Positions 1 through 64,000 of a stretch of DNA of 64,000 bases are shown here, in pieces. The notes beneath the pieces are model-generated. The model saw only the letters and a list, made by a program, of their open reading frames with translations. It was not told where the DNA came from and made no database searches. The stretch's first letter is position 1. Each line of letters opens with the position of its first letter. Origin of the DNA: Salipiger thiooxidans (GTDB taxonomy: Bacteria; Pseudomonadota; Alphaproteobacteria; Rhodobacterales; Rhodobacteraceae); contig NZ_FNAV01000002.1 in assembly GCF_900102075.1 (NCBI RefSeq), forward strand, positions 310,001 through 374,000, read 5' to 3'. Position numbers and translations under genes: made by a program.

Positions 1-139
1 GCGGCCCGAGATAGGCGAAGGGCGGCGCGTCGCTGCGCACCCCCACGATCAGGTCGGCCTGCGCCCGGGCACGGACGCCCGGCAGGCAGAGCAGCACGGC
101 GGCGAAGAGCGCAACGGCAAGGCTTCGGCAGGACATCAT
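1..139 (-). CDS. Periplasmic amino-acid-type substrate-binding protein, N-terminal fragment
   Basis: The gene is cut by the window edge; only about 46 N-terminal residues are visible. The frame starts with two consecutive ATG codons (139 and 136) behind a GAGAGG ribosome-binding site. It encodes a classical signal peptide: a short basic start (CRSL), a hydrophobic core (AVALFAAVLLCLPGV) and an ARAQA cleavage area. The mature start reads ADLIVGVRSDAPPFAYLG. That 'I-V-G-V-R-x-D-x-P-P-F-x-Y' opening is typical of family 3 extracellular solute-binding proteins, which bind polar amino acids or related ligands. The stop of the gene lies outside the window. It sits 19 bases downstream of the membrane-protein gene on the same strand, so the two may be co-transcribed. 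Ligand unknown. Confidence 0.7.
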   Translation of the reverse strand, partial: MMSCRSLAVALFAAVLLCLPGVRARAQADLIVGVRSDAPPFAYLGP

Positions 140-158
140 CGGGGCCTCTCGGATCGGC

Positions 159-1865
159 TCAGGTCTGACGGCCACGGAAGGGCTGGCCCACCGCGGTGAA
201 CACGCGCTTCATCGACTCGGTCTCGGCAAACTCGGCGGCGCTGGCGTAGAGCAGCAGGAAGATCGAGAAGGGCAGCGTCACCATGATCGTCATGTCGGCG
301 CGCGTCACCAGCCCCGGGGGCGCTATGCCGAAGAGGCTCGCGGCGAGGTTGGCGACCATCCAGAGGAAGGCCGAGAGCACCAGTGCCACGCCAAGCGTCA
401 CGAACCAGCGCAGCCGGTCGTGCTGGTCCGCGAGGAACAGCAGCCCGCAGGCGCAGACGTAGGACATCAGGAAGATGCGCGGCAGCTGCTCGACCTCGGT
501 GGCGAGGAAGGCGAGCCCCGCCCCCACCGCCTTGCTGCCCTCGCCCGCAAGGATGTGGCGGGCGACGCCGTCGGCACAGAGGCAGGTCACGAGGCCGTAG
601 AGCACGCTGGCGCAGAGCGCCGGCCAGAAGGCGAGCTTGGCGTAATCCCAGAACGGGATCTGCGCGGTTTCTGGCCGCGGCCAGGCGCCCTGGTCGATGC
701 GCAGGTGGCGGAACAGGATGGTGAGAAAGGCCAGCAGCACCAGCGCCGGCAGCAGCGGGATCAGCATGGCGGCGGCGACGACGCGGACCTCCTCGGCCTC
801 GTCGAAGGCACCGACGCCGCTTGCGACCAGCGCGTATTTCTCGACCAGCACGTAGCTGAAGACGGCGCCGAATATGCTTGCGAGCGTGATGTCGTGCAGC
901 GACTGCGCGGTGCTCTCGCCCGCCACCTTCTCGATGATCTCGGCGGTGGGCGTGTCGCGCAGCGCCTCGGGGATGCGGCGCGAGCGGATGGCATAAAGCG
1001 CGAACAGGCACTGCATGGAATCGGCCAGCGTCACCGCCTCGTCCTGCAGCTCCTGCAGCGCCTCGTCGTTGCTGTGCAGCTCGCTGATCTTGTTGGCGAG
1101 CAGGTTGTAGCGGGCCCGCAGGTCGTCGATGCGCGCGAGCGGCGCGTCGTCGTTGAAAAGCTGGCGGAAGGCCGAGCGCTGCGGCCCGATGATCGGCGCC
1201 TGAAGCAGGTCGATGCAGCGCAGCGAGCTCTCGATGCTCTGCACGGTGCCGCGCAGGATCGGGTTTGCGGGATGCGCCTCGAGCCGCTCGCAGAAGGCCT
1301 GCAGCAGCGGCATCTGAGCGTCCTCGCCGAAGTGGCCGTAGTTGAGCTCTTCCAGCGACTGCAGCACCCGGAAGATGTTGCGCGGGACGCCTGCGAAGAA
1401 ATAGGCGATGGCGCGGATCTTGCGCTCGATCACCTGGAAGGTGGGCGAGGTCGCCCCGAGCGTGATCGACATGGCAAGCCAGAACGGCAGCGCGGTGCTG
1501 TTGGTCAGCGCCCCCTGCGCCGCGCCGTCCTCGCCGCGGTTGACGATCGAGCGGGCGATGGTGCTGGCGCCGCCGCTCACGGTCTCGGCCTGGCTGCTGC
1601 CGGCGATGAAGGCGGTGACCAGCTCGGGCGACAGCAGCAGCACGGCGTAGAGCCCGATGAAGAATATCATGTAGATGAGAAGCCCGCGCCGGTGCTCGGA
1701 CCGGGTGGTGAGCGCCGACATGCGGACGTTCTCGAGCTCCTTGCGCGAGGTCTGGTTGTTCGACTTCAGATTGTCGACGGCATCGGCGGTGGTGTATTCC
1801 TTGTAGGCTTCGAAAAGCAGGATCACCGCGCCCAGGGCAATCGCCCAGATGGCATAGTTCTGCAT
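159..1865 (-). CDS. Large multi-pass membrane protein of unknown function
   Basis: I do not recognise the family. The 568-residue protein has hydrophobic segments at about residues 4-20, 61-80, 125-140, 327-341, 362-385, 409-430, 463-479, 486-512 and 524-542. A long soluble, mostly helical region (about 145-325) lies between an N-terminal and a C-terminal membrane cluster. That central part is rich in E/L/R and lacks a recognisable catalytic motif. The ATG at 1865 is the natural start because the first residues form the first membrane segment. The gene is followed after 19 bases by a family 3 binding-protein gene. A receptor or channel-like partner for that protein is possible, but this is inference from spacing only. 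Confidence 0.75.
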   Translation of the reverse strand: MQNYAIWAIALGAVILLFEAYKEYTTADAVDNLKSNNQTSRKELENVRMSALTTRSEHRRGLLIYMIFFIGLYAVLLLSPELVTAFIAGSSQAETVSGGASTIARSIVNRGEDGAAQGALTNSTALPFWLAMSITLGATSPTFQVIERKIRAIAYFFAGVPRNIFRVLQSLEELNYGHFGEDAQMPLLQAFCERLEAHPANPILRGTVQSIESSLRCIDLLQAPIIGPQRSAFRQLFNDDAPLARIDDLRARYNLLANKISELHSNDEALQELQDEAVTLADSMQCLFALYAIRSRRIPEALRDTPTAEIIEKVAGESTAQSLHDITLASIFGAVFSYVLVEKYALVASGVGAFDEAEEVRVVAAAMLIPLLPALVLLAFLTILFRHLRIDQGAWPRPETAQIPFWDYAKLAFWPALCASVLYGLVTCLCADGVARHILAGEGSKAVGAGLAFLATEVEQLPRIFLMSYVCACGLLFLADQHDRLRWFVTLGVALVLSAFLWMVANLAASLFGIAPPGLVTRADMTIMVTLPFSIFLLLYASAAEFAETESMKRVFTAVGQPFRGRQT

Positions 1866-1931
1866 GAGACCGGCTCGCTTGGCTGTGGCGTCCCCCGAAC
1901 GCGTGAAAGGAGCTATGTCAGGTGACCGGGG

Positions 1932-2048
1932 TCACCAGGAGCACTTCTGGAACTCGGGATTGCACGATGTATTGGCGAGCACGGGGCCGGGGCCAGCGGA
2001 GAAGGTCACCGCGGCCGCGAGCAGCAGGGCAAGAAGACTGTGTTGCAT
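1932..2048 (-). CDS. 38-residue exported peptide
   Basis: This short frame has an ATG at 2048 preceded by AGAAG about ten bases upstream. The product begins MQHSLLALLLAAAVTFSAGP and continues with a Pro/Val/Leu/Ala stretch that could end in a VLA-type signal peptidase site. The remaining mature part is only about 13 residues (NTSCNPEFQKCSW) and has two cysteines six residues apart, which could form one disulfide. The next gene on the same strand (the large membrane protein) begins 66 bases downstream, so the two may share a transcript. No known family is recognised. A signal peptide, ribosome-binding site and paired cysteines together make a chance frame less likely, but nothing here proves translation. 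Confidence 0.5.
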   Translation of the reverse strand: MQHSLLALLLAAAVTFSAGPGPVLANTSCNPEFQKCSW

Positions 2049-2213
2049 GGGTTCGTTCTTCTAAATCAAAGGTCAAATCCGTAACGGGGAGAGTTTCCCC
2101 GAGAGTATATCTACCATAGGTAGCACAAATTCCCGAATCGCGCAACTTTCGCACCCGCGCCCGCGCCGTCCAGACTTTTTCTTTCGCGCGCGAAGGGCTA
2201 CCTCGGGAAGATC

Positions 2214-2948
2214 ATGAGCCGCTTTCTGATCCTCCAGCTGCGCCCCGAAACCGAGGCCAGCGACGACGAGTTCGAGGCCATCCTGCGCAAGGGCGGTCTC
2301 GCCGAGGAGGACGTGCACCGCCTCTGTCTCGACCGCGAGGATCTGCCGCCGGATCTCGATCCGCGCGATTATGCCGGGGTGATCGTTGGCGGCGGTCCCG
2401 GCTGCGTGTCCGATCCGCCCGAGAATAAATCGCCGGTCGAGGCGCGGATCGAGGCGGCCTGCCTGTCGCTGATGCCCGCGATCACCCGCCATGACGTGTC
2501 CTATCTCGGCTGCTGCTACGGCATCGGCATCCTGGCCCATCACCTCGGCGCCGAGGTCGGCAAGGCGCGCTACGGCGAGCCGGTGGGCGCCGTCCCCTGC
2601 CGCGTCACCGAAGATGGCGCGCGCGATCCCCTGCTTGACGGGCTGCCCGAGTGCTTCGACGCCTTTGTCGGCCACAAGGAGGCGGTGCAGTCGCTGGCGC
2701 CGGGGCTCGTGCACCTGCTCGAGGGCGCGGCCTGTCCGTTCCAGATGATCCGACACGGCGCCAACGTCTACGCCACGCAGTTCCACCCCGAGGCCGATGC
2801 CGCGGGCTTCGAGACGCGCATCCGCATCTACCGCCACCGCGGCTATTTCGCGCCCGAAGAGGCGGAGGGTCTTATCGGGATGTGTCGCGAGGCCGAGGTC
2901 ATCTGGCCCGAACGGATCCTGAGCAACTTCGTGCAGCGCTTCCGCTGA
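2214..2948 (+). CDS. Class I glutamine amidotransferase-like protein
   Basis: The 244-residue protein has the class I glutaminase fold. The nucleophile elbow is G-C-C-Y-G at residues 99-103 (Cys101 the likely nucleophile), and the H-P-E triad motif is at 191-193 (ATQFHPEAD). An oxyanion-loop-like GGGPG lies near residue 59. There is no synthetase domain, so it resembles the stand-alone GuaA-N-like proteins that hydrolyse glutamine or gamma-glutamyl compounds. No partner enzyme is encoded next door; it stands alone, divergent from the small peptide gene. Substrate is not predictable from sequence. The ATG at 2214 follows GGGAAG at a good distance. Confidence 0.88.
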   Translation: MSRFLILQLRPETEASDDEFEAILRKGGLAEEDVHRLCLDREDLPPDLDPRDYAGVIVGGGPGCVSDPPENKSPVEARIEAACLSLMPAITRHDVSYLGCCYGIGILAHHLGAEVGKARYGEPVGAVPCRVTEDGARDPLLDGLPECFDAFVGHKEAVQSLAPGLVHLLEGAACPFQMIRHGANVYATQFHPEADAAGFETRIRIYRHRGYFAPEEAEGLIGMCREAEVIWPERILSNFVQRFR

Positions 2949-3100
2949 CAGCGGGGGCTGGCGACGGGGATGTGGGCGACGAAGGCCCGGGTCGCACAGG
3001 TCCAGGTGTCAGCTGCCCGGGCGTCGGAGGCTCACGTGGCGGGGCCCGAATGTCGGAGGTCCGAGTGACGGAGTTCAACGTTGACCGCCCCCCGCGCGGC

Positions 3101-3415
3101 TCAGCCCGCGCAGGAGGTCTTTGCGACCTCCACCGCGATGCGCAGCAGCAGTGCCACGCCCGACACCACCACGACCCAGGTCGGCGGCTTCGACAGCGGT
3201 CCGTCGAGGAGCCCCGCCTTGATGCGACCGTCGGCCTCGTCGAGGCTGGCCCGCGCCGCGATGTCCAGATCGCCCGACCGCGCCCGCGCCGCACGCAGGG
3301 CCCGCGCCTCGTGCCAGCGGGCGCGCAGCGGCACGCCCACGGTCCAGATCCCGCCGACGAGGAAACAGGCGATGAGCAGCCATCCGGCCACATCCAGCGG
3401 AAGGGAGCAGATCAT
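3101..3415 (-). CDS. Small two-helix membrane protein downstream of an HTH regulator
   Basis: The 104-residue product has two clear hydrophobic helices, at about residues 9-26 (LDVAGWLLIACFLVGGIW) and 79-95 (PTWVVVVSGVALLLRIA). Between them lies a charged, Ala/Arg-rich loop. I recognise no family. It begins seven bases after the stop of the HTH gene upstream on the same strand and is surely in the same operon. The pair is controlled by the operator region at 3874-3916. A regulator plus membrane-protein pair suggests a membrane-associated effector, but the function is unknown. Confidence 0.65.
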   Translation of the reverse strand: MICSLPLDVAGWLLIACFLVGGIWTVGVPLRARWHEARALRAARARSGDLDIAARASLDEADGRIKAGLLDGPLSKPPTWVVVVSGVALLLRIAVEVAKTSCAG

Positions 3416-3422
3416 GCCCGGT

Positions 3423-3845
3423 TCAGCCCTCGGGCAGGCTCAGCGGCACGCCCCCGGCCTGCGACAGCGCGATCAGCGTCCAGAGCGCCGGGCCGGTGCC
3501 GCGCGCGCCTGTGGCCAGCCGCGAGATCGTGCCGACGGCAACGCCGCTGCGCTTGGACAGCTCGTCGAGCGTCATGCCGCTGTGCTTCTGGATGTTGCGC
3601 ACGATCTGCATGCCCATGAGCCGCGCCGTCTCCTTGGCGGCTCCGGCCTCGGCGCGGCCGATGTCGCGTTCGCTCAGCACGCCCTCGAGTTCCGAGAGCA
3701 GCGCCGCCTCGGCGATGCGCGCCTGCTTCACCGGGTCGACGGCGCCCCCCGAAAGGGACTGCGCCGGCTCGCCGAAGCCGTTGATGGAACCGTCGTCGGC
3801 CTCGGCCGCCACCGCGCCATGCGATTCGAAATCCGTATGTGCCAT
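3423..3845 (-). CDS. XRE-type helix-turn-helix transcriptional regulator
   Basis: A 140-residue DNA-binding protein. The C-terminal part (about residues 89-135) is a Cro/CI-type helix-turn-helix: MTLDELSKRSGVAVGTISRL, followed by ATGARGTG and a final helix. The N-terminal 80 residues are Ala/Glu-rich with no recognised domain. A longer frame starts at 3866, but the ATG at 3845 is preceded by AGGAGAGG at ideal spacing, so I take it as the start. The promoter just upstream carries two copies of a TTGAC-N6-GTCAA palindrome, which fits autorepression. It is the first gene of a two-gene operon with the small membrane protein. Confidence 0.82.
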   Translation of the reverse strand: MAHTDFESHGAVAAEADDGSINGFGEPAQSLSGGAVDPVKQARIAEAALLSELEGVLSERDIGRAEAGAAKETARLMGMQIVRNIQKHSGMTLDELSKRSGVAVGTISRLATGARGTGPALWTLIALSQAGGVPLSLPEG

Positions 3846-3873
3846 GTCCACCTCTCCTGATCGCATCCGTGGA

Positions 3874-3916
3874 TTGACGTGTAAGTCAATATAGGCAGGT
3901 TTGACGTCAAAGTCAA
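3874..3916 (-). promoter_or_regulatory. Promoter with paired TTGAC-N6-GTCAA operators
   Basis: On the minus strand a -35 box TTGACT (3916-3911) and a -10 box TATATT (3893-3888) are separated by exactly 17 bases. Two near-identical palindromes, TTGAC-N6-GTCAA, occupy 3901-3916 and 3874-3889. Their spacing is 27 bases start to start. One covers the -35 box, and the other covers the end of the -10 box and the likely transcription start. This layout is what a repressor dimer pair would need. The likely ligand is the HTH protein encoded immediately downstream. Confidence 0.72.
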
Positions 3917-3961
3917 TTTTACCAGAGCCCGTGCCCCACCCTGCCGCGCGTGGGCCCCGGA

Positions 3962-4465
3962 TCAGCCCTGCCTGGGAAAGCGCGTGACCTCGCGCCAGAG
4001 CCGGTCGAAGCGCAGCGGATCGGCCCGCAGCGCCTCTACCGCGGCCTCGGCATCCTCGCGCATGCCGCGCCAGAAGAAGCCCAGCCGCGTGCCCTTGGTC
4101 TCGGTGTAGAGCGCCGCCGCGCCCACCTGCAGGTCCGGGTAGAGCAGCGCCAGCGCGTAGGCCTCGGGGTCGCGGGAGCTTGCGGAGCTGCCGGGAGGCG
4201 CCGGCACCACGTGCTCGAACCGGCTCTGGATCGCGGCGACGTCAGGCAGATCACGCTGATCGAGCGCCGGGGCGGCCTTGGCGTCGGCGATACCGTGGCG
4301 GCGCAGCGCATCCTCCGGGGTCAGCGGCGACAGCAACCGCGAGAGCTGGCCGATGCGCTTGTGCAGGGTAAGCTCGGCCAGCGCCAGCTTGCGCGCCTCG
4401 CCGGGCAGCAGTCCGACCTTGTCGATGGGCTGGGCGTAGGACGACAGGACGAAGAGGGAAAACAC
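3962..4465 (-). CDS. Hypothetical protein
   Basis: A 167-residue protein of no family I recognise. It starts with GTG at 4465 behind GAGG. The first residues ([14 protein letters not shown]) are mildly hydrophobic but too short for a convincing signal peptide. The body is helical and mixed in charge, with Arg/Leu-rich segments ([22 protein letters not shown]) and a C-terminal region rich in aromatic residues ([20 protein letters not shown]). Codon use matches the neighbours, with G/C in nearly every third position, which supports a real gene. It lies 68 bases downstream of the SLC13-type permease on the same strand and could be read through from it. Confidence 0.6.
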
Positions 4466-4533
4466 GTCTGGGGCCTCGAAATTCCTGCGGCGGAGTTAAG
4501 CGGCCCGCGCGGGCCGCTGTCAATCGCCGCGCC

Positions 4534-6312
4534 CTAGAGCGGCCAGATCAGCGGGATCAGCAGCGACGAGAGAATGCCCACGGTGATGTTGAGCGGCACG
4601 CCGACCCGCAGGAAGTCCGAGAAGCGGTAGCCGCCCGGGCCATAGACCAGCGTGTTGGTCTGGTAGCCGATGGGCGTGGCGAAGCTGCAGGAGGCCGCCA
4701 CCATCACCGCCACCACCAGCGGACGCGGGTCGATACCGAGCGCGTTGGCGAGCGAGATCGCGATGGGCGTCACCACCACCGCCACGGCGTTGTTCGAGAC
4801 CGCCTCGGTCAGCACCGAGGTCAGCACGAAGACCGCCCAGATCAGCAGCGGCCCCGGCAACACTTCCATAAACGGCGCCAGCGCGCCCACGATGAGCTCG
4901 ACCGCGCCGGAATGCTCCAGCGCTGCGCCGATTGCCAGCATGGCGAAGATCAGCGCCAGCAGCTGGCCCTCGATGAACGAGAATGCCTCGTCGGCGTCGA
5001 TGCAGCGCGCCAGCAGCACGACCGCGACGGCGACCACCGCAAGCGCCAGGATCGGGGCCACCCCGAGCGCCGCAAGCACGACGATCCCCGCCATGGCACC
5101 GATGGCGATGGGCGCATGGCCGCGCCGGAAGGCACGGGCCGAGGGGTGGGACACGTCCACCAGCTCCATCTCGTCCGCCAGCCGCTTGATGTCCTCGGGC
5201 GAGCCCTCGAGCAGCAGCGTGTCGCCCACCCGCACCACGAGATCGTCGAGCTTGCGACCGATGTTCTGGTTCCGACGGTGCACCGCCAGCGGGTAGACGC
5301 CGTAGCGCCGCCGCAGGCGCAGGGCGCCCAGCGAGCGGCCGACCATCTTGCAGCCGGGCGAGATCAGCACCTCGACCGTGGTGGTCTCGCGCGCCGAGAT
5401 CTGGTCCACGCGTTTCAGCGACTTGTCGCGCTGCAGGCTGAGCAGCTCGGTCATCTGGGTGCGCAGCACGACGCGGTCGCCGACCTCGAGCGTGACGCCC
5501 TGCAGCTCGCGCCGCAGCGACTCGTCGCCGCGCACCACGTCGATCAGCCTCACGCCCTCGCGCTTGAAGAGCTGCACGCCAAGCACATCGCGACCGATGA
5601 GGTTGCTGTCCGGCGGGATCACCGCCTCGGTGAAGAACTTCATCCGCGAGCGGTCCGACAGCATCCCCGCCATCGAATGGCGTTCCGGCAGCAGGAAGCG
5701 CCCCGCCACGACGAGGTAGAACATGCCCCATGCGACGAGGATGATCGCCAGCGGCGTGACCTCGAAGATCGAGAACGGCTCGAGCCCGGCACTGCGCGCG
5801 ACGCCATCGACAAGCAGGTTGGTCGAGGTCCCGATCAGCGTGGTGGTGCCGCCGAGGATGGCGGCATAGCTGAGCGGAATCAGAAGCTTGGAGGGCTGGA
5901 TGCCGAGCGAATGCGAGATCTGCACGAAGATCGGCAGCATCATCACCACGACCGGCGTGTTGTTCATGAAGGCCGAGGCGATGATCACCACCAGCATGAT
6001 CAGCGCCATGGCCTGGCGCGGGCGCCGCGCCACCTGAGCCTGGGCGAAATGCGCGAAGGCGTCGAGCGCGCCGGTGCGCACCATTGCCCCCATCACCACG
6101 AACATCGCCACGATGGTCCAGGGTGCGGGGTTCGACAGGACGGCCAGCCCGGCGTCATAGGGCAGCACGCCCATGAACAGCAGGAAGGCGACGCCGCCGA
6201 TCGCCACCACCTCGGTGGGATAGCGTTCCCGAACGAACATGATGAACATGGCCACAACCGTGGCAATGGCTACCCACGCCTGGGCCGTCTGGCTCAGTTC
6301 GAAGACTTGCAT
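4534..6312 (-). CDS. SLC13/DASS-type anion permease with two TrkA-C domains
   Basis: A 592-residue inner-membrane transporter. The N-terminal membrane half carries the family hallmarks [12 protein letters not shown] (about 115-126) and [10 protein letters not shown] (161-170). The second half repeats them as [16 protein letters not shown] near 505-520 and ATPIGYQTN near 555. Two TrkA-C (RCK-C) regulatory domains, about 210-290 and 300-385, sit in the cytoplasmic loop between the halves. Related proteins move sulfate or di/tricarboxylates with sodium; the substrate cannot be read here. It is monocistronic or leads into the hypothetical gene downstream. The promoter region has a PhaR-type CTGC-N3-GCAG box (see 6345-6373), which could tie it to polyhydroxyalkanoate metabolism. 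Confidence 0.9.
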
Positions 6313-6344
6313 GGCTTATTGCCCATCGCTGCTCAATCCGACGC

Positions 6345-6373
6345 ATTCTTACGCTGCACTGCAGCTAACACAA
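6345..6373 (-). promoter_or_regulatory. Putative promoter with a PhaR-type box upstream of the SLC13 permease
   Basis: On the minus strand, TTGTGT (6373-6368) and TAAGAA (6351-6346) are 16 bases apart. The spacer contains the palindrome CTGC-ACT-GCAG (plus-strand 6354-6364). The 13 bases GCTGCACTGCAGC (6353-6365) are identical to the box before the second phasin gene (60329-60341). The start codon of the permease is about 34 bases downstream. CTGC-N3/4-GCAG is the reported PhaR target in Rhodobacter and Paracoccus. Its role here is inference from position and identity. Confidence 0.45.
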
Positions 6374-6545
6374 GCGCGGCCCCGACGCCCGCCTGCTCAC
6401 GTGCTTTTCCGATCACGTCCAACGCCGAATCGCGCCAAATTTCATGCGCATCTTCAGGGCGTTGGAGCGTTCCATTTCCCGAGACCCCTGGCCCGGAGGC
6501 CGCGCGAACACGAGGCGGAAAGCCCGTGTGCGAGACCACTCCGGA

Positions 6546-6569
6546 GGGGCCTCCCGGCCTCAAGGCCCC
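6546..6569 (-). terminator. Possible hairpin at the end of the YmdB-type gene
   Basis: GGGGCCT (6546-6552) can pair with AGGCCCC (6563-6569) around a ten-base loop, overlapping the last codons of the gene. No strong T-run follows on the minus strand, so termination is uncertain. Confidence 0.3.
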
Positions 6570-7372
6570 GAGGACTCCAGCCTGCCGCCCTGCCGCACCA
6601 TCTTCACGGTCACCGCCTTGCCGGTGCGGTCGTCGGTCTCGACATAAAGCCCCGACAACGTCGCCTCGCCAAGCGCCGGCTGGAAGCGCGTCTTGCCCAT
6701 GCCGGTGATGAAGCGCCGCATCGGCTCGACCTTGTCCATGCCGATGACCGAATCGTAATCGCCGCACATGCCGGCGTCGCTGAGATAGCCCGTGCCCTTG
6801 GGCAGCACCTGCGCGTCGCCGGTGGGCACGTGGGTGTGGGTCCCCGCCACGAGGCTGGCGCGGCCGTCGCAGAAATGGCCCATCGCCATCTTCTCGGAGG
6901 TCGCCTCGCAATGCACGTCGACCATGACGGCCTGCGCCATGCCGCCAAGCTTGTAGCGGTTCAGCACCGCGTCCATGGCCGAGAACGGATCGTCGAAGGG
7001 GCGCTTCATGAACACCTGGCCCAGCACCTGCGTCACCAGCACCTTGCGCCCGCGCCGGTCCTCGAAGAGCCCGGCGCCGCGTCCGGGCGCCTGCTTGGCG
7101 AAGTTCAGCGGCCGGATCACCCGGGGCTCGGACTCGATGAAGGTCAGCATGTCCTTCTGGTCGAAGGAATGGTCTCCGAGCGTCACCACGTCGGCGCCGG
7201 CGCCGAGGATGAGCTTGGCGTGTTCGCCGGTAAGCCCCGCCCCGTTCGAGGCGTTCTCGCCGTTCACCACGACGAAATCGAGCTTCCAGTCCTCGCGCAG
7301 GCGGGGCAGGTTTTCGGCGATGGCGGTGCGCCCGGCGCGCCCCATCACGTCCCCAAGAAATAGCAGTCTCAT
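6560..7372 (-). CDS. YmdB-type metallophosphoesterase (TIGR00282 family)
   Basis: A 270-residue calcineurin-like phosphoesterase of the YmdB family, which in Bacillus hydrolyses 2',3'-cyclic nucleotides. The metal-binding motifs are in order: [14 protein letters not shown] at the N-terminus, [13 protein letters not shown] (about 34-46), [12 protein letters not shown] (about 64-75), [11 protein letters not shown] (about 152-162) and [12 protein letters not shown] (about 178-189). I start at the ATG at 7372, which gives the family's usual length. The longer frame upstream is Arg-rich and unlike the family. The ribosome-binding site is weak. A 136-base gap separates it from the FG-GAP gene upstream on the same strand, and I see nothing coding there. 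Confidence 0.9.
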
Positions 7373-7508
7373 GTCCGAATGCCTAAGCCGCTGCGCGCGA
7401 AAAGCAAAGCGTGATTTGCGCGTGATCGCCGGACCGGTGCGGCGGTCGGCCTGCGCCGCGCACGTCCTCCTTCGGGAAACTCCCCCGCCATTGTCCCGCC
7501 GCGAGCGC

Positions 7509-8716
<1,208 letters not shown>

Positions 8717-8780
8717 TTAAAGCCTGCGGCAAACCCGTTAAGATCCGCCGCAAAACGGTCGCCGCCATGACATGGTCCAC

Positions 8781-8802
8781 GACACGACCATGACACGACC
8801 AT
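8781..8802. repeat. 11-base tandem duplication
   Basis: GACACGACCAT occurs twice in direct tandem (8781-8791, 8792-8802), followed by GAC. It lies 29 bases upstream of the lipoprotein start and also creates the spurious ATG at 8801. It looks like slippage; no function can be assigned. Confidence 0.8.
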
Positions 8803-8830
8803 GACGCCCCAGAGAAGAAGACCCGAGCAG

Positions 8831-9355
8831 ATGATCCGCCCGCCCCTCCTGGCCGCCGTGCTTGCGTCGAGCCTTGCCGCCTGCAGCGCCCCCGCCCCGG
8901 CGGACAACCCTTGGCCCGACATCGACGCGCCGCGCCCCGAGCGGCTCGCCGACGGCACCTGCCAGGCCCGCGAGGTCACGCCTGCGGTCTACGAGCATGT
9001 CATGGGAGAGGTGCAGGTGGTGCAGGCCGAGATCGCCGAAGATGGCACCGTGCTGCGCCCGCCGGTCTACCGCCGCGCCCCGGTGCCCCGCGTCGTCACC
9101 CCGCGCGAGGAGCTGATCTTCGCGAGCCCCTGCCCCGAGGAATTCACCACCGAGTTCGTCTCGACCGTGCAGCGCGCGCTGGCCGCTCGCGGCGTCTTCC
9201 GGGGCAGCGTCACCGGGCGCCTCGATGCGCCGACCACGGCGGCGATCCGCCGCTGGCAGACCGAGCGCGGCCTGCCGAGCGGGCAGCTCTCGCTCGAGAC
9301 CGCGCGGGCGCTCGGCATCGTGGCCACGCCGCTCGATCAGGTCGAAAGCCTTTGA
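8831..9355 (+). CDS. Lipoprotein with peptidoglycan-binding domain
   Basis: A 174-residue exported lipoprotein. The start ATG at 8831 gives MIRPPLLAAVLASSLAAC, a lipoprotein signal peptide with the lipobox SLAAC (Cys18 lipidated). An upstream ATG at 8801 would put an Arg-rich segment before the signal and is less likely. The C-terminal third matches a PG_binding_1 domain: VQRALAARGVFRGSVTGRLD followed by TTAAIRRWQTERGL. The middle segment (EVTPAVYEHVMGEVQV) has no family I can name. It probably anchors in the outer membrane and contacts the cell wall. It stands alone, 88 bases before an unknown gene in the same direction. Confidence 0.88.
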   Translation: MIRPPLLAAVLASSLAACSAPAPADNPWPDIDAPRPERLADGTCQAREVTPAVYEHVMGEVQVVQAEIAEDGTVLRPPVYRRAPVPRVVTPREELIFASPCPEEFTTEFVSTVQRALAARGVFRGSVTGRLDAPTTAAIRRWQTERGLPSGQLSLETARALGIVATPLDQVESL

Positions 9356-9443
9356 AGCAGTTTCCCGCCCGCCGCGGCGCGATCTGAAGCAAACATTAAC
9401 CGAAGCACCGGCATCCTGCGCTCACCCGAAAGGAGCATTGCCG

Positions 9444-10385
9444 ATGTCGCTTGCCGCCTCCCTCCCGCCCGCCGCATTCCCGGGCCACCAGCTTCCGGTC
9501 CAGCAGCTTCCAGGCCAGCAGCCCCTGTCGCAGGGCAGCAGTCGCGCCCTGCAGGTGACGGTGGTGAGCATCACGCAGACTTCCGGGCACAGCGCGCCTC
9601 CCGCGCCCGAGGCCGGCGACGACGTTCCCCTCGGCACCTACGACGATCCGGCGCGGACCCGGGCTGTCGGCGCCCCCCTCACCACCACCGACCTTTTGCG
9701 CGGGCTCGTCGACGAGATGTCGGCCCGCGGCAACGACATCCTCGACAATCTTGAGCTTCGGATCCGCGGCGTCATGGCCGAGGCGATGGGCGTCGCCTTC
9801 GATCCCGCCGACGAGGCCGCACCCAGCCTCGCCGATCTGCGCGCCATGGCCGAAGAGCAGGACCTGCCGATCCTCGTGCTCGCCGCCGACACCTTCCAGG
9901 GCCACAGGGACAGCTTCAACGCCGCCATCGCCACCATGCACGCCGGCATCGACCGGATGGCGCAGTCCCCGCTGCCCGAGACCCGGCACCTCGGCATCGT
10001 CAAGCACGCCGTCCGCGAGCTGGTCTCGGCGCAGTACGAACCCGAGGCGCTGCGCATCGACCTCGACGCCCTGCGCGGGGCGGCGCTGCTCAAGCTCACC
10101 GGCGCGCTGAACGGGCCGCTGGAACGCGACATCGGCCAGCGCCGCGCCGACGGCCACGCCGAACTTCGCGGCAAGCGCGAGGGGATGTTCCGGCACCTGA
10201 TGCGCGACTACCAACAGGGCGGCCTGTCCGTCGTGGTCTCGACCATGACCGCCTGGGCGGACCAGGGCACGATCACCGACGGCGACAGCACCCTGAGCGA
10301 CACAAGAAGCTACGCCTCCTACGCCAGCGCATCCTTCACCATCGGCGCCCCCCCGGAGCCACACACAACGCTCGCCCGGTACTGA
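9444..10385 (+). CDS. Hypothetical protein with Gln/Pro-rich N-terminus
   Basis: A 313-residue protein without a recognised domain. The start at 9444 follows AAAGGAG at ideal spacing. Residues 1-35 are Pro/Gln/Leu-rich with an imperfect internal repeat (QLPVQQLPGQQPLSQG). There is no signal peptide or membrane helix. The rest is helical, with acidic segments (DNLELRIRGVMAEAMGVAFD; PEALRIDLDALRG) and a Ser/Thr-rich C-terminus. A stand-alone gene ending at a strong terminator. Length, composition and the absence of hydrophobic segments suggest a cytoplasmic or type I/flagellar-like secreted protein, but nothing confirms either. Confidence 0.75.
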   Translation: MSLAASLPPAAFPGHQLPVQQLPGQQPLSQGSSRALQVTVVSITQTSGHSAPPAPEAGDDVPLGTYDDPARTRAVGAPLTTTDLLRGLVDEMSARGNDILDNLELRIRGVMAEAMGVAFDPADEAAPSLADLRAMAEEQDLPILVLAADTFQGHRDSFNAAIATMHAGIDRMAQSPLPETRHLGIVKHAVRELVSAQYEPEALRIDLDALRGAALLKLTGALNGPLERDIGQRRADGHAELRGKREGMFRHLMRDYQQGGLSVVVSTMTAWADQGTITDGDSTLSDTRSYASYASASFTIGAPPEPHTTLARY

Positions 10386-10401
10386 GCCCGGAACACGAAA
10401 A

Positions 10402-10425
10402 GGGCGCGGCCTTGCGGTCGCGCCC
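10402..10425. terminator. Bidirectional hairpin terminator
   Basis: GGGCGCG (10402-10408) pairs with CGCGCCC (10419-10425). AAAA precedes the stem and CTCGTCTTT follows it. It lies between the convergent unknown gene and the Do protease and can serve both strands. Confidence 0.7.
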
Positions 10426-10474
10426 CTCGTCTTTCCGTCTGCTCCGGGCGGTACGCCCGGCCGGAAGCCGTGGA

Positions 10475-11953
10475 TCAGTTCTGCTCTTCGAGCGACAGCG
10501 CCACGAAGCGCGGGTCGCCGCCGCGACGGACCAGCAGCAGGAGCGACTTGCGGCCGGCGTCCCTGGCTTCGTCCACCTTGGTCTCGAGATCGGAGATGCT
10601 CAGCACCTCGGACTGGCCGGCCTCGGTGATCACGTCCCCCTGGCGCAGGCCTTTCTCGAAGGCTTCCGAGCTCTCGTCGACGTTCACCACCGCAAGGCCC
10701 TTGGCGCTGTCGGGGAGGCTCAGCTCCTCGCGCAGGTCCTGGGTCAGCGGGCTGAGCGTCAGCCCCATGAGCTCGCTCTGCGACGGCTCGCCCGGGGTCA
10801 CTTCCTGGCTCGCCGGGAAGGTGGTCTCGGCGTCCTCGCGGCGACCGAGGGTCACCAGCAGCGTCTCGGAGTTGCCGTTGCGGTTCACCACCACGCGGAC
10901 CGACTTGCCGACATCGGTGTTGCCGACGATCCGCACGAGCTGGCGGGTGTCCTGCACCTCCTTGCCGTCGAAGCTGGTGATCACGTCACCGGCCTGCATG
11001 CCGGAGTCCTTGGCCGGGCCGTCCGGCACGTCGGAAACCAGCGCGCCCTCGGCGGAAGCGAGGCCGAGCGCCTCGACCATGTCGTCGGTCACGTCCTGGA
11101 TGCGCACTCCGAGCCAGCCGCGGCGGGTCTCGCCGAACTCGCGAAGCTGGTCGACCACCTTGGTCACGACGTTCGAGGCCATCGAGAAGCCGATGCCGAT
11201 CGAGCCGCCGTTGGGCGACAGGATCGCGGTGTTCACGCCGATCACCTCGCCGTTCATGTTGAACAGCGGACCGCCCGAGTTGCCGCGATTGATGGCGGCG
11301 TCGGTCTGGATGTAATCGTCATAGGTGCCCGAGAGCGCCCGGTTGCGGGCCGAGACGATACCGGCCGAGACCGAGAAACCCTGCCCCAGCGGGTTGCCCA
11401 TGGCCATAACCCAGTCGCCGACCTTGGCGTTGTCCGAGTTGCCGAAGGACACGAACTTGAGCGGGCTGTCCGCCTCGACCTTGAGCAGCGCGATGTCGGT
11501 GTTGGGATCGGTGCCGACCAGGGTTGCGGGCAGCGAAAAGCCCTCGAAGAACTCGATCTCGATTTCGTCCGCGCCCTCGATGACGTGGTTGTTGGTGACG
11601 ATATAGCCGTCCTCGGAAATCACGAAGCCGGACCCCAGCGCCGAAGAGCGGCGCGGGCGGTCTTCACCCGGGCCGCCGTTGCGGTCCTGAAACTCACGGA
11701 AGAAATCCTCGAAGGGCGAGCCCTCGGGCACGATGCCCTGCGGGCCGGTACGGCCGGCGACCATGGTCGACGTGGTAATGTTCACCACCGAGGGGCTGAC
11801 TTTTTCGGCAAGGACCGAAAAGCTCTGCGGCGCGCCCTGCGCGCTGGCCATCAGCGCCTGGGAGACGATCATGAACATCGACAGCGTGGCAAGCCAGAAC
11901 AGCCGCAGCGGTCTGGCGTTGTCGCGTGTTGCAGCGAATGCTTCGGGTTTCAC
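10475..11953 (-). CDS. degP: Do-family periplasmic serine protease/chaperone (DegP/HtrA)
   Basis: A 492-residue envelope quality-control protease. An N-terminal hydrophobic segment (LFWLATLSMFMIVSQALMASA, about 18-38) is a signal sequence. The trypsin-like domain shows the triad: His123 in TNNHVIEG, Asp153 in NTDIALLK and Ser226 in GNSGGPL. Two PDZ domains follow, about residues 275-360 (GWLGVRIQDV...) and 390-485. Length and layout match the DegP/MucD group. In related Rhodobacteraceae this gene usually follows hflK-hflC-DUF2065 directly. Here a chemotaxis gene on the opposite strand separates it from that operon. It ends at the shared hairpin at 10402-10425. Confidence 0.96.
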   Translation of the reverse strand: MKPEAFAATRDNARPLRLFWLATLSMFMIVSQALMASAQGAPQSFSVLAEKVSPSVVNITTSTMVAGRTGPQGIVPEGSPFEDFFREFQDRNGGPGEDRPRRSSALGSGFVISEDGYIVTNNHVIEGADEIEIEFFEGFSLPATLVGTDPNTDIALLKVEADSPLKFVSFGNSDNAKVGDWVMAMGNPLGQGFSVSAGIVSARNRALSGTYDDYIQTDAAINRGNSGGPLFNMNGEVIGVNTAILSPNGGSIGIGFSMASNVVTKVVDQLREFGETRRGWLGVRIQDVTDDMVEALGLASAEGALVSDVPDGPAKDSGMQAGDVITSFDGKEVQDTRQLVRIVGNTDVGKSVRVVVNRNGNSETLLVTLGRREDAETTFPASQEVTPGEPSQSELMGLTLSPLTQDLREELSLPDSAKGLAVVNVDESSEAFEKGLRQGDVITEAGQSEVLSISDLETKVDEARDAGRKSLLLLVRRGGDPRFVALSLEEQN

Positions 11954-12189
11954 ATGGAACTCCTTCTATGCGGCAGTCGCCCGTGCCGGAGCGTTCGCGG
12001 CGCCCTGCCTCCTCATCGTGAAGCTAACATAGGAGCTCGGGAGCAACACCAAAGAAAAGGTTGCAGCCTATCAAGCGCATGTGAAACGGCGGTGAGAATG
12101 GGTGAAAGGCGGCCTCCGGGCGTCCGTTCGTCTCTTGTAAAGGATTGCGCGGTAGAGCGTTCGGGGAGGGATCAACCGAAGGCAGGCGC

Positions 12190-13653
12190 ATGGCACGGGA
12201 ACAGCTCGAACGGTTCAGGCTCGTCGACCAGGCGCAGGAGGATCTGCGCAGTGCCGGGCGCATGCTGATCCCCGATCTCGACGCGGTGCTCGAGGCGTTC
12301 TACCGCCGCGCGCTGGCCGATCCGGTCGCCGCAGCCTTCTTCGCCGATGACAGCCGCGTGGCCCATGCCCGCGCCGCCCAGAAGGCGCACTGGACGAGGC
12401 TGCTCTCGGGCGATCTGGGCGAGGCGTATTTCACCTCGATCGAACATATCGGCCGGGTGCACGCGGCCATCGACCTGCCGCTCGAGCTTTTCGTGTCCTC
12501 CTATGCGCTGGCCTCCAGCGACTTGCTCGAACGGTTGCTCGCCAAGCTCGGCCTGCGGTTGGTGGGTCCCTCCGCCGCACGCTCCCGCCGCATCGTCAGC
12601 GCCGTGACCCGCGCCTTCATGCTCGACATCGAGCAGGTCACCGACGTCACCTTCCGGGTCTGGGGCGAAGAGCAGAAGAAGGCCTTCGACCATCTCGAGG
12701 CCGCGATCGACGAGCTCGCCGACGGCAACCTCACCCACGCGGTGCCGGGCCCGGGCGAAAGCGACTTCCCCGCCGCCTACGACGACGTGCGGGTCAAGCT
12801 GAACGGCGCCGCGCGCAATCTCGAGGCGCTGTTCGCGCGCGTCGCCCTGTCGATGGAGGATCTGCTGAACATCGTGCAGACAGTCAGCGGCTCGGCGGAC
12901 GAGCTCTCGCGCCGCACCAGCAGCCAGGCCGCCTCGCTGGAAGAGACCACCGCCGCGATGCAGATGATCAACGAGAGCGTTCGCTCCACCAGCGAGCGCA
13001 CCTCCGAGACGCGGGGCATCTTCGACAGCGCCAGGCGCGAGATGTACGAGAGCTCGCAGGTTGCTGGCAACGCCGCCGACGTGATGGGCGAGATCAAGAC
13101 CTCCTCCGAGAAGATCGCCCAGATCATCGGGCTGATCGACGACATCGCCTTCCAGACCAACCTGCTGGCCCTCAACGCAGGCGTCGAGGCCGCGCGCGCC
13201 GGCGAGGCCGGGCGCGGCTTCGCGGTGGTGGCGGGCGAGGTGCGGTCGCTGGCGGCCAACTCATCGGACGCCGCGCGCGAGATCCGGGCGCTGATCCAGT
13301 CGAGTTCGGATCAGGTCAAGCACGGCGCGGTGCTGGTCGAAAACGCCCGCAGCTCGCTCGAGCGGGTGGTCTCGGGCTTCTCGTCGATGTTCGACGTGGT
13401 CAGCAGCATCGCCGAGTCCTCGACCGAACAGTCCAAGGGCATGCAGGAGATCAGCCAGAGCATCATCGAGCTCGACCGCATCACCCAGAGCAATGCCTCG
13501 ATGGTGGACCAGACCTCGGACGCCATGGACGGCATCCGCCGCATGGCCGAGGACACCCGCACCCAACTCGGCTCCCTGCGCTTCCGCCAGCAGGGCGGCA
13601 GCATGGAGATCGGCTGGGGCGATGGCGATGAGGACCTGCAGCGCACCGGCTGA
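12190..13653 (+). CDS. Globin-coupled chemotaxis transducer (soluble, HemAT-like)
   Basis: A 487-residue cytoplasmic sensor. The N-terminal 165 residues form a globin-coupled sensor domain. The proximal haem ligand is probably His91 in [12 protein letters not shown], and Tyr/Phe-rich helices lie around it. A HAMP-like linker ([16 protein letters not shown], about 178-193) leads to a methyl-accepting signalling domain. That domain has the conserved hairpin tip [20 protein letters not shown] and the following [20 protein letters not shown]. There is no transmembrane segment. It probably senses oxygen and signals to a CheA/CheW complex, although no che genes lie in this window. The start at 12190 gives the family's usual N-terminus. 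It lies opposite in direction to, and between, the DUF2065 gene and degP. Confidence 0.92.
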
Positions 13654-13728
13654 TCGCGCGGTGCGGCGCACTTGTGGCGGGCGGCACAGCTCCGGGCAGA
13701 ATGACAGCCGCCTTGTGCGGCCCCTGCC

Positions 13729-13920
13729 CTACCCGTGCAGGATCCAGAGCAGGATCAGACCGGTCACCACCGTCAGCAGCCCGAGGTTGCGGCGCATCTC
13801 GAGCGGCAGCTCGCGGAGCGCCTCGAGCAGGCGCTCCACAAGCGAAGGGGCCAGTGCATAGACCAGCCCCTCGAGGATGAGGACCATCGCGATCCCCGTG
13901 CCGATGTCGGTCAGCGTCAC
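13729..13920 (-). CDS. DUF2065 small membrane protein
   Basis: A 63-residue protein with two membrane helices: about residues 5-25 (IGTGIAMVLILEGLVYALAPS) and 45-61 (LGLLTVVTGLILLWILH). They are separated by a charged amphipathic stretch (ERLLEALRELPLEMRR). This is the DUF2065 pattern, and such genes are regularly found directly downstream of hflC. The ATG overlaps the hflC stop by four bases, so translation is coupled. Its exact role in the HflKC complex is not established. Confidence 0.9.
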   Translation of the reverse strand: MTLTDIGTGIAMVLILEGLVYALAPSLVERLLEALRELPLEMRRNLGLLTVVTGLILLWILHG

Positions 13921-15002
13921 TCGCTGGCCGGCGGCGTGTCGTCCGCCGGCTCGGAGCCGGAGGCCGGGGCCTCGGGCGCCGGGGCCGTGTCTGCCGTCGG
14001 TTCGTCAACGGCCGGTGCGTCCTCAGCTGCCGGCGCCGCTTCGGACCCGGGGGCTTCGGATGCCGCCGCTCCCGGCACGTCCGAAGACGCCTCCGCACCT
14101 GCTTCCGCACCTGCTTCCGCAGCCCGTCCGGTACCGTCCTGGTTGTTGAAATAGGTGAAGAATTGCGACCCCGGCGTCATCACGATGGTCGAATTCTCGC
14201 CGGTGAGCGACGCCTCGTAAGCCTGAAGCGAGCGGTAGAAGGCGAAGAACTCGGGATCGGCGCCATAGGATTCGGCGAAGATGCCGTTGCGCTCGGCGTC
14301 GGCCTCGCCTCGGATCACGTTGGCGTCGCGTTCGGCCTCGGAGCGGGTCTCGACCACGGTCCGGTCGGCCAGCGCGCGGACCCGCTGCGCGGCCTCGTTA
14401 CCGCGGGCGATCTCGTCGGCCGCTTCCCGTTCCCGCTCGGCGCGCATCCGGGCGAAGGTCGCCTCGAGGTTCTGCGACGGCAGGTTGGTCTGCTTCAGTC
14501 GCACGTCCACCACGTCGAGCCCCAGCGACCGTGCAGAAGCACGGGCCTGGTCACGGATGCGGTTGGTGAGCGCCCGGCGGTCCTCGGAGAGGATCACGTC
14601 CGAGGTCACCTGGTCGGCACCCAGCACTTCGCGGATCTGCGCGTTGAGGATGCCCGAGAGCCGGTCCTCGGCGGTGCGCACACCGCCCACGCCGACAGCC
14701 TGGCGGAACTGCACCACGTCGGCGATGCGGTAGCGCGCGAAGGCGTCGACCACGAGGCGACGGTCGTCCGACGGCGTCACCTCGATGGTGTCGGTGTCGA
14801 GCGAGAGGATGCGGTCATCGTATTTCACCACCTCCTGGATGAAGGGGATCTTGAAGGCGAGCCCGGGCTCTTCCTTCACCGACTTGATCTGGCCGAACTG
14901 CAGCACCAGCGCCTTTTCACGCTCGTCCACGACGAAGATCGAGGACAGCAGAAGCACCAGCACGATGACGATGGCCGGAAGGATATAGGTCGTCTTGCGC
15001 AT
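13917..15002 (-). CDS. hflC: Protease modulator HflC with long Ala/Glu/Pro tail
   Basis: A 361-residue prohibitin/stomatin-fold (SPFH) protein that with HflK forms the cage around FtsH. It has one N-terminal membrane helix (YILPAIVIVLVLLLSSIFVV, about 6-25). The SPFH domain covers about 20-200, including DEREKALVLQFGQI, and a coiled-coil rich in Arg/Glu/Ala covers about 180-245. The conserved end PGSQFFTYFN lies near 285. Beyond it is an unusual tail of about 70 residues that is almost only Ala, Glu, Pro, Ser, Asp and Thr. The E. coli protein lacks this tail, which starts in a short tandem DNA repeat (14096-14120). The gene follows hflK after three bases. Confidence 0.95.
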   Translation of the reverse strand: MRKTTYILPAIVIVLVLLLSSIFVVDEREKALVLQFGQIKSVKEEPGLAFKIPFIQEVVKYDDRILSLDTDTIEVTPSDDRRLVVDAFARYRIADVVQFRQAVGVGGVRTAEDRLSGILNAQIREVLGADQVTSDVILSEDRRALTNRIRDQARASARSLGLDVVDVRLKQTNLPSQNLEATFARMRAEREREAADEIARGNEAAQRVRALADRTVVETRSEAERDANVIRGEADAERNGIFAESYGADPEFFAFYRSLQAYEASLTGENSTIVMTPGSQFFTYFNNQDGTGRAAEAGAEAGAEASSDVPGAAASEAPGSEAAPAAEDAPAVDEPTADTAPAPEAPASGSEPADDTPPASE

Positions 15003-15005
15003 GGA

Positions 15006-16157
15006 TCAGTTCCCCCCCGTCGTCGTGCGCGAGCGGTTCAGCTCGTTGAGCGGCAGGTAGGGCACCACGCCGCCGTCGGATCCGGTCAGCGCCTCGTCGA
15101 GGATGGTCTTGTCCACGTCGCCCAGCACCCGTTCCATGGTCTCGAGGTAGAGACGGCGGCGGGTCACCTCGGGCGCCTTGGCGTATTCCTCGAGCACGGC
15201 GGTGAAGCGCGACGCCTCACCCAGCGCGTCGTTCACGACCTGCGCACGGTAGCCTTCGGACTGCTCGCGGATCTGCGCCGCGTCGCCGCGGGCCTCGGCA
15301 ACCACGCGGTTGGCGTAGGCGTCGGCCTGACGTTCGAGACGGTCGCGTTCCTGCTCGGCGGCCTGCACCTCGCGGAAGGCGTCGATCACCTCGCGTGGCG
15401 GGTCGGCGGTGTCGAGGTTGATCCGGACGATGGTGATGCCGCTCTCGTACTCGTCGAGCGTCGCCTGGATCTGCTCGAGCGCGGTGTCGGCGATGATGCC
15501 ACGGTCGCGGTTGAGGATCGGCGCAAGGTTCGACGCAGCGATGATCTCGCGCATCACGGCCTCGGAGACCGCCTGGACCGTCAGCTGCGGGTCACGGATG
15601 TTGAACAGCAGTTTCGCCGGGTCCGAGATGTTCCAGACCACCTGGAACTCGATGTCCACGATGTTGGCGTCGGTGGTCAGCATCAGGCCGTCGGCATCGC
15701 GACCGGCGCCGATGGTCTCGGTCCGCTCGGAGGTCACGTTGACCACTTCGGCGCTCACGAAGGGCCATGGCGCGAAGTTCAGACCGGGGTTGCCGGTCGA
15801 GCTGTACTTGCCGAGGAACAGTTCCACCGACTGCTCTTCGGGCTTCACGGTGTAGAAGCTCATGTAGCCCCAGAGCCCCACAGCCACCAGCGCCGCGATG
15901 GCCACGGTGCCCTTCGTGATGCCGGGGCCGCCCGAGCCGCCGCTGCCGCCCGAGGGCGTGCCGCCGCCGTTGCCGCCGCGCCCGCCCATGAGCACGCGCA
16001 GACGCTCCTGGCCTTTTTTCATCAGCTCGTCGATCTCGGGGATCTGCGGGTCGTCGGGCTTGCGCCCGCCGTTTCCTCCTCCGCCACCGTTCGGCGGCCT
16101 GCCACCACCGCCACGATTGCCACCGCCGCCCCAGGGGCCGCCGCTGTTTCCTGCCAT
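15006..16157 (-). CDS. hflK: FtsH protease activity modulator HflK
   Basis: A 383-residue partner of HflC. The N-terminal 60 residues are extremely Gly/Asn-rich (GGPWGGGGNRGGGG...), as usual for HflK. A membrane helix follows at about 95-112 (VAIAALVAVGLWGYMSFYTV), then the SPFH domain starting VKPEEQSVELFLGKY. I start at ATG 16157 because GGGAAGGGAAAGAG precedes it and the upstream extension has no family character. It is the first gene of hflK-hflC-DUF2065. The gor gene ends 125 bases upstream on the same strand. Confidence 0.95.
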   Translation of the reverse strand: MAGNSGGPWGGGGNRGGGGRPPNGGGGGNGGRKPDDPQIPEIDELMKKGQERLRVLMGGRGGNGGGTPSGGSGGSGGPGITKGTVAIAALVAVGLWGYMSFYTVKPEEQSVELFLGKYSSTGNPGLNFAPWPFVSAEVVNVTSERTETIGAGRDADGLMLTTDANIVDIEFQVVWNISDPAKLLFNIRDPQLTVQAVSEAVMREIIAASNLAPILNRDRGIIADTALEQIQATLDEYESGITIVRINLDTADPPREVIDAFREVQAAEQERDRLERQADAYANRVVAEARGDAAQIREQSEGYRAQVVNDALGEASRFTAVLEEYAKAPEVTRRRLYLETMERVLGDVDKTILDEALTGSDGGVVPYLPLNELNRSRTTTGGN

Positions 16158-16282
16158 GAAGCTCTTTCCCTTCCCCTCAGTTCTTGTCCGTTGCCCGCGT
16201 TCGGGCCTGTCCTGTCGTCCCGGGACCCAGCGCGCTCCGCGCGCCGGACATCCGGCAGAATCTGGGTATTCTGACCGCAGAT

Positions 16283-17734
16283 TCAATAGCTCCGGGTCGG
16301 TTTGCGCATGGTTACAATCTCTTCCGACATGGTCGGATGAACGGCAACCGTGCGGTCGAAGTCCTCTTTGGTCGCGCCCATCTTCACCGCGATACCGGCC
16401 AGCTGGATCATCTCGCCCGCGCCGGGTGCGACGATGTGACAGCCAAGCACCTTGCGGGTCTCCTTCGAGACCACGAGCTTCATCAGCACCCGGTCGGGGC
16501 GGCCGGCGAAGGCGCTCTGCATCGGGCGGAAGGAGGTCGAGTAGATCTCGACCGGCTCGCGGTCGCGGGCCTCTTCTTCGGAGATGCCGACGGTGCCGAA
16601 TTCGGGCTGGGTGAACACCGCCGAGGGGATCAGCTCGTGATCCACCGGGGTCGGGTTGCCCTTGAACACGGTCTCGACGAAGGCCATCCCCTCGCGGATC
16701 GCCACCGGGGTCAGGTTCACCCGGTCGGTGGCATCGCCGATGCAGTAGATCGACGGCACCGAGGTCTGGCTGTACTCGTCCACCAGCACCTCGCCGCGGC
16801 GGCCGAGCTTCACGCCGACCTCCTCGAGTCCCATGTGGTCGGTGTTGGGGCGGCGGCCGGTGGCGAAGAACACCTGGTCGAAGACCTTCGCGTCGCCGTT
16901 GGTCGCTTTGACGAGGATCGGGCCGGAGCTGTCGCTGCCCTCGGGGGCCACTTCGCCGCTTTCCAGCATCGGCGCGCCGAGCACGCCCTCGGAGCCGCCG
17001 GTCATGTCCTCGGGCGTGGCGCAGCGCATCTCGACCAGGTCGGTGCCGACATGCAGCTTGATGCCGCGCTCGGTCATGCTGTCGGCGATGAGACCGCGGG
17101 CTTCCTCGTCGAAGCCACGCAGGATCTGGGCGCCGCGATAGTATTGCGTCACCTCGACCCCGAGCCCGTGCAGGATGCAGGCGAATTCGCAGGCGATATA
17201 GCCGCCACCGACGATGAGCACGCTCTTGGGCAGGCGCTCGAGGTGGAAGATGTCGTCCGAGACGAGGCCCAGATCGGCGTTCGTCAGATCGGGCCGCACC
17301 GGGCGGCCGCCGGTGGCGATGAGGATGTGCTTGGCGGTGAAGGTCTCGCCGGTCGAAAGCTCGACCGTGTGCGCGTCCTTGATCGTGGCGCGGGCGTCGT
17401 AGCTGTCGACGCCGGAATTCTTCAGCAGCGAGCGGTAGACGGACTCGAGCCGATCAAGCTCGGCGTTGAGCTTGTCCTTGAACCCGGACCAGCCGAAGCT
17501 GCCGGCCCCGATGTCCCAGCCGTAGCTCCGGGCATCCTCGACCAAGTCACCGTATTCGCTGGCAAAAACCATCAGCTTCTTGGGCACGCAGCCGCGGATG
17601 ACGCAGGTCCCGCCGTACCGGTCGGCTTCCGCGAGCGCCACCTTGGCACTGGCCTCGCCCGCCGCGACGCGGGCCGCGCGCACGCCGCCGGATCCGCCAC
17701 CGATGACGAAGAGATCGTAGTCGAAATCGCTCAT
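16283..17734 (-). CDS. gor: Glutathione-disulfide reductase
   Basis: A 483-residue FAD-dependent enzyme that reduces oxidised glutathione with NADPH. The FAD site is LFVIGGGSGGVRAAR (about 8-22). The redox-active disulfide is GGTCVIRGCVPKKL, with Cys44 and Cys49. The NADPH site is VLIVGGGYIACEFA near 170. The dimerisation domain ends with the catalytic VHPTMSEE. Length fits GR rather than lipoamide dehydrogenase. A non-family segment of about 25 residues (TGGSEGVLGAPMLESGEVAP...) sits in the middle, near residue 250, and looks like a lineage insertion. The start is ATG 17734, where the family begins. It lies between rpiA and hflK on the same strand. Confidence 0.95.
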   Translation of the reverse strand: MSDFDYDLFVIGGGSGGVRAARVAAGEASAKVALAEADRYGGTCVIRGCVPKKLMVFASEYGDLVEDARSYGWDIGAGSFGWSGFKDKLNAELDRLESVYRSLLKNSGVDSYDARATIKDAHTVELSTGETFTAKHILIATGGRPVRPDLTNADLGLVSDDIFHLERLPKSVLIVGGGYIACEFACILHGLGVEVTQYYRGAQILRGFDEEARGLIADSMTERGIKLHVGTDLVEMRCATPEDMTGGSEGVLGAPMLESGEVAPEGSDSSGPILVKATNGDAKVFDQVFFATGRRPNTDHMGLEEVGVKLGRRGEVLVDEYSQTSVPSIYCIGDATDRVNLTPVAIREGMAFVETVFKGNPTPVDHELIPSAVFTQPEFGTVGISEEEARDREPVEIYSTSFRPMQSAFAGRPDRVLMKLVVSKETRKVLGCHIVAPGAGEMIQLAGIAVKMGATKEDFDRTVAVHPTMSEEIVTMRKPTRSY

Positions 17735-17875
17735 CACGCACTTCCTGTTCTGGTGTTGCCCCGGGTATCCCACAGCCCCGCCCGGATGACCAGACGTACC
17801 GGGCCCGCATGGCGCGCCGCGCAGGGGCGCAGCGCCCCCCCCCCTGCCCCGCAGGCCACCCCCGGAAACGAAACC

Positions 17876-17897
17876 GCCCGGCAGGGGCCTGCCGGGC
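17876..17897 (-). terminator. Hairpin terminator after rpiA
   Basis: GCCCGGCAGG (17876-17885) pairs perfectly with CCTGCCGGGC (17888-17897) around GG. On the minus strand it is followed by GGTTTCGTTTCC. It lies 33 bases after the rpiA stop. Confidence 0.7.
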
Positions 17898-17929
17898 AGT
17901 GCGTTCCTGTGGCGCGCGAGGCGCCGGGA

Positions 17930-18712
17930 TCAGATGTCGCGGAACAGGTTGTCGTTCTCGGCGAGCGCGATCTGCTCCTCCGAGGTGGTGCCCGCGTTGA
18001 TGTCGCGCACCTCGACCCGGCCGTCGCCGTAGCCGATCACCACCTGGTCGCAGATGTCGATGAAGAGTCCGTTCTCGACCACGCCCGGGATCTGGTTCAG
18101 GATCAGCGCCAGCTGGCGCGGGTTGCCGATGCGGGTCAGGTGCAGGTCCAGGATGAAGTTGCCCTCGTCCGTGCGGTAGGCGGCGTCGCCGTCCATCCGC
18201 AGCGTGATCTGGCGGCCCATCACGTCCATCGAGACCAGCGCCTCTTCGATGAGCGCCTGCGACGCGGTCCAGCCGAAGGGAATGACCTCGACCGGCAGCG
18301 GGAAGGCGCCCAGCGTCCCGACCTCCTTGGCGGCGTCGGCGATGACGACCATCTGGTCCGAGGCGGTGGCCACGATCTTTTCCTGCAGCAGCGCGCCGCC
18401 GCCGCCCTTGATCAGGCTCAGCTCGCCGTCGAACTCGTCGGCGCCGTCGATGGTGAGGTCGAGCCAGCGCGCCTCTTCCAGCGTGATCACCTCGATGCCA
18501 ACCTCGCGGGCCAGCTCTGCCGTGCGGGTCGAGGTCGGAACGCCGCGGAACTTCAGCCCCTCCTCGCGCACCTTCTCGCCAAGGCAGCGGACGAGCCAGG
18601 CGGCAGTGGAGCCGGTGCCGAGCCCGACCCGCATCCCGTCCTCGACGAATTCGGCGGCGCGCTTGGCTGCGACGAACTTGGCCTTGTCGATCGGCGAAAG
18701 CTCTCCGGTCAT
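17930..18712 (-). CDS. rpiA: Ribose-5-phosphate isomerase A
   Basis: A 260-residue enzyme interconverting ribose 5-phosphate and ribulose 5-phosphate in the pentose phosphate pathway. The family motifs are GLGTGSTAAWLV (about 30-41, phosphate loop), DGADE (about 91-95) and KGGGGALLQEKIVA (about 103-116, containing the catalytic Glu/Lys), then PVEVIPF. The length is slightly above E. coli RpiA because of a C-terminal extension (EVRDINAGTTSEEQIALAENDNLFRDI). It ends at a strong hairpin and is divergent from sdaA, with 197 bases between. Confidence 0.97.
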   Translation of the reverse strand: MTGELSPIDKAKFVAAKRAAEFVEDGMRVGLGTGSTAAWLVRCLGEKVREEGLKFRGVPTSTRTAELAREVGIEVITLEEARWLDLTIDGADEFDGELSLIKGGGGALLQEKIVATASDQMVVIADAAKEVGTLGAFPLPVEVIPFGWTASQALIEEALVSMDVMGRQITLRMDGDAAYRTDEGNFILDLHLTRIGNPRQLALILNQIPGVVENGLFIDICDQVVIGYGDGRVEVRDINAGTTSEEQIALAENDNLFRDI

Positions 18713-18909
18713 GGTGATCCCCCAAGAATCTCTGTTTGCGCGGCCTTATAGTCAGCCCGGTGCCACCGCGCGACAACATATTCGGATGCCGTGAAGGCTT
18801 TTCCGCCGCCAAGGCTTATCTGTACGGCGCAATGACGCATTCATCCTGTTCGGCCACCCCCGACCTGCGCTACCAAGAAACGGATTTTCCGCGAACAGGG
18901 GGCCCGCGC

Positions 18910-20283
18910 ATGTTCCTTTCCGTCTTCGACATGTTCAAGATCGGCATCGGCCCGTCATCCTCGCACACCATGGGGCCGATGGTGGCCGCCGCGCGCTTCC
19001 TCGACACGCTGCGCGCCGCGCCCTTCGAGCCGTATGGCCTGCGCGCGTCGCTGCACGGCTCGCTCGCCTTCACCGGCGTCGGCCACGCGACCGACCGGGC
19101 CACGATCCTCGGGCTCGCGGGGTTCACCCCCGAGGGCTACGAGGCCGAGGCCGCCGAGACCGAGATGGCGCGCATCGCCGCCGAAAAGCAGGTGACCCCC
19201 GAGGGGCTGCCGCCGCTGGTCTTCGACCCGGCCACCGACCTGCGCTTCGACTACGAGCACAACCTTCCCGGCCATGCCAACGGCATGATGCTGCACGCCA
19301 CCGACGCGCAGGGCGACGTGATCCTGTCCGAGACCTACTACTCGGTCGGCGGCGGCTTCGTCCTGACCGCGGCCGAGCTCGAGGCGGGCGATGACGTGGA
19401 CCACGGGCCGCGCGTCCCCTACCCGTTCCGCTCTGCCGCCGAGATGCTCGAGATGGCCAATGCATCAGGGCTGGGCATCGCCGAGATGAAGCGCCGCAAC
19501 GAGCTGTCGCGCCGTCCAGCGGCGCATCTAGACGAGGGGCTCGAGCGGATCTGGGAGGTCATGAACGGCTGCCTCAACCGCGGGCTGGCCTCGGACGGCG
19601 AGTTGCCGGGCGGGCTGCGGGTGAAGCGCCGCGCCAAGGGCATTCATGACGCGCTCAAGGAAGAATACGGCCGCAACCTCACCGCGCCCCATGTCATCAA
19701 CGACTGGATGAGCTGCTACGCCATGGCGGTGAACGAGGAGAACGCCGCCATGGGCCAGGTCGTGACCGCGCCCACCAACGGCGCCGCCGGCGTGGTGCCC
19801 GCGGTGATCCGCTACTGGCTGGATTTCGTGCCGGGCGCGCATTCGAGCCGGGTGCCCGAGTTCCTGCTCACCGCCGCCGCCATCGGCGGGCTGGTGAAGT
19901 ACAACGCCTCGATCTCGGGCGCCGAGGCCGGATGCCAGGCCGAGGTCGGCAGCGCCGCGGCGATGGCGGCGGCCGGGCTCTGCGCGGTGCTGGGCGGCAC
20001 GCCCGCACAGATCGAGAACGCGGCCGAGATCGCGCTCGAGCATCACCTCGGCATGACCTGCGACCCGGTAAAAGGCCTGGTGCAGGTGCCCTGCATCGAG
20101 CGCAACGGGCTCGGCGCAATCAAGGCGGTGTCGGCGGCCTCGCTGAGCCTGCGCGGCGACGGCACCCACCTCGTCCCGCTCGACGCCTGCATCGAGACCA
20201 TGCGGCAAACCGGGCGCGACATGGCCCGGGAATACAAGGAAACCTCGCTCGGCGGGCTCGCGGTCAACGTCCCCAACTGTTGA
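18910..20283 (+). CDS. sdaA: L-serine ammonia-lyase (single-chain, iron-sulfur type)
   Basis: A 457-residue enzyme that deaminates L-serine to pyruvate using a [4Fe-4S] cluster. The start [20 protein letters not shown] at ATG 18910 is the invariant opening of the family. Likely cluster cysteines lie in the C-terminal alpha domain, including [34 protein letters not shown] and VQVPCIERN. It is single-chain as in E. coli SdaA, not split. It is monocistronic and is followed by a strong hairpin terminator. Confidence 0.97.
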
Positions 20284-20320
20284 GCGCCACGCCCGCTCAA
20301 CGCTTCGCCTCGCGACATGA

Positions 20321-20357
20321 AAAGACCGGTCCCCAAGGCGATTGAGGGCCGGTCTTT
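20321..20357 (+). terminator. Rho-independent terminator after sdaA
   Basis: AAAGACCGG (20321-20329) pairs with CCGGTCTTT (20349-20357) around a 19-base loop, and the stem ends in TTT. It starts 38 bases after the sdaA stop and faces the convergent helicase gene. Confidence 0.75.
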
Positions 20358-20436
20358 CTCGTATCGCTTTTCGTATCGCTGCCGTGCCGGTCAGCAAACA
20401 GCGCCGCCCGTGGGCGACGCTGCGGCGATGTCAGCC

Positions 20437-21729
<1,293 letters not shown>

Positions 21730-22109
21730 GAAGTATCCTTTGCGGAACCGCGCCCCCGCTTGGGACACGGCATGGCGCCACCCGCCTTGCAGGGCGGTGT
21801 GGACAGGGTGCCGCGCGGCCTCGGGACAGGCGGGCGTCTCCCGCCGCGTCTGGCCGTCGCGTTCAGAACCCTGCGTGATGGGGAACCTTTAGGTGGCAAC
21901 GCTGTTGCGCCCGACCCGTCCCGTCGTTCGGGACCGATCGTTCATGGCGCGGCTAGTTCACGCGGCAGCGCAGCGTTACCGCCCATGTGGGGCAAAACCG
22001 TCCACAAGTCAAGCACGGTGCGTCACGATGATTGACCCTTTCGCCCGCCCGCGCCCCGGGACGGGGCCGGACAGGCGTTGATTTTCCGCAATCCCGGGCC
22101 GGTTGCGCC
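21730..22109. other. Non-coding gap of 380 bases
   Basis: This lies between the helicase start and the amidase stop, both on the minus strand. I see no convincing frame, hairpin with T-run, or RNA gene. It may include a long helicase 5' leader, which is common for cold-inducible DEAD-box genes, but no such element can be recognised. Confidence 0.5.
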
Positions 22110-23504
22110 TCAGGACACCAGCGCCGGGGCGCCGAAGCCCTGCTCGAGCAGCTCGCCCGCCTCGAAGCAGATGTCCTCACGCCACGGCGCCGTCACGAGC
22201 TGCACCCCCGAGGGCACGCCGTCGATGACCCCGGACGAGATCGAGATGCCCGGCAGCGCCAGCAGCGGGATGGCGATCTGCGGAAGCTGCGCCTCCCAGA
22301 GCCGCGCGACGGCGTCGCCGCCCTCGAGATCCGCGTCCTGCCTGAACGGCAGATCCGCCGAGACCGGCATCAGCACCACCGGGTAGTCCTGCAGGAAGCC
22401 GCGCCACGCCCGGATCAGCGCCGAGCGGCGCATGAACACCTCGCTGAAGCGCTTCACGTCCACCGCCGCGGCGCGCGCGGCGTAATGCGAGAGCAGCGCG
22501 ATGGCGCCGGGATCGCCCTCGGCCTGCGCTGCGGCCATCTTGTCGGCGTGGCCGTCCGAGAGCCAGAGGTCGATCTGCAGCTCCACTGCCTCGCGGATCT
22601 CGGGGATCTCGGAGGGCTCGTCGACCTCCCACCCCGCGAGGCGGAAGATGTTCGCGGCACGCTCGAGATCGTCGAGGATGCGCGGGTCGGTGTCGATGCC
22701 GCCCGGACGCTTCACCAGCGCCACGCGGCGCCGGTAGCGCGGCCCCTCGAGCGGCACCGGCGCGCTCCAGGGATCGTCCGCGGCGTAGCCCGCCATGCCT
22801 TCGAGCCCGAGGCGCAGGTCGTCGACCCGGCGCGCGATGGGGCCCGAGACCGCCATGATCTGCGGCCCGATGCCCCGGTCGGGCGAGGAGTGGTTGAACG
22901 TCGGCACCCGCCCCAGCGTCGGGCGCAGCCCCTGCACGCCGCAGGCATAGGCGGGGTAGCGGATCGAGCCCGCGATATCGGTGCCGTGGGCGATGTGGCC
23001 CATGCCGGTCGCCACCGCGGCCCCTGCCCCGCCCGACGATCCGCCGGCGGTCAGCGCCGGGTTATGCGGGTTCCTGGTCTCGCCGTAGAAGTTGTTGGTG
23101 GTGAACCAGCGGTACGAGAAGGCGGGCGTGTTGGTGCGCCCGATGGCGATGGCGTCGTGCTGGCGCATGTGGCGCAGGAACGGGTTGTCCTGCGTCGCCA
23201 CGACGTTCTCGAAGATCCGGCAGCTGTTGGTCGAGGCATAGCCCTTCTGGTCCGACAGTACCTTGATGGTCACCGGCACGCCTGCCAGCGCGCCGATCTG
23301 CTCGCCACGGGCGATGCGGGCGTCCAGCGCCTCGGCCTCGCCCATGGCGTCCTCGCTGCAATCCTGCACGATGGCATTCACCTGCGGGTTTAGCCTGGCC
23401 ACGCGGTCGAGCGTGTCGCGGATGACGTCGGCGGCCTTCAGCTCGCCACGGCGGATGCGCGCGGCGAGCTCGCGCGCGGAAAGGGTGTTCGGATCGGTGC
23501 TCAT
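22110..23504 (-). CDS. Amidase-signature hydrolase
   Basis: A 464-residue amidase of the AS family, which cleaves carboxamides. The Ser-cisSer-Lys triad is visible as Lys81 in PVTIKVLSDQKG, the cis-Ser in GGSSGGAGAAVA (about 154-165) and the nucleophile Ser180 in GTDIAGSIRYPA. It is the last gene of the minus-strand arm of the accessory catabolic region, 36 bases after the 2-hydroxyacid dehydrogenase. Context suggests that it hydrolyses an amide imported by the peptide-type ABC system next door. The substrate is unknown; the sequence does not mark it as GatA. Confidence 0.92.
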   Translation of the reverse strand: MSTDPNTLSARELAARIRRGELKAADVIRDTLDRVARLNPQVNAIVQDCSEDAMGEAEALDARIARGEQIGALAGVPVTIKVLSDQKGYASTNSCRIFENVVATQDNPFLRHMRQHDAIAIGRTNTPAFSYRWFTTNNFYGETRNPHNPALTAGGSSGGAGAAVATGMGHIAHGTDIAGSIRYPAYACGVQGLRPTLGRVPTFNHSSPDRGIGPQIMAVSGPIARRVDDLRLGLEGMAGYAADDPWSAPVPLEGPRYRRRVALVKRPGGIDTDPRILDDLERAANIFRLAGWEVDEPSEIPEIREAVELQIDLWLSDGHADKMAAAQAEGDPGAIALLSHYAARAAAVDVKRFSEVFMRRSALIRAWRGFLQDYPVVLMPVSADLPFRQDADLEGGDAVARLWEAQLPQIAIPLLALPGISISSGVIDGVPSGVQLVTAPWREDICFEAGELLEQGFGAPALVS

Positions 23505-23540
23505 TTCAGGGGGACTTTCGAGAAGACGGGAAATACGGGA

Positions 23541-24446
23541 TCAGGCCGGCTGCAGGTCGAGCATGCGCGCGCGGATGGCGAGGACGACGTTTTCGGGCAC
23601 GGGAATGCTGGCGACATGCGGCGTGATGAAGATCCTGGGGTGGGACCAGAACGGGTGGCCCTGCGGCAGCGGCTCGGTCTCGAACACGTCCACCGAGGCG
23701 CCCGAGAGGTGGCCGCTGTCGATGGCCTCGACCAGCGCGGTCTCGTCCACCTGCCCGCCCCGCCCGATGTGGATGATCGCGGCGCCCTGCGGCAGCTTCG
23801 CCATCAGCTCGGCGCCGATCATCCCTTGCGTCTGCGCGGTGAGCGGCAGCACGTTGATCAGGATGTCGCTCTGGGCAAGGAAGTCGTCGAGCCCGTCGGC
23901 GGTGTAATGCGTCACGCCCGGCATCGGCTCGGGCGCGCGGCGGGAATAGCTCGCCACCGGGTAGCCGAGCGCCGTCAGGCCGCGCGCGATGGCCTGCCCC
24001 ATGTGACCGAAGCCCATGACGCCGATACGCTTTTCCAGCGGAGAGATGCCGTAGAGCTTGCGCTGATAGTCCTGCCGCCCACGTGCCTCGAACCAGCTCG
24101 CCATCTCGCGGTGGTGCCAGAGGACATGGAAGACGCTGAAGCCCGCCATCTGCTGGGCCTGATCGGCATCCTCGACCCGGAAGATCGGCAGCCCCTTGGG
24201 CAGCGAGGGGCAGGCCTCGATGGCATCCACTCCCGCCCCCGCGCCGAAGACGGCGCGCAGGTTGGGATAGGGGGTGAAGGCATCGGCCGCCGGCAGGAAG
24301 GTGAACATGAACTGCACCTCCGCCGGGTTGGCGATCTCGTCGGGGCGTCGCAGATCGAGCTCGGGCGCGACCTTCTCGAAAAGCGGGATGTATCGCTCTC
24401 CCAGTTCGAGTCGAGAGTCGCTCACGACGCCTAGAATGCGGGTCAT
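23541..24446 (-). CDS. 2-hydroxyacid dehydrogenase, GhrA-like (glyoxylate/hydroxypyruvate reductase type)
   Basis: A 301-residue NAD(P)H-dependent dehydrogenase. The nucleotide fold is IGVMGFGHMGQAIARGL (about 140-156). Catalytic residues are the Arg in IHIGRGGQVDE, the Glu in DVFETEPLPQGHPFW and the His in ITPHVASIPVPEN. The missing canonical N-terminal segment and the W/H-rich HVLWHHREMASWFEARG stretch are typical of GhrA. Its start overlaps the ABC ATPase stop by four bases, so it is co-translated with the transporter. In context it may reduce or oxidise a 2-oxo/2-hydroxy acid released during catabolism. Confidence 0.9.
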   Translation of the reverse strand: MTRILGVVSDSRLELGERYIPLFEKVAPELDLRRPDEIANPAEVQFMFTFLPAADAFTPYPNLRAVFGAGAGVDAIEACPSLPKGLPIFRVEDADQAQQMAGFSVFHVLWHHREMASWFEARGRQDYQRKLYGISPLEKRIGVMGFGHMGQAIARGLTALGYPVASYSRRAPEPMPGVTHYTADGLDDFLAQSDILINVLPLTAQTQGMIGAELMAKLPQGAAIIHIGRGGQVDETALVEAIDSGHLSGASVDVFETEPLPQGHPFWSHPRIFITPHVASIPVPENVVLAIRARMLDLQPA

Positions 24447-26062
24447 ACGGTGGCAGTCCTTTGTTGTTCCCAGTCGGCCCCCGGCACGGCCGCCAGAAGC
24501 TTTCGCGTGTATTCCTGCTGAGGGCGCAGGAAGATGTCATGCACGGTGCCGATCTCGACCAACCGGCCCTTCTGCATCACCGCGATACGGTCGCACAGCT
24601 GGGCCGCCACCCTCAGATCGTGGGTGATGAAGAGGATCGACAGCTCCATCTTCTCGCGCAGCTCCCGCAGGAGGTCCAGCACCTGGGCCTGGATAGAGAC
24701 GTCGAGAGCCGAAACTGCCTCATCCGCGATGATCAGTTCGGGGTCCATGGCCAAAGCGCGGGCAATTCCGATACGTTGGCGCTGCCCTCCCGAGAATTCA
24801 TGCGGGAAACGCTGCGCCGCATCGGCCCCGAGTCCCACGATCTCGAGCAGTTCGCGGGCACGGGCCTCGGCCTGCTTGCGGGGCACACCGCGGGTGATCG
24901 GGCCGTCGGTGATCGCGCCCATGATGCGCTGGCGCGGGTTGAGCGAGGCGTAGGGATCCTGGAAGACCATCTGCACCTTGTGGCGCTGCTTGCGCAGCTC
25001 TTCGTCCGAGAGCGCCGCAAGGTCGGTGCCGCCCACAAGCACCTGCCCGCCGTCCGGCGTCACCAGCCGCACCGCGGTGCGGCCCAGCGTCGACTTGCCC
25101 GAACCCGACTCGCCCACGAGGCCCAGCACCTCGCCGCGCGCCACCGAGAGCGACACGTCGTCCACCGCCCGCACCTCGCGCACCGGACGGAAGAAGCCGC
25201 CGCCGGTGCGATAGACCTTGCGCAGCCCCTTGATCTCGAGCGCGGGCGTCTCGGACAGCGCGCGCGCCTCGGGCAGCCGCCCGGTCGGGATCGCGTCGAG
25301 CAGGCGCCGGGTGTAGTCGTGCTGCGGGTCGTTGAGCACGGTTGCCGCGGCGCCACGCTCGACCACCTTGCCCTCGCGCATGACGATGACCTGGTCGGCG
25401 ATCTCCGCCACCACGCCGAAGTCGTGGGTGATGAACATCACCGCCATGCCCCGCCGCTCGCGCAGGTCGAGGATCAGCTTCAGGATCTGCGCCTGCGTCG
25501 TCACGTCGAGCGCCGTGGTGGGCTCATCCGCGATCAGGAGCTTCGGCTCCAGCGCCAGCGCCATGGCGATCATCGCCCGCTGCCGCTGCCCGCCGGACAG
25601 CTGGAAGGGATAGGCGCGGATGATCTTCTCGGGGTCCGGCAGCTGCACCTCGCGGATCAGCTCCAGTGCCCGTTCGCGCCGTTCCGACTGGGTGTAGCGG
25701 TCGTGGGCGGCGAAGACCTCGGCGATCTGGTCGCCGATCCGCATCAGCGGGTTCAGCGCCGTCATCGGCTCCTGGAAGATCATCGCGACCTGCGCGCCGC
25801 GCAGCGCCTGCTTCTCGCTTTCCGGAAGGCGCAGCACGTCGCGCGCCTCGAACATGGCGCGGCCCGCCTTGACCGTCACGCCGGGGGGCAGCAGCCCCAT
25901 CAGCGCGTTGGCGGTCATCGACTTGCCGGAGCCGGATTCGCCCACGACGCAGAGGATCTCGCCCTTGTCGATGGCGAAGCTCACGTCCTCGACCGCGAAG
26001 GGCCGGTCGGCGCCCTCGGGCAGGCCGATGGAGAGGTGCTCGATGGTCAGTGTCGTGCTCAT
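24443..26062 (-). CDS. Peptide-type ABC transporter ATPase, DppD-DppF fusion
   Basis: A 539-residue protein with two complete nucleotide-binding domains in one chain. The first has Walker A GESGSGKS (about 40), the signature LSGGQRQR and the Walker B LLIADEPT. The second has Walker [10 protein letters not shown] (about 320), the signature FSGGQRQR and IIADEAVS. Oligopeptide-type C-terminal extensions (the R-L-L-D-A-I-P and KLLAAVPG regions) follow each domain. I start at ATG 26062, where the first domain begins ([15 protein letters not shown]); the longer frame upstream is the permease read out of frame. Four-base overlaps join it to the permease gene before it and the dehydrogenase gene after it. 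Confidence 0.96.
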
Positions 26063-26892
26063 GCCTTGCCCTTTCGGGAGAGGTGCGGATTCAGTGCATC
26101 GTTGAGTCCTTCGCCGATGAGGTTCAGCGCGAGAACGGTGATGATGATCGCCACGCCCGGGAAGAAACTCAGCCACCAGCTCGAACGGATGACGGTGCGC
26201 GCGGCACCGATCATGTAGCCCCAGCTCATGGCGTTGGGATCGCCTAGGCCGAGGAACGAGAGCGAGCTTTCCAGAAGGATCGCCGTCGCCACCATGAGCG
26301 AGGCCATGACGATGATCGGCGAGACCGTGTTGGGCAGCACCTGCCGCACGAGGATGCGTGGCTTCGACAGGCCCGCGAGGGTCGCGGCGTCGACGAATTC
26401 GCGCTTGCGCACCGACATGACCTCGGCCCGCACGAGGCGTGCCACCGGCGGCCACGAGACGATGGCGATGGCCAGCGTGATCGAGGCCAGCGTCGGCTCG
26501 AAGATCGCCACCAGCACGATGGCCAGCGCGAAGTTGGGGATGGTCTGGAAGAACTCTGTGAAGCGCATGGCGCCTTCATCGACGTAGCCGCCGTAGAAGC
26601 CGGCCAGCGCGCCCAGCGGCACGCCGATCAGCAGCGCCACCAGCGTAGAGACGAGCCCCACCAGCAGCGACACCCGCGCGCCGTAGGCGAGCTGGGCCGC
26701 CACGTCGCGGCCCAGCGTGTCGGTGCCGAGCGGCAGCCCGTCCATGGCAAAGGGTGCAAGGAAGGGCCGCTGTACCATCTGCCAGGGCGAGTTGGCGAAG
26801 ATAAGCGGGGCGAAGATGGCGATGGCGATCACCAGCACCAGCAGGACGACGCCGATCACCGCGCCGATATTGCTCCGGAAGCGTTTCCACAT
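26059..26892 (-). CDS. ABC transporter permease, DppC-like
   Basis: A 277-residue inner-membrane permease. The first helix is at about 8-30 (IGAVIGVVLLVLVIAIAIFAPL), followed by the DppC-type periplasmic segment with GTDTLGRDVAAQLAYGARVSL. A five-helix BPD_transp core includes the EAA-like loop EFVDAATLAGLSKPRILVRQVLPN. It lies three bases after the DppB-like gene and overlaps the ATPase gene by four. It forms the channel with that partner. Confidence 0.95.
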   Translation of the reverse strand: MWKRFRSNIGAVIGVVLLVLVIAIAIFAPLIFANSPWQMVQRPFLAPFAMDGLPLGTDTLGRDVAAQLAYGARVSLLVGLVSTLVALLIGVPLGALAGFYGGYVDEGAMRFTEFFQTIPNFALAIVLVAIFEPTLASITLAIAIVSWPPVARLVRAEVMSVRKREFVDAATLAGLSKPRILVRQVLPNTVSPIIVMASLMVATAILLESSLSFLGLGDPNAMSWGYMIGAARTVIRSSWWLSFFPGVAIIITVLALNLIGEGLNDALNPHLSRKGKA

Positions 26893-26895
26893 GGC

Positions 26896-27873
26896 TCAGG
26901 CCCTCGCGCCGATGCGTGGGTCGACAAGGCGGTAGACGATGTCGGTCACGATGTTGAACAGGATCACCATGGCGGCGGAGACGAGGAACACGCCGAGGAT
27001 GGTGTTGTAGTCGCGCGCGGCGAGGCTCTCGAACATCAGCCGCCCGATGCCGGGCCAGGCGAAGACGGTCTCGGTCAGCACCGCGCCACCCACCAGCTGG
27101 CCCGCCTGCAGGCCCGCCAGCGTCACCACCGGAAGGATGGCGTTGCGCAGGATGTGGCGGCGACGGATGACCCGCCCCGAAAGACCCTTGGCCTTGGCGG
27201 TCTTGACGAAGTCGGCGGTCGAGACCTCGAGCATCGAGGCCCGCGTCATGCGCATGTAGACCGCCATGAAGAACAGCCCCAGCGTGAGGGCCGGCAGGAT
27301 CAGGTGCTTGAGAATGTCGATGACGCGCGCGAGGCCGGTGTAGTCGGCGCCCACGGTCTCGTAGCCGAAGCCGGGCAGCCAGCCGAGCCAGACCGAGAAC
27401 ACCAGCACCGCCATCAGCGCCGCCCAGTAGAGCGGTGTCGCGTAGAACAGCAGCGCCAGCGTGGTCAGCAGGCTGTCCTGCGGCTTGCCCACCCTCGCGG
27501 CGGCGGCGACGCCAAGCGCGATGCCGAGCACCAGCGAGATGACGAAGGCGGTGAGCGTGAGCAGCAGCGTCGCGGGTAGGCGCTCGGCGATCAGGTCGAT
27601 TACCGGGGCGTTCTGGCGGAACGAGTAGCCGAGGTCGAGCTGGGCCACACCGCCCACGTATTTCGCGAGCTGGATGTAGAAGGGCTGGTCGAGGCCGAAG
27701 CGCTCGCGCAGCTGGGCGATCATCTGCTCGTCGGCGGCGCCCGCCTCGCCCGCGAGCACCACGGCGGGATCGCCGGGGGCCGCGTGCAGCAGGCAGAAGT
27801 TCAGAACCGCGATGGCAAGCAGCGTCAGCGCGGCTTTCGCAAGCCGCGACAGGATGGCGACGAAAACGGACAT
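26896..27873 (-). CDS. ABC transporter permease, DppB-like
   Basis: A 325-residue inner-membrane permease of the peptide/nickel class. The first helix (FVAILSRLAKAALTLLAIAVLNFCLLHA) precedes the typical PGDPAVVLAGE segment and a long periplasmic part with the conserved RFGLDQPFYIQLAKYVGG. The BPD_transp core has the EAA loop DFVKTAKAKGLSGRVIRRRHILRNA. It is the second gene of the transporter set, 72 bases after the binding protein, with a hairpin between them. Confidence 0.95.
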   Translation of the reverse strand: MSVFVAILSRLAKAALTLLAIAVLNFCLLHAAPGDPAVVLAGEAGAADEQMIAQLRERFGLDQPFYIQLAKYVGGVAQLDLGYSFRQNAPVIDLIAERLPATLLLTLTAFVISLVLGIALGVAAAARVGKPQDSLLTTLALLFYATPLYWAALMAVLVFSVWLGWLPGFGYETVGADYTGLARVIDILKHLILPALTLGLFFMAVYMRMTRASMLEVSTADFVKTAKAKGLSGRVIRRRHILRNAILPVVTLAGLQAGQLVGGAVLTETVFAWPGIGRLMFESLAARDYNTILGVFLVSAAMVILFNIVTDIVYRLVDPRIGARA

Positions 27874-27910
27874 GCCGGTCGCTCCCTCAGATTGGGTCGT
27901 CAGGGGAGGC

Positions 27911-27935
27911 CGGGCAGGCCCGAGGGGCCCGCCCG
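27911..27935 (-). other. Intercistronic hairpin downstream of the binding-protein gene
   Basis: CGGGC-A-GGCCC (27911-27921) pairs with GGGCC-C-GCCCG (27925-27935) with one A-C mismatch and a three-base loop. No T-run follows. Such stems between a binding protein and its permeases often stabilise the upstream mRNA and raise binding-protein yield; that role here is inference. Confidence 0.5.
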
Positions 27936-27945
27936 ACCGGCTCTG

Positions 27946-29493
27946 TTACTTCTCGATCCAGGCGTTGCGCGGACCGTCGTTCACGCCGATGCCGGTGGTC
28001 ACGAGGTCTTTGATGTCGCAACGGTAGATGGTCGGGAACTCGAGCTCGAGCAGCCAGGCCACCGGCACGTCATCGACGATCTCCTTCTGGATCTCGTTGT
28101 AGGCGGTCTGCCTGTCCTCGGGCGAGATCATCGTCGCGGCAGAGAACCACTTCTCGTCGAGCTCGGGGTTCTCGTAGCCCTCGACGTTGTTCCAAGGGCT
28201 GCCCTTGCTGATCTGGTCAGAGGTGTAGTTCCGCGACACGCCAAGCGCCGGATCGCCGTACTGGTAGAGGTAGGTGAAGGCCATGTCGTAGTCCCACTGG
28301 GACGTCTTCTCGTTCCAGCCGGCGACGTCGGTGCTGTCGATCTCGACGTTGATGCCGACCTCGGTGAGGTTCTGGCGGATGGCCTCGGCCCAGCGCTGCC
28401 AGGTCTCGCCGTAGGGCAGCGGCAGCAGGCGCACGGCCTCGCCGTCATAGCCCATCTCCTCGAGCAGCTCCTTGGCCTTGTCGGGGTTGTAGTCGTAGAT
28501 CGTGACGTCGTCCGAGTAGAAGTTGGTCTTGGACGAGACCGGGCCGGTGGCCACGGTGCCGAAGCCGTTCCACACCACGTCGCGCTGGAAGTTGCGGTCC
28601 ATCGCGTACATCACCGCCTGGCGGAAACGCACGTCCGAGGTCGGCCCCTCGCGGTTGTTGAGCCACATCCAGGCGTGCGGCGCGAAGAATTCCCAGCCCG
28701 AGCCGGTCGAGCACACGCCCTCCATCTCGGTCAGGCGCGGCACGTCCCAGTTCTCGACCGAGCCGCCGGGCAGCACGTCGACTTCGCCGGTCTCGAAGGC
28801 CACCGCGCGCGAGGCGGCGTCGGGGATCACCCGATAGTAGACCTCGTCGAGATAGGGCAGACCGTCGACGTAGTAGTCCTCGTTCTTCACGAGGTGGATG
28901 AAGCTGCCCTTCTCCCAGGCCTCGAACTTGAACGGGCCGGTGCCGATCGGCGTGGCGTTCATCTCGTTGGTGGCGAAATCGGTACCTTCGTAGATGTGCT
29001 TGGGCACCATCGGCATGGTCCCGGTCTCGAAGACCGAGATGAACGGGCCGAAGGGCTCCTTGAGCTGGAACACCACGGTGAGCGGATCCGGCGCGGTGAT
29101 GCTCTCGACATAGGCCAGCGACGAGCGCAGGCGGGCGTGGGTCTCGCGCAGGAAGACGTCGGCCGAGAACACCACGTCATCGGCGGTGAAGGGCTCGCCG
29201 TCGTGCCAGGTCACGCCGTCGCGCAGGTGGAAGGTGTAGGTGAGACCGTCCTCGGAGATCTCCCAGCTTTCCGCCAGCAGCGGCTGTGGGTCGAGGTCGG
29301 TGTTGTATTGCAGCAGGCCTTCGTAGATGTCGCCCGCGACAAGCTGCGTGGGCCCGTTCTGGACGAGGCCCAGCATGAGCGAAGGCGGCTCGGGCTGCAC
29401 GACGATGTCGAGGCGCCCGCCGGCTTCCTGCGCGGCGAGAGGCGCCGCGAGAGCCGCGGCAATAAGGAACGTTGTCGCTTTGAGATGTTTCAT
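27946..29493 (-). CDS. Peptide-type ABC transporter substrate-binding protein
   Basis: A 515-residue periplasmic binding protein of family 5 (SBP_bac_5, DppA/OppA class). The signal peptide is MKHLKATTFLIAAALAAPLAAQ. Family features include DIYEGLLQYNTDLDPQPLLAESW, YTFHLRDGVTWHDGEPFTADDVVFS and VRFRQAVMYAMDRN. It is followed by two permeases and a fused ATPase on the same strand, which gives a complete importer. Ligand specificity cannot be read from the sequence. The linked amidase and deacylases suggest an N-acyl amino acid, acylated amine or peptide-like compound. Confidence 0.95.
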   Translation of the reverse strand: MKHLKATTFLIAAALAAPLAAQEAGGRLDIVVQPEPPSLMLGLVQNGPTQLVAGDIYEGLLQYNTDLDPQPLLAESWEISEDGLTYTFHLRDGVTWHDGEPFTADDVVFSADVFLRETHARLRSSLAYVESITAPDPLTVVFQLKEPFGPFISVFETGTMPMVPKHIYEGTDFATNEMNATPIGTGPFKFEAWEKGSFIHLVKNEDYYVDGLPYLDEVYYRVIPDAASRAVAFETGEVDVLPGGSVENWDVPRLTEMEGVCSTGSGWEFFAPHAWMWLNNREGPTSDVRFRQAVMYAMDRNFQRDVVWNGFGTVATGPVSSKTNFYSDDVTIYDYNPDKAKELLEEMGYDGEAVRLLPLPYGETWQRWAEAIRQNLTEVGINVEIDSTDVAGWNEKTSQWDYDMAFTYLYQYGDPALGVSRNYTSDQISKGSPWNNVEGYENPELDEKWFSAATMISPEDRQTAYNEIQKEIVDDVPVAWLLELEFPTIYRCDIKDLVTTGIGVNDGPRNAWIEK

Positions 29494-29598
29494 GGCTTCC
29501 CTGTCGATTATGGTTCTGGTGATTGGCTGACATCTGTCTTGTCGCAGATTTGTCGTGACGCGCCCCGCCCCCCGTGGACGAGACGCGAAATCCTGGGT

Positions 29599-30369
29599 TC
29601 AGTCCTTGTAGCCCGGCGCCACCTTGTCGAGCTGGCGCAGGAAGGCATCCCACTCCGGGTCGGCGCGGCCGGTCTCGGCGTCCTTGTCATAGGCGCGGGC
29701 GTATTGCTTCGCGGTGTGCTCGGCGACCTCGTGCGGCAGCACGACCGGCGTGAGCCCCATGCCCAGCGCCGCGACCTGCGCCTTGCACGAGCGCTCGAGG
29801 TTCAGCGCCAGCTTCAGCGCCTCGGCCACCGAACGGCCGAGCAGCAGCGTACCGTGGTTGCGCAGCAGCATGACGAACTTGTCGCCGAGGTCGGCCACGA
29901 TGCGCTCGCGCTCGGCGAGGTTCAGTGCGATGCCCTCGTAGTCGTGGAAGGCAATGCGGTCGTAAAACTGCGCCGACCACTGGTTGAGCGGCAGCAGCCC
30001 CTCCTTGATCGACGAGACCGCGACACCCGCCACCGTGTGGGTGTGCAGCACGCAGACCGCGTCATGACGGGCCATGTGCACCGCCGAGTGGATGGTGAAG
30101 CCCGCGGCGTTCACCCCTGCCCCGTAGGGATCGTCCACCACAGCGCCGGTCTCGTCGATGGTGACGAGGTTCGAGGCCGTGACCTCGTCGAAGCGCAGGC
30201 CGTAGGGGTTGAGCAGAAACCGCTTCTCGCCGTCGGGGCCGTCGGGCATGCGCGCCGAGATGTGCGTGTAGATGCTGTCGTCCATCCCGTAGTGGGCAAT
30301 CAGCCGGTAGGCCGCCGCGAGATCGCGCCGAAGCTGCGCCACCGTGTCCGTCATCGCGCCGTCGGGCAT
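29599..30369 (-). CDS. Class II aldolase/adducin-family protein
   Basis: About 256 residues with the class II aldolase fold. The metal ligands are the pair in CVLHTHTVAGVAV and the His of LLRNHGTLLLG, with the conserved GYDxI-like DYEGIALNLAERERI between them. A catalytic Glu is not obvious in the usual place. This matches the many family members that are not sugar-phosphate aldolases. I start at ATG 30369 (AGAAGGA upstream); ATG 30354 is the alternative. It is the first gene of the minus-strand arm, divergent from the GntR regulator and next to its operator. Function in this pathway is unknown. Confidence 0.9.
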   Translation of the reverse strand: MPDGAMTDTVAQLRRDLAAAYRLIAHYGMDDSIYTHISARMPDGPDGEKRFLLNPYGLRFDEVTASNLVTIDETGAVVDDPYGAGVNAAGFTIHSAVHMARHDAVCVLHTHTVAGVAVSSIKEGLLPLNQWSAQFYDRIAFHDYEGIALNLAERERIVADLGDKFVMLLRNHGTLLLGRSVAEALKLALNLERSCKAQVAALGMGLTPVVLPHEVAEHTAKQYARAYDKDAETGRADPEWDAFLRQLDKVAPGYKD

Positions 30370-30432
30370 GAGAGTCGTCCTTCTGCTGTCGGGTGTCGAA
30401 AGGAAGGACAATTTTGCATCTTTGGTCAAGTC

Positions 30433-30446
30433 GATTGTCGACAATC
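30433..30446. promoter_or_regulatory. Probable GntR/FCD operator palindrome
   Basis: GATTGTCGACAATC is a perfect 14-base palindrome midway between the divergent aldolase and GntR genes. Its core TTGT-CG-ACAA resembles the TnGTnnnACnA targets of FCD-type GntR proteins. Two further half-like ACAATT blocks flank it (30409-30414 and 30456-30461). It probably controls both arms. Confidence 0.62.
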
Positions 30447-30487
30447 GGCAGAAAGACAATTAGCCTGACTTCAAAGTTGCACTCCCC

Positions 30488-31201
30488 GTGATGGTTTTTA
30501 TGGATCACTCCGACGCAAACGAAGGCTTTGCACCCCTCGACCGCGAGGGGCTTGTCCAGCGCGTCGCGCGACGACTGAGCAAGGCCATCGTGTCCGGCCA
30601 GCTGACACCCGGCGAGCGGCTCTCCGAATCGGTCGTGGCGCGGCAGCTCGGCGTCAGCCGGGCGCCGGTGCGCGAGGCGGCGCGACTGCTCGAGAACTCG
30701 GGGCTGGTCACCTACCTGCCAAACCGCGGCTTCTTCGTGCGCAAGTTCTCGGCCGAGGAGCTCGACAACCTCTACGAGCTGCGCATCATCATCGAGACCG
30801 CCGCCATCCGCCGCCTGATCCGCGAGGGGCTGGGCGACACCGAAGCGGCGCTCGAGGCCCAGATCCAGGAGCTGCACCGGGTGGCCGGGCCCGGCCACGA
30901 CATGCTGACCCAGGTCGAGGCGGACATGCAGTTCCACCGGCTGATCTGCGCGGGCTCGGGCAACCCCCGCTTCCTCGGCGTGTTCGAGCAGATCGCGCTC
31001 GAGACTGAGCTCACCATCATGCTGATCGGCAAGCTCTACGACGATGCCCACCGGCTGGCCGACACCCACGTCCCCATTCTCGACGCGCTGCGCGGCGGCG
31101 ACGAGCGCGTGGCCGTCGAGGCCATGCATTTTCACCTCGATGTCGCGCGACTGCTGGTCACCGAGCAGTTCCGCAAACTGGAAGACGGATCCGACGAATG
31201 A
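30488..31201 (+). CDS. GntR-family regulator, FCD subfamily
   Basis: About 233-237 residues. The N-terminal winged helix is at about 18-85: LVQRVARRLSKAIVSGQLTPGERLSESVVARQLGVSRAPVREAARLLENSGLV in outline, with the typical turn VSRAPVREA. The C-terminal FCD ligand-binding domain has candidate metal-site residues (D and H in EADMQFHRLICAGSGN and in EAMHFHLDVARLL). FCD proteins usually bind small organic acids and repress divergent catabolic genes. Starts at 30488 (GTG), 30491 and 30500 are all possible and the ribosome-binding site is weak. The stop overlaps the next gene as ATGA. Confidence 0.92.
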   Translation: MMVFMDHSDANEGFAPLDREGLVQRVARRLSKAIVSGQLTPGERLSESVVARQLGVSRAPVREAARLLENSGLVTYLPNRGFFVRKFSAEELDNLYELRIIIETAAIRRLIREGLGDTEAALEAQIQELHRVAGPGHDMLTQVEADMQFHRLICAGSGNPRFLGVFEQIALETELTIMLIGKLYDDAHRLADTHVPILDALRGGDERVAVEAMHFHLDVARLLVTEQFRKLEDGSDE

Positions 31202-32226
31202 AATGCTTCTACGCCCCCGAGACCGACCTTCATGACCCGGTCTTTCGCCTCACTCACGGCAAGATCCTCCGCAACGCCGAGCAGGCCGAGCGCGCGAAAC
31301 TGCTGAAGGCGGGGCTTGACGAGCTCGGCCTCGCCACCATCGAGCCGGCCCAGGCGTCGCGCGACGCGCTCGAGGCGGTGCACACGCCCGCGTTCCTCGA
31401 CTTCCTCGAGACCGCCTGGGACGAGTGGCAGAAGCTGCCCAACTGCGGCCCCGAGGTGGTGCCCAACGTCTTCGCCCAGCGCAGCTTTGCCACCTACCCC
31501 GAGAGCGTCGTGGGCAAGGCCGGCTGGCACATGGGCGACACCTCGGCCCCGATCGGCGAGCACACCTGGACCGCCGCCCGCCGCGCTGCCGATTGCGCCG
31601 TGGCGGCCGCCGACGCGGTGCTCGCGGGCGACCGCGTCGCCTACGCGCTCTGCCGTCCCGCCGGGCACCACACCTCGGCCGACATGGCCGCCGGTCACTG
31701 CATGATGAACAACTCCGCCATCGCCGCCGCCCGCCTGCGCACACAGCACGACAAGGTGGCGACGCTCGACATCGACGTGCACCACGGCAACGGCACGCAG
31801 GCGATCTTCTACGACCGCGCCGATGTGCTGACCGTCTCGGTCCACGCCGACCCGACGAGCTACTACCCGTTCTTCGTGGGCTACGCGCACGAGTCCGGCA
31901 GCGGCGCGGGCGAAGGCCACAACGTCAACTTCCCCCTGCCCCGCACCACCACCGACGAGGCCTGGCTCGAGACCATCGCCGAGGGGCTGCGCGCCATCGC
32001 CTCCTTCGAGCCCGGCGCCCTGATGCTGAGCCTCGGGCTCGACGCGCACGAGAAGGACCCGCTCATGGGGATGCAGATCAGCTGGGACGGCTTCCGCCGG
32101 GCCGGCGAGATGATCGCCGCGGCGGGCTACCCCACGGTGATCGTGCAGGAAGGCGGCTACCTCTCCGAGGACCTGACCACCTCGCTGGTGTCGTTCATGA
32201 ACGGCTTCCTGGGCCGCGACGCATGA
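31198..32226 (+). CDS. Histone-deacetylase-fold amidohydrolase (acetylpolyamine aminohydrolase-like)
   Basis: A 342-residue zinc hydrolase of the HDAC/AcuC/APAH superfamily. Visible motifs are the catalytic tandem His157-His158 in CRPAGHHTS, AGHCMMNN, zinc ligands Asp193 and His195 in LDIDVHHGNGTQ, and the later Asp in LSLGLDAHEKDPL. The active-site Tyr region lies near QEGGYLSED. Bacterial relatives remove acetyl groups from polyamines or cleave other acylamides. It overlaps the GntR gene by four bases and the M20 gene by four bases, so the three are coupled. Context favours catabolism rather than protein deacetylation. Confidence 0.93.
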   Translation: MKCFYAPETDLHDPVFRLTHGKILRNAEQAERAKLLKAGLDELGLATIEPAQASRDALEAVHTPAFLDFLETAWDEWQKLPNCGPEVVPNVFAQRSFATYPESVVGKAGWHMGDTSAPIGEHTWTAARRAADCAVAAADAVLAGDRVAYALCRPAGHHTSADMAAGHCMMNNSAIAAARLRTQHDKVATLDIDVHHGNGTQAIFYDRADVLTVSVHADPTSYYPFFVGYAHESGSGAGEGHNVNFPLPRTTTDEAWLETIAEGLRAIASFEPGALMLSLGLDAHEKDPLMGMQISWDGFRRAGEMIAAAGYPTVIVQEGGYLSEDLTTSLVSFMNGFLGRDA

Positions 32227-33506
32227 GCCTGTCGCCGGAGCTTACCCAGAAGATCCTCGCCGCCGTCGAAGAGGGCTTCGAGGAGCAGATCGACTTCACC
32301 GAGGCGCTCGGCCGCTACCCCTCGCTGCGCGGGCAGGAAGCGACGGCGCAGGATTTCCTGCACGACGAGCTGAAGAAGCGCGGCTACGCGATGGACCGCT
32401 GGACCATCGAGGTCGACGACATCAGGCATCACCCCGGCTTCTCGCCGGTCGAGGTCGACTATTCCAACGCCATCAACGTCGTGGGCACGCTGCGCCCGCG
32501 CGAGGAGAAGGGCAAGTCACTGGTGCTGAACGGCCACGTGGACGTGGTGCCCGAGGGGCCGCTCGACATGTGGTCCTCGCCCCCCTTCGAGCCGCGCCGC
32601 GACGGTGACTGGCTCTATGGCCGCGGCATCGCCGACATGAAGGCCGGGATCGCCGCCAACATCTATGCCGTGGACGCGCTGAAGCGCCTCGGCTACCGGC
32701 CCGCCGCCACCGTCTACCAGCAGTCGGTGGTCGAGGAGGAATGCACCGGCAACGGCGCGCTCGCGGCGCTGCTGCGCGGCTACAACGCCGACGCCGCGAT
32801 CATCCCCGAGCCCGAGGACGACAAGCTGGTGCGCGCCAACACCGGCGTGCTGTGGTTCCGCGTCCGGGTGCAGGGCGTGCCCGTGCACGTGCGCGAGGCG
32901 GGCTCCGGCGCCAACGCCATCGAGGCCGCCTACGAGCTGATCAAGGGGCTGCGCGCGCTCGAGGCCGCGTGGAACGACCAGAAGGGCGACCACCGCTACT
33001 TCGAAGAGCTCGACCACCCGATCAACTTCAACGTGGGCAAGATCGCGGGCGGCGACTGGGCCTCGTCGGTGCCGGCATGGTGCGAATTCGACTGCCGCAT
33101 CGCGCTTTATCCCGGCATCAGGGCCGCCGATGCCGCCCGCGAGATCGAGGACCACCTGCGCCGCGTGTCGGACGGCATCCCGTTCCTGGCCAACAACCCG
33201 CCGCAGGTCATCTTCAACGGCTTCTTCGCCGAGGGCTACATGCTTGAAGAGGGCACCGAGGCCGAGGAGACCCTCGCCCGCGCCCACATGTCGAGCTATG
33301 CCAAGCCGCTCGAGAGCTTCGTGACGCCGGGCTATCTCGATGGCCGGGTCTTCGTGATCTACGGCGAGACACCCTGCCTCGTCTACGGCCCCTACTCCGA
33401 AGCGATCCACGGCTTCGACGAGCGCGTGAAGCTGTCGTCGGTGAAGCGCGTGACGGGCACGATTGCGCTCTTTATCGCCGAATGGTGCGGGCTGGAGGAG
33501 ATTTGA
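32223..33506 (+). CDS. M20-family ArgE/DapE-type deacylase
   Basis: A 427-residue metallo-deacylase. The di-metal site is present: His105 and Asp107 in VLNGHVDVVP, Asp138 in GRGIADMKAG, the Glu pair near 171-172 in QQSVVEEECTGNG, Glu in IIPEPED and a His near the end (SEAIHGFDE). The dimerisation domain lies between about 200 and 320. Members hydrolyse N-acyl amino acids or N-succinyl/N-acetyl intermediates. Its start overlaps the stop of the HDAC-like gene. Two different deacylases in tandem suggest a substrate with two acyl groups or two successive deacylation steps; this is inference. Confidence 0.93.
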   Translation: MSLSPELTQKILAAVEEGFEEQIDFTEALGRYPSLRGQEATAQDFLHDELKKRGYAMDRWTIEVDDIRHHPGFSPVEVDYSNAINVVGTLRPREEKGKSLVLNGHVDVVPEGPLDMWSSPPFEPRRDGDWLYGRGIADMKAGIAANIYAVDALKRLGYRPAATVYQQSVVEEECTGNGALAALLRGYNADAAIIPEPEDDKLVRANTGVLWFRVRVQGVPVHVREAGSGANAIEAAYELIKGLRALEAAWNDQKGDHRYFEELDHPINFNVGKIAGGDWASSVPAWCEFDCRIALYPGIRAADAAREIEDHLRRVSDGIPFLANNPPQVIFNGFFAEGYMLEEGTEAEETLARAHMSSYAKPLESFVTPGYLDGRVFVIYGETPCLVYGPYSEAIHGFDERVKLSSVKRVTGTIALFIAEWCGLEEI

Positions 33507-33639
33507 TCAAATTCTCACGTGACCTTTCCCGCCAACTGCACTTAGACTTGCCGCCAACGGGGACCCGAGTCTCCCATGGCCCTTCCCCGAACCGAAACCC
33601 CGGGCCCGCGCGGGCCCGACAGCCAACAAGGGATCCCAA

Positions 33640-35022
33640 ATGAACCAGCGTCCGAATTCGCTTCACGCCGCCGACATCGCCTACACGATGCACCCCTACA
33701 CCAACATGCGCCTGCATGAGGAAAAGGGTCCGATGATCATGAGCCATGGCGACGGCGCCAAGGTCTATGACACCGAGGGCAAGGAATACATCGAGGCACT
33801 GGCAGGCCTGTGGTCGGTTGCGGTGGGCTTCTCGGAGACCCGTCTCGCCGATGCCGCCTACGAGCAGCTCAAGAAGCTGCCCTACTACCACACCTTCGCG
33901 CACAAGTCGCACGAGCCGTCGATCCGTCTGGCCGAGAAGCTCGTCGAGATGACCCCCGAGGGGCTCAACAAGGTGTTCTTCACCAACTCCGGCTCGGAAG
34001 CCAACGACACCGTCGTCAAGATGGTCTGGTTCCTCAACAACGGCCTTGGCCGCCCGGAGAAGAAGAAGTTCCTGTCGCGCAACAAGGCCTACCACGGCAT
34101 CACCATCGCGTCGGGCTCGCTCACCGGCCTGCCGGCGAACCAGAAGGACTTCGACCTTCCGGCGATCCCGGTCACCCACCTGACCACGCCGCACTACTGG
34201 AAGTTCGCCGAGGAAGGCGAGACCGAAGAAGAGTTCACCGCGCGCCTGCTGAAGGAGCTCGAGGACACCATCATCGCCGAAGGCCCCGAGACCATCGGCG
34301 CCTTCATCGGTGAGCCCGTGATGGGCGCCGGCGGTGTCATGGTGCCGCCCGAGGGCTACTGGCCCGGCGTCGCGGAAATCTGCGCCAAGTACGACATCCT
34401 GCTGGTGGCGGACGAGGTCATCAACGGCTTCGGCCGGACCGGCAAGCCCTTCGGCTGCGAGCGCTTCGGCTTCACTCCCGACATCCTCGTGACCTCGAAG
34501 CAGCTCACCTCGTCCTACATGCCGCTCGCCGCCATCGTGGTGAACGACAAGGTCTACAACGCCATCGCAGACAACACCGCCAAGCTCGGCACCTTCGGCC
34601 ACGGCTTCACCGGCTCGGGCCACCCCGTCGCCTGCGCCGTGGGTCTCGAGAACCTGAAGATCATCGAAGAGAAGGATCTGATGGGCAACGCCGAGCGTCT
34701 GGAGCCGATGTTCCAGGCGGGTCTGCGCAAGTTCGCCGATCACCCGCTGGTGGGCGAAGTGCGCGGCGTCGGCCTCATCGCCGGCGTCGAGCTTGCCAAG
34801 GACCGCGAAAAGCGCGAGGCCTTCGAGCCCGCGGGTTCCATGGCCGCGAAGGTCGTCGCGCTCTGCGCCGAGGAAGGCCTGATCGTGCGCAACGTCTACG
34901 AGACCGTGGCCTTCTGCCCGCCGCTGATCGTGACCGAGGACGACATCACCGAGATCCTTGCCCGCTTCGGGCGTGCGCTCGACCGGGCGCTGGAGTGGGC
35001 CAAGTCGGAAGGCATGCTCTGA
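33640..35022 (+). CDS. Class III pyridoxal-phosphate aminotransferase (omega-transaminase type)
   Basis: A 460-residue aminotransferase. PLP-binding features are TNSGSEANDTVVK (about 115-127), the YHGITIASGSLTG segment, Asp258 in LLVADEVINGFGRTG and the Schiff-base Lys287 in LVTSKQLTSSYMP. Roseobacter relatives transfer amino groups from omega-amino acids, polyamines or taurine-like amines to pyruvate or glutamate. It begins 133 bases after the M20 gene in the same direction and probably completes that arm. It ends at the hairpin/repeat at 35053. Confidence 0.93.
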   Translation: MNQRPNSLHAADIAYTMHPYTNMRLHEEKGPMIMSHGDGAKVYDTEGKEYIEALAGLWSVAVGFSETRLADAAYEQLKKLPYYHTFAHKSHEPSIRLAEKLVEMTPEGLNKVFFTNSGSEANDTVVKMVWFLNNGLGRPEKKKFLSRNKAYHGITIASGSLTGLPANQKDFDLPAIPVTHLTTPHYWKFAEEGETEEEFTARLLKELEDTIIAEGPETIGAFIGEPVMGAGGVMVPPEGYWPGVAEICAKYDILLVADEVINGFGRTGKPFGCERFGFTPDILVTSKQLTSSYMPLAAIVVNDKVYNAIADNTAKLGTFGHGFTGSGHPVACAVGLENLKIIEEKDLMGNAERLEPMFQAGLRKFADHPLVGEVRGVGLIAGVELAKDREKREAFEPAGSMAAKVVALCAEEGLIVRNVYETVAFCPPLIVTEDDITEILARFGRALDRALEWAKSEGML

Positions 35023-35052
35023 GCGCCTGACGGTGCTCTGACCCTGAAGACA

Positions 35053-35104
35053 GGACCGGGGGCTCTGCCCCCGGTCCCCCGGGATATTTGAAGCCATTGG
35101 AAGG
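35053..35104 (+). repeat. Intergenic hairpin-plus-tail element, also a likely terminator
   Basis: GGACCGGGGGC (35053-35063) pairs with GCCCCCGGTCC (35067-35077) around TCT. It is followed by CCCGGGATATTTGAAGCCAT and GGAAGGG. The same general design (GGGGGC-NCT-GCCCCC stem, CCCCCGG, A/T-rich tail, AAG..GGG) appears in reverse orientation at 50865-50923. It sits between convergent aminotransferase and nagA genes, so it can end transcription on both sides. Confidence 0.6.
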
Positions 35105-35134
35105 GCACGGGGCCTTCCCTCGTGGAGAAGCGGG

Positions 35135-36274
35135 TCAGAGGACCCCTTGCAGCTCCAGCCCGTCGGGGCGTTTCGCCAGCCGGATGAGCGTGCTCTCGGC
35201 GCCGGGCCGCAGCGCGCCGATGCCCTCGGGCAGCCCCGCCAGTCTTGCCGGAACCGAAGTCGCCATGGCGAGCGCACGGTCCAGCGCGATCCCCACATCC
35301 GCCACCAGCACGTTCACCGCCCGCGTGAGATCGAGATCCGCGCCCGCGAGCGTGCCGTCGGCCAGCACCAGCCGCCCGTCGCAGCGGCGGATCTCGCGCC
35401 CGTTCAGCCGGAAGCTCCGGTCCCCGGTTCCCGCGACCGCCATGGCGTCGGTGACGAGGAAGATGCCCTCGGGACGGGCGCCCAGCGCGATGCGCATCGC
35501 CGCCGGGTGGACGTGTTCGCCGTCGGCGATAATCCCTGCCGCGAGGCCCGTTTCGGAGAGCGCCGCCCCCACGAGCCCCGGCTCGCGCTTGTCCATCTGG
35601 CTCATGGCGTTGAAGAGATGGGTGACGCAGCGCGCGCCGGCCTCGAGGTAGTCCATGCAGGTGTCGTAATCGGCGTCCGTGTGGCCGAGCGACACCAGCG
35701 CCCCTGCCCCGGCAAGCTCGGCCACCTGGTCGGGGCTCACGCTTTCGGGGGCGATGGTCACCATCAGCACCGGCAGGTCGGCGGCGGCGGCGCAGAGCAT
35801 GTCGAGGTCGCGCCGCTCCATCCGGCGCACCAGCCGGCCGTCATGGGCGCCCTTGCGCGCCAGCGACAGGTGCGGGCCCTCGAGATGCAGCCCGCCGATC
35901 CCCGGCACACCCGCGGCGAGCGCCGCGCGCACCGCCTCGATGGCGTCGCGGCTGTGCTGGTAGGTGTCGGTGATCAGCGTGGGCAGGATGGTGGTGGCCC
36001 CAAGGCCCCGGTGGGCGGCGGCGATGCGGCGAAGGTCCCCGGGGTTCGGGCCGTCGTTGACCATCACCCCGCCGCCGCCGTTGACCTGAAGGTCGACATA
36101 GCCCGGCGCCAGCAGGTCGCCGCCGAGGTCGGTGACGGTGCCCTCGGTCGCCAGTTCCGCGCGGGGCGCCAGTGCCAGCACCTTCGCCCCCAGCATCCGC
36201 AGGGCATGGTCAGTGAGGGTGCGCTGGCCGTCGAAGATGTCTCCCCCGACGAAGGTCCGGATCTGTTCTGTCAT
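35135..36274 (-). CDS. nagA: N-acetylglucosamine-6-phosphate deacetylase
   Basis: A 379-residue amidohydrolase that deacetylates GlcNAc-6-P during amino-sugar recycling. Motifs are LLAPGYVDLQVNGGGG (about 55-70), GLHLEGPHLS (metal-binding Glu), LVSLGHTDADY (His), THLFNAMSQM and VTDAMAVAG (catalytic Asp). ATG 36274 is preceded by GAAAGGTGG; the longer frame is not family-like. No sugar transporter or nagB is adjacent, so the gene stands alone here. Confidence 0.95.
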   Translation of the reverse strand: MTEQIRTFVGGDIFDGQRTLTDHALRMLGAKVLALAPRAELATEGTVTDLGGDLLAPGYVDLQVNGGGGVMVNDGPNPGDLRRIAAAHRGLGATTILPTLITDTYQHSRDAIEAVRAALAAGVPGIGGLHLEGPHLSLARKGAHDGRLVRRMERRDLDMLCAAAADLPVLMVTIAPESVSPDQVAELAGAGALVSLGHTDADYDTCMDYLEAGARCVTHLFNAMSQMDKREPGLVGAALSETGLAAGIIADGEHVHPAAMRIALGARPEGIFLVTDAMAVAGTGDRSFRLNGREIRRCDGRLVLADGTLAGADLDLTRAVNVLVADVGIALDRALAMATSVPARLAGLPEGIGALRPGAESTLIRLAKRPDGLELQGVL

Positions 36275-36394
36275 GGCGGCCACCTTTCCGACACCGGCCA
36301 CGCCGCGGGGTGCGGCGACCGGATCGCTACGACTGGCTTGTGGCACGGGACCGCGTCGCAGGCGCGGACCGCCCTGCGCCCTGTCGGTGAGGGC

Positions 36395-36706
36395 TCAGTG
36401 CGTCCAGGCGCCGCGGCGATCGACCGCGAAGTTCTCGGCGTAGCCGCGCGGGCGGACGTTCGTCTTGCGCTTGTGGGGTTCCTGCACGGTCGCCTCGATC
36501 CCGTTCTCGCGGGCGTAGTCGAGCGCGGCCTCCTTGCTGTCGAACTTCAGCCGTACCTGCGACTGGGTGTCCGAGGACGAGGTCCAGCCCATCAGCGGAT
36601 CGACTTCGCGCGGGGAGCTGGCGGCGAACTCGAGGAACCAGAACTTGGTCTTGCCCTGGCCCGACGACATTGCGGTCCTGGCCGGCTGGTAGATCCGTGC
36701 GCGCAT
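36395..36706 (-). CDS. NDUFS4-like accessory subunit of respiratory complex I
   Basis: A 103-residue protein of the ETC_C1_NDUFS4/NDUFA4-like family, found in alphaproteobacteria and mitochondria. The start [20 protein letters not shown], the central [19 protein letters not shown] and the closing [13 protein letters not shown] all match the family. ATG 36706 follows AGGAGGGATTCC, an excellent site. It is far from nuo genes, as is usual for this subunit, and helps place the organism among alphaproteobacteria. Confidence 0.95.
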
Positions 36707-37136
36707 GGAATCCCTCCTGAAGATCACGAAGCGTTATCGGGGATTTGCGGAAACAGGGCAAGGGATCAGGCGGAAATCGGCGCGATTTTCCGCGGCACGG
36801 TTGCGCTGGTGCAAGCAGGGCCCGGTCGTCCCGACAGCACAGGGGAGCGAGGGGTGGTGTCGTGCCCTCCGGTCGGCCGGGCCAGCTGCTTGCCGCTAAA
36901 AGGTATGTCCAAAACTGATCTTTCATCAAAGGGAAAATAGGACCGCGACGGCGCACTGCACCCGCCAGGGATGAGGACTCGACGGGAATTTCACGCTTAA
37001 ACAGAAGCTTACGCGACAGAAGCGCCGCGCCCGCCGGGCTGCAGTTTTTTCGGGCAGCCCGCGTTCGGCAAGAGGCTCTTGAATCTCGGGCCCGCGGCAA
37101 CAATTCTGACAGGGCCTGCCCCGAGGAGCCTCCCAC
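36707..37136. other. Non-coding gap of 430 bases before uvrB
   Basis: No convincing frame. A hairpin, CGGGCTGC (37035-37042) with GCAGCCCG (37054-37061) around a T-rich loop, lies 75 bases before uvrB. I looked for the alphaproteobacterial LexA box GTTC-N7-GTTC (or its complement) and found none in this gap. Confidence 0.5.
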
Positions 37137-39335
37137 ATGCCTTACGCCCATTCCGACAAGACGCAGCCGATGATGCACGCGCCCGCGCCTGACGTGAAGA
37201 CGCGCGAGAAGCTCGAGGGCGGCAAGCGCTTCGTCATGCACACCGAGTTCACCGCGGCGGGCGATCAGCCCACCGCCATCGCCGAGCTGTCGTCCGGGGT
37301 GCGCGACGGCGAGCGCAACCAGGTGCTGCTGGGGGCGACCGGCACGGGCAAGACCTTCACCATGGCCAAGGTGATCGAGGAGACTCAGCGTCCGGCCATC
37401 ATTCTCGCGCCCAACAAGACGCTGGCGGCCCAGCTCTACGGCGAGTTCAAGGGCTTCTTCCCGGACAACTCGGTCGAGTATTTCGTCAGCTACTACGACT
37501 ATTACCAGCCCGAGGCCTATGTGGCGCGGTCGGACACCTATATCGAGAAGGAAAGCCAGATCAACGAGCAGATCGACCGGATGCGCCACTCGGCCACCCG
37601 CTCGCTGCTCGAACGCGACGACGTGATCATCGTGGCCTCGGTGTCCTGCATCTACGGTATCGGTTCGGTCGAGACCTACGGCGCCATGACCCAGGATCTG
37701 CACGTCGGCAGCGAATACGAGATGCGCAAGATCATGGCGGATCTCGTGGCGCAGCAGTACCGGCGCAACGACCAGGCCTTCCAGCGCGGCTCGTTCCGGG
37801 TGCGCGGCGACAGTCTCGAGATCTGGCCCGCCCACCTCGAGGACCGGGCGTGGAAGCTGTCGTTCTTCGGCGAGGAGCTGGAGGCGATCACCGAGTTCGA
37901 CCCGCTCACCGGGGAGAAGACCGGCAGTTTCGAGCGCATCCGGGTCTACGCGAACTCGCACTACGTGACGCCGAAGCCCACGATGAATCAGGCGGTGGTG
38001 CAGATCAAGAAGGAGCTGCGGCAGCGGCTCGACCAGCTGGTGAACGAGGGCAAGCTGCTCGAGGCCCAGCGCCTGGAGCAGCGGACCAATTTCGACATCG
38101 AGATGCTCGAGGCCACCGGGGTGTGCAACGGCATCGAGAACTACTCGCGCTATCTCACCGGCCGCGCGCCGGGCGAGCCGCCCCCCACGCTGTTCGAGTT
38201 CATCCCCGACAACGCCATCGTCTTCGCCGACGAGAGCCACGTCACCGTCCCGCAGATCGGCGGCATGTACCGGGGCGACTACCGGCGCAAGTTCACGCTG
38301 GCCGAGCACGGTTTCCGCCTGCCGTCGTGCATGGACAACCGCCCGCTCAAGTTCGAGGAATGGGACGCGATGCGCCCGCAGTCGGTCTTCGTCTCGGCCA
38401 CCCCCTCCGCGTGGGAACTGGAAGAGGCCGGCGGCGTCTTCACCGAGCAGGTGATCCGCCCCACCGGCCTGCTCGATCCGATGGTCGAGATCCGCCCCGT
38501 AGAGATGCAGGTCGACGACCTGCTCGACGAGATCCGCAAGGTGACAAAGGACGGGTTCCGCACGCTCTGCACCGTGCTCACCAAGCGCATGGCCGAGGAC
38601 CTGACCGAGTACCTGCACGAGCAGGGCATCAAGGTGCGCTACATGCACTCGGACATCGACACCATCGAGCGCATCGAGATCCTGCGCGACCTGCGGCTCG
38701 GAGCCTTCGACGTGCTGATCGGCATCAACCTGCTGCGCGAGGGCCTCGACATTCCCGAATGCGGGCTGGTGGCCATCCTCGACGCCGACAAGGAGGGCTT
38801 CCTGCGCTCCGAGACCTCGCTGATCCAGACCATCGGCCGGGCGGCGCGGAACGCCGAGGGACGCGTCATCATGTACGCCGACCGCATCACCGGCTCGATG
38901 GAACGCGCCATGGCCGAGACCGACCGCCGCCGCGAGAAGCAGGTCGCCTACAACGAGGAACACGGCATCACGCCCGCCACCGTGAAGAAGAACGTCGATG
39001 ACATCCTCGCGGGGCTCTACCAGGGCGACGTCGACATGAACCGCGTGACGGCAACCATCGACAGCAGCCGCGCGGGCGGCAATCTCGAGGCGGTGCTGGA
39101 CGGGCTGCGCACCGACATGCGCAAGGCGGCCGAGAACCTCGAGTTCGAGGAGGCCGCGCGCCTGCGCGACGAGATCAAGCGGCTCGAGGCGGTGGACCTT
39201 GCCATCCACGACGACCCGCTGGCGCGGCAATCGGCGGTCGACGCCGCCTCCGAGGCCGCCGTCAAATCCCGCGGCCGCTCGACCGCCGGCCGCCCCGGCC
39301 AGCGCGGCGGCAACGTAAAGCGGCGGAAGCGGTAA
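37137..39335 (+). CDS. uvrB: Excinuclease ABC subunit B
   Basis: A 732-residue nucleotide-excision repair protein. Walker A is GATGTGKT (about 68-75). The beta-hairpin that clamps DNA lies in [26 protein letters not shown]. Helicase motifs include FADESH, VSATPS and [27 protein letters not shown]. The UVR domain that binds UvrC is at about 660-695 ([28 protein letters not shown]). It is slightly longer than E. coli UvrB, with an N-terminal extension ([20 protein letters not shown]) and a basic Arg/Gly tail. ATG 37137 is preceded by GAGGAG. Confidence 0.98.
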
Positions 39336-39345
39336 GGTCTGCGAC

Positions 39346-39379
39346 CCCTGCGGCACTTCCGATCCGGGGTGCCGCAGGG
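39346..39379. terminator. Bidirectional terminator between uvrB and the I78 gene
   Basis: CCCTGCGGCAC (39346-39356) pairs perfectly with GTGCCGCAGGG (39369-39379) around a 12-base loop. It lies 11 bases after the uvrB stop and 13 bases before the stop of the convergent gene. Confidence 0.7.
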
Positions 39380-39392
39380 ATCGCCAGAAACG

Positions 39393-39662
39393 TCAGCCGC
39401 AGGTGACCTCGGTGATCACCCCTTCGGCGTCGTGCTTGATGTTCACCCGCGTGGGGTTGAAGTCCATCGTCATGACCGAGTTGGGGGCCAGCACGCGAAT
39501 GTTGGCGTCGGCGGGCAGCGTCACGGCGGCGATGTTGGAGCCGATCAGCGGGGTGAACCGTTCGGGGCTGCAGGCGCCGGCCTCTTCGACCATCTCGGGC
39601 TCGCAGGCGGCGAGCAGGCCAAGCAGCAGGGCGGCGGCGGAAACTCGGTGGATGGCGGTCAT
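39393..39662 (-). CDS. I78-family peptidase-inhibitor-like lipoprotein
   Basis: An 89-residue lipoprotein. ATG 39662 (GAGGA upstream) gives the signal MTAIHRVSAAALLLGLLAAC with lipobox LLAAC. The mature part shows the Inhibitor_I78 pattern: CSPERFTPLIGSNIAAV, then RVLAPNSVMTMDFNPTRVNI and a final GVITEVTCG. Members resemble small serine-protease inhibitors, but most bacterial ones are untested. It is divergent from a second small lipoprotein gene, with 141 bases between them. Confidence 0.88.
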   Translation of the reverse strand: MTAIHRVSAAALLLGLLAACEPEMVEEAGACSPERFTPLIGSNIAAVTLPADANIRVLAPNSVMTMDFNPTRVNIKHDAEGVITEVTCG

Positions 39663-39803
39663 GACATGTCCTCTTATCTTGCACCGCGCCGGGCGCCGGC
39701 AACGGTTTCCTGCCGCGATGATACGGCGATTGGTGCGCGCCACCACCCTTCCTGCGACGTCGAGGGACTCGACAGGCGCTTCGCTGGGGATAAACTATTG
39801 ACC

Positions 39804-40202
39804 ATGCGCAACGCCTTCGCGATTCCCCTGCTCGGCCTTCTGGTGCTCGCTGCCTGCGGCACCCCGCAGGAGCGTTGCATCAGCGATGCCTCCGGTCCGT
39901 GGCGCTCGGCCGTGCAGGAGCGAGAGCGCATCGCCAAGGATCTTGCCCGCGGCTATACCTACAAGACCGAGTTCGAGACCCGTTCGCGCTACGTGCCCTG
40001 CCGCACCCGGGGCGGCTTCATGTCCTATTGCTGGGACAACGACACCCAGCCGGTGACCCGACGCGTGCCGGTCGACAAGGCCGCGCTGCAGGCCCGCGAC
40101 GCCGAGCTCGCCAGGGCCATCCCCTCGCTGCGCACCAACGCCCAACGCGACGTCGCGCAATGCCGCGCGCTCTATCCCGAAGAGGCCGAGGCGCCGACGT
40201 GA
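39804..40202 (+). CDS. Small cysteine-containing lipoprotein
   Basis: 132 residues. The signal MRNAFAIPLLGLLVLAAC ends in lipobox LAAC. The mature part has four further cysteines (ERCISDA, VPCRTRG, SYCWDND and AQCRALY), which could make two disulfides, and a charged helix (QERERIAKDLARGYTYK). I recognise the 'C-x(n)-L-A-R-G-Y' character of a conserved roseobacter lipoprotein family of unknown function. I believe such proteins next to uvrB have sometimes been mislabelled as excinuclease subunits; nothing here supports that. The start is ATG 39804. Confidence 0.8.
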   Translation: MRNAFAIPLLGLLVLAACGTPQERCISDASGPWRSAVQERERIAKDLARGYTYKTEFETRSRYVPCRTRGGFMSYCWDNDTQPVTRRVPVDKAALQARDAELARAIPSLRTNAQRDVAQCRALYPEEAEAPT

Positions 40203-40335
40203 CCCAACGCCGGGACGGGCTGCTGCGCCCCAATTGCCGAGATGCACTGGCTCAGCCGAAAGCGCATCTCGTTCGCAAAACCGGGATCAGGCACCCCGCC
40301 TAGGCTCCCCCTGTCACGCCCCCGGACCGTCCCGC

Positions 40336-41223
40336 ATGTCCCCGACCCCGCTTCCCGCGCACCGGATCTCTGCCAGCGGCGAGACCGCTTTCGGCGACCC
40401 GTCGCTGGTCTTCCCCTACTGGAGCTTCACCAAGACCGTGATCGCGGCGCTTGCCCTGCAACTCGCCGCCGAGGGCAAGGTCACGCTCGATGGGCGCCTC
40501 GGGGACGCGCCCCACAGCCTGCGCCAGCTTCTCGACCACACGGCGGGGCTGCCGGATTACGGCACGCTCCCGAGCTACCATGCCGCCGTCGCCGCCGACG
40601 AGGACCCGTGGCCGCGCGACCTGCTCGCCGGGCGGACGATGGCGCAGGGCCGGCTCTTTGCTCCGGGCGACGGGTGGTCCTATTCCAACCTCGGCTACAT
40701 GCTGGCGCGCGAGGCGCTCGAGACAGCGACAGGCACCGATCTCGCCACGCTGGTGCGCGAGCGGATTGCGGGGCCGCTCGGGCTCGGGAGCGTGATCCTC
40801 GCGACCACCCGGGAAGAGTTCGCGACCATCTGCTGGCCCGGTGCGCGGCGCTATCATCCGGGCTGGGTCTACCACGGCTGCCTTGTGGGCACCGCCCGCG
40901 ACGCGGCCCGGCTGCTGCACGGGCTGATGACCGGCCCCCTGCTTTCTGCCGCGCAACAGCGCGAGATGCAGCGCGAGCACCGGCTCGGCGGCGCCCTTCC
41001 CGGACGGCCCTGGACCACGCACGGCTACGGGCTGGGGCTGATGATCGGGCGCGCCGGACCCGCCGGACGGGTGGTCGGCCATGCCGGTGGCGGGCCCTTC
41101 TGCGTGAACTCCGTCAGCCACTTCCCCGACGCCCCCGAGCCGGTCACCGTCGCCTGCTTTGCCGAGGGTCAGGGCGAGGGCCGGACCGAGTTCGAGGCCG
41201 TCCGCCTCGCCGTCCTGCGCTAA
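40336..41223 (+). CDS. Beta-lactamase-fold serine hydrolase
   Basis: A 295-residue member of the class C beta-lactamase/DD-peptidase-like family (Pfam Beta-lactamase). All three active-site motifs are present: S-F-T-K at 30-33 (FPYWSFTK), Y-S-N at 116-118 (GWSYSNLGYM) and H-A-G in RVVGHAGGGPF. There is no signal peptide, so it is probably a cytoplasmic esterase or peptidase-like hydrolase. I start at ATG 40336, because the frame upstream is not family-like. At 295 residues it is short for the family and begins very near the first motif. Substrate unknown. Confidence 0.88.
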   Translation: MSPTPLPAHRISASGETAFGDPSLVFPYWSFTKTVIAALALQLAAEGKVTLDGRLGDAPHSLRQLLDHTAGLPDYGTLPSYHAAVAADEDPWPRDLLAGRTMAQGRLFAPGDGWSYSNLGYMLAREALETATGTDLATLVRERIAGPLGLGSVILATTREEFATICWPGARRYHPGWVYHGCLVGTARDAARLLHGLMTGPLLSAAQQREMQREHRLGGALPGRPWTTHGYGLGLMIGRAGPAGRVVGHAGGGPFCVNSVSHFPDAPEPVTVACFAEGQGEGRTEFEAVRLAVLR

Positions 41224-41320
41224 CCCCACCCGGACGCATCGCTAACCACTTCGTAACGCCTGTCATATGAGCTTTACGTGGGCGCGCTAGAGAAGACGTG
41301 ACCACACCATGTTGCGAAGC

Positions 41321-41348
41321 TTGCCAGAGAGTAAACGCGAGATATAGT
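41321..41348 (+). promoter_or_regulatory. Predicted housekeeping-type promoter of the HNH gene
   Basis: TTGCCA (41321-41326) and TATAGT (41343-41348) are 16 bases apart, about 75 bases before the HNH start. Further upstream, CTAA-N7-GTAAC (41242-41257) resembles a degenerate CtrA site, TTAA-N7-TTAAC; this is only suggestive. Confidence 0.5.
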
Positions 41349-41422
41349 GATTTCAGGCTGGGGCGGGGCGTCCCGCTCTGGTGCTTCGGAACGGGCAGAC
41401 AGAGCAGGAAGCGAGTCACTCA

Positions 41423-42007
41423 ATGGATGGCGATTTCAGAAAACATTTCGTCAGGGAACCCTCGTCGCTGAAACACTATCCAGCGCTGGTCCTGAACGCG
41501 GACTACAGACCGCTCTCCTATTATCCGCTATCCCTCTGGCCCTGGCAGGAAGCGGTGAAGGCGGCCTTCCTCGACAGGGTCGACATCATCGCCGAATACG
41601 ACGAGGAGGTCCGAAGCCCCTCGATGACGCTCAAGATCCCGAGCGTCGTGGTGCTGAAAGATTACGTGAAACCGAGGAAGCGCGTGGCATTCACGCGCTT
41701 CAATCTTTTTCTGAGGGACGAATTCCGCTGCCAGTATTGCGGATCCAAGGACGATCTGACCTTCGACCACGTGGTGCCCCGGGCCTCGGGCGGCATCACC
41801 TCGTGGGAGAACGTCGTCGCCGCCTGTGCCCCCTGCAATCTCCGGAAGGGCTCGAAATCGCTGCGTCAGGTGAACATGTCGCTGCGCAAGATCCCGCGCC
41901 AGCCCGGCGCCTCCGAGCTCATGGACGTGGGCCGCAAGTTCCCGCCCAACCACCTGCACGACAGCTGGCTCGACTTCCTCTACTGGGACGCCGAACTCGA
42001 GGCCTGA
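41423..42007 (+). CDS. HNH endonuclease
   Basis: A 194-residue HNH-family nuclease. The zinc-finger-like cysteines are CQYC (103, 106) and CAPC (135, 138). The catalytic core FDHVVPRASGG (His116) is followed by SWENVVAAC. The N-terminal 100 residues contain the conserved ALVLNADYRPLSYYPLSLW segment seen in the chromosomal RRF2-adjacent or stand-alone HNH proteins of alphaproteobacteria. It is probably a housekeeping nuclease rather than a homing enzyme, since no intron or intein is near. ATG 41423 is preferred over the upstream ATG 41381. Function in the cell is not known. Confidence 0.92.
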   Translation: MDGDFRKHFVREPSSLKHYPALVLNADYRPLSYYPLSLWPWQEAVKAAFLDRVDIIAEYDEEVRSPSMTLKIPSVVVLKDYVKPRKRVAFTRFNLFLRDEFRCQYCGSKDDLTFDHVVPRASGGITSWENVVAACAPCNLRKGSKSLRQVNMSLRKIPRQPGASELMDVGRKFPPNHLHDSWLDFLYWDAELEA

Positions 42008-42094
42008 GCCGCTCGAGGCTTGCCACGTGGCGAGACCCGTCCTAAGCCCCGACCCGGCGCACGACCCGCGCCGGACCTGCCGTGAGGGGACCCG

Positions 42095-43306
42095 ATGCTG
42101 CTATATCGCCTGCTCGTGACCATCTTCGCGCTGGGAGTGCTGGCGCGGCTGGTGCTGAAACGCGACTGGCAGGCCCTGCAGCAGCGGCTCGCGCGCAGCC
42201 CGGCAGAGCCCGGCCCCCATCTCTGGCTGCATGCCGCCTCGAACGGAGAGCTGGCCTCGATCCGCCCGGTGATCGACGCCCTGCGGGCCGACCGCCCCGA
42301 CCTGCCCCTGCTGGTGACCTGCAACTCCACGACCGGCGTCGCACTGGCGGAGCGCTGGGGCTTGCCCGCCCGTCTCGCCCCGCTCGACCTGTGGTGGGTG
42401 GCGCGGCGGATGCACCGCGACTGGGACGTCCGCGCGCATCTGACCATGGAATCCGAGCTTTGGCCGCACCGCACCCTCGCCTGCCCCGGCCCGGTCTTCA
42501 TCATGGGCGGCCGGCTCAGCGAAGCTACGGCGCGGGGCTGGCGGATGCTCGGCGGGCTGCACCGGCGGCTGCTGCAGCGCATCGCCTTCGTCTCGGCGCA
42601 GGAAACGGGTTCGGCGACACGTTACCGCGAGGCGGGGCTGCCCGAGGCCGCCGCCGGGCCGGTGGTCGATCTCAAGGCGCTCTACGCCGCAGATCCGCGC
42701 CATGACGTGGCGCTGGAGGCGGTCTTCGACCGCGCCCGGACCTGGCTCGCCGCCTCGACCCACAAGGGCGAGGAAGAGCAGGTTCTGGCCGCGCACAAGC
42801 TGGCGCGCGAGGCCGAGCCCGGCCTGCGGCTGATCCTCGCCCCGCGCCACCCGCGCCGCGGCGACGAGGTCGAGGCGCTGATCCGCGACAGCGGGCTCGA
42901 CTGCGCCCGCCGCAGCCGCGACGAGCCGCCCGCCGGGGCCGACATCTATCTCGCCGACACCATGGGAGAGATGCCGCTCTTCTACGGGCTGGCCGGGCGC
43001 GTCTTCATCGGCGGCACCCTCACCGACCGCGGCGGCCACACGCCCTACGAGCCCGCGGCCTATGGCGCGGCGCTGCTGCGCGGGCCCGACGTGGCCAAGC
43101 ACCGCCCCGGCTTCGACCGGCTCGAGGCGGCAAACGCGGCGCTGACCGTGGCCGATGCCGAAGCGCTGGCGGCGGGTCTCAATGCCCTGTCCGACCCGGA
43201 GAAGCAGAGCGCCATGGGGGCCGCGGCGCAGGCGGCGCTGCGTCCGCAGGCAGATGCACGAGAACTTGTCGGGGCAATCACGCAACGTCTGGACGCTGCG
43301 TCCTGA
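42095..43306 (+). CDS. waaA: 3-deoxy-D-manno-octulosonic acid (Kdo) transferase
   Basis: A 403-residue GT30 glycosyltransferase that adds Kdo to lipid A precursor at the inner membrane. It has an N-terminal hydrophobic anchor (LLYRLLVTIFALGVLARLVL), then LWLHAASNGELASIRPVIDAL with the acceptor-side Glu, the PLLVTCNSTTG segment, MESELWP and the sugar-nucleotide site AASTHKGEEEQVLAAH. DTMGEMPLFYGLAGRVFIGGTL and GGHTPYEPAAYG close the domain. All the family's key stretches are present. Confidence 0.95.
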   Translation: MLLYRLLVTIFALGVLARLVLKRDWQALQQRLARSPAEPGPHLWLHAASNGELASIRPVIDALRADRPDLPLLVTCNSTTGVALAERWGLPARLAPLDLWWVARRMHRDWDVRAHLTMESELWPHRTLACPGPVFIMGGRLSEATARGWRMLGGLHRRLLQRIAFVSAQETGSATRYREAGLPEAAAGPVVDLKALYAADPRHDVALEAVFDRARTWLAASTHKGEEEQVLAAHKLAREAEPGLRLILAPRHPRRGDEVEALIRDSGLDCARRSRDEPPAGADIYLADTMGEMPLFYGLAGRVFIGGTLTDRGGHTPYEPAAYGAALLRGPDVAKHRPGFDRLEAANAALTVADAEALAAGLNALSDPEKQSAMGAAAQAALRPQADARELVGAITQRLDAAS

Positions 43307-43348
43307 GCGCGGCAGTCTCGACGCTCGAATCGAGCAAGCAACAAAGCA

Positions 43349-43804
43349 ATGAGCCTGATCTCACACTACGCCAAGGCCGCGAAACGCGCGAAAGTCCCGT
43401 ACCTGCAATACGCTGCCCTGTGCTACCGGCAGCGTGGTGGAAAACTGCAGATCCTGATGATCACCAGCCGCGGCGGACGCCGCTGGACGCTGCCCAAGGG
43501 CTGGCCGATGCGCAAGCGCAGCCCCGCCGAGACCGCCGCGCAGGAAGCCTGGGAGGAGGCCGGGGTCCGGGGCGAGGCCAAGGCCAAGTGCATCGGCGGC
43601 TACACCTACACCAAGATCTCCGAACCGCAGCAGCATCTCGCCATCGTCTTCCCGCTCGAGGTCAAACGGCTCGAGAAGCGTTTTCCCGAGCGCGGCAAGC
43701 GCAAGCGTCGCTGGATGAGCCGCCGCAAGGCCGCTGCGGTGGTGTCCGAGCCGGAGCTCGCGAAACTGCTCCGCGACTTCGAGCCCGGCGGCCGGCGCTC
43801 GTGA
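43349..43804 (+). CDS. NUDIX hydrolase (diphosphoinositol polyphosphate phosphohydrolase-like)
   Basis: A 151-residue NUDIX protein. The box runs GWPMRKRSPAETAAQEAWEEAGV (51-73). The central Glu pair needed for metal binding (EAWEEAG) is intact, but the usual Arg of the R-E-x-x-E-E motif is Gln65. The sequence WTLPKGWP and the later KRLEKRFPERGKRKRRWMS resemble the DIPP-type subgroup that acts on diadenosine polyphosphates or diphosphoinositols. It is 42 bases downstream of waaA and likely co-transcribed. Substrate unknown. Confidence 0.88.
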   Translation: MSLISHYAKAAKRAKVPYLQYAALCYRQRGGKLQILMITSRGGRRWTLPKGWPMRKRSPAETAAQEAWEEAGVRGEAKAKCIGGYTYTKISEPQQHLAIVFPLEVKRLEKRFPERGKRKRRWMSRRKAAAVVSEPELAKLLRDFEPGGRRS

Positions 43805-43864
43805 CGCTCTCTTGAAAGCCGCTGAAAGAACATTAGGTTTTTCTGGATATATCCGGACATACAC

Positions 43865-44299
43865 ATGATCCAGTACTCCCTCAGATGCGCCGAGGATCAC
43901 CGCTTCGACAGCTGGTTCCAGTCCGCGAGCGCCTTCGACAAGCTCCATGCCGCCGGCATGGTGACCTGCGCCGTGTGCGGCACGACCGAGGTCGAGAAGG
44001 ATCTGATGGCGCCGCGCGTGAACGCGCAGGCCGCCCGCCCCGAGGCCGAGGCCACGCCTGCGCTCTCGGGTCCCGCGTCCCCCGCCGAGCAGGCCCTGCG
44101 GGCGCTGCGCGAGCAGGTCGAGAAGACCTCGGAATACGTCGGGCGCGACTTCGCGGCCCAGGCCCGTGCCATGCACGAGGGCGACGCGCCGCAGCGCGCG
44201 ATCTGGGGCGAGACCCGCGGCGACGAGGCCCGCAAGCTGATCGAGGACGGCGTGCCGGTGGCGCCGCTGCCCTTCCGCCCCACCCGCAAGACCAACTGA
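43865..44299 (+). CDS. DUF1178 family protein
   Basis: A 144-residue protein of the alpha/betaproteobacterial DUF1178 family. The signature is the start MIQYSLRCAEDHRFDSWFQSASAFDKL, a CAVCG knuckle (about 37-41) and EVEKDLMAPRV. The end has EETRGDEARKLIEDGVPVAPLPF-like conservation (RGDEARKLIEDGVPVAPLPF). The two-Cys knuckle plus the Cys near residue 8 suggest metal binding. Function unknown. It follows the NUDIX gene by 60 bases. Confidence 0.92.
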   Translation: MIQYSLRCAEDHRFDSWFQSASAFDKLHAAGMVTCAVCGTTEVEKDLMAPRVNAQAARPEAEATPALSGPASPAEQALRALREQVEKTSEYVGRDFAAQARAMHEGDAPQRAIWGETRGDEARKLIEDGVPVAPLPFRPTRKTN

Positions 44300-44477
44300 C
44301 GCGACCAGCGCCGGGCCACCCGGCCCCGGCCGGCGCCACGCCCTTGGTGCCCGGGTTCCCGAGATCCACCGCATCCCCGAATTCCCGCGTCCGCCGCAGG
44401 CCCCGCCGCCGGCCTCTTGCGCCGCGCGCGGGCGCGGATTAAACCCCGCCTGATTCAGACCACCCGGGGGGTGCTTC

Positions 44478-45716
44478 ATGCCCGTTCTCGTGATGAAATT
44501 CGGCGGCACCTCCGTCGCGACGCTCGACCGGATCCGGCGGGCGGCGAAACGCGTCGGCGTCGAGGTGGCCAAGGGCTACGATGTCATCGTCATCGTCTCA
44601 GCCATGTCCGGTGAAACCAACAAGCTGGTGGGCTTCGTCGAAGAGACCTCGCCGCTGTTCGACGCGCGCGAATACGACGCCGTCGTGTCCTCGGGCGAGA
44701 ACGTGACCGCCGGCCTGATGGCGCTCACCCTGCAGGAGATGGACGTGCCGGCGCGCAGCTGGCAGGGCTGGCAGGTGCCGCTGATGACCACCAGCGCGCA
44801 CAGCTCGGCGCGGATCGTCGACATCCCGACCGACAACATCAACCGCAAGTTCGGCGAGGGCATGAAGGTCGCGGTCGTCGCGGGCTTCCAGGGCATCTCG
44901 TCCGAGGGCCGGATCACCACGCTGGGCCGGGGCGGCTCGGACACCACTGCCGTGGCCTTTGCCGCCGCCTTCGACGCCGAGCGCTGCGACATCTACACCG
45001 ACGTCGACGGCGTCTACACCACCGACCCGCGGATCTGCGAGAAGGCCCGCAAGCTCGACAAGATCGCCTTCGAGGAGATGCTCGAGCTCGCCTCGCTTGG
45101 GGCCAAGGTGCTGCAGACCCGTTCGGTCGAGCTGGCAATGCGCTACAATGTGAAGCTGCGGGTGCTCTCGAGCTTCGAGGAACAGTCCGACGAGGCCGGA
45201 ACGCTCGTCTGCGACGAGGAGGAAATCATGGAACTGAACGTTGTCTCCGGGGTCGCCCATTCCCGCGACGAAGCCAAGATGACCCTGATCTCGGTCGCCG
45301 ACCGTCCGGGCATCGCAGCCGCCATCTTCACGCCGCTCTCCGAGTCCGGCATCAACGTTGACATGATCGTGCAGAACATCTCGGAAGATGGCCGCACCGA
45401 CATGACCTTCTCCTGCCCCACCAACCAGGTGGCACGCGCGGAGGAAGCGCTGAAGAAGGCCAAGGACGCGGGCCACATCAACTTCCACGACCTCGTGGCG
45501 GACACCAACGTCTGCAAGATCTCTGTGGTCGGCATCGGCATGCGCTCGCACACCGGCGTGGCCGCCAAGATGTTCAAGGTGCTCTCGGACGAGGGCATCA
45601 ACATCAAGGTCATCACCACCTCCGAGATCAAGATCTCGGTGCTGATCGACCGCAAGTACATGGAACTGGCGGTGCAGTCGCTGCACGACGCCTTCGACCT
45701 CGACAAGGCCGCCTGA
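44478..45716 (+). CDS. lysC: Aspartate kinase
   Basis: A 412-residue enzyme that phosphorylates aspartate, the first step to lysine, threonine, methionine and diaminopimelate. The kinase domain begins VLVMKFGGTSVA and contains SAMSGETNKLV, the GRGGSDTTAVA site and DVDGVYTTDPR. Two C-terminal ACT domains (about 265-405), including ISVADRPGIAAAIFTPLSESGINVDMI and VVGIGMRSHTGVAAKMF, give feedback control by lysine/threonine. Length and layout match the alpha/beta-type enzyme of alphaproteobacteria. GGGGGG precedes ATG 44478. It is followed by ptsP after 245 bases. Confidence 0.97.
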   Translation: MPVLVMKFGGTSVATLDRIRRAAKRVGVEVAKGYDVIVIVSAMSGETNKLVGFVEETSPLFDAREYDAVVSSGENVTAGLMALTLQEMDVPARSWQGWQVPLMTTSAHSSARIVDIPTDNINRKFGEGMKVAVVAGFQGISSEGRITTLGRGGSDTTAVAFAAAFDAERCDIYTDVDGVYTTDPRICEKARKLDKIAFEEMLELASLGAKVLQTRSVELAMRYNVKLRVLSSFEEQSDEAGTLVCDEEEIMELNVVSGVAHSRDEAKMTLISVADRPGIAAAIFTPLSESGINVDMIVQNISEDGRTDMTFSCPTNQVARAEEALKKAKDAGHINFHDLVADTNVCKISVVGIGMRSHTGVAAKMFKVLSDEGINIKVITTSEIKISVLIDRKYMELAVQSLHDAFDLDKAA

Positions 45717-45723
45717 CCTGCCG

Positions 45724-45753
45724 CGACGGGCGCGCCCCTGCGCCCGCCCGTCG
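45724..45753 (+). terminator. Hairpin after lysC
   Basis: CGACGGGCG (45724-45732) pairs with CGCCCGTCG (45745-45753) around a 12-base loop, eight bases after the stop. There is no T-run, so it could be a Rho-independent terminator of the GC-only type or only a stabilising stem. Confidence 0.45.
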
Positions 45754-45961
45754 CCGACCCTCCGCGCCACGCTGCTCGTGGCGACGCGCCCTGCCCCCCT
45801 TGCCGCTGGTGCAGACAACCTCCCCGATACACGAACCTCACGCCGCCTCGGAGACGCGCAGCAGGGACATCCCCCTGTGGTAGAATGCCGTTTATCCTTC
45901 CCCTTCCCCCCGTCCCTCGCCTATAGGTGGCGTGCCAGACCAAGGAAAACCGGCCCATTCC

Positions 45962-48196
45962 ATGATTGACCGCTCGGAAAGTGAAAGCCGCAAGCTGCTT
46001 GTGCGCCTCCGTGACACGATGGCCGAAGAGGCCGCCGGTCAGGAGCGGCTCGACAAGATCACTCATCTGACCGCGGATTCGATGGGGACCGAGGTGTGCT
46101 CGGTCTACCTCTTCCGCGACGATGACACGCTGGAGTTGTGCGCCACCGAGGGCCTCAAACAGGAGGCCGTGCACCGCACCCGCATGAAGCTGGGAGAGGG
46201 CCTCGTCGGGCGCGTGGCCCGCACCGGCAAGATGGTGAACACCGCCGATGCCCCGTCCGAGCGCGGCTTCCGCTACATGCCCGAGACCGGCGAGGAGATC
46301 TTCTCGAGCTTCCTCGGCCTGCCGATCCAGCGCCTCGGCGAGAAGCTGGGCGTGCTGGTGGTGCAGACCAAGGACAAGCGCGAGTTCACCCACGACGAGA
46401 TCTACGCGCTCGAGGTGGTGGCCATGGTGCTGGCCGAGATGGCCGAGCTTGGCGCCTTCGTCGGCGAAGGCGCGGCGCTGAAGGCGCGCCACACCCAGCC
46501 CACGATGATCCGCGGCATCACCGGGCAGGAAGGCACCACCGAGGGCCACGTCTGGCTGCACGAGCCCCGCGTCGTGGTGACCAACCTCGTGACCGAGGAC
46601 CCGCAGCGCGAGCGCGACCGCCTGCGCACGGCGGTGGAACAGCTGCGCGTGGGCGTCAACGAGATGCTCGAGGGCGCCAGCGGCGAGCAGCTCGAGGTGC
46701 TCGAGGCCTACCGGATGTTCGCCAACTCCAAGGGCTGGCGCAACCGCATGGAAGAGGACATCGACCGGGGTCTCTCGGCCGAGGCCGCGGTCGAGAAGGA
46801 GCAGTCCGTCGCGCGCGCCCGCATGTCACAGGTGGCCGACCCCTACCTGCGCGAACGGCTGCACGACCTCGACGACCTGTCGAACCGGCTGCTGCGCATC
46901 CTCACCGGACAGGGCCGCGAGACCGGCGCCGAGATGCCCGCCGACCCGATCCTCGTCGCCCGCAACATCGGCCCGGCCGAGCTGCTGGACTACGGACGCC
47001 GGCTCAAGGGCATCGTGCTCGAGGAAGGCTCCGTCGGCAGCCACGCCGCCATCGTCGCCCGCGCGCTCGCGATCCCGCTGGTGATCCACGCGCAGCGCAT
47101 CACCAACGAGGCGCTGAACGGCGACCACATCATGGTGGACGGCGACCACGGCATCGTCCACCTGCGGCCTGACGACAGCGTGGTCAGCGCCTTCCGCGAC
47201 AAGATCGCGATGCAGGCGCAGGCGCAGGAGCGCTACACCTCGATCCGCCAGAAGCCCGCGACCTCGCTCTGCGGCAAGCGCGTCACGCTGTTCATGAACG
47301 CGGGCCTGCTGGCTGACCTGCCCTCGCTGCCGACCTCGGGCGCCGAGGGCGTGGGGCTGTTCCGCACCGAGCTGCAGTTCCTGATCCGCAACCAGATGCC
47401 GCGGCGCAAGGAGCTGGTCGAGACCTACAAGCGGGTGATGGATGCGGCCGGCGACAAGCCGGTGGTGTTCCGCACCCTCGACATCGGCTCGGACAAGGTG
47501 CTGCCCTACATGAAGCCCAACGACGAGCCCAACCCGGCGCTTGGCTGGCGGGCGATCCGGGTCGGGCTCGACAAGCCGGGCGTGATGCGGATGCAGATCC
47601 AGGCGCTGCTGCGCGCCGCCAACGGCCGGCCGCTGTCGGTGATGTTCCCCTTCGTGGCGCAGTACGAAGAGTTCCGCGCCGCCCGCGACGAGGTGCAGAA
47701 GGCGGTCGCCATCGAGCGCAAGCTCGGTCGCGCGGTGCCCGAGAAGATCACCATCGGCACCATGCTCGAAACCCCGAGCCTCGCCTATGCCTCGAAGAAG
47801 TTCTTCGAAGACGTGGAGTTCATCTCCATCGGCGGCAATGACCTCAAGCAGTTCTTCTTCGCCGCAGACCGCGAGAACGAGCGGGTGCGGCGGCGTTACG
47901 ACACGCTGAACGTCAGCTTCCTGACCTTCCTCGAGGGCATCGTGCAACGATGCTCTGAGTCCGGCACGCCGCTCAGCTTCTGCGGCGAGGATGCGGGCCG
48001 CCCGATCGAGGCGGTCTGTCTGGCCGCCATCGGGCTGCACAAGCTGTCGATGCGCCCGGCCTCCATCGGACCGGTGAAGAGCCTGATCATGCGCACAGAC
48101 CTCGACGCGCTTTACGACGTGATCTGCGACGCCCGCGAACGCGGCGAGCAATCCGTGCGCGAGTCGGTGCTCGAATACCTGCGCTGGAACGGCTGA
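45962..48196 (+). CDS. ptsP: Phosphoenolpyruvate-protein phosphotransferase PtsP (EI-Ntr)
   Basis: A 744-residue first enzyme of the nitrogen-related phosphotransferase system, which passes phosphate from PEP to NPr. An N-terminal GAF domain (about 20-165) is followed by the PEP-utiliser N domain. The phospho-His domain has His361 in EEGSVGSHAAIVARALAIP. The C-terminal TIM barrel has SGAEGVGLFRTE, RTLDIGSDK, EFISIGGNDLKQF and the active Cys in LSFCGEDAG. The GAF domain marks it as EI-Ntr rather than sugar-type EI. Its usual partners ptsN and ptsO are not in the window. The start is ATG 45962. Confidence 0.96.
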   Translation: MIDRSESESRKLLVRLRDTMAEEAAGQERLDKITHLTADSMGTEVCSVYLFRDDDTLELCATEGLKQEAVHRTRMKLGEGLVGRVARTGKMVNTADAPSERGFRYMPETGEEIFSSFLGLPIQRLGEKLGVLVVQTKDKREFTHDEIYALEVVAMVLAEMAELGAFVGEGAALKARHTQPTMIRGITGQEGTTEGHVWLHEPRVVVTNLVTEDPQRERDRLRTAVEQLRVGVNEMLEGASGEQLEVLEAYRMFANSKGWRNRMEEDIDRGLSAEAAVEKEQSVARARMSQVADPYLRERLHDLDDLSNRLLRILTGQGRETGAEMPADPILVARNIGPAELLDYGRRLKGIVLEEGSVGSHAAIVARALAIPLVIHAQRITNEALNGDHIMVDGDHGIVHLRPDDSVVSAFRDKIAMQAQAQERYTSIRQKPATSLCGKRVTLFMNAGLLADLPSLPTSGAEGVGLFRTELQFLIRNQMPRRKELVETYKRVMDAAGDKPVVFRTLDIGSDKVLPYMKPNDEPNPALGWRAIRVGLDKPGVMRMQIQALLRAANGRPLSVMFPFVAQYEEFRAARDEVQKAVAIERKLGRAVPEKITIGTMLETPSLAYASKKFFEDVEFISIGGNDLKQFFFAADRENERVRRRYDTLNVSFLTFLEGIVQRCSESGTPLSFCGEDAGRPIEAVCLAAIGLHKLSMRPASIGPVKSLIMRTDLDALYDVICDARERGEQSVRESVLEYLRWNG

Positions 48197-48502
48197 GCCC
48201 CGGCAAGCAACTGCGGCTTGCGGCAGGGCGGATCGCGACGGCTGACGGCAGACGAGGCCTGCGGGCTGTAGGGGCGCGACAGCCTGACCGGTCCCAATCG
48301 GTTGACCCGTCGCAAGCGGTCGAACGGCTGCTGGCGGTCAAGCGGCTACCAGCCGCCGACTGATCGCGAGCAGACTCCCGCTCGCAAACGGTTAGACGGC
48401 TGAAAGCGGCTGACCCTTCGCAAGCGGCTGACAGACAGCAATCCGCCGGGCGGTCCCAAACCCTGGTCCCGTCGCGAGGGTTCACGCGGTTTCAAACGGC
48501 TG
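48188..48502. repeat. Cluster of degenerate ANCGGYTGA-type short repeats
   Basis: At least ten copies of a short motif close to AA(G/A)CGGCTGA occur in about 310 bases, starting at the end of ptsP. Examples are at 48188, 48238, 48298, 48323, 48340, 48386, 48395, 48404, 48422 and 48494. All lie on the plus strand with irregular spacing of 9 to about 72 bases. They look like degraded tandem duplication or a series of protein/RNA-binding sites. Frames across it give low-complexity products and do not look coded. Confidence 0.55.
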
Positions 48503-48821
48503 ACCGATACCAGCCACCAGCCACCAGGCCCTCAGGTCACACCACGGCGCCTGCCCCAACCGCCCGATCCGACCCGCCGGACCGCCGGACCGCCCGGCCG
48601 AACCGGGTTTCCCCGGCGGCCGGACGCCACTGTTCCGAAACGTGCCACGCGCCGTTCTGGCGACGGACACTGCCCGCGCGTTTTGCGCGGGGTAAGCCCC
48701 CTCGGTCCCCGGCATCGGTGTGACAGCCCCCGAATGGCAGCCCCCGAATTCGACCGGGCCGGGTGCGGCGGGCTTTTGCCCTTCCGCCCCCCGTCATAGC
48801 CGCCGACCTCCAAAGATGCCG
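48503..48821. other. Non-coding remainder of the ptsP-EcsC gap
   Basis: About 320 bases between the repeat cluster and the stop of the EcsC-family gene. It contains short direct repeats such as CCGCCGGACCG (near 48579-48595) and CAGCCCCCGAAT (twice near 48724-48750). I see no gene, terminator or RNA. Confidence 0.45.
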
Positions 48822-49571
48822 TTAACGTCGGGCAACTTCCTGCCGCAGCGCCGCGATCAGCGCCTCGCGCGGCTGTCCGCTGTCGCGCGCCAGACGCATC
48901 AGCCCGAAATGCACCTGCGCCATCTGCTGGTAGTAGCTGGTGTAGGCGTAGTTCGTCGCGGCCCCCGCCGCCGCGCCCAGGATCGGCACCGTCTGCGCCG
49001 CGAGCTTCTGCCCCATCACCGTCGCCAGCCGCGGCGAGATGCTGCGGATGATGCCGTGCACCGTGCCCCCGGTCAGCGTCACCCGCGTCGAGAGGAACGC
49101 CATGTCGGCCCCGTCGTCCTGCGACAGCGGCCCCGCCGAGGCGAAGACACTCAGGCATTCCTTGCGGATCTCGGGCAGATCGGGATCGAAGCCATGCTCC
49201 GCGGCGATCCCCTGGATCGCACGCAACAGCACCGTGGTGGTCACCGGCAGCTCTGCCAGCGCCGAGGGCAACCCGCCGGCGCCGCCCGCCGCGCCCATGG
49301 CGGTGGCCAGCGCAGTGTTGAGCCAGCCCTTCTGGTCCGGCACCACCCCACGCGAGCCCGCAGCCGCGCGCAGCGCGACCTCGAGCGCCTTCTCGGTGGC
49401 GCTCTCGAGCCGGTCCTTGACCTTGTCGGGCAGCCGTTCGAGCAGGTTCTCCGCCTTCCCGCCCAGCGCATTCAGCACCTGCAATCCGATTCCGCCCGCC
49501 GAACGGTACCGCTTCGCGAGCGCGGCAATCTCGGTGCTGGTGTCGGCAAGGACCAAGTCTGTTCCGGTCAT
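48822..49571 (-). CDS. EcsC-family protein
   Basis: A 249-residue protein of the EcsC family, named from Bacillus subtilis and of unclear function. The Ala/Gly-rich amphipathic region (WLNTALATAMGAAGGAGGLPSALAELPVTTTVLLRAIQGIAAEHGFD, about 85-130) and the later IIRSISPRLATVMGQKLAAQTVPILGAAAGAATNYAYTSYYQQMA are characteristic. ATG 49571 is preceded by AAAGGAAG; a longer frame to 49652 runs into the promoter side. It is probably membrane-associated. It is monocistronic, 52 bases after the GNAT gene on the same strand. Confidence 0.88.
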   Translation of the reverse strand: MTGTDLVLADTSTEIAALAKRYRSAGGIGLQVLNALGGKAENLLERLPDKVKDRLESATEKALEVALRAAAGSRGVVPDQKGWLNTALATAMGAAGGAGGLPSALAELPVTTTVLLRAIQGIAAEHGFDPDLPEIRKECLSVFASAGPLSQDDGADMAFLSTRVTLTGGTVHGIIRSISPRLATVMGQKLAAQTVPILGAAAGAATNYAYTSYYQQMAQVHFGLMRLARDSGQPREALIAALRQEVARR

Positions 49572-49623
49572 GGGTCTTCCTTTCGGGCTCCTGCCAGAAG
49601 AGATCGTGCCGCCGCGCCCGATT

Positions 49624-50160
49624 TCAAGCGCTGCGCGTGACCTCGCCCGCAACCCCGTCCCAGGCGCCGGGCACCAGCTCGAGCCCCAGCACTCGCTCGG
49701 GGTTGGTGGGCGGCGGCATGACCACCTCGTCGAGCTTCACGAAGCCGAAGCGCCGGTAATAGGGCTCGTCCCCCACCAGCAGCACCCGCGACCACTCGAG
49801 CGCGCGCGCCCGCTCCACGGTGTCGCGGATCAGCGCCGCCCCCAGCCCCTCGCCCTGCGCGGTGGGGTGCACGGCGACCGGCCCCAGCAGCAGCGCCTGC
49901 CAGCGCCCGATGCGCACCGGCCAGTAGCGGATCGCCCCGCCAATGATCCCGGTCTCGTCACGGGCGACGCGGCACAGCTCCGGCACCGGCGGCACGTCGT
50001 CACGCAAGCGGTAGGACGACAGCAGCGTGCGTCCCGGCGCGAAGCAATGGTCATAGAGCGCCTCGACCTCCCACCAGTCGCCCGATTTTTCCTGTGACAG
50101 CGTATACAGCGCGCCTTCTCCCGTGCATTCGACCGCGAACCGGCCTACCGTCTCCCCCAT
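49624..50160 (-). CDS. GNAT-family N-acetyltransferase
   Basis: A 178-residue acetyltransferase. The acetyl-CoA loop is VAVHPTAQGEGLGAALIRDTVERAR (about 95-119, with Q-G-x-G-x-G/A). The closing strand is VLLVGDEPYYRRFGFVKLD, and VVMPPPTNPERVLGLELVPGAW matches the YhbS-like subgroup. The acceptor is unknown. It is divergent from the flavin reductase gene, with 28 bases between start codons, so the two promoters must overlap. Confidence 0.92.
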   Translation of the reverse strand: MGETVGRFAVECTGEGALYTLSQEKSGDWWEVEALYDHCFAPGRTLLSSYRLRDDVPPVPELCRVARDETGIIGGAIRYWPVRIGRWQALLLGPVAVHPTAQGEGLGAALIRDTVERARALEWSRVLLVGDEPYYRRFGFVKLDEVVMPPPTNPERVLGLELVPGAWDGVAGEVTRSA

Positions 50161-50188
50161 ATATGCGCAAAGTTCTGAAAGGACAGTG

Positions 50189-50791
50189 ATGTTCTACCGC
50201 CCCGAGGAGGGTCACGGCCTGCCGCACAACCCCTTCAACGCCATCGTCACGCCGCGACCCATCGGCTGGATCTCGACGCGTGGCGCGCTGGGAGACAACC
50301 TCGCCCCTTACAGCTTCTTCAATGCCGTGGCCTACCTGCCGCCGCAGGTGATGTTCGCCTCGACCTCCACCAAGGAGGACCGCGGCGACACCAAGGACAG
50401 CGTGGCGCAACTGCGCGAAAGCGGCGTGTTCTGCGTCAACATCGTCGAGGAGGCGATGCGCGACGCGATGAACGCCACCTCGGGTCCGTGGCAGGCCGGG
50501 CAGGACGAGTTCGAGCTTGCGGGCATCGAGAAGGCGGAGTGCCGGACCATCGACTGCCCCCGCGTGGCGGCGGCGCCCGCGGCGCTCGAATGCAAGGTGG
50601 TGCAGGTCGTGCAACTGCCCGGTGCCGCCAATTTCGTGACCTTCGGCGAGGTCACCGGCGTGCACATGCGCGACGATTGCCTGGTGAACGGCCGCTTCGA
50701 CGTGACCCGCTTCCGCCCCCTCTCGCGGCTCGGCTACCGCGACTACGCCACCGTGACCGAGGTCTTCGAACTCAAACGCCCCGGCGACTGA
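50189..50791 (+). CDS. Flavin reductase family protein
   Basis: A 200-residue FMN-binding split-barrel protein. Motifs are NPFNAIVTPRPIGWISTRG (about 13-31), NLAPYSFFNAV, the FMN-contacting DTKDSVAQLRESGVFCVNIV and FGEVTGVHMRDDCLVNGRFD. The best start is ATG 50189, behind AAAGGACAGTG; an upstream ATG at 50123 would overlap the opposite gene. Members supply reduced flavin to monooxygenases, but none is nearby. Confidence 0.92.
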   Translation: MFYRPEEGHGLPHNPFNAIVTPRPIGWISTRGALGDNLAPYSFFNAVAYLPPQVMFASTSTKEDRGDTKDSVAQLRESGVFCVNIVEEAMRDAMNATSGPWQAGQDEFELAGIEKAECRTIDCPRVAAAPAALECKVVQVVQLPGAANFVTFGEVTGVHMRDDCLVNGRFDVTRFRPLSRLGYRDYATVTEVFELKRPGD

Positions 50792-50864
50792 CCTGCTCCG
50801 CGACCGGACTGCTCCAGCGCCCCCATCCGCGAGATTCCGGCGCCCCACACCCGGCGCATCCCCA

Positions 50865-50923
50865 CCCTTCATCTTGCCAGATGAACTCCGGGGGAGCCGC
50901 GCAGCGGCGGGGGCAGCGCCCCC
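50865..50923 (-). repeat. Intergenic repeat element (CTTCATCTTGCC / TGAACTCCGGGG type)
   Basis: CCCTTCATCTTGCC (50865-50878) and TGAACTCCGGGG (50882-50893) are followed by a GC hairpin, GGGGGC (50909-50914) with GCCCCC (50918-50923). Both 12-14-base blocks recur exactly at 56121-56148. The read-out on the minus strand resembles the element at 35053-35104. It lies between convergent genes. Confidence 0.65.
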
Positions 50924-50977
50924 TCCGGCCCATCCTCCCCTCACCACCCCATGAAAAATGCACATGACAAATGCAAA

Positions 50978-51003
50978 GGGCGCGCACCGTCAGGTGCGCG
51001 CCC
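50978..51003. terminator. Strong hairpin after the SulP gene
   Basis: GGGCGCGCACC (50978-50988) pairs perfectly with GGTGCGCGCCC (50993-51003) around GTCA. On the minus strand it is followed by CTTTGCATTTG. It lies 29 bases after the transporter stop and can also stop the convergent flavin reductase transcript. Confidence 0.7.
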
Positions 51004-51032
51004 CCGGGCGACGCCCGCGGCGCAATCCCTTG

Positions 51033-52637
51033 TCAGTGCCCGCCGAGAATCCCGGTGCGCACGTGGTAGTCGACCGCCAGCGCGTAATCGGGGTCGTCAT
51101 CGGAATCGACCATCAGGTGGCCGGCCTTGCTCAGAAGCCGGTGGCAGTCGCGCGACAGGTGGCGCAGCTGCAGGCGCTTGCCCGCGGCCTCGTATTTCGC
51201 CGCCACCGCCTCGATCGCCTGAAGCGCCGACTGGTCCACCACCCGGCTGTCGGCGAAATCGACGATGACCGTGCCCGGGTCGCCCGCCACGTCGAAGAGC
51301 TCGGCGAAGCCCTCGGAAGAGCCGAAGAACAGCGGCCCCTGGATCTGGTAGACCTTGGCCCCCTCGGGCGTCACGTAGCTCTTCGCATGGATGCGCCGCG
51401 CGTTGTTCCACGCGTAGGCGAGCGCCGAGACGATCACCCCCACGACCACCGCCACCGCGAGATCCTCGTAGACCGTCACAACGGTCACCAGCACGATGAC
51501 GAAGGCGTCGATCAGCGGCACCTTGAAGAGGATGCGCAGGCTGTTCCAGGCGAAGGTGCCGATCACCACCATGAACATCACCCCCACCAGCGCCGCCAGC
51601 GGGATGAGCTCGATCAGCGGCGAGGCGAAAAGGATGAAGGACAGCAGGAACAGCGCCGCCACGATGCCGGCGATCCGCGTCCGTCCGCCGGATTTCACGT
51701 TGATCATCGACTGGCCGATCATGGCGCAGCCGCCCATGCCGCCGAAGAAGCCGGTCACCACGTTGGCGGTGCCCTGCGCGATGCACTCCTGGCTGGCGCC
51801 GCCGCGCTGGCCGGTCATCTCGCCCACGAGGTTCAGCGTCAGCAGCGACTCGATCAGCCCGATCGCCGCGAGGATCACCGCATAGGGCAGGATGATCTGC
51901 AGGGTCTCGAGGTCAAAGGGCACGGCGGGAATGTGGAACGAGGGGAAACCGCCCTGGATCGAGGCCATGTCCCCCACCCGCGGCGTATCGAACCCGAAGA
52001 CGATCACCAGCACCGCGGTCACCACGATCCCGGCGAGCGGCGCGGGGATGACGCGGGTCACCTTGGGCAGCAGCCAGATCACCGCCATTGTGAGCGCCAC
52101 CAGCCCCAGCATCAGCATCAGCGGCCCGCCCGAGAGCCACTCCTGCCCGCCCGAGCCCGGCACCTTGAACTGGGTGAGCTGGGCCAGGAAGATCACGATG
52201 GCCAGACCGTTGACGAAGCCCAGCATCACCGGGTGCGGCACCAGCCGGATGAACTTGCCCCAGTGCAGCGCGCCCGCGATCACCTGCAGGATGCCCATCA
52301 GCACCACGGTGGCAAAGAGGTACTCGACCCCGTGCTGCGCGACCAGCGCGACCATGACCACGGCCAGCGCCCCGGTCGCCCCCGAGATCATGCCCGGGCG
52401 CCCGCCCAGCACCGCGGTGATCAGCCCCACGAGGAAGGCGGCGTAGAGCCCGACCAGCGGGTGCACGTCCGCGACGAAGGCAAAGGCCACCGCCTCGGGC
52501 ACCAGCGCCAGGGCCACGGTCAGACCCGAGAGCACGTCGGTCTTGATCTGACCCGGGGTCAGCCGGCCGGTCGGGTGGATGCTGAGGTCGGGCATCGAGA
52601 TGCGGCGTGCGTAGCGTGCCAGAAGGGCCTTGGCCAT
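51033..52637 (-). CDS. SulP-family inorganic anion transporter
   Basis: A 534-residue inner-membrane anion transporter. The family stretch LSGLTVALALVPEAVAFAFVADVHPLVGLYAAF lies at about 36-68. HPVMLGFVNGLAI, NVVTGFFGGMGGCAMIGQSMIN and ALVGVMFMVVIGTF follow. A STAS domain begins near residue 430 (KVYQIQGPLFFGSSEGFAELF) and includes VIVDFADSRVVDQSALQAIE. Relatives carry sulfate, bicarbonate or other anions; the substrate is unknown. ATG 52637 has AGGA upstream; a second ATG 14 codons in is possible. Confidence 0.93.
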   Translation of the reverse strand: MAKALLARYARRISMPDLSIHPTGRLTPGQIKTDVLSGLTVALALVPEAVAFAFVADVHPLVGLYAAFLVGLITAVLGGRPGMISGATGALAVVMVALVAQHGVEYLFATVVLMGILQVIAGALHWGKFIRLVPHPVMLGFVNGLAIVIFLAQLTQFKVPGSGGQEWLSGGPLMLMLGLVALTMAVIWLLPKVTRVIPAPLAGIVVTAVLVIVFGFDTPRVGDMASIQGGFPSFHIPAVPFDLETLQIILPYAVILAAIGLIESLLTLNLVGEMTGQRGGASQECIAQGTANVVTGFFGGMGGCAMIGQSMINVKSGGRTRIAGIVAALFLLSFILFASPLIELIPLAALVGVMFMVVIGTFAWNSLRILFKVPLIDAFVIVLVTVVTVYEDLAVAVVVGVIVSALAYAWNNARRIHAKSYVTPEGAKVYQIQGPLFFGSSEGFAELFDVAGDPGTVIVDFADSRVVDQSALQAIEAVAAKYEAAGKRLQLRHLSRDCHRLLSKAGHLMVDSDDDPDYALAVDYHVRTGILGGH

Positions 52638-52853
52638 GAGCTATGTCCTGTTCCGTGTTGATGCGCGGCCCTGCGCATACTGCACCGCGGCGTGAAAAGC
52701 CACCCGTTCAGGCCCACATCCGCCCAAAGCCGCCCCATCGCCCCGCATTTGCCTCACATCCCCGCGCCGCGCCCTGACATTCCCGCCGGTCGCGGCCATT
52801 CTGCCCCCGCAGCCCCGAGCCGCCCCCAGCCGTCTCCGCCGGAAGGTCCCGCC

Positions 52854-53594
52854 GTGCTCTCCACCGTCCTGCTCCACGCAGCCGCCGTCATCGTCGGGCT
52901 CTCCTAGGGCGGGCTCGCCTCAGCCGCGGCGGTCGCCGTGCCGCTGCTGTCGCTCTTCATGAACCCGGTCACCGCCGCCGCGACCCTGCTGCCGGTCTGC
53001 GTGGTCACCGACTGCATCGGCGTCTGGCTCTACCGCCGCAGCTCCTCGCGCCGGAACGTGCGCATTCTCGTGCCCGCCATCCTCTTCGGCGTCGCCGTCG
53101 CCACTGTCATCCCCTCCTGCACGCCCGAAATCGCGCTGCTGCTCTTCAGCGGCGGCATCGGGCTCTGGTCCTGCGCACGGGTCTGGCTCGCCCGCGGCGC
53201 CACCGAGCAGACCCCCACCCGGCTGCTGCCCGGCCTGTTCCGGGGCACCGTCACCGGCATCGCGAGCTTCCTCACCCATTCCGCCGCGCCCCCGAGCCAG
53301 GCCTACCTGCTGCGGCAGCGCCTGCCAAAGCTCGGGTTCGCCGGCACCGTGTCGATCTCCTTCGCGGTCGGCAAGCTCGTGAAGATCCCCGCCTGCCGGT
53401 CCATCGGTCAGCTCGACGGGCTGCACCGGCAGCTGATCGGAGGCCTCGCGCTCGCCGGCATCGCGGGCACCTTCGCCGGCCGCTGGCCAACCGGCCGCCT
53501 GCCCGAGGCGCTCTGCGTGCGGCGGATCCGCACCCTGCTCCTCGCGCTCTCGGGGCGTCTGCTGGTCAAGCGCGGGCTGCAGCTTCTCGGCTGA
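52854..53594 (+). pseudogene. TSUP-family sulfite exporter-like permease with in-frame amber codon
   Basis: Read from GTG 52854 (GGAAGG upstream), the frame is open for 247 codons except for TAG at 52905-52907, codon 18. Before it stands VLLHAAAVIVGLS and after it GGLASAAAVAVPLLSLFM. In TSUP permeases this position is the conserved Lys of the G-x-S/G-K-G-G motif, so AAG to TAG is a one-base change. The rest keeps family features (LPVCVVTDCIGVWLYRR; QAYLLRQRLPKLGFAGTVSISF) and length. The second-half motif usually reading HAGGPP is HSAAPP, and a usual Asn is Gly, which suggests relaxed selection. A restart at GTG 52938 would lose the first helix. Confidence 0.8.
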
Positions 53595-53666
53595 GCCGAT
53601 CACGCCTTTTCAACCGCTTTCCCCCGGTGCAAGCTCCCCGCGACACCAACAGGCAGGGGGCAGGAC

Positions 53667-54539
<873 letters not shown>

Positions 54540-54542
54540 CCT

Positions 54543-54899
54543 ATGGAGAAATTTCTTTTGAAGACGGCCTCGCCACTTCCGAACGATTGCCAGATTGTCT
54601 TTCCGAAGAGGGCCTGTCCGGCAACTCGACCGGAACGAGGAGATATCTTGTTTGTCTGGATCAACTCCCAAGGTCTCGTTGCAGAGTACACAGTCATGAA
54701 TATGCTGCAGGCGGCCGTGCTACTCGGGGAAGAGACAGTTTATGGACGGAGGATCCCGCCTAGCTGGCTAGATAACTGCGACAGGCAAAAACTAACGCTA
54801 CGATCGAAGCTACATTGTGATCGAAATGATCGCCTGTGGCACCTTTCGGACAATGAAGTGCTCGAATTGGACACCATTCGTCGGAGCTATGGGAACTAG
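54543..54899 (+). CDS. Orphan protein in a low-G+C island
   Basis: A 118-residue protein of no family I recognise. By my count the gene is about 51 per cent G+C, against well over 60 per cent on both sides, and it uses many A/T-ending codons and AGA/CTA-type codons that are rare here. The product has a mixed N-terminus, a WINSQGLVAEYTVMNMLQAAVLLGEETVYG helix region and a charged end (RNDRLWHLSDNEVLELDTIRRS). It sits three bases after mtnP and three bases before the LysE gene, tight inside an otherwise conserved salvage cluster. The composition points to recent acquisition. The start at 54543 has no clear ribosome-binding site, so its reality is uncertain. Confidence 0.5.
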   Translation: MEKFLLKTASPLPNDCQIVFPKRACPATRPERGDILFVWINSQGLVAEYTVMNMLQAAVLLGEETVYGRRIPPSWLDNCDRQKLTLRSKLHCDRNDRLWHLSDNEVLELDTIRRSYGN

Positions 54900-54902
54900 A
54901 CG

Positions 54903-55526
54903 ATGACCCTCGATCTCTGGCTGACCTTCGCCGCCGCCTCGACCGCGCTGCTGCTGATCCCGGGCCCCACGGTGCTGCTGGTGCTCTCCTACGCGCTCAG
55001 CAAGGGCCGCTCGGTCGCCGTGGCCTCCGCCGCCGGCGTGGCGCTCGGCGATTTCACCGCCATGTCGCTGTCGCTCGCGGGGCTCGGCGCGCTGGTGATG
55101 ACCTCGGCCGCGCTCTTCACCGCGCTCAAGTGGATCGGCGCCGCCTACCTCGTCTGGCTCGGCGTGAAGCTGCTGCGCTCGGCGCCGAAGGACGGCCTCG
55201 CCCTGCCCCGCGCCGAGGTCAGCGCCTCCGGCGTCTTCACCCACGCCGCCGCCGTCACCGCACTCAACCCCAAGAGCATCGCATTCTTCATCGCCTTCGT
55301 GCCGCAGTTCCTGACCGCGGAGGCGCCGCTCCTGCCGCAGTTCGCGATCCTCGTCGCCACGTTCGTAAGCCTCGCCGCGCTCAACGCGCTGGCCTACGCG
55401 CTCGCCGCCGACCGGCTGCGCAGCGCCATCGCCCGCCCCCTGGTCATCGCCTGGCTCACCCGCTGCGGCGGCGCCGCGCTGATCGGCATGGGGCTTCTCA
55501 CCGCAACCCTGCGCCGCAGCGCCTGA
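54903..55526 (+). CDS. LysE/RhtB-family amino-acid exporter
   Basis: A 207-residue inner-membrane exporter with about six helices. The family pattern is clear: [34 protein letters not shown] (about 19-52), then [15 protein letters not shown], and [16 protein letters not shown] in the second half. Members export lysine, threonine, homoserine or related compounds. Its place between mtnP and apt is unusual for a salvage cluster and suggests later arrival. The apt gene begins ten bases after its stop. Confidence 0.93.
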
Positions 55527-55536
55527 GGACAGCCCC

Positions 55537-56076
55537 ATGATCGCCCAGAAACAGGTCCGCGACTACATCCGCTCGATCGTCGACTTCCCGCATGAAGGCA
55601 TCGTGTTCCGCGACGTGACCACGCTCTTCGCCGATCCCCGCGGCTTCCGCATGGCCATCGACCAGCTGCTGCACCCCTACGCGGGCATGCGCTTCGACAA
55701 GGTGGTGGGACTCGAGGCGCGCGGCTTCATCCTCGGCGGCGCGGTGGCGCACCAGCTCTCCGCGGGCTTCGTGCCGATCCGCAAGAAGGGCAAGCTGCCC
55801 GGCGCGGTGATCTCCGAGGCCTACACGCTGGAATACGGCGAGGCAGTGGTCGAGATCCACGACGACGCCATCACCCCCGGTGAGCGCATCCTGCTGGTCG
55901 ACGACCTGCTCGCTACGGGCGGCACGGCAGAGGCGGGCATCAGGCTGGTAGAACGGCTGGGCGGCGAGATCATCGGCTGCGCCTTCATCGTCGACCTGCC
56001 GGACCTCGGCGGTCGCGCCCGGCTCGAGGCGCTCGACATGGACGTCCACGCCCTCTGCGCCTTCGACGGCCTCTGA
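55537..56076 (+). CDS. apt: Adenine phosphoribosyltransferase
   Basis: A 179-residue enzyme that makes AMP from adenine and PRPP. The start [33 protein letters not shown], the flexible loop region [20 protein letters not shown] and the PRPP loop [18 protein letters not shown] (about 123-140) are all characteristic. Together with mtnP it recycles adenine from methylthioadenosine. It ends before a repeat- and hairpin-rich gap facing convergent phaZ. Confidence 0.97.
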
Positions 56077-56120
56077 CCGGCCGCCCCTGACCGACCTCTG
56101 GGCCAAAGCGACCACGCCCG

Positions 56121-56171
56121 CCCTTCATCTTGCCCCTGAACTCCGGGGAGCGCGAGGGGCTGGCCCCTCGC
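56121..56171 (-). repeat. Intergenic repeat element, second copy
   Basis: CCCTTCATCTTGCC (56121-56134) and TGAACTCCGGGG (56137-56148) are identical to blocks at 50865-50893. A hairpin follows, GCGAGGGG (56152-56159) with CCCCTCGC (56164-56171) around CTGG. It lies between convergent apt and phaZ. Confidence 0.65.
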
Positions 56172-56236
56172 CGCACGACCTCCCCCAAGCCCGCAACGCA
56201 TTCCCGAACGCGTCACCCCGGCCAGAGAGCCCCCGA

Positions 56237-56283
56237 GGCCCCTCAAGGAGGGGCCGAGACGGAAAGCGCGCCCGCAAGGGCGC
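56237..56283. terminator. Double hairpin between apt and phaZ
   Basis: GGCCCCTC (56237-56244) pairs with GAGGGGCC (56248-56255), and GCGCCC (56268-56273) pairs with GGGCGC (56278-56283) around a GCAA loop. On the minus strand the second stem is followed by GCTTTCCGTCTC, 33 bases after the phaZ stop. Confidence 0.5.
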
Positions 56284-56315
56284 ACCTCCGGATCATTACC
56301 GATCCGCAAGAGCCC

Positions 56316-57578
56316 TCAGGCCGCGTTCGCGGCCTTCTTGCGGGGCGTGCCGGCGTTGGCGTCGATGAAATCGAGCACCAGCGGGCGGATGTTGTTGCGC
56401 CAGCTCTTGCCCGCGAAGATGCCGTAGTGGCCGGCATTGGGCTCGAGATGGCTCGCCTTCTTCGCATCCGGCAGCCCGGTGCAGAGATCGAGCGCCGCGA
56501 CGCATTGTCCCGGGGCCGAGATGTCGTCGGCGGCGCCCTCGACGGTCTTCACCGCGACATCGGTGATCTTGCCGATGTCGACCTTGCGGCCCGCCACCAC
56601 GAACTGGTTCTTGGCGATCTCGCCGTTCTTGAAGATCCGCTCCACCGTCGAGAGATAGAACTCCGCCGGCATGTCCATGACCGCGAGATACTCGTCGTAG
56701 AAGCGGTTGTGGGCGTCGTGGTCGGTGGCATCGCCATGCGCCACCCGCATGATCTGGTCGTTGAAGGCCTTGGAATGGCGATCCATGTTCATCGCGATGA
56801 AGGACGAGAGCTGCAGCAGCCCGGGATAGACCAGCCGGCCCACGCCCTTGTACTTGAAGCCGACCCGCTGGATCATCGATTCCTCGAGCTGGCCCATGGT
56901 GACCCGGTGGCCGAAATCGGTGACCTCGGTGGGGGTCGCGTTGGGGTCGATCGGGCCGCCGATCAGCGTCATGGTGCGCGGCTGCGCGTCGGGGTCGATG
57001 TCGGCGAGATAGGCGGTCGCCGCAAGCGTCAGCGGCGCCGGCTGGCAGATCGCGATGACGTTGGTATCAGGGCCGAGGTGGCGCATGAACTCGACGAGGT
57101 ACAGCGTGTAGTCCTCGATGTCGAACTTGCCGCAGCTCACCGGGATGTCGCGGGCGTTCTTCCAGTCGGTGACGTAGACCTCGGCGTCGGGGATCAGCGA
57201 GATCACCGTCGAGCGCACCAGCGTCGCGTAGTGGCCCGACATCGGCGCCACCACGAGGATCTTGCGGGCCTTCTCCTCGCGCTCGAGCACGTTGAAGTGG
57301 ATCAGGTTGCCGAAGTCCTTCTCGAGCACCGTCTCCTTCTGCACGAGGTGGTCCTTGCCGTCGTTGCAGGTGATGGTGCGGATGCCCCAGCTGGGTTTCA
57401 CCACCATGCGCTGAAAGCTGCGCTCGGTCACCTCGCCCCAGGCGGCCATCCAGGCGATCGCCGGGTTGGGAAGCGCCGCCAGTGCCGGGTACGAGGCCAT
57501 TGCCTTGGCCGTGGCCCCCAACCACTGGTTGGTGTTGCGAAGGGATTCCATCAGGTCGTAGGTCGCCATGAATCGCAT
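56316..57578 (-). CDS. phaZ: Intracellular polyhydroxyalkanoate depolymerase
   Basis: A 420-residue enzyme that mobilises stored polyhydroxyalkanoate granules in the cytoplasm. The catalytic nucleophile is probably Cys179 in VIAICQPAPLTLAA, the Cys-type lipase box of this class. Supporting motifs are VAPMSGHYATLVRSTV, VYVTDWKNARDIP, TLIGGPIDPNATPT and a C-terminal EPNAGHYGIFAGKSWRN carrying the catalytic His. ATG 57578 (AGGAG upstream) is preferred over the far-upstream ATG 57698. It is divergent from phaC across 156 bases. Confidence 0.95.
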   Translation of the reverse strand: MRFMATYDLMESLRNTNQWLGATAKAMASYPALAALPNPAIAWMAAWGEVTERSFQRMVVKPSWGIRTITCNDGKDHLVQKETVLEKDFGNLIHFNVLEREEKARKILVVAPMSGHYATLVRSTVISLIPDAEVYVTDWKNARDIPVSCGKFDIEDYTLYLVEFMRHLGPDTNVIAICQPAPLTLAATAYLADIDPDAQPRTMTLIGGPIDPNATPTEVTDFGHRVTMGQLEESMIQRVGFKYKGVGRLVYPGLLQLSSFIAMNMDRHSKAFNDQIMRVAHGDATDHDAHNRFYDEYLAVMDMPAEFYLSTVERIFKNGEIAKNQFVVAGRKVDIGKITDVAVKTVEGAADDISAPGQCVAALDLCTGLPDAKKASHLEPNAGHYGIFAGKSWRNNIRPLVLDFIDANAGTPRKKAANAA

Positions 57579-57734
57579 GTGCGAGTTCTCCTGTATCGTG
57601 ACCCGCCAAAGCTTACGTGTCCCGGGTTGCCCCCTCCTTTGCAACCAGGACCGCCTCGGCGTCAAACCAATTCGCCGCTTTGCCCTAGCCAGCGGCATCG
57701 TTATTCTTCCGAGGGAGGAAGATAGGGGGGATTC

Positions 57735-59534
57735 GTGGCCATGACAACAAAAGCAGGCGTCATCAGCTCGGAGCGCGAAACATTCGAAACAAACCTCGCG
57801 AAGATCGAGGCGCTTTCACAGCGCCTGATCGAGGCGCTGGCGCACCGGAAACCCATCAACCAGGCGCTGCACGGCCCCGACCCCCTACTCTATGCAGAGG
57901 CGGCGCAGGCGTACTGGCAGGAATGGCTGAAGAACCCGGCGAAAGTCTTCGAGCAGCAGGTGGGGTATTGGGGCAAGTCCCTGAACCACTTCATGGAAGC
58001 GCAGCAGGCGCTGGCCGAGGGCAAGCTCGCCCCGCCCGCCGACACCGGGCCCACCGACAAGCGCTTCGGCAACCCGCTCTGGGACAGCCACCCCTATTTC
58101 AACTTCATCAAGCAGCAGTATCTCATCAACTCCGAGGCGATCCGCGACGCGGTCGACCAGATCGAGGAGATGGATCCCAAGGAAAAGCACCGCCTGCGGT
58201 ATTTCGCCCAGCAGATCACCGACATGATGGCGCCGACGAACTTCTTCGCGACCAACCCCGACGCGCTGCAGAAGGCGGTCGCGACCGAGGGCGAGAGCCT
58301 CGTGAAGGGGCTCGAGAATCTGGTCGCGGATCTCGAGGCCAACAACGGCGAGCTGGTGGTCCGACTCGTGGACGAAGAGGCCTTCGAGGTCGGCGGCAAC
58401 ATCGCCACCGCCGAGGGCAAGGTGGTCTGGCGCAACCGGATGATGGAGCTCATCCAGTACTCCCCCACCACCGAGCAGGTGCACGAGACCCCGATGGTGG
58501 TCTTCCCGCCGTGGATCAACAAGTTCTACATTCTCGACCTCAAGCCGCAGAACAGCCTGATCCGCTACATCGTCGACCAGGGCTACACGCTCTTCGTGGT
58601 GAGCTGGGTCAACGCCGACGAGAGCTACCGCGACGTCGGGCTCGAGGACTACATCGAGGACGGCTACCTCACCGCCATGCGCGTCGTGCGCGAGATCTGC
58701 GGCACCGAGCAGGTCAACGTCACCGGCTACTGCATCGCCGGCACCACGCTGGCGCTGACCCTGTCGCTCCTGAAGAAGCGCGGCGACAAGCAGGTGAAGT
58801 CGGCGACCTTCTTCACCGCGCTCACCGACTTCAGCGACCAGGGCGAGTTCGTGCCGTTCCTGCAGAACGACTTCGTGGACGGCATCGAGAAGGAGATCGA
58901 GGCCAGCGGTATCCTCAAGAGCTTCATCATGTCGCGCACCTTCTCGTTCCTGCGCTCGACCGACCTGATCTACACGCCCGCGATCCGCTCCTACATGATG
59001 GGCGAGACCCCGCCCGCCTTCGACCTGCTCTACTGGAACGGCGACGGCGCCAACCTGCCCGGACGGATGACCATCCAGTACCTGCGCGGCCTGTGCCAGA
59101 AGAACGAGTTCGCCGAGGGCCGCTTCGAGCTCATGGGCGAGACGCTCGACCTGCGCGACGTCGACGTGCCGCTGATCTCGATCACCGCCGAGACCGACCA
59201 CATCGCCGCGTGGAAGGACTGCTACCGCGGCGTGCAGAAGATGGGCTCGCGCTCCAAGACCTTCGTGCTGTCGGAATCCGGCCATATCGCCGGCATCGTC
59301 AATCCGCCCAGCAAGAAGAAGTACGGCCATTACCTGAACCCCGATCTCAAGCTCTCGGCGGACGAGTGGCAGGACAGCGCGGACTACCACGAAGGCTCGT
59401 GGTGGCCGTTCTGGGAAGCGTGGCTGCGCAAGCGTTCCGGGAAAAAGGTCCCGGCAAGACAACCCGGCGATTCGGAGCATCCGCCTCTTTGCGCGGCACC
59501 CGGGACCTATGTACGCGTGAAAGCGAACCAGTAA
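57735..59534 (+). CDS. phaC: Class I polyhydroxyalkanoate synthase
   Basis: A 599-residue polymerase that links 3-hydroxyacyl-CoA units at the granule surface. The lipase-like box is GYCIAG (331-336) with Cys333. Asp488 in AETDHIAAW and His517 in SESGHIAGIVNPP complete the triad. The N-terminal PhaC_N domain (about 80-260) includes WDSHPYFNFIKQQYL. The length matches class I single-subunit enzymes. GTG 57735 and ATG 57741 are both reachable from GGGGGG; the difference is two residues. It heads phaC-phaP-phasin. Confidence 0.96.
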   Translation: MAMTTKAGVISSERETFETNLAKIEALSQRLIEALAHRKPINQALHGPDPLLYAEAAQAYWQEWLKNPAKVFEQQVGYWGKSLNHFMEAQQALAEGKLAPPADTGPTDKRFGNPLWDSHPYFNFIKQQYLINSEAIRDAVDQIEEMDPKEKHRLRYFAQQITDMMAPTNFFATNPDALQKAVATEGESLVKGLENLVADLEANNGELVVRLVDEEAFEVGGNIATAEGKVVWRNRMMELIQYSPTTEQVHETPMVVFPPWINKFYILDLKPQNSLIRYIVDQGYTLFVVSWVNADESYRDVGLEDYIEDGYLTAMRVVREICGTEQVNVTGYCIAGTTLALTLSLLKKRGDKQVKSATFFTALTDFSDQGEFVPFLQNDFVDGIEKEIEASGILKSFIMSRTFSFLRSTDLIYTPAIRSYMMGETPPAFDLLYWNGDGANLPGRMTIQYLRGLCQKNEFAEGRFELMGETLDLRDVDVPLISITAETDHIAAWKDCYRGVQKMGSRSKTFVLSESGHIAGIVNPPSKKKYGHYLNPDLKLSADEWQDSADYHEGSWWPFWEAWLRKRSGKKVPARQPGDSEHPPLCAAPGTYVRVKANQ

Positions 59535-59557
59535 ATTCAGGCAATTGCACAATAATG

Positions 59558-59606
59558 CTGCACCGCAGAAATTTCCCTTGAAATGCTGCGCTGCAGCATT
59601 CATATT
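59558..59606 (+). promoter_or_regulatory. phaP promoter with two PhaR-type boxes
   Basis: TTGAAA (59578-59583) and CATATT (59601-59606) are 17 bases apart. The whole spacer is the near-palindrome TGCTGCGCTGCAGCA with CTGC-GCT-GCAG at 59586-59596. A second box, CTGC-ACC-GCAG, is at 59558-59568. Bound PhaR would block the promoter directly. It starts 24 bases after the phaC stop. Confidence 0.75.
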
Positions 59607-59666
59607 GGTGTCAGCCGATGAATGCGGGGGTGGGCCCCCGAGGCAGACACAGACAGGAATTTAGCA

Positions 59667-60113
59667 ATGGCCGCCAAGACCCAAGATATCACCGCGATGA
59701 TGAAAGACATGATGGGCGCGTTCCCCGTCGACACCAAAGCGATGGACGAAGCCTTCAAGACCACCGCGACCCTGAACGAAAAGCTCTCGGCCGTGGCTCT
59801 GGAAGCCGCCGAGAAGTCGACCGAGATCTCCGCCAAATGGGCCAAGGACACCCTCGCCAAGCTGGCTGACATGTCCAAGGTCAAGAAAGAGCCGGCCGAC
59901 TACGCCAAGGCGATGACCGATTTCGCGTCGGCCCAGTCCGAAGTTGCCGCCGAGAACATGGCCGCCTTCGCCGAGATCGCCAAGAAGGTCCAGATGGACA
60001 CCGTGGAACTGATGATGGCCGCTGGCAAGGACTTCACCGAAGACGCCACCGCCGCCGTCAAGAAGGCCACCGACGATATGTCCGCGGCCGCCAAGAAGGC
60101 GACCACGAAGTAA
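59667..60113 (+). CDS. phaP: Phasin (granule-associated protein)
   Basis: A 148-residue, almost entirely helical protein that coats polyhydroxyalkanoate granules. It has the TIGR01841/Phasin_2 pattern: a short leader AAKTQDITAMMKDMMGAFPV, then Ala/Lys/Glu-rich amphipathic helices (EKLSAVALEAAEKSTEISAKWAKDTL; PADYAKAMTDFASAQSEVAAENMAAFAEIAKK). It ends in a short basic AAAKKATTK tail. ATG 59667 follows AGGAA. It has its own PhaR-box promoter and ends at a strong T-run terminator. Confidence 0.93.
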   Translation: MAAKTQDITAMMKDMMGAFPVDTKAMDEAFKTTATLNEKLSAVALEAAEKSTEISAKWAKDTLAKLADMSKVKKEPADYAKAMTDFASAQSEVAAENMAAFAEIAKKVQMDTVELMMAAGKDFTEDATAAVKKATDDMSAAAKKATTK

Positions 60114-60196
60114 GACCCTTTCCCGGCGCCTTTCGTTTGTGGGCGCCGGAACTCGGATTGCGCCCCCTCTCCTCCCAACAAAAGGCGCAATTACGT

Positions 60197-60229
60197 GGGG
60201 CGGGTTCCATTCCGAACCCGCCCCTTTTT
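60197..60229 (+). terminator. Rho-independent terminator after phaP
   Basis: GGGGCGGGTTC (60197-60207) pairs perfectly with GAACCCGCCCC (60214-60224) around CATTCC, followed by TTTTT (60225-60229). A textbook terminator about 83 bases after the phaP stop. Confidence 0.9.
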
Positions 60230-60321
60230 CATGTCCCTCGAAGCAGGGTCGACCGGTTCTCGCGGCGGTGGCGAAGACTCGCGCGTCGCGTGAACTTTTT
60301 CTGAATTCGCGCTGTCAAGCC

Positions 60322-60350
60322 TTGCATTGCTGCACTGCAGCATCAATATG
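60322..60350 (+). promoter_or_regulatory. Second phasin promoter with PhaR-type box
   Basis: TTGCAT (60322-60327) and AATATG (60345-60350) are 17 bases apart. The spacer is TGCTGCACTGCAGCATC with CTGC-ACT-GCAG at 60330-60340. The layout copies the phaP promoter exactly. The 13 bases GCTGCACTGCAGC also occur at 6353-6365. Confidence 0.75.
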
Positions 60351-60404
60351 GCGACAGCGTAGGCCTAGGCGGAGCATCCGCCGTAATCCCAAGGGAGTGA
60401 GCAA

Positions 60405-60983
60405 ATGGCAACCACGCAAGACTTCACCGATACCCTCAAAGACATGATGGGCGCCTGGCAGATGGATCAGGCCAAGTTCGAAGAGGCCTGGAAGTCCTCC
60501 ACCGGCTTCGGCGAAAAGGCCTCGGGCATCGCGCTCGACGCCGCTGGCAAGACCACCGACATCTCGGTCGGCTGGACCATGGAAACGCTGGGCCGCATGG
60601 GCGACCTCGCCAAGGCGCGCACCGCGCCGACCGACTACGCGCAGGCGATGAGCGATTTCGCCACCGCGCAGATGGAAAGCGCCAAGGCCCACATGACCGC
60701 CCTCGGCGACGTGGCCAAGGAAGCGCAAAGCGAGACCATGTCGCTCATGATGTCGCTGGGCAAGGACATGGCCGACGACGCCACCGCCGCCGCGACCACG
60801 ACGGCCAAGGCGACCGAGAAGGCCGCCGAAAAGGCGACCACCGCGGCCACCAGCGCGGCACGCACCACCACGCGCCGCACCACCGCTGCCGCCAAGAAGA
60901 CCGCCGCCGAGACCGCAGAGGTCGCGGAGACCGTCGAGGTAGCCGCCAAGGACGCCGCCCCCACCGACACCACCAAGAGCTGA
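60405..60983 (+). CDS. Second phasin with basic Ala/Thr/Lys tail
   Basis: A 192-residue phasin-like protein. The N-terminal 120 residues parallel phaP: ATTQDFTDTLKDMMGAWQM, EKASGIALDAAGKTTDISVGWTMETL, then TDYAQAMSDFATAQMESAKAHMTAL. From about residue 125 the chain becomes a low-complexity tail: TTAKATEKAAEKATTAATSAARTTTRRTTAAAKK, then an acidic AETAEVAETVEVAAKD. The basic block resembles the histone-like tails of PhaF/PhaM-type phasins that bind DNA and help share granules between daughter cells. That function is inference. It occupies the place where related genomes often carry phaR. Confidence 0.88.
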   Translation: MATTQDFTDTLKDMMGAWQMDQAKFEEAWKSSTGFGEKASGIALDAAGKTTDISVGWTMETLGRMGDLAKARTAPTDYAQAMSDFATAQMESAKAHMTALGDVAKEAQSETMSLMMSLGKDMADDATAAATTTAKATEKAAEKATTAATSAARTTTRRTTAAAKKTAAETAEVAETVEVAAKDAAPTDTTKS

Positions 60984-61022
60984 TCTCTCGGCGCTCGGGG
61001 GGACCCGTCCCCGGACATGAAA

Positions 61023-61047
61023 AAACGCGGCCCACCGGGCCGCGTTT
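61023..61047. terminator. Bidirectional terminator between the phasin and scoB
   Basis: AAACGCGGCCC (61023-61033) pairs perfectly with GGGCCGCGTTT (61037-61047) around ACC. A-rich and T-rich flanks make it work on both strands. It lies 40 bases after the phasin stop. Confidence 0.85.
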
Positions 61048-61095
61048 GCGTTTTCAGGGGTCAGAGCCGGGCTTTCTGTGCCCGACCCCTGCCCG

Positions 61096-61722
61096 TCAGT
61101 TGACGAGGGTCGCATCGGTGGCGGCGCGGAATTCTTCCTCGGTCACGCCATCGGCCAGCTCGACCAGCTTCAGCCCGCCCTCGACCACGTCCAGCACGCC
61201 GAGATTGGTGATGATGCGGTCGACCACGCCCTTGCCGGTCAGCGGCAGGGTGCATTCCTTCAGCACCTTGCTCTCGCCGTGCTTGTTGGCGTGATCCATG
61301 ACCACGATGACCTTGCCGACACCGGCCACGAGGTCCATCGCGCCGCCCATGCCCTTGACCAGCTTGCCCGGGATCATCCAGTTCGCGAGGTCACCGTTCT
61401 CGGCCACTTCCATGGCGCCGAGGATCGCCGCCGCGATCTTGCCGCCGCGGATCATGCCGAAGCTCATGGCGCTGTCGAAATAGGCCGTGCGGCGCAGCTC
61501 GGTGATGGTCTGCTTGCCGGCGTTGATCAGGTCGGGGTCCTCGTCGCCCTCGAAGGGGAACGGGCCCATGCCCAGCATGCCGTTCTCGGACTGCAGCGTG
61601 ATGTCCTTGTCACCCACGTAGTTGGCGACCAGCGTCGGAATGCCGATGCCGAGGTTCACGTACATGCCGTCTTCGAGTTCCTGCGCCGCCCGTGCGGCCA
61701 TCTGATTGCGATCCCAGGGCAT
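61096..61722 (-). CDS. scoB: 3-oxoacid (succinyl-CoA:acetoacetate) CoA-transferase subunit B
   Basis: A 208-residue beta subunit. The catalytic Glu is in [12 protein letters not shown] (about 43-54). Other family stretches are [37 protein letters not shown] and [19 protein letters not shown]. The start ATG shares one base with the scoA stop (TGATG), so the subunits are made together. It activates acetoacetate, fitting the neighbouring polyhydroxybutyrate breakdown genes. A 3-oxoadipate CoA-transferase is the alternative, but no aromatic pathway gene is near. Confidence 0.93.
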
Positions 61723-62426
61723 CAGGCTTCCTCCCGCTTGCGCACGGTGCGCTGTTCGATCCGCTTCTCGTGCTCGCCCTTGATGATGCGGTGCACGTAG
61801 ATCCCCGGCAGGTGGATGTGATCGGGGTCCAGTTCACCGGGCTCGACGATCTCTTCCACTTCCATCACGCAGAGCTTGCCGCACATCGCGGCAGGCGGAT
61901 TGAAGTTGCGGGCGGTCTTGCGGAAGATGCAGTTGCCGGTCGTGTCGGCCTTCCACGCCTTGACGATGGAGAGATCCGCAAAGATGCCCTCCTCGAGGAT
62001 GTAGTCCTGGCCACCCCAGTTCTTCACGTCCTTGCCCTCGGCGATCACGGTGCCGACACCGGTCTTGGTGTAGAAGCCGGGAATGCCGCTGCCGCCGGCG
62101 CGCATGCGCTCGGCCAGCGTGCCCTGCGGGTTGAACTCGAGCTCGAGCTCGCCGCTCAGGTACTGGCGCATGAACTCGGCGTTCTCGCCCACGTAGGACG
62201 ACATCATCTTCTTGATCTGCTTGGTGTCCAGCAGCTTGCCGAGGCCGAAGCCGTCGACGCCACAGTTGTTGGACGCGATGGTCAGATCCTTGACGCCGCT
62301 CTCGACGATGGCGTCGATCAGCAGCTCGGGAATGCCGCAGAGACCGAACCCGCCCGCCGCGATCAGCATTCCGTCATGCAGCACCCCGTCGAGGGCCTCC
62401 GCCGCGGAACCGTAGACTTTCTTCAT
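61722..62426 (-). CDS. scoA: 3-oxoacid CoA-transferase subunit A
   Basis: A 234-residue alpha subunit. Motifs are [22 protein letters not shown] (about 19-40), [53 protein letters not shown] and [26 protein letters not shown]. It is the first gene of a two-gene operon with scoB. Acetoacetate activation by this enzyme links depolymerised 3-hydroxybutyrate to central metabolism. Confidence 0.95.
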
Positions 62427-62529
62427 GGATATCTCCCCTCCTGAAGCTGTTGCCTGAGGTTGTGCCGCGCCGCAGAGTAAGAGTCAACGAAGCCGGGCGG
62501 GGACTTGCCGGGCGCCGCGCCGGGCGGGC

Positions 62530-63090
62530 TCAGATCACCCGGACCTGCGTGCCGATGGGGCAGAGCTGGTAGAGTTCGGCGATCTTTTCGTTGTAGAGCC
62601 CGATGCACCCGTCGGACGACCGGCGCCCGATCTTCCGGGTGTCGTGGGTGCCGTGGATGATGTAGGCGGGCCAGCCGAGATACATCGCGTGGGTGCCGAG
62701 CGGGTTGTCCGGGCCCGGAGGAATCGGCTTCCAGTCGGGGTAGCGCTCCATCTGGCTGGCGGTCGGCGTCCACGACGGCCCCACCACCTTGCGCACGATC
62801 TCGGTATAGCCGCGCTTGGTCAGCTCGTCGGTCTTGGGCACCGAGGTCGGATAGACCCGGTAGTCGCTGCCGTCGGCGGACCAGAAGTGCAGCGCACGCG
62901 ACGAGGTGTCGGCGACGATGCTGGCCTTGCCCAGGGTGTCGAAGTGGTCGCGCCAGTCCTGCATGGTGAAGCTGGAAATGTTGTGGCGCAGGATGCCCTG
63001 AGCGCGGGCCCGGGCGGGCACCAGCGGCAGGATCAGCGCAGCGCCGGCGGCGGCCAGCAGCGAACGGCGGGAGATGGGCAGATCGGACAT
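62530..63090 (-). CDS. L,D-transpeptidase with Tat signal
   Basis: A 186-residue YkuD-domain enzyme. ATG 63090 gives MSDLPISRRSLLAAAGAALI, a twin-arginine signal peptide ending at ARA-QG. The active site is IIHGTHDTRKIGRRSSDGCIGLYN, with His146 and the nucleophile Cys162. The Arg that follows Cys-Ile in many family members is Gly here. Such enzymes make 3-3 crosslinks in peptidoglycan or attach or release envelope proteins. It is monocistronic, 103 bases before scoA. Confidence 0.93.
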   Translation of the reverse strand: MSDLPISRRSLLAAAGAALILPLVPARARAQGILRHNISSFTMQDWRDHFDTLGKASIVADTSSRALHFWSADGSDYRVYPTSVPKTDELTKRGYTEIVRKVVGPSWTPTASQMERYPDWKPIPPGPDNPLGTHAMYLGWPAYIIHGTHDTRKIGRRSSDGCIGLYNEKIAELYQLCPIGTQVRVI

Positions 63091-63297
63091 GCGCGGAACC
63101 TCTGGCTGTTTCGGGGGCTGTTTCAGGATGCTCCCGACCACATGGCGCGCAAGCCGCGGCTCTTCCAATCACATATCGGTGTTGGAAGGTCACGGGATAC
63201 CGCGTCGGCGCCTTTCGGCCCGGTTCTGCGCTGCGGGCCTGCGCCTGCCCGTTCCGGCGCGGCGCATCGGAGGCGCCGTGCCGGAACGGGCCGGGGA

Positions 63298-64000
63298 TCA
63301 GGCGTCCCCGGCGTCGCCGTCCTTCTTGGCGGCGGCCTTCTTCGGCGCGGCCTTCTTCGGCGCGGCCTTCTTGGTGGTGGTCCTCTTGGCGGTGGTCTTC
63401 TTTGCCGCCGTCTTGGCAGGTGCCTTCTTGGCCCCGGTCTTCTTGCCGCCGCCCTTCTTGGCCTGCTTCTCGGCGATCAGCGCCAGCGCCGTCTCAAGCG
63501 TCACGTCCGCGGGCTCGGTATCCTTGGGCAGGGTCGCGTTGACCTTCTCCCACTTCACGTAGGGCCCGTAACGCCCTTCGTAGACGGCGATCTTGCCGCC
63601 GTCGGGGTGCTCGCCCAGATCCTTGAGCGTCTTGGCGGCGCCACCCCGGCCACGGCCCGGGTTCGCCCGCTTCTCGGCCAGCAGTTCCACCGCGTGGTTC
63701 ATGCCGATCTCGAAGACCTCCTGGAACTCCTTGAGGTTCACGTAGACCGGTTTCTCCTCGTCGGGGAGCTGGTGCATGATGAACGGACCGAAGCGTCCGA
63801 GGTTGGACTTCACCTCGCCCCCTTCCGGGTGCATCCCAACCACGCGCGGCAGGGTCAGCAGCGTCACCGCCTTCTCGAGCGTCATGTCATCGGGCGACCA
63901 GCCCGGCAGGAACGCCCCGCCCTTCTTGGGCAGCGAGGCGCGCGGGGGCTTCTTGTTCTCGGGCGTGGGCTCGCCGCGCTGGACATAGGGGCCGAAGCGG
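63298..64000 (-). CDS. topA: DNA topoisomerase I, C-terminal part
   Basis: The gene runs off the window edge; about 233 C-terminal residues are visible. They contain repeated bacterial topoisomerase C-terminal modules, each with an F/Y-G-P-Y/F core: RFGPYVQRGEP at the edge, LGRFGPFIMHQL, and YEGRYGPYVKWEKV. A Lys/Ala-rich tail of about 50 residues follows (AKKAPAKTAAKKTTAKRTTTKKAAPKKAAPKKAAAKK), as in other alphaproteobacterial TopA proteins. The tail is encoded by 15-18-base tandem repeats (63330-63415). The catalytic domains lie outside the window. Confidence 0.95.
   Translation of the reverse strand, partial: RFGPYVQRGEPTPENKKPPRASLPKKGGAFLPGWSPDDMTLEKAVTLLTLPRVVGMHPEGGEVKSNLGRFGPFIMHQLPDEEKPVYVNLKEFQEVFEIGMNHAVELLAEKRANPGRGRGGAAKTLKDLGEHPDGGKIAVYEGRYGPYVKWEKVNATLPKDTEPADVTLETALALIAEKQAKKGGGKKTGAKKAPAKTAAKKTTAKRTTTKKAAPKKAAPKKAAAKKDGDAGDA

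What the first reader, a model, noticed from the sequence alone, without database searches (positions are those of the whole stretch)
22110..35022. Two-armed, GntR-controlled catabolic module combining an HDAC-fold amidohydrolase, an M20 deacylase, an amidase and a peptide-type importer
The arms diverge from one palindrome (30433-30446). The minus arm has a class II aldolase, a full ABC importer, a GhrA-like dehydrogenase and an amidase. The plus arm has GntR, an acetylpolyamine-aminohydrolase-like enzyme, an ArgE/DapE-type deacylase and a class III aminotransferase. Stop/start overlaps tie most genes together. Three different C-N hydrolases plus a transaminase suggest stepwise stripping of a multiply acylated or amidated amine. 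I know of no named pathway with exactly this set.
Basis: partly seen in the sequence, partly recalled or inferred. Interest (0 to 1): 0.72.

Follow-up and report, generated by a model that had tools for sequence, protein, structure and literature searches.

The report
Unnamed importer-plus-deacetylase catabolic gene module
A marine bacterium of the Salipiger type carries an unnamed, mobile gene set, shared with many relatives, that probably imports a small acetylated nitrogen compound, strips it and feeds on it; what the compound is remains unknown, but the usual guess, acetylated polyamines, fits poorly.

Summary
In detail: eleven genes in two divergent arms with a palindromic candidate operator between them. 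The arms are truly linked: 30 of 40 close relatives keep both, and the operator core is kept with at most one mismatch in 30 of 36.

The interpretation needs changing. Amidase (16 of 40) and M20 deacylase (11 of 40) are accessory; all eleven genes occur in 8 of 40. Importer, aldolase-like protein, GntR, 2-oxoacid reductase and omega-transaminase are steadier (29-32 of 40). The HDAC-fold enzyme keeps the catalytic residues checked but lacks both polyamine-selectivity markers tested; the same genome has another paralogue with both, beside a Pot-type importer. Acetylpolyamines are thus the weaker reading.

Among 24 importer-found loci examined, 16 hold an HDAC-fold gene and 11 both that and a second deacylase. 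Best reading: a GntR-controlled, horizontally moving module that imports, deacylates and transaminates an N-acylated omega-amino or diamino acid or small peptide. The substrate is not identified. Ten searches of a partial paper library found no name for it. Novelty: an uncharacterised variant of a known kind of catabolic operon.

The parts
22110..23504 (-). Amidase-signature amidase, NCBIfam PRK07487 subfamily (accessory gene)
   Evidence: Pfam PF01425 263 bits; NF005687 602 bits, cut-off 428; kept in 16 of 40 close loci
23541..24446 (-). GhrA-like 2-hydroxyacid dehydrogenase (2-oxoacid reductase), below the GhrA equivalog cut-off
   Evidence: PF02826 161 bits; NF012013 GhrA 174 bits, cut-off 403; 29 of 40 close loci
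24443..26062 (-). Double-ABC ATPase of a peptide-type importer (DppD and DppF types in one protein); start taken at the ATG at 26062
   Evidence: two PF00005 stretches and oligo_HPY; junction read
26059..26892 (-). DppC-type permease
   Evidence: PF00528 and PF12911
26896..27873 (-). DppB-type permease
   Evidence: PF00528 and PF19300
27874..27945 (-). Hairpin between binding protein and first permease gene; perhaps stabilises the binding-protein mRNA (inference)
   Evidence: fold of 27868-27950: -45.8 kcal/mol, z -3.4, 0 of 200 shuffles as good
27946..29493 (-). Family 5 substrate-binding protein of the importer
   Evidence: PF00496 316 bits; none of the 12 NCBIfam models listed reaches its cut-off
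29599..30369 (-). Class II aldolase/adducin-like protein, PRK07044 subfamily; metal-type His residues present, FucA-type catalytic Glu not found
   Evidence: PF00596 162 bits; NF005451 323 bits, cut-off 207; alignment
30432..30447 (.). 16-bp perfect palindrome, candidate operator of the GntR/FCD regulator between the two arms
30488..31201 (+). GntR-family FCD-type regulator
   Evidence: PF00392 and PF07729
31198..32226 (+). HDAC-fold deacetylase, APAH-like fold, without the polyamine-selectivity residues tested
   Evidence: PF00850 249 bits; AlphaFold2 pLDDT 92.1, best PDB 3men and 3q9b; motif survey; tree
32223..33506 (+). ArgE/DapE-type M20 deacylase, PRK06837 subfamily (accessory gene)
   Evidence: PF01546; NF005306 671 bits, cut-off 376; closest PDB 3pfo; 11 of 40 close loci
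33640..35022 (+). Class III omega-aminotransferase, PRK06105 subfamily
   Evidence: NF004767 750 bits, cut-off 517; closest PDB by sequence 6g4b, whose ends match the published PjAT primers when translated by eye; 32 of 40 close loci

Best explanation
A self-contained, horizontally mobile catabolic module. Shown by sequence: a peptide-type ABC importer, a GntR/FCD regulator with a conserved palindrome between the arms, an HDAC-fold deacetylase, an omega-transaminase, a 2-oxoacid reductase and a class II aldolase-like protein form one conserved unit; an amidase and an M20 deacylase are optional. Inferred: GntR represses both arms until an imported compound or its product relieves it. The importer brings in an N-acylated omega-amino or diamino acid, or a small peptide holding one (acyl-lysine, acyl-ornithine or acyl-diaminobutyrate type). 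The amidase or M20 enzyme frees the amide or alpha-acyl end, the HDAC-fold enzyme removes an acetyl group from the distal amine, and the transaminase turns that amine into an aldehyde with pyruvate as acceptor. The reductase and the aldolase-like lyase then handle the remaining oxo or hydroxy acid. The exact substrate and the order of steps are not shown.
For: Linkage: both arms in 30 of 40 loci with HDAC identity of 64% or more and 7 of 40 below that. In a sample of 198 family genomes, all 10 with the binding-protein clade are among the 52 with the HDAC-fold protein (hypergeometric P 8e-7, shared ancestry ignored); in 9 of the 10 the two genes lie within about 10 kb on one contig (coordinates). 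Operator conservation. Six catalytic positions kept in all 81 HDAC-fold rows. Polyamine markers absent. Closest solved transaminase is PjAT, a 6-aminohexanoate:pyruvate enzyme. Importer relatives elsewhere carry M20, carbamoylase-type Zn-hydrolase or amidase genes: 16 of 24 importer-found loci at 35% identity (rounded) or more, 11 of 24 together with an HDAC-fold gene. The module tree puts Thalassospira (Rhodospirillales) inside an 11-row clade of Roseobacter-group modules (100/100), and copies sit on plasmids.
Against: No substrate, expression or binding data. Nearest structures of the HDAC-fold enzyme are ApaH enzymes, and changes at two selectivity positions do not prove another substrate. 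The preference for acetyl over longer acyl groups is itself uncertain here: PMC11532494 ties it to RPPGHH and XGGY, and the window enzyme has RPAGHH. The binding-protein fold prediction failed (pLDDT 56), so its pocket gives no clue. Ten of 40 close loci lack the gntR-binding-protein pair; two of these have a Rieske oxygenase (L074) or another ABC importer (L087) nearby. Eight of 24 importer-found loci lack an HDAC-fold gene. The aldolase-like protein lacks the FucA-type Glu, so its role is open.
Confidence: 0.45

Rival explanations
1. Acetylpolyamine (or other acetylated diamine) utilisation: the importer takes up acetylpolyamines, the HDAC-fold enzyme deacetylates them, the transaminase starts degradation.
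For: Fold and nearest structures are ApaH enzymes: 3men, 3q9b, 6phr, 9gkz; class III transaminases often act on diamines (general knowledge).
Against: The PIS motif is replaced by PLx or PFx in the 79 of 81 rows whose tripeptide was printed (two were not printed), and position 105 (E106 in M. ramosa ApaH, H106 in PsApaH) is V, L, I, T or A in 81 of 81 (roles of these residues from passages of PMC11532494). A separate own-genome paralogue with E and PIS lies in a PotA/B/D-like cluster and groups with the characterised enzymes, 100/100. The importer is family 5, not Pot-type.
Confidence: 0.15
2. General scavenging of N-acylated amino acids or acetylated peptides: the three hydrolases act on different substrates rather than in series on one molecule.
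For: Amidase and M20 come and go independently of each other (patterns); the importer is dipeptide-type; second deacylases differ between relatives.
Against: The arms and the aldolase-like, reductase and transaminase set are conserved as a unit with one conserved palindrome, which suggests one compound class with specific downstream chemistry.
Confidence: 0.25
3. Breakdown of a specific amide-bearing natural product or man-made amide (for example a hydroxamate siderophore, an opine-like compound or an amide pesticide).
For: Optional amidase; RPAGHH in the window enzyme, a change that PMC11532494 reports for the dimethoate and propanil hydrolases; plasmid and cross-order mobility.
Against: RPAGHH is in 14 of 41 close rows, the other 27 have RPPGHH; the loci come from many marine and soil genera rather than from degraders of one pollutant; no opine- or siderophore-specific gene was seen to be conserved with it in the loci I looked at.
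Confidence: 0.1

Closest known systems
Acetylpolyamine amidohydrolases (M. ramosa ApaH 3q9b, Pseudomonas ApaH 9gkz, M. subterrani 6phr; cluster 4 of PMC11532494)
   Same: Fold (TM by query length 0.84-0.94, 36-38% identity; 3men 44%), catalytic residues, L2 region aligned without gaps to 3q9b, EGGY motif (24 of 24 rows)
   Different: PIS and E106/H106 absent; separate clade, with the ApaH clade on a 1.21 branch at 100/100; linked to a family 5 importer instead of a Pot-type one
PjAT, 6-aminohexanoate:pyruvate omega-transaminase of caprolactam degradation (PMC6061476; 6g4b)
   Same: Alignable over nearly the whole length, 1-455 of 460; the P. jessenii enzyme deaminates an omega-amino acid with pyruvate
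   Different: No caprolactamase and no semialdehyde dehydrogenase among the eleven genes
Dpp/Opp-type peptide importers
   Same: Binding protein, two permeases, two ABC domains
   Different: The two ATPase domains are in one protein, and the binding protein does not reach the cut-off of the DppA, OppA, GsiB or NikA models
Ectoine catabolism cluster (recalled; only listings seen)
   Same: Import, deacetylation of an acetylated diamino acid, class III transaminase, GntR-type DNA-binding domain in the regulator
   Different: Regulator is FCD-type, not MocR-type; deacetylase is HDAC-fold; no ectoine hydrolase family found among the eleven genes
GhrA glyoxylate/hydroxypyruvate reductase
   Same: Best NCBIfam match of the dehydrogenase
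   Different: 174 bits against a cut-off of 403

Membership tests
Bacterial polyamine deacetylases (ApaH, cluster 4) | HDAC fold with conserved catalytic and zinc residues | tested here: met
   81 of 81 rows keep the six residues checked; model pLDDT 92.1
Bacterial polyamine deacetylases (ApaH, cluster 4) | PIS motif at the gatekeeper position | tested here: not met
   PLM in the window; PLx or PFx in the 79 of 81 rows printed
Bacterial polyamine deacetylases (ApaH, cluster 4) | Polar residue (E106 in MrApaH, H106 in PsApaH) at the end of the L2 loop | tested here: not met
   V105 in the window; V, L, I, T or A in 81 of 81
Bacterial polyamine deacetylases (ApaH, cluster 4) | Phylogenetic grouping with characterised ApaH | tested here: not met
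   MrApaH, PsApaH, MsApaH and the own-genome paralogue form a 100/100 clade without the window enzyme in a 39-row tree; the cluster assignment of PMC11532494 itself was not repeated
Bacterial polyamine deacetylases (ApaH, cluster 4) | Head-to-head dimer through L1 and L2 loops | not tested
   only a monomer was modelled
Bacterial polyamine deacetylases (ApaH, cluster 4) | Activity on acetylpolyamines | not testable with these tools
   needs the purified enzyme
ArgE/DapE-type M20 deacylases | Score over a curated cut-off | tested here: met
   NF005306 671 bits over 376; TIGR01910 282 over 218
PRK06105-type class III aminotransferases | Score over the curated cut-off | tested here: met
   NF004767 750 bits over 517
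L-fuculose-phosphate-type class II aldolases | Catalytic Glu (E73 of FucA, recalled) and metal-binding His residues | tested here: not met
   HxH and the later His are present; at the place of the Glu of one FucA-like own-genome protein (L149) the 10 module-type rows have Ala, or Gly if the alignment is shifted by one
GntR/FCD regulators | GntR HTH and FCD domain | tested here: met
   PF00392 and PF07729
GntR/FCD regulators | Binding to the palindrome | not testable with these tools
   only sequence conservation of the palindrome was tested
GhrA | Score over the equivalog cut-off | tested here: not met
   174 bits against 403

The most novel reading that the evidence does not exclude
An unrecognised complete route for doubly N-acylated short diamino acids. 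M20 or amidase frees the alpha end; a 2-oxo acid arises and the GhrA-like enzyme reduces it to a 2-hydroxy acid; the HDAC-fold enzyme removes the distal acetyl; the omega-transaminase makes a 2-hydroxy-omega-aldehyde; and the class II aldolase-like enzyme splits it. For a diaminobutyrate skeleton this would yield glyoxylate and acetaldehyde. In relatives a kinase plus phospho-lyase or a TPP-dependent decarboxylase-like enzyme would replace the late steps. Every enzyme of the module gets a job, and a clade of HDAC-fold enzymes becomes acyl-amino-acid deacetylases misnamed as acetylpolyamine enzymes.
Probability: 0.1. Interest if true: 0.65.

Novelty: new variant of a known kind. Interest (0 to 1): 0.45.

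Why it matters
A conserved module shared by Rhodobacterales, Thalassospira and, in looser form, more distant proteobacteria points to an acetylated organic nitrogen compound common enough to earn its own importer and regulator, yet unnamed. It also shows that a clade of HDAC-fold enzymes close to 'acetylpolyamine' enzymes has changed the polyamine-selectivity residues and probably does something else, which matters for annotation. The module gives a short list of purified-protein tests that could name the compound.

Tried and rejected
Neighbouring nagA (35135-36346) as part of the module: rejected. Of the 115 loci searched (20 + 84 + 11, some of them overlapping stretches of one genome) it was found in five rows, four S. 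bermudensis and one S. pentaromativorans, of which L034 and L059 are the same stretch; the DEAD-box helicase gene on the other side was found in eight rows, all Salipiger, with the same duplicate.

M20-amt gap as an RNA element: the fold is no better than shuffles (z -0.38). Promoter and terminator scans were at chance level (1 found against 1.0 expected, 6 against 5.3).

Binding-protein structure to guess the ligand: the model was poor (pLDDT 56) and was not searched further. PDB sequence hits of the binding protein spread over proteins of many names.

Beta-lysine route as the function here: considered because a related HDAC-fold gene in Shinella sits with a transaminase, a BKACE enzyme and a GNAT, but none of the eleven genes is a BKACE or GNAT; the library search gave nothing on it. 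The old enzymology of that route is recalled, not read.

Hydroxylysine route: kinase plus phospho-lyase-type pairs occur in some importer relatives, not among the eleven genes; no useful paper found.

In one search four extra aldolase rows (L151, L152, L154, L155) were read in a wrong frame and ignored; L149 alone served as the FucA-like yardstick. My quick ORF picks were crude and were used only for orientation. Thresholds (for example dehydrogenase 50%, M20 65%, transaminase 58%) are mine; more diverged partners are not counted there, loci cut by contig ends lower the counts, and some species appear more than once. Of the 198 plasmid records with the binding-protein clade I looked at 13.

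Papers: PMC11532494 and PMC6061476 seen as passages; all other papers as search listings with the starts of abstracts only.


Full report
What is there. The window lies in a 5.87 Mb genome (G000:C30:310001-374000). Its same-genus neighbour in the sample (G088) has a contig of the same length, with the module at the same place, as Salipiger bermudensis AmN7-7, so the host is a Salipiger-type marine bacterium of the Rhodobacterales. The two arms diverge around a 16-bp perfect palindrome at 30432-30447. Four of nine within-arm junctions are 4-bp overlaps.

Is it a unit? Of 40 loci with 64% or more HDAC identity, 30 hold both arms; counts per gene: aldolase-like 30, binding protein 30, each permease 30, ATPase 30, gntR 31, dehydrogenase 29, transaminase 32, amidase 16, M20 11; all eleven genes in 8. 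Of the 40 loci below 64%, 7 hold both arms and 26 show the HDAC-fold gene alone at my thresholds. A second sample: of 198 genomes of the family, 52 have the HDAC-fold protein (E 1e-80 or better) and 10 the binding-protein clade (E 1e-150 or better). All 10 are among the 52, hypergeometric P 8e-7 (this ignores shared ancestry). In 9 of the 10 the two genes lie within about 10 kb on one contig; in G092 they do not (coordinates).

The operator. TTGTNNACAA occurs once in the window (0.11 expected). In 36 relatives with both aldolase-like gene and gntR, ATTGTCGACAAT is exact in 21, within one mismatch in 30, within two in 35; the last has three. Random stretches of the same loci gave 14 of 1800 within one mismatch. 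This supports, but does not prove, a GntR operator.

The HDAC-fold enzyme. In one search it is always there by design, since the loci were found with it; the importer-first sample gives 16 of 24. Its model is confident (pLDDT 92.1) and the best PDB matches are ApaH enzymes. PMC11532494 (passages) ties bacterial polyamine specificity to the L1 and L2 loops with head-to-head dimers, a PIS motif, and residue 106 (Glu in M. ramosa ApaH, His in PsApaH). Aligned to these, the window enzyme has PLM and Val. Over 81 rows (80 relatives and the window) position 105 is never Glu or His, and none of the 79 printed tripeptides is PIS. The own-genome paralogue (G000:C22, L051) has Glu and PIS, lies with PotA/B/D-like genes and a class III transaminase, and groups with MrApaH, PsApaH and MsApaH at 100/100, apart from the window enzyme. 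Acetyl rather than longer acyl groups is what PMC11532494 associates with RPPGHH and XGGY; the window has EGGY but RPAGHH, as do 14 of 41 close rows; the other 27 have RPPGHH, so this point is not firm. PIS is not confined to polyamine loci either: one of the two HDAC-fold enzymes in the Comamonadaceae cluster, next to this importer type, has it.

The transaminase. Its closest solved relative by sequence is 6g4b. The first and last residues of 6g4b match, translated by eye, the primers that PMC6061476 gives for PjAT, an enzyme that deaminates 6-aminohexanoate with pyruvate. This favours an omega-amino acid or amine, but class III specificity is easily changed (general knowledge).

The aldolase-like protein. 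It belongs to NCBIfam PRK07044. The metal-type His residues are present, while the position of the catalytic Glu of FucA-type aldolases (number recalled) is Ala, or Gly if shifted by one, in the 10 module-type rows aligned with one FucA-like protein. It may be a lyase, decarboxylase or something else; 'aldolase' is only a family name.

Relatives further out. Plasmid records and genome stretches with the importer show a changing set of partners: M20 (Nitratireductor, P. liaowanqingii, Qingshengfaniella, Azospirillum, Skermanella), carbamoylase-type Zn-hydrolase (Haematobacter, Comamonadaceae, Chelatococcus, Azospirillum, Thioclava), amidase (Thioclava, Tistrella), ketopantoate-reductase-like proteins in place of the GhrA-like one (Azospirillum, Skermanella), kinase plus class III or PRK06148-type aminotransferase (Comamonadaceae, Thioclava, Chelatococcus), a TPP enzyme (Azospirillum, Chelatococcus). 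I counted 24 loci that the binding-protein searches list: 13 plasmid records of the 198 found, and 11 of the 13 places in the 198 genomes (the window itself and G094, the same record as L056, left out). An HDAC-fold gene is present in 16, a second deacylase or amidase at 35% identity (rounded) or more in 16, both in 11 (some query genes come from these very loci; two further loci found by the aldolase-like gene were left out). Against: Neorhizobium, Thioclava, Tistrella, K84, Pseudohalocynthiibacter and the three G092 loci show no HDAC-fold gene.

Mobility. A tree of five joined module proteins from 25 loci nests three Thalassospira (Rhodospirillales) inside an 11-row clade with Salipiger, Allosediminivita, Thalassovita, Actibacterium and Chachezhania at 100/100. 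Copies sit on plasmids in Pseudosulfitobacter, Qingshengfaniella and Nitratireductor. The module, or large parts, has probably moved between orders.

Mechanism. Best reading (0.45): GntR-controlled import, deacylation, distal deacetylation, omega-transamination, then reduction and cleavage of the carbon chain; substrate an N-acylated omega-amino or diamino acid or small peptide. Shown: gene content, linkage, operator conservation, catalytic residues, missing polyamine markers. Inferred: regulation, substrate class, order of steps. Acetylpolyamines get 0.15, general scavenging by independent hydrolases 0.25, a special natural or man-made amide 0.1; the rest is unknown.

Known or new. Ten library searches found no paper naming this module (one search was aimed at the transaminase only). 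The library lacks most subscription papers, so this is weak evidence of absence. Each part belongs to a known family, and an importer with a local regulator and a degradation set is a familiar kind. I rate it a new variant of a known kind.

Noticed in passing
G000:C22:3451-9801 (L051): Second HDAC-fold gene of the same genome with canonical ApaH residues, beside PotA/B/D-like importer genes and a class III transaminase: a likely acetylpolyamine locus.
   Followed up: yes
L057 (Shinella sp. PSBB067 plasmid) 3199-10029: Amino-acid importer, class III transaminase, BKACE enzyme (NF053538, whose name is a 3,5-dioxohexanoate enzyme), GNAT and HDAC-fold gene in one run; resembles what an aerobic beta-lysine route through acetylated intermediates would need (pathway recalled). 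A GNAT next to the HDAC-fold gene recurs on several plasmids listed.
   Followed up: partly
L116 8964-12425, L131, L074 7444-11023: Rieske oxygenase genes directly beside HDAC-fold and transaminase (or dehydrogenase) genes in Oceaniglobus, a MAG and Pseudooceanicola: another way of opening a related substrate?
   Followed up: no
L080 8266-12544 (Salipiger pallidus): Only the HDAC-fold and transaminase genes of the module lie beside the DEAD-box helicase gene that flanks it in other Salipiger: likely remnant or partial module at the same site.
   Followed up: partly
L054 193-4181 (Pseudosulfitobacter plasmid): Siderophore-type genes (N-hydroxylase, GNAT, alpha/beta hydrolase, sigma factor) close to the module; not looked for systematically in other relatives.
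   Followed up: no
window 27874-27945: Strong hairpin between binding-protein and permease genes (z -3.4).
   Followed up: partly
L142, L133, L135 (Comamonadaceae): Two different HDAC-fold genes in one cluster; in L142 one is of the DAHE type like the window's and the other has RPSGHH and PIS.
   Followed up: partly
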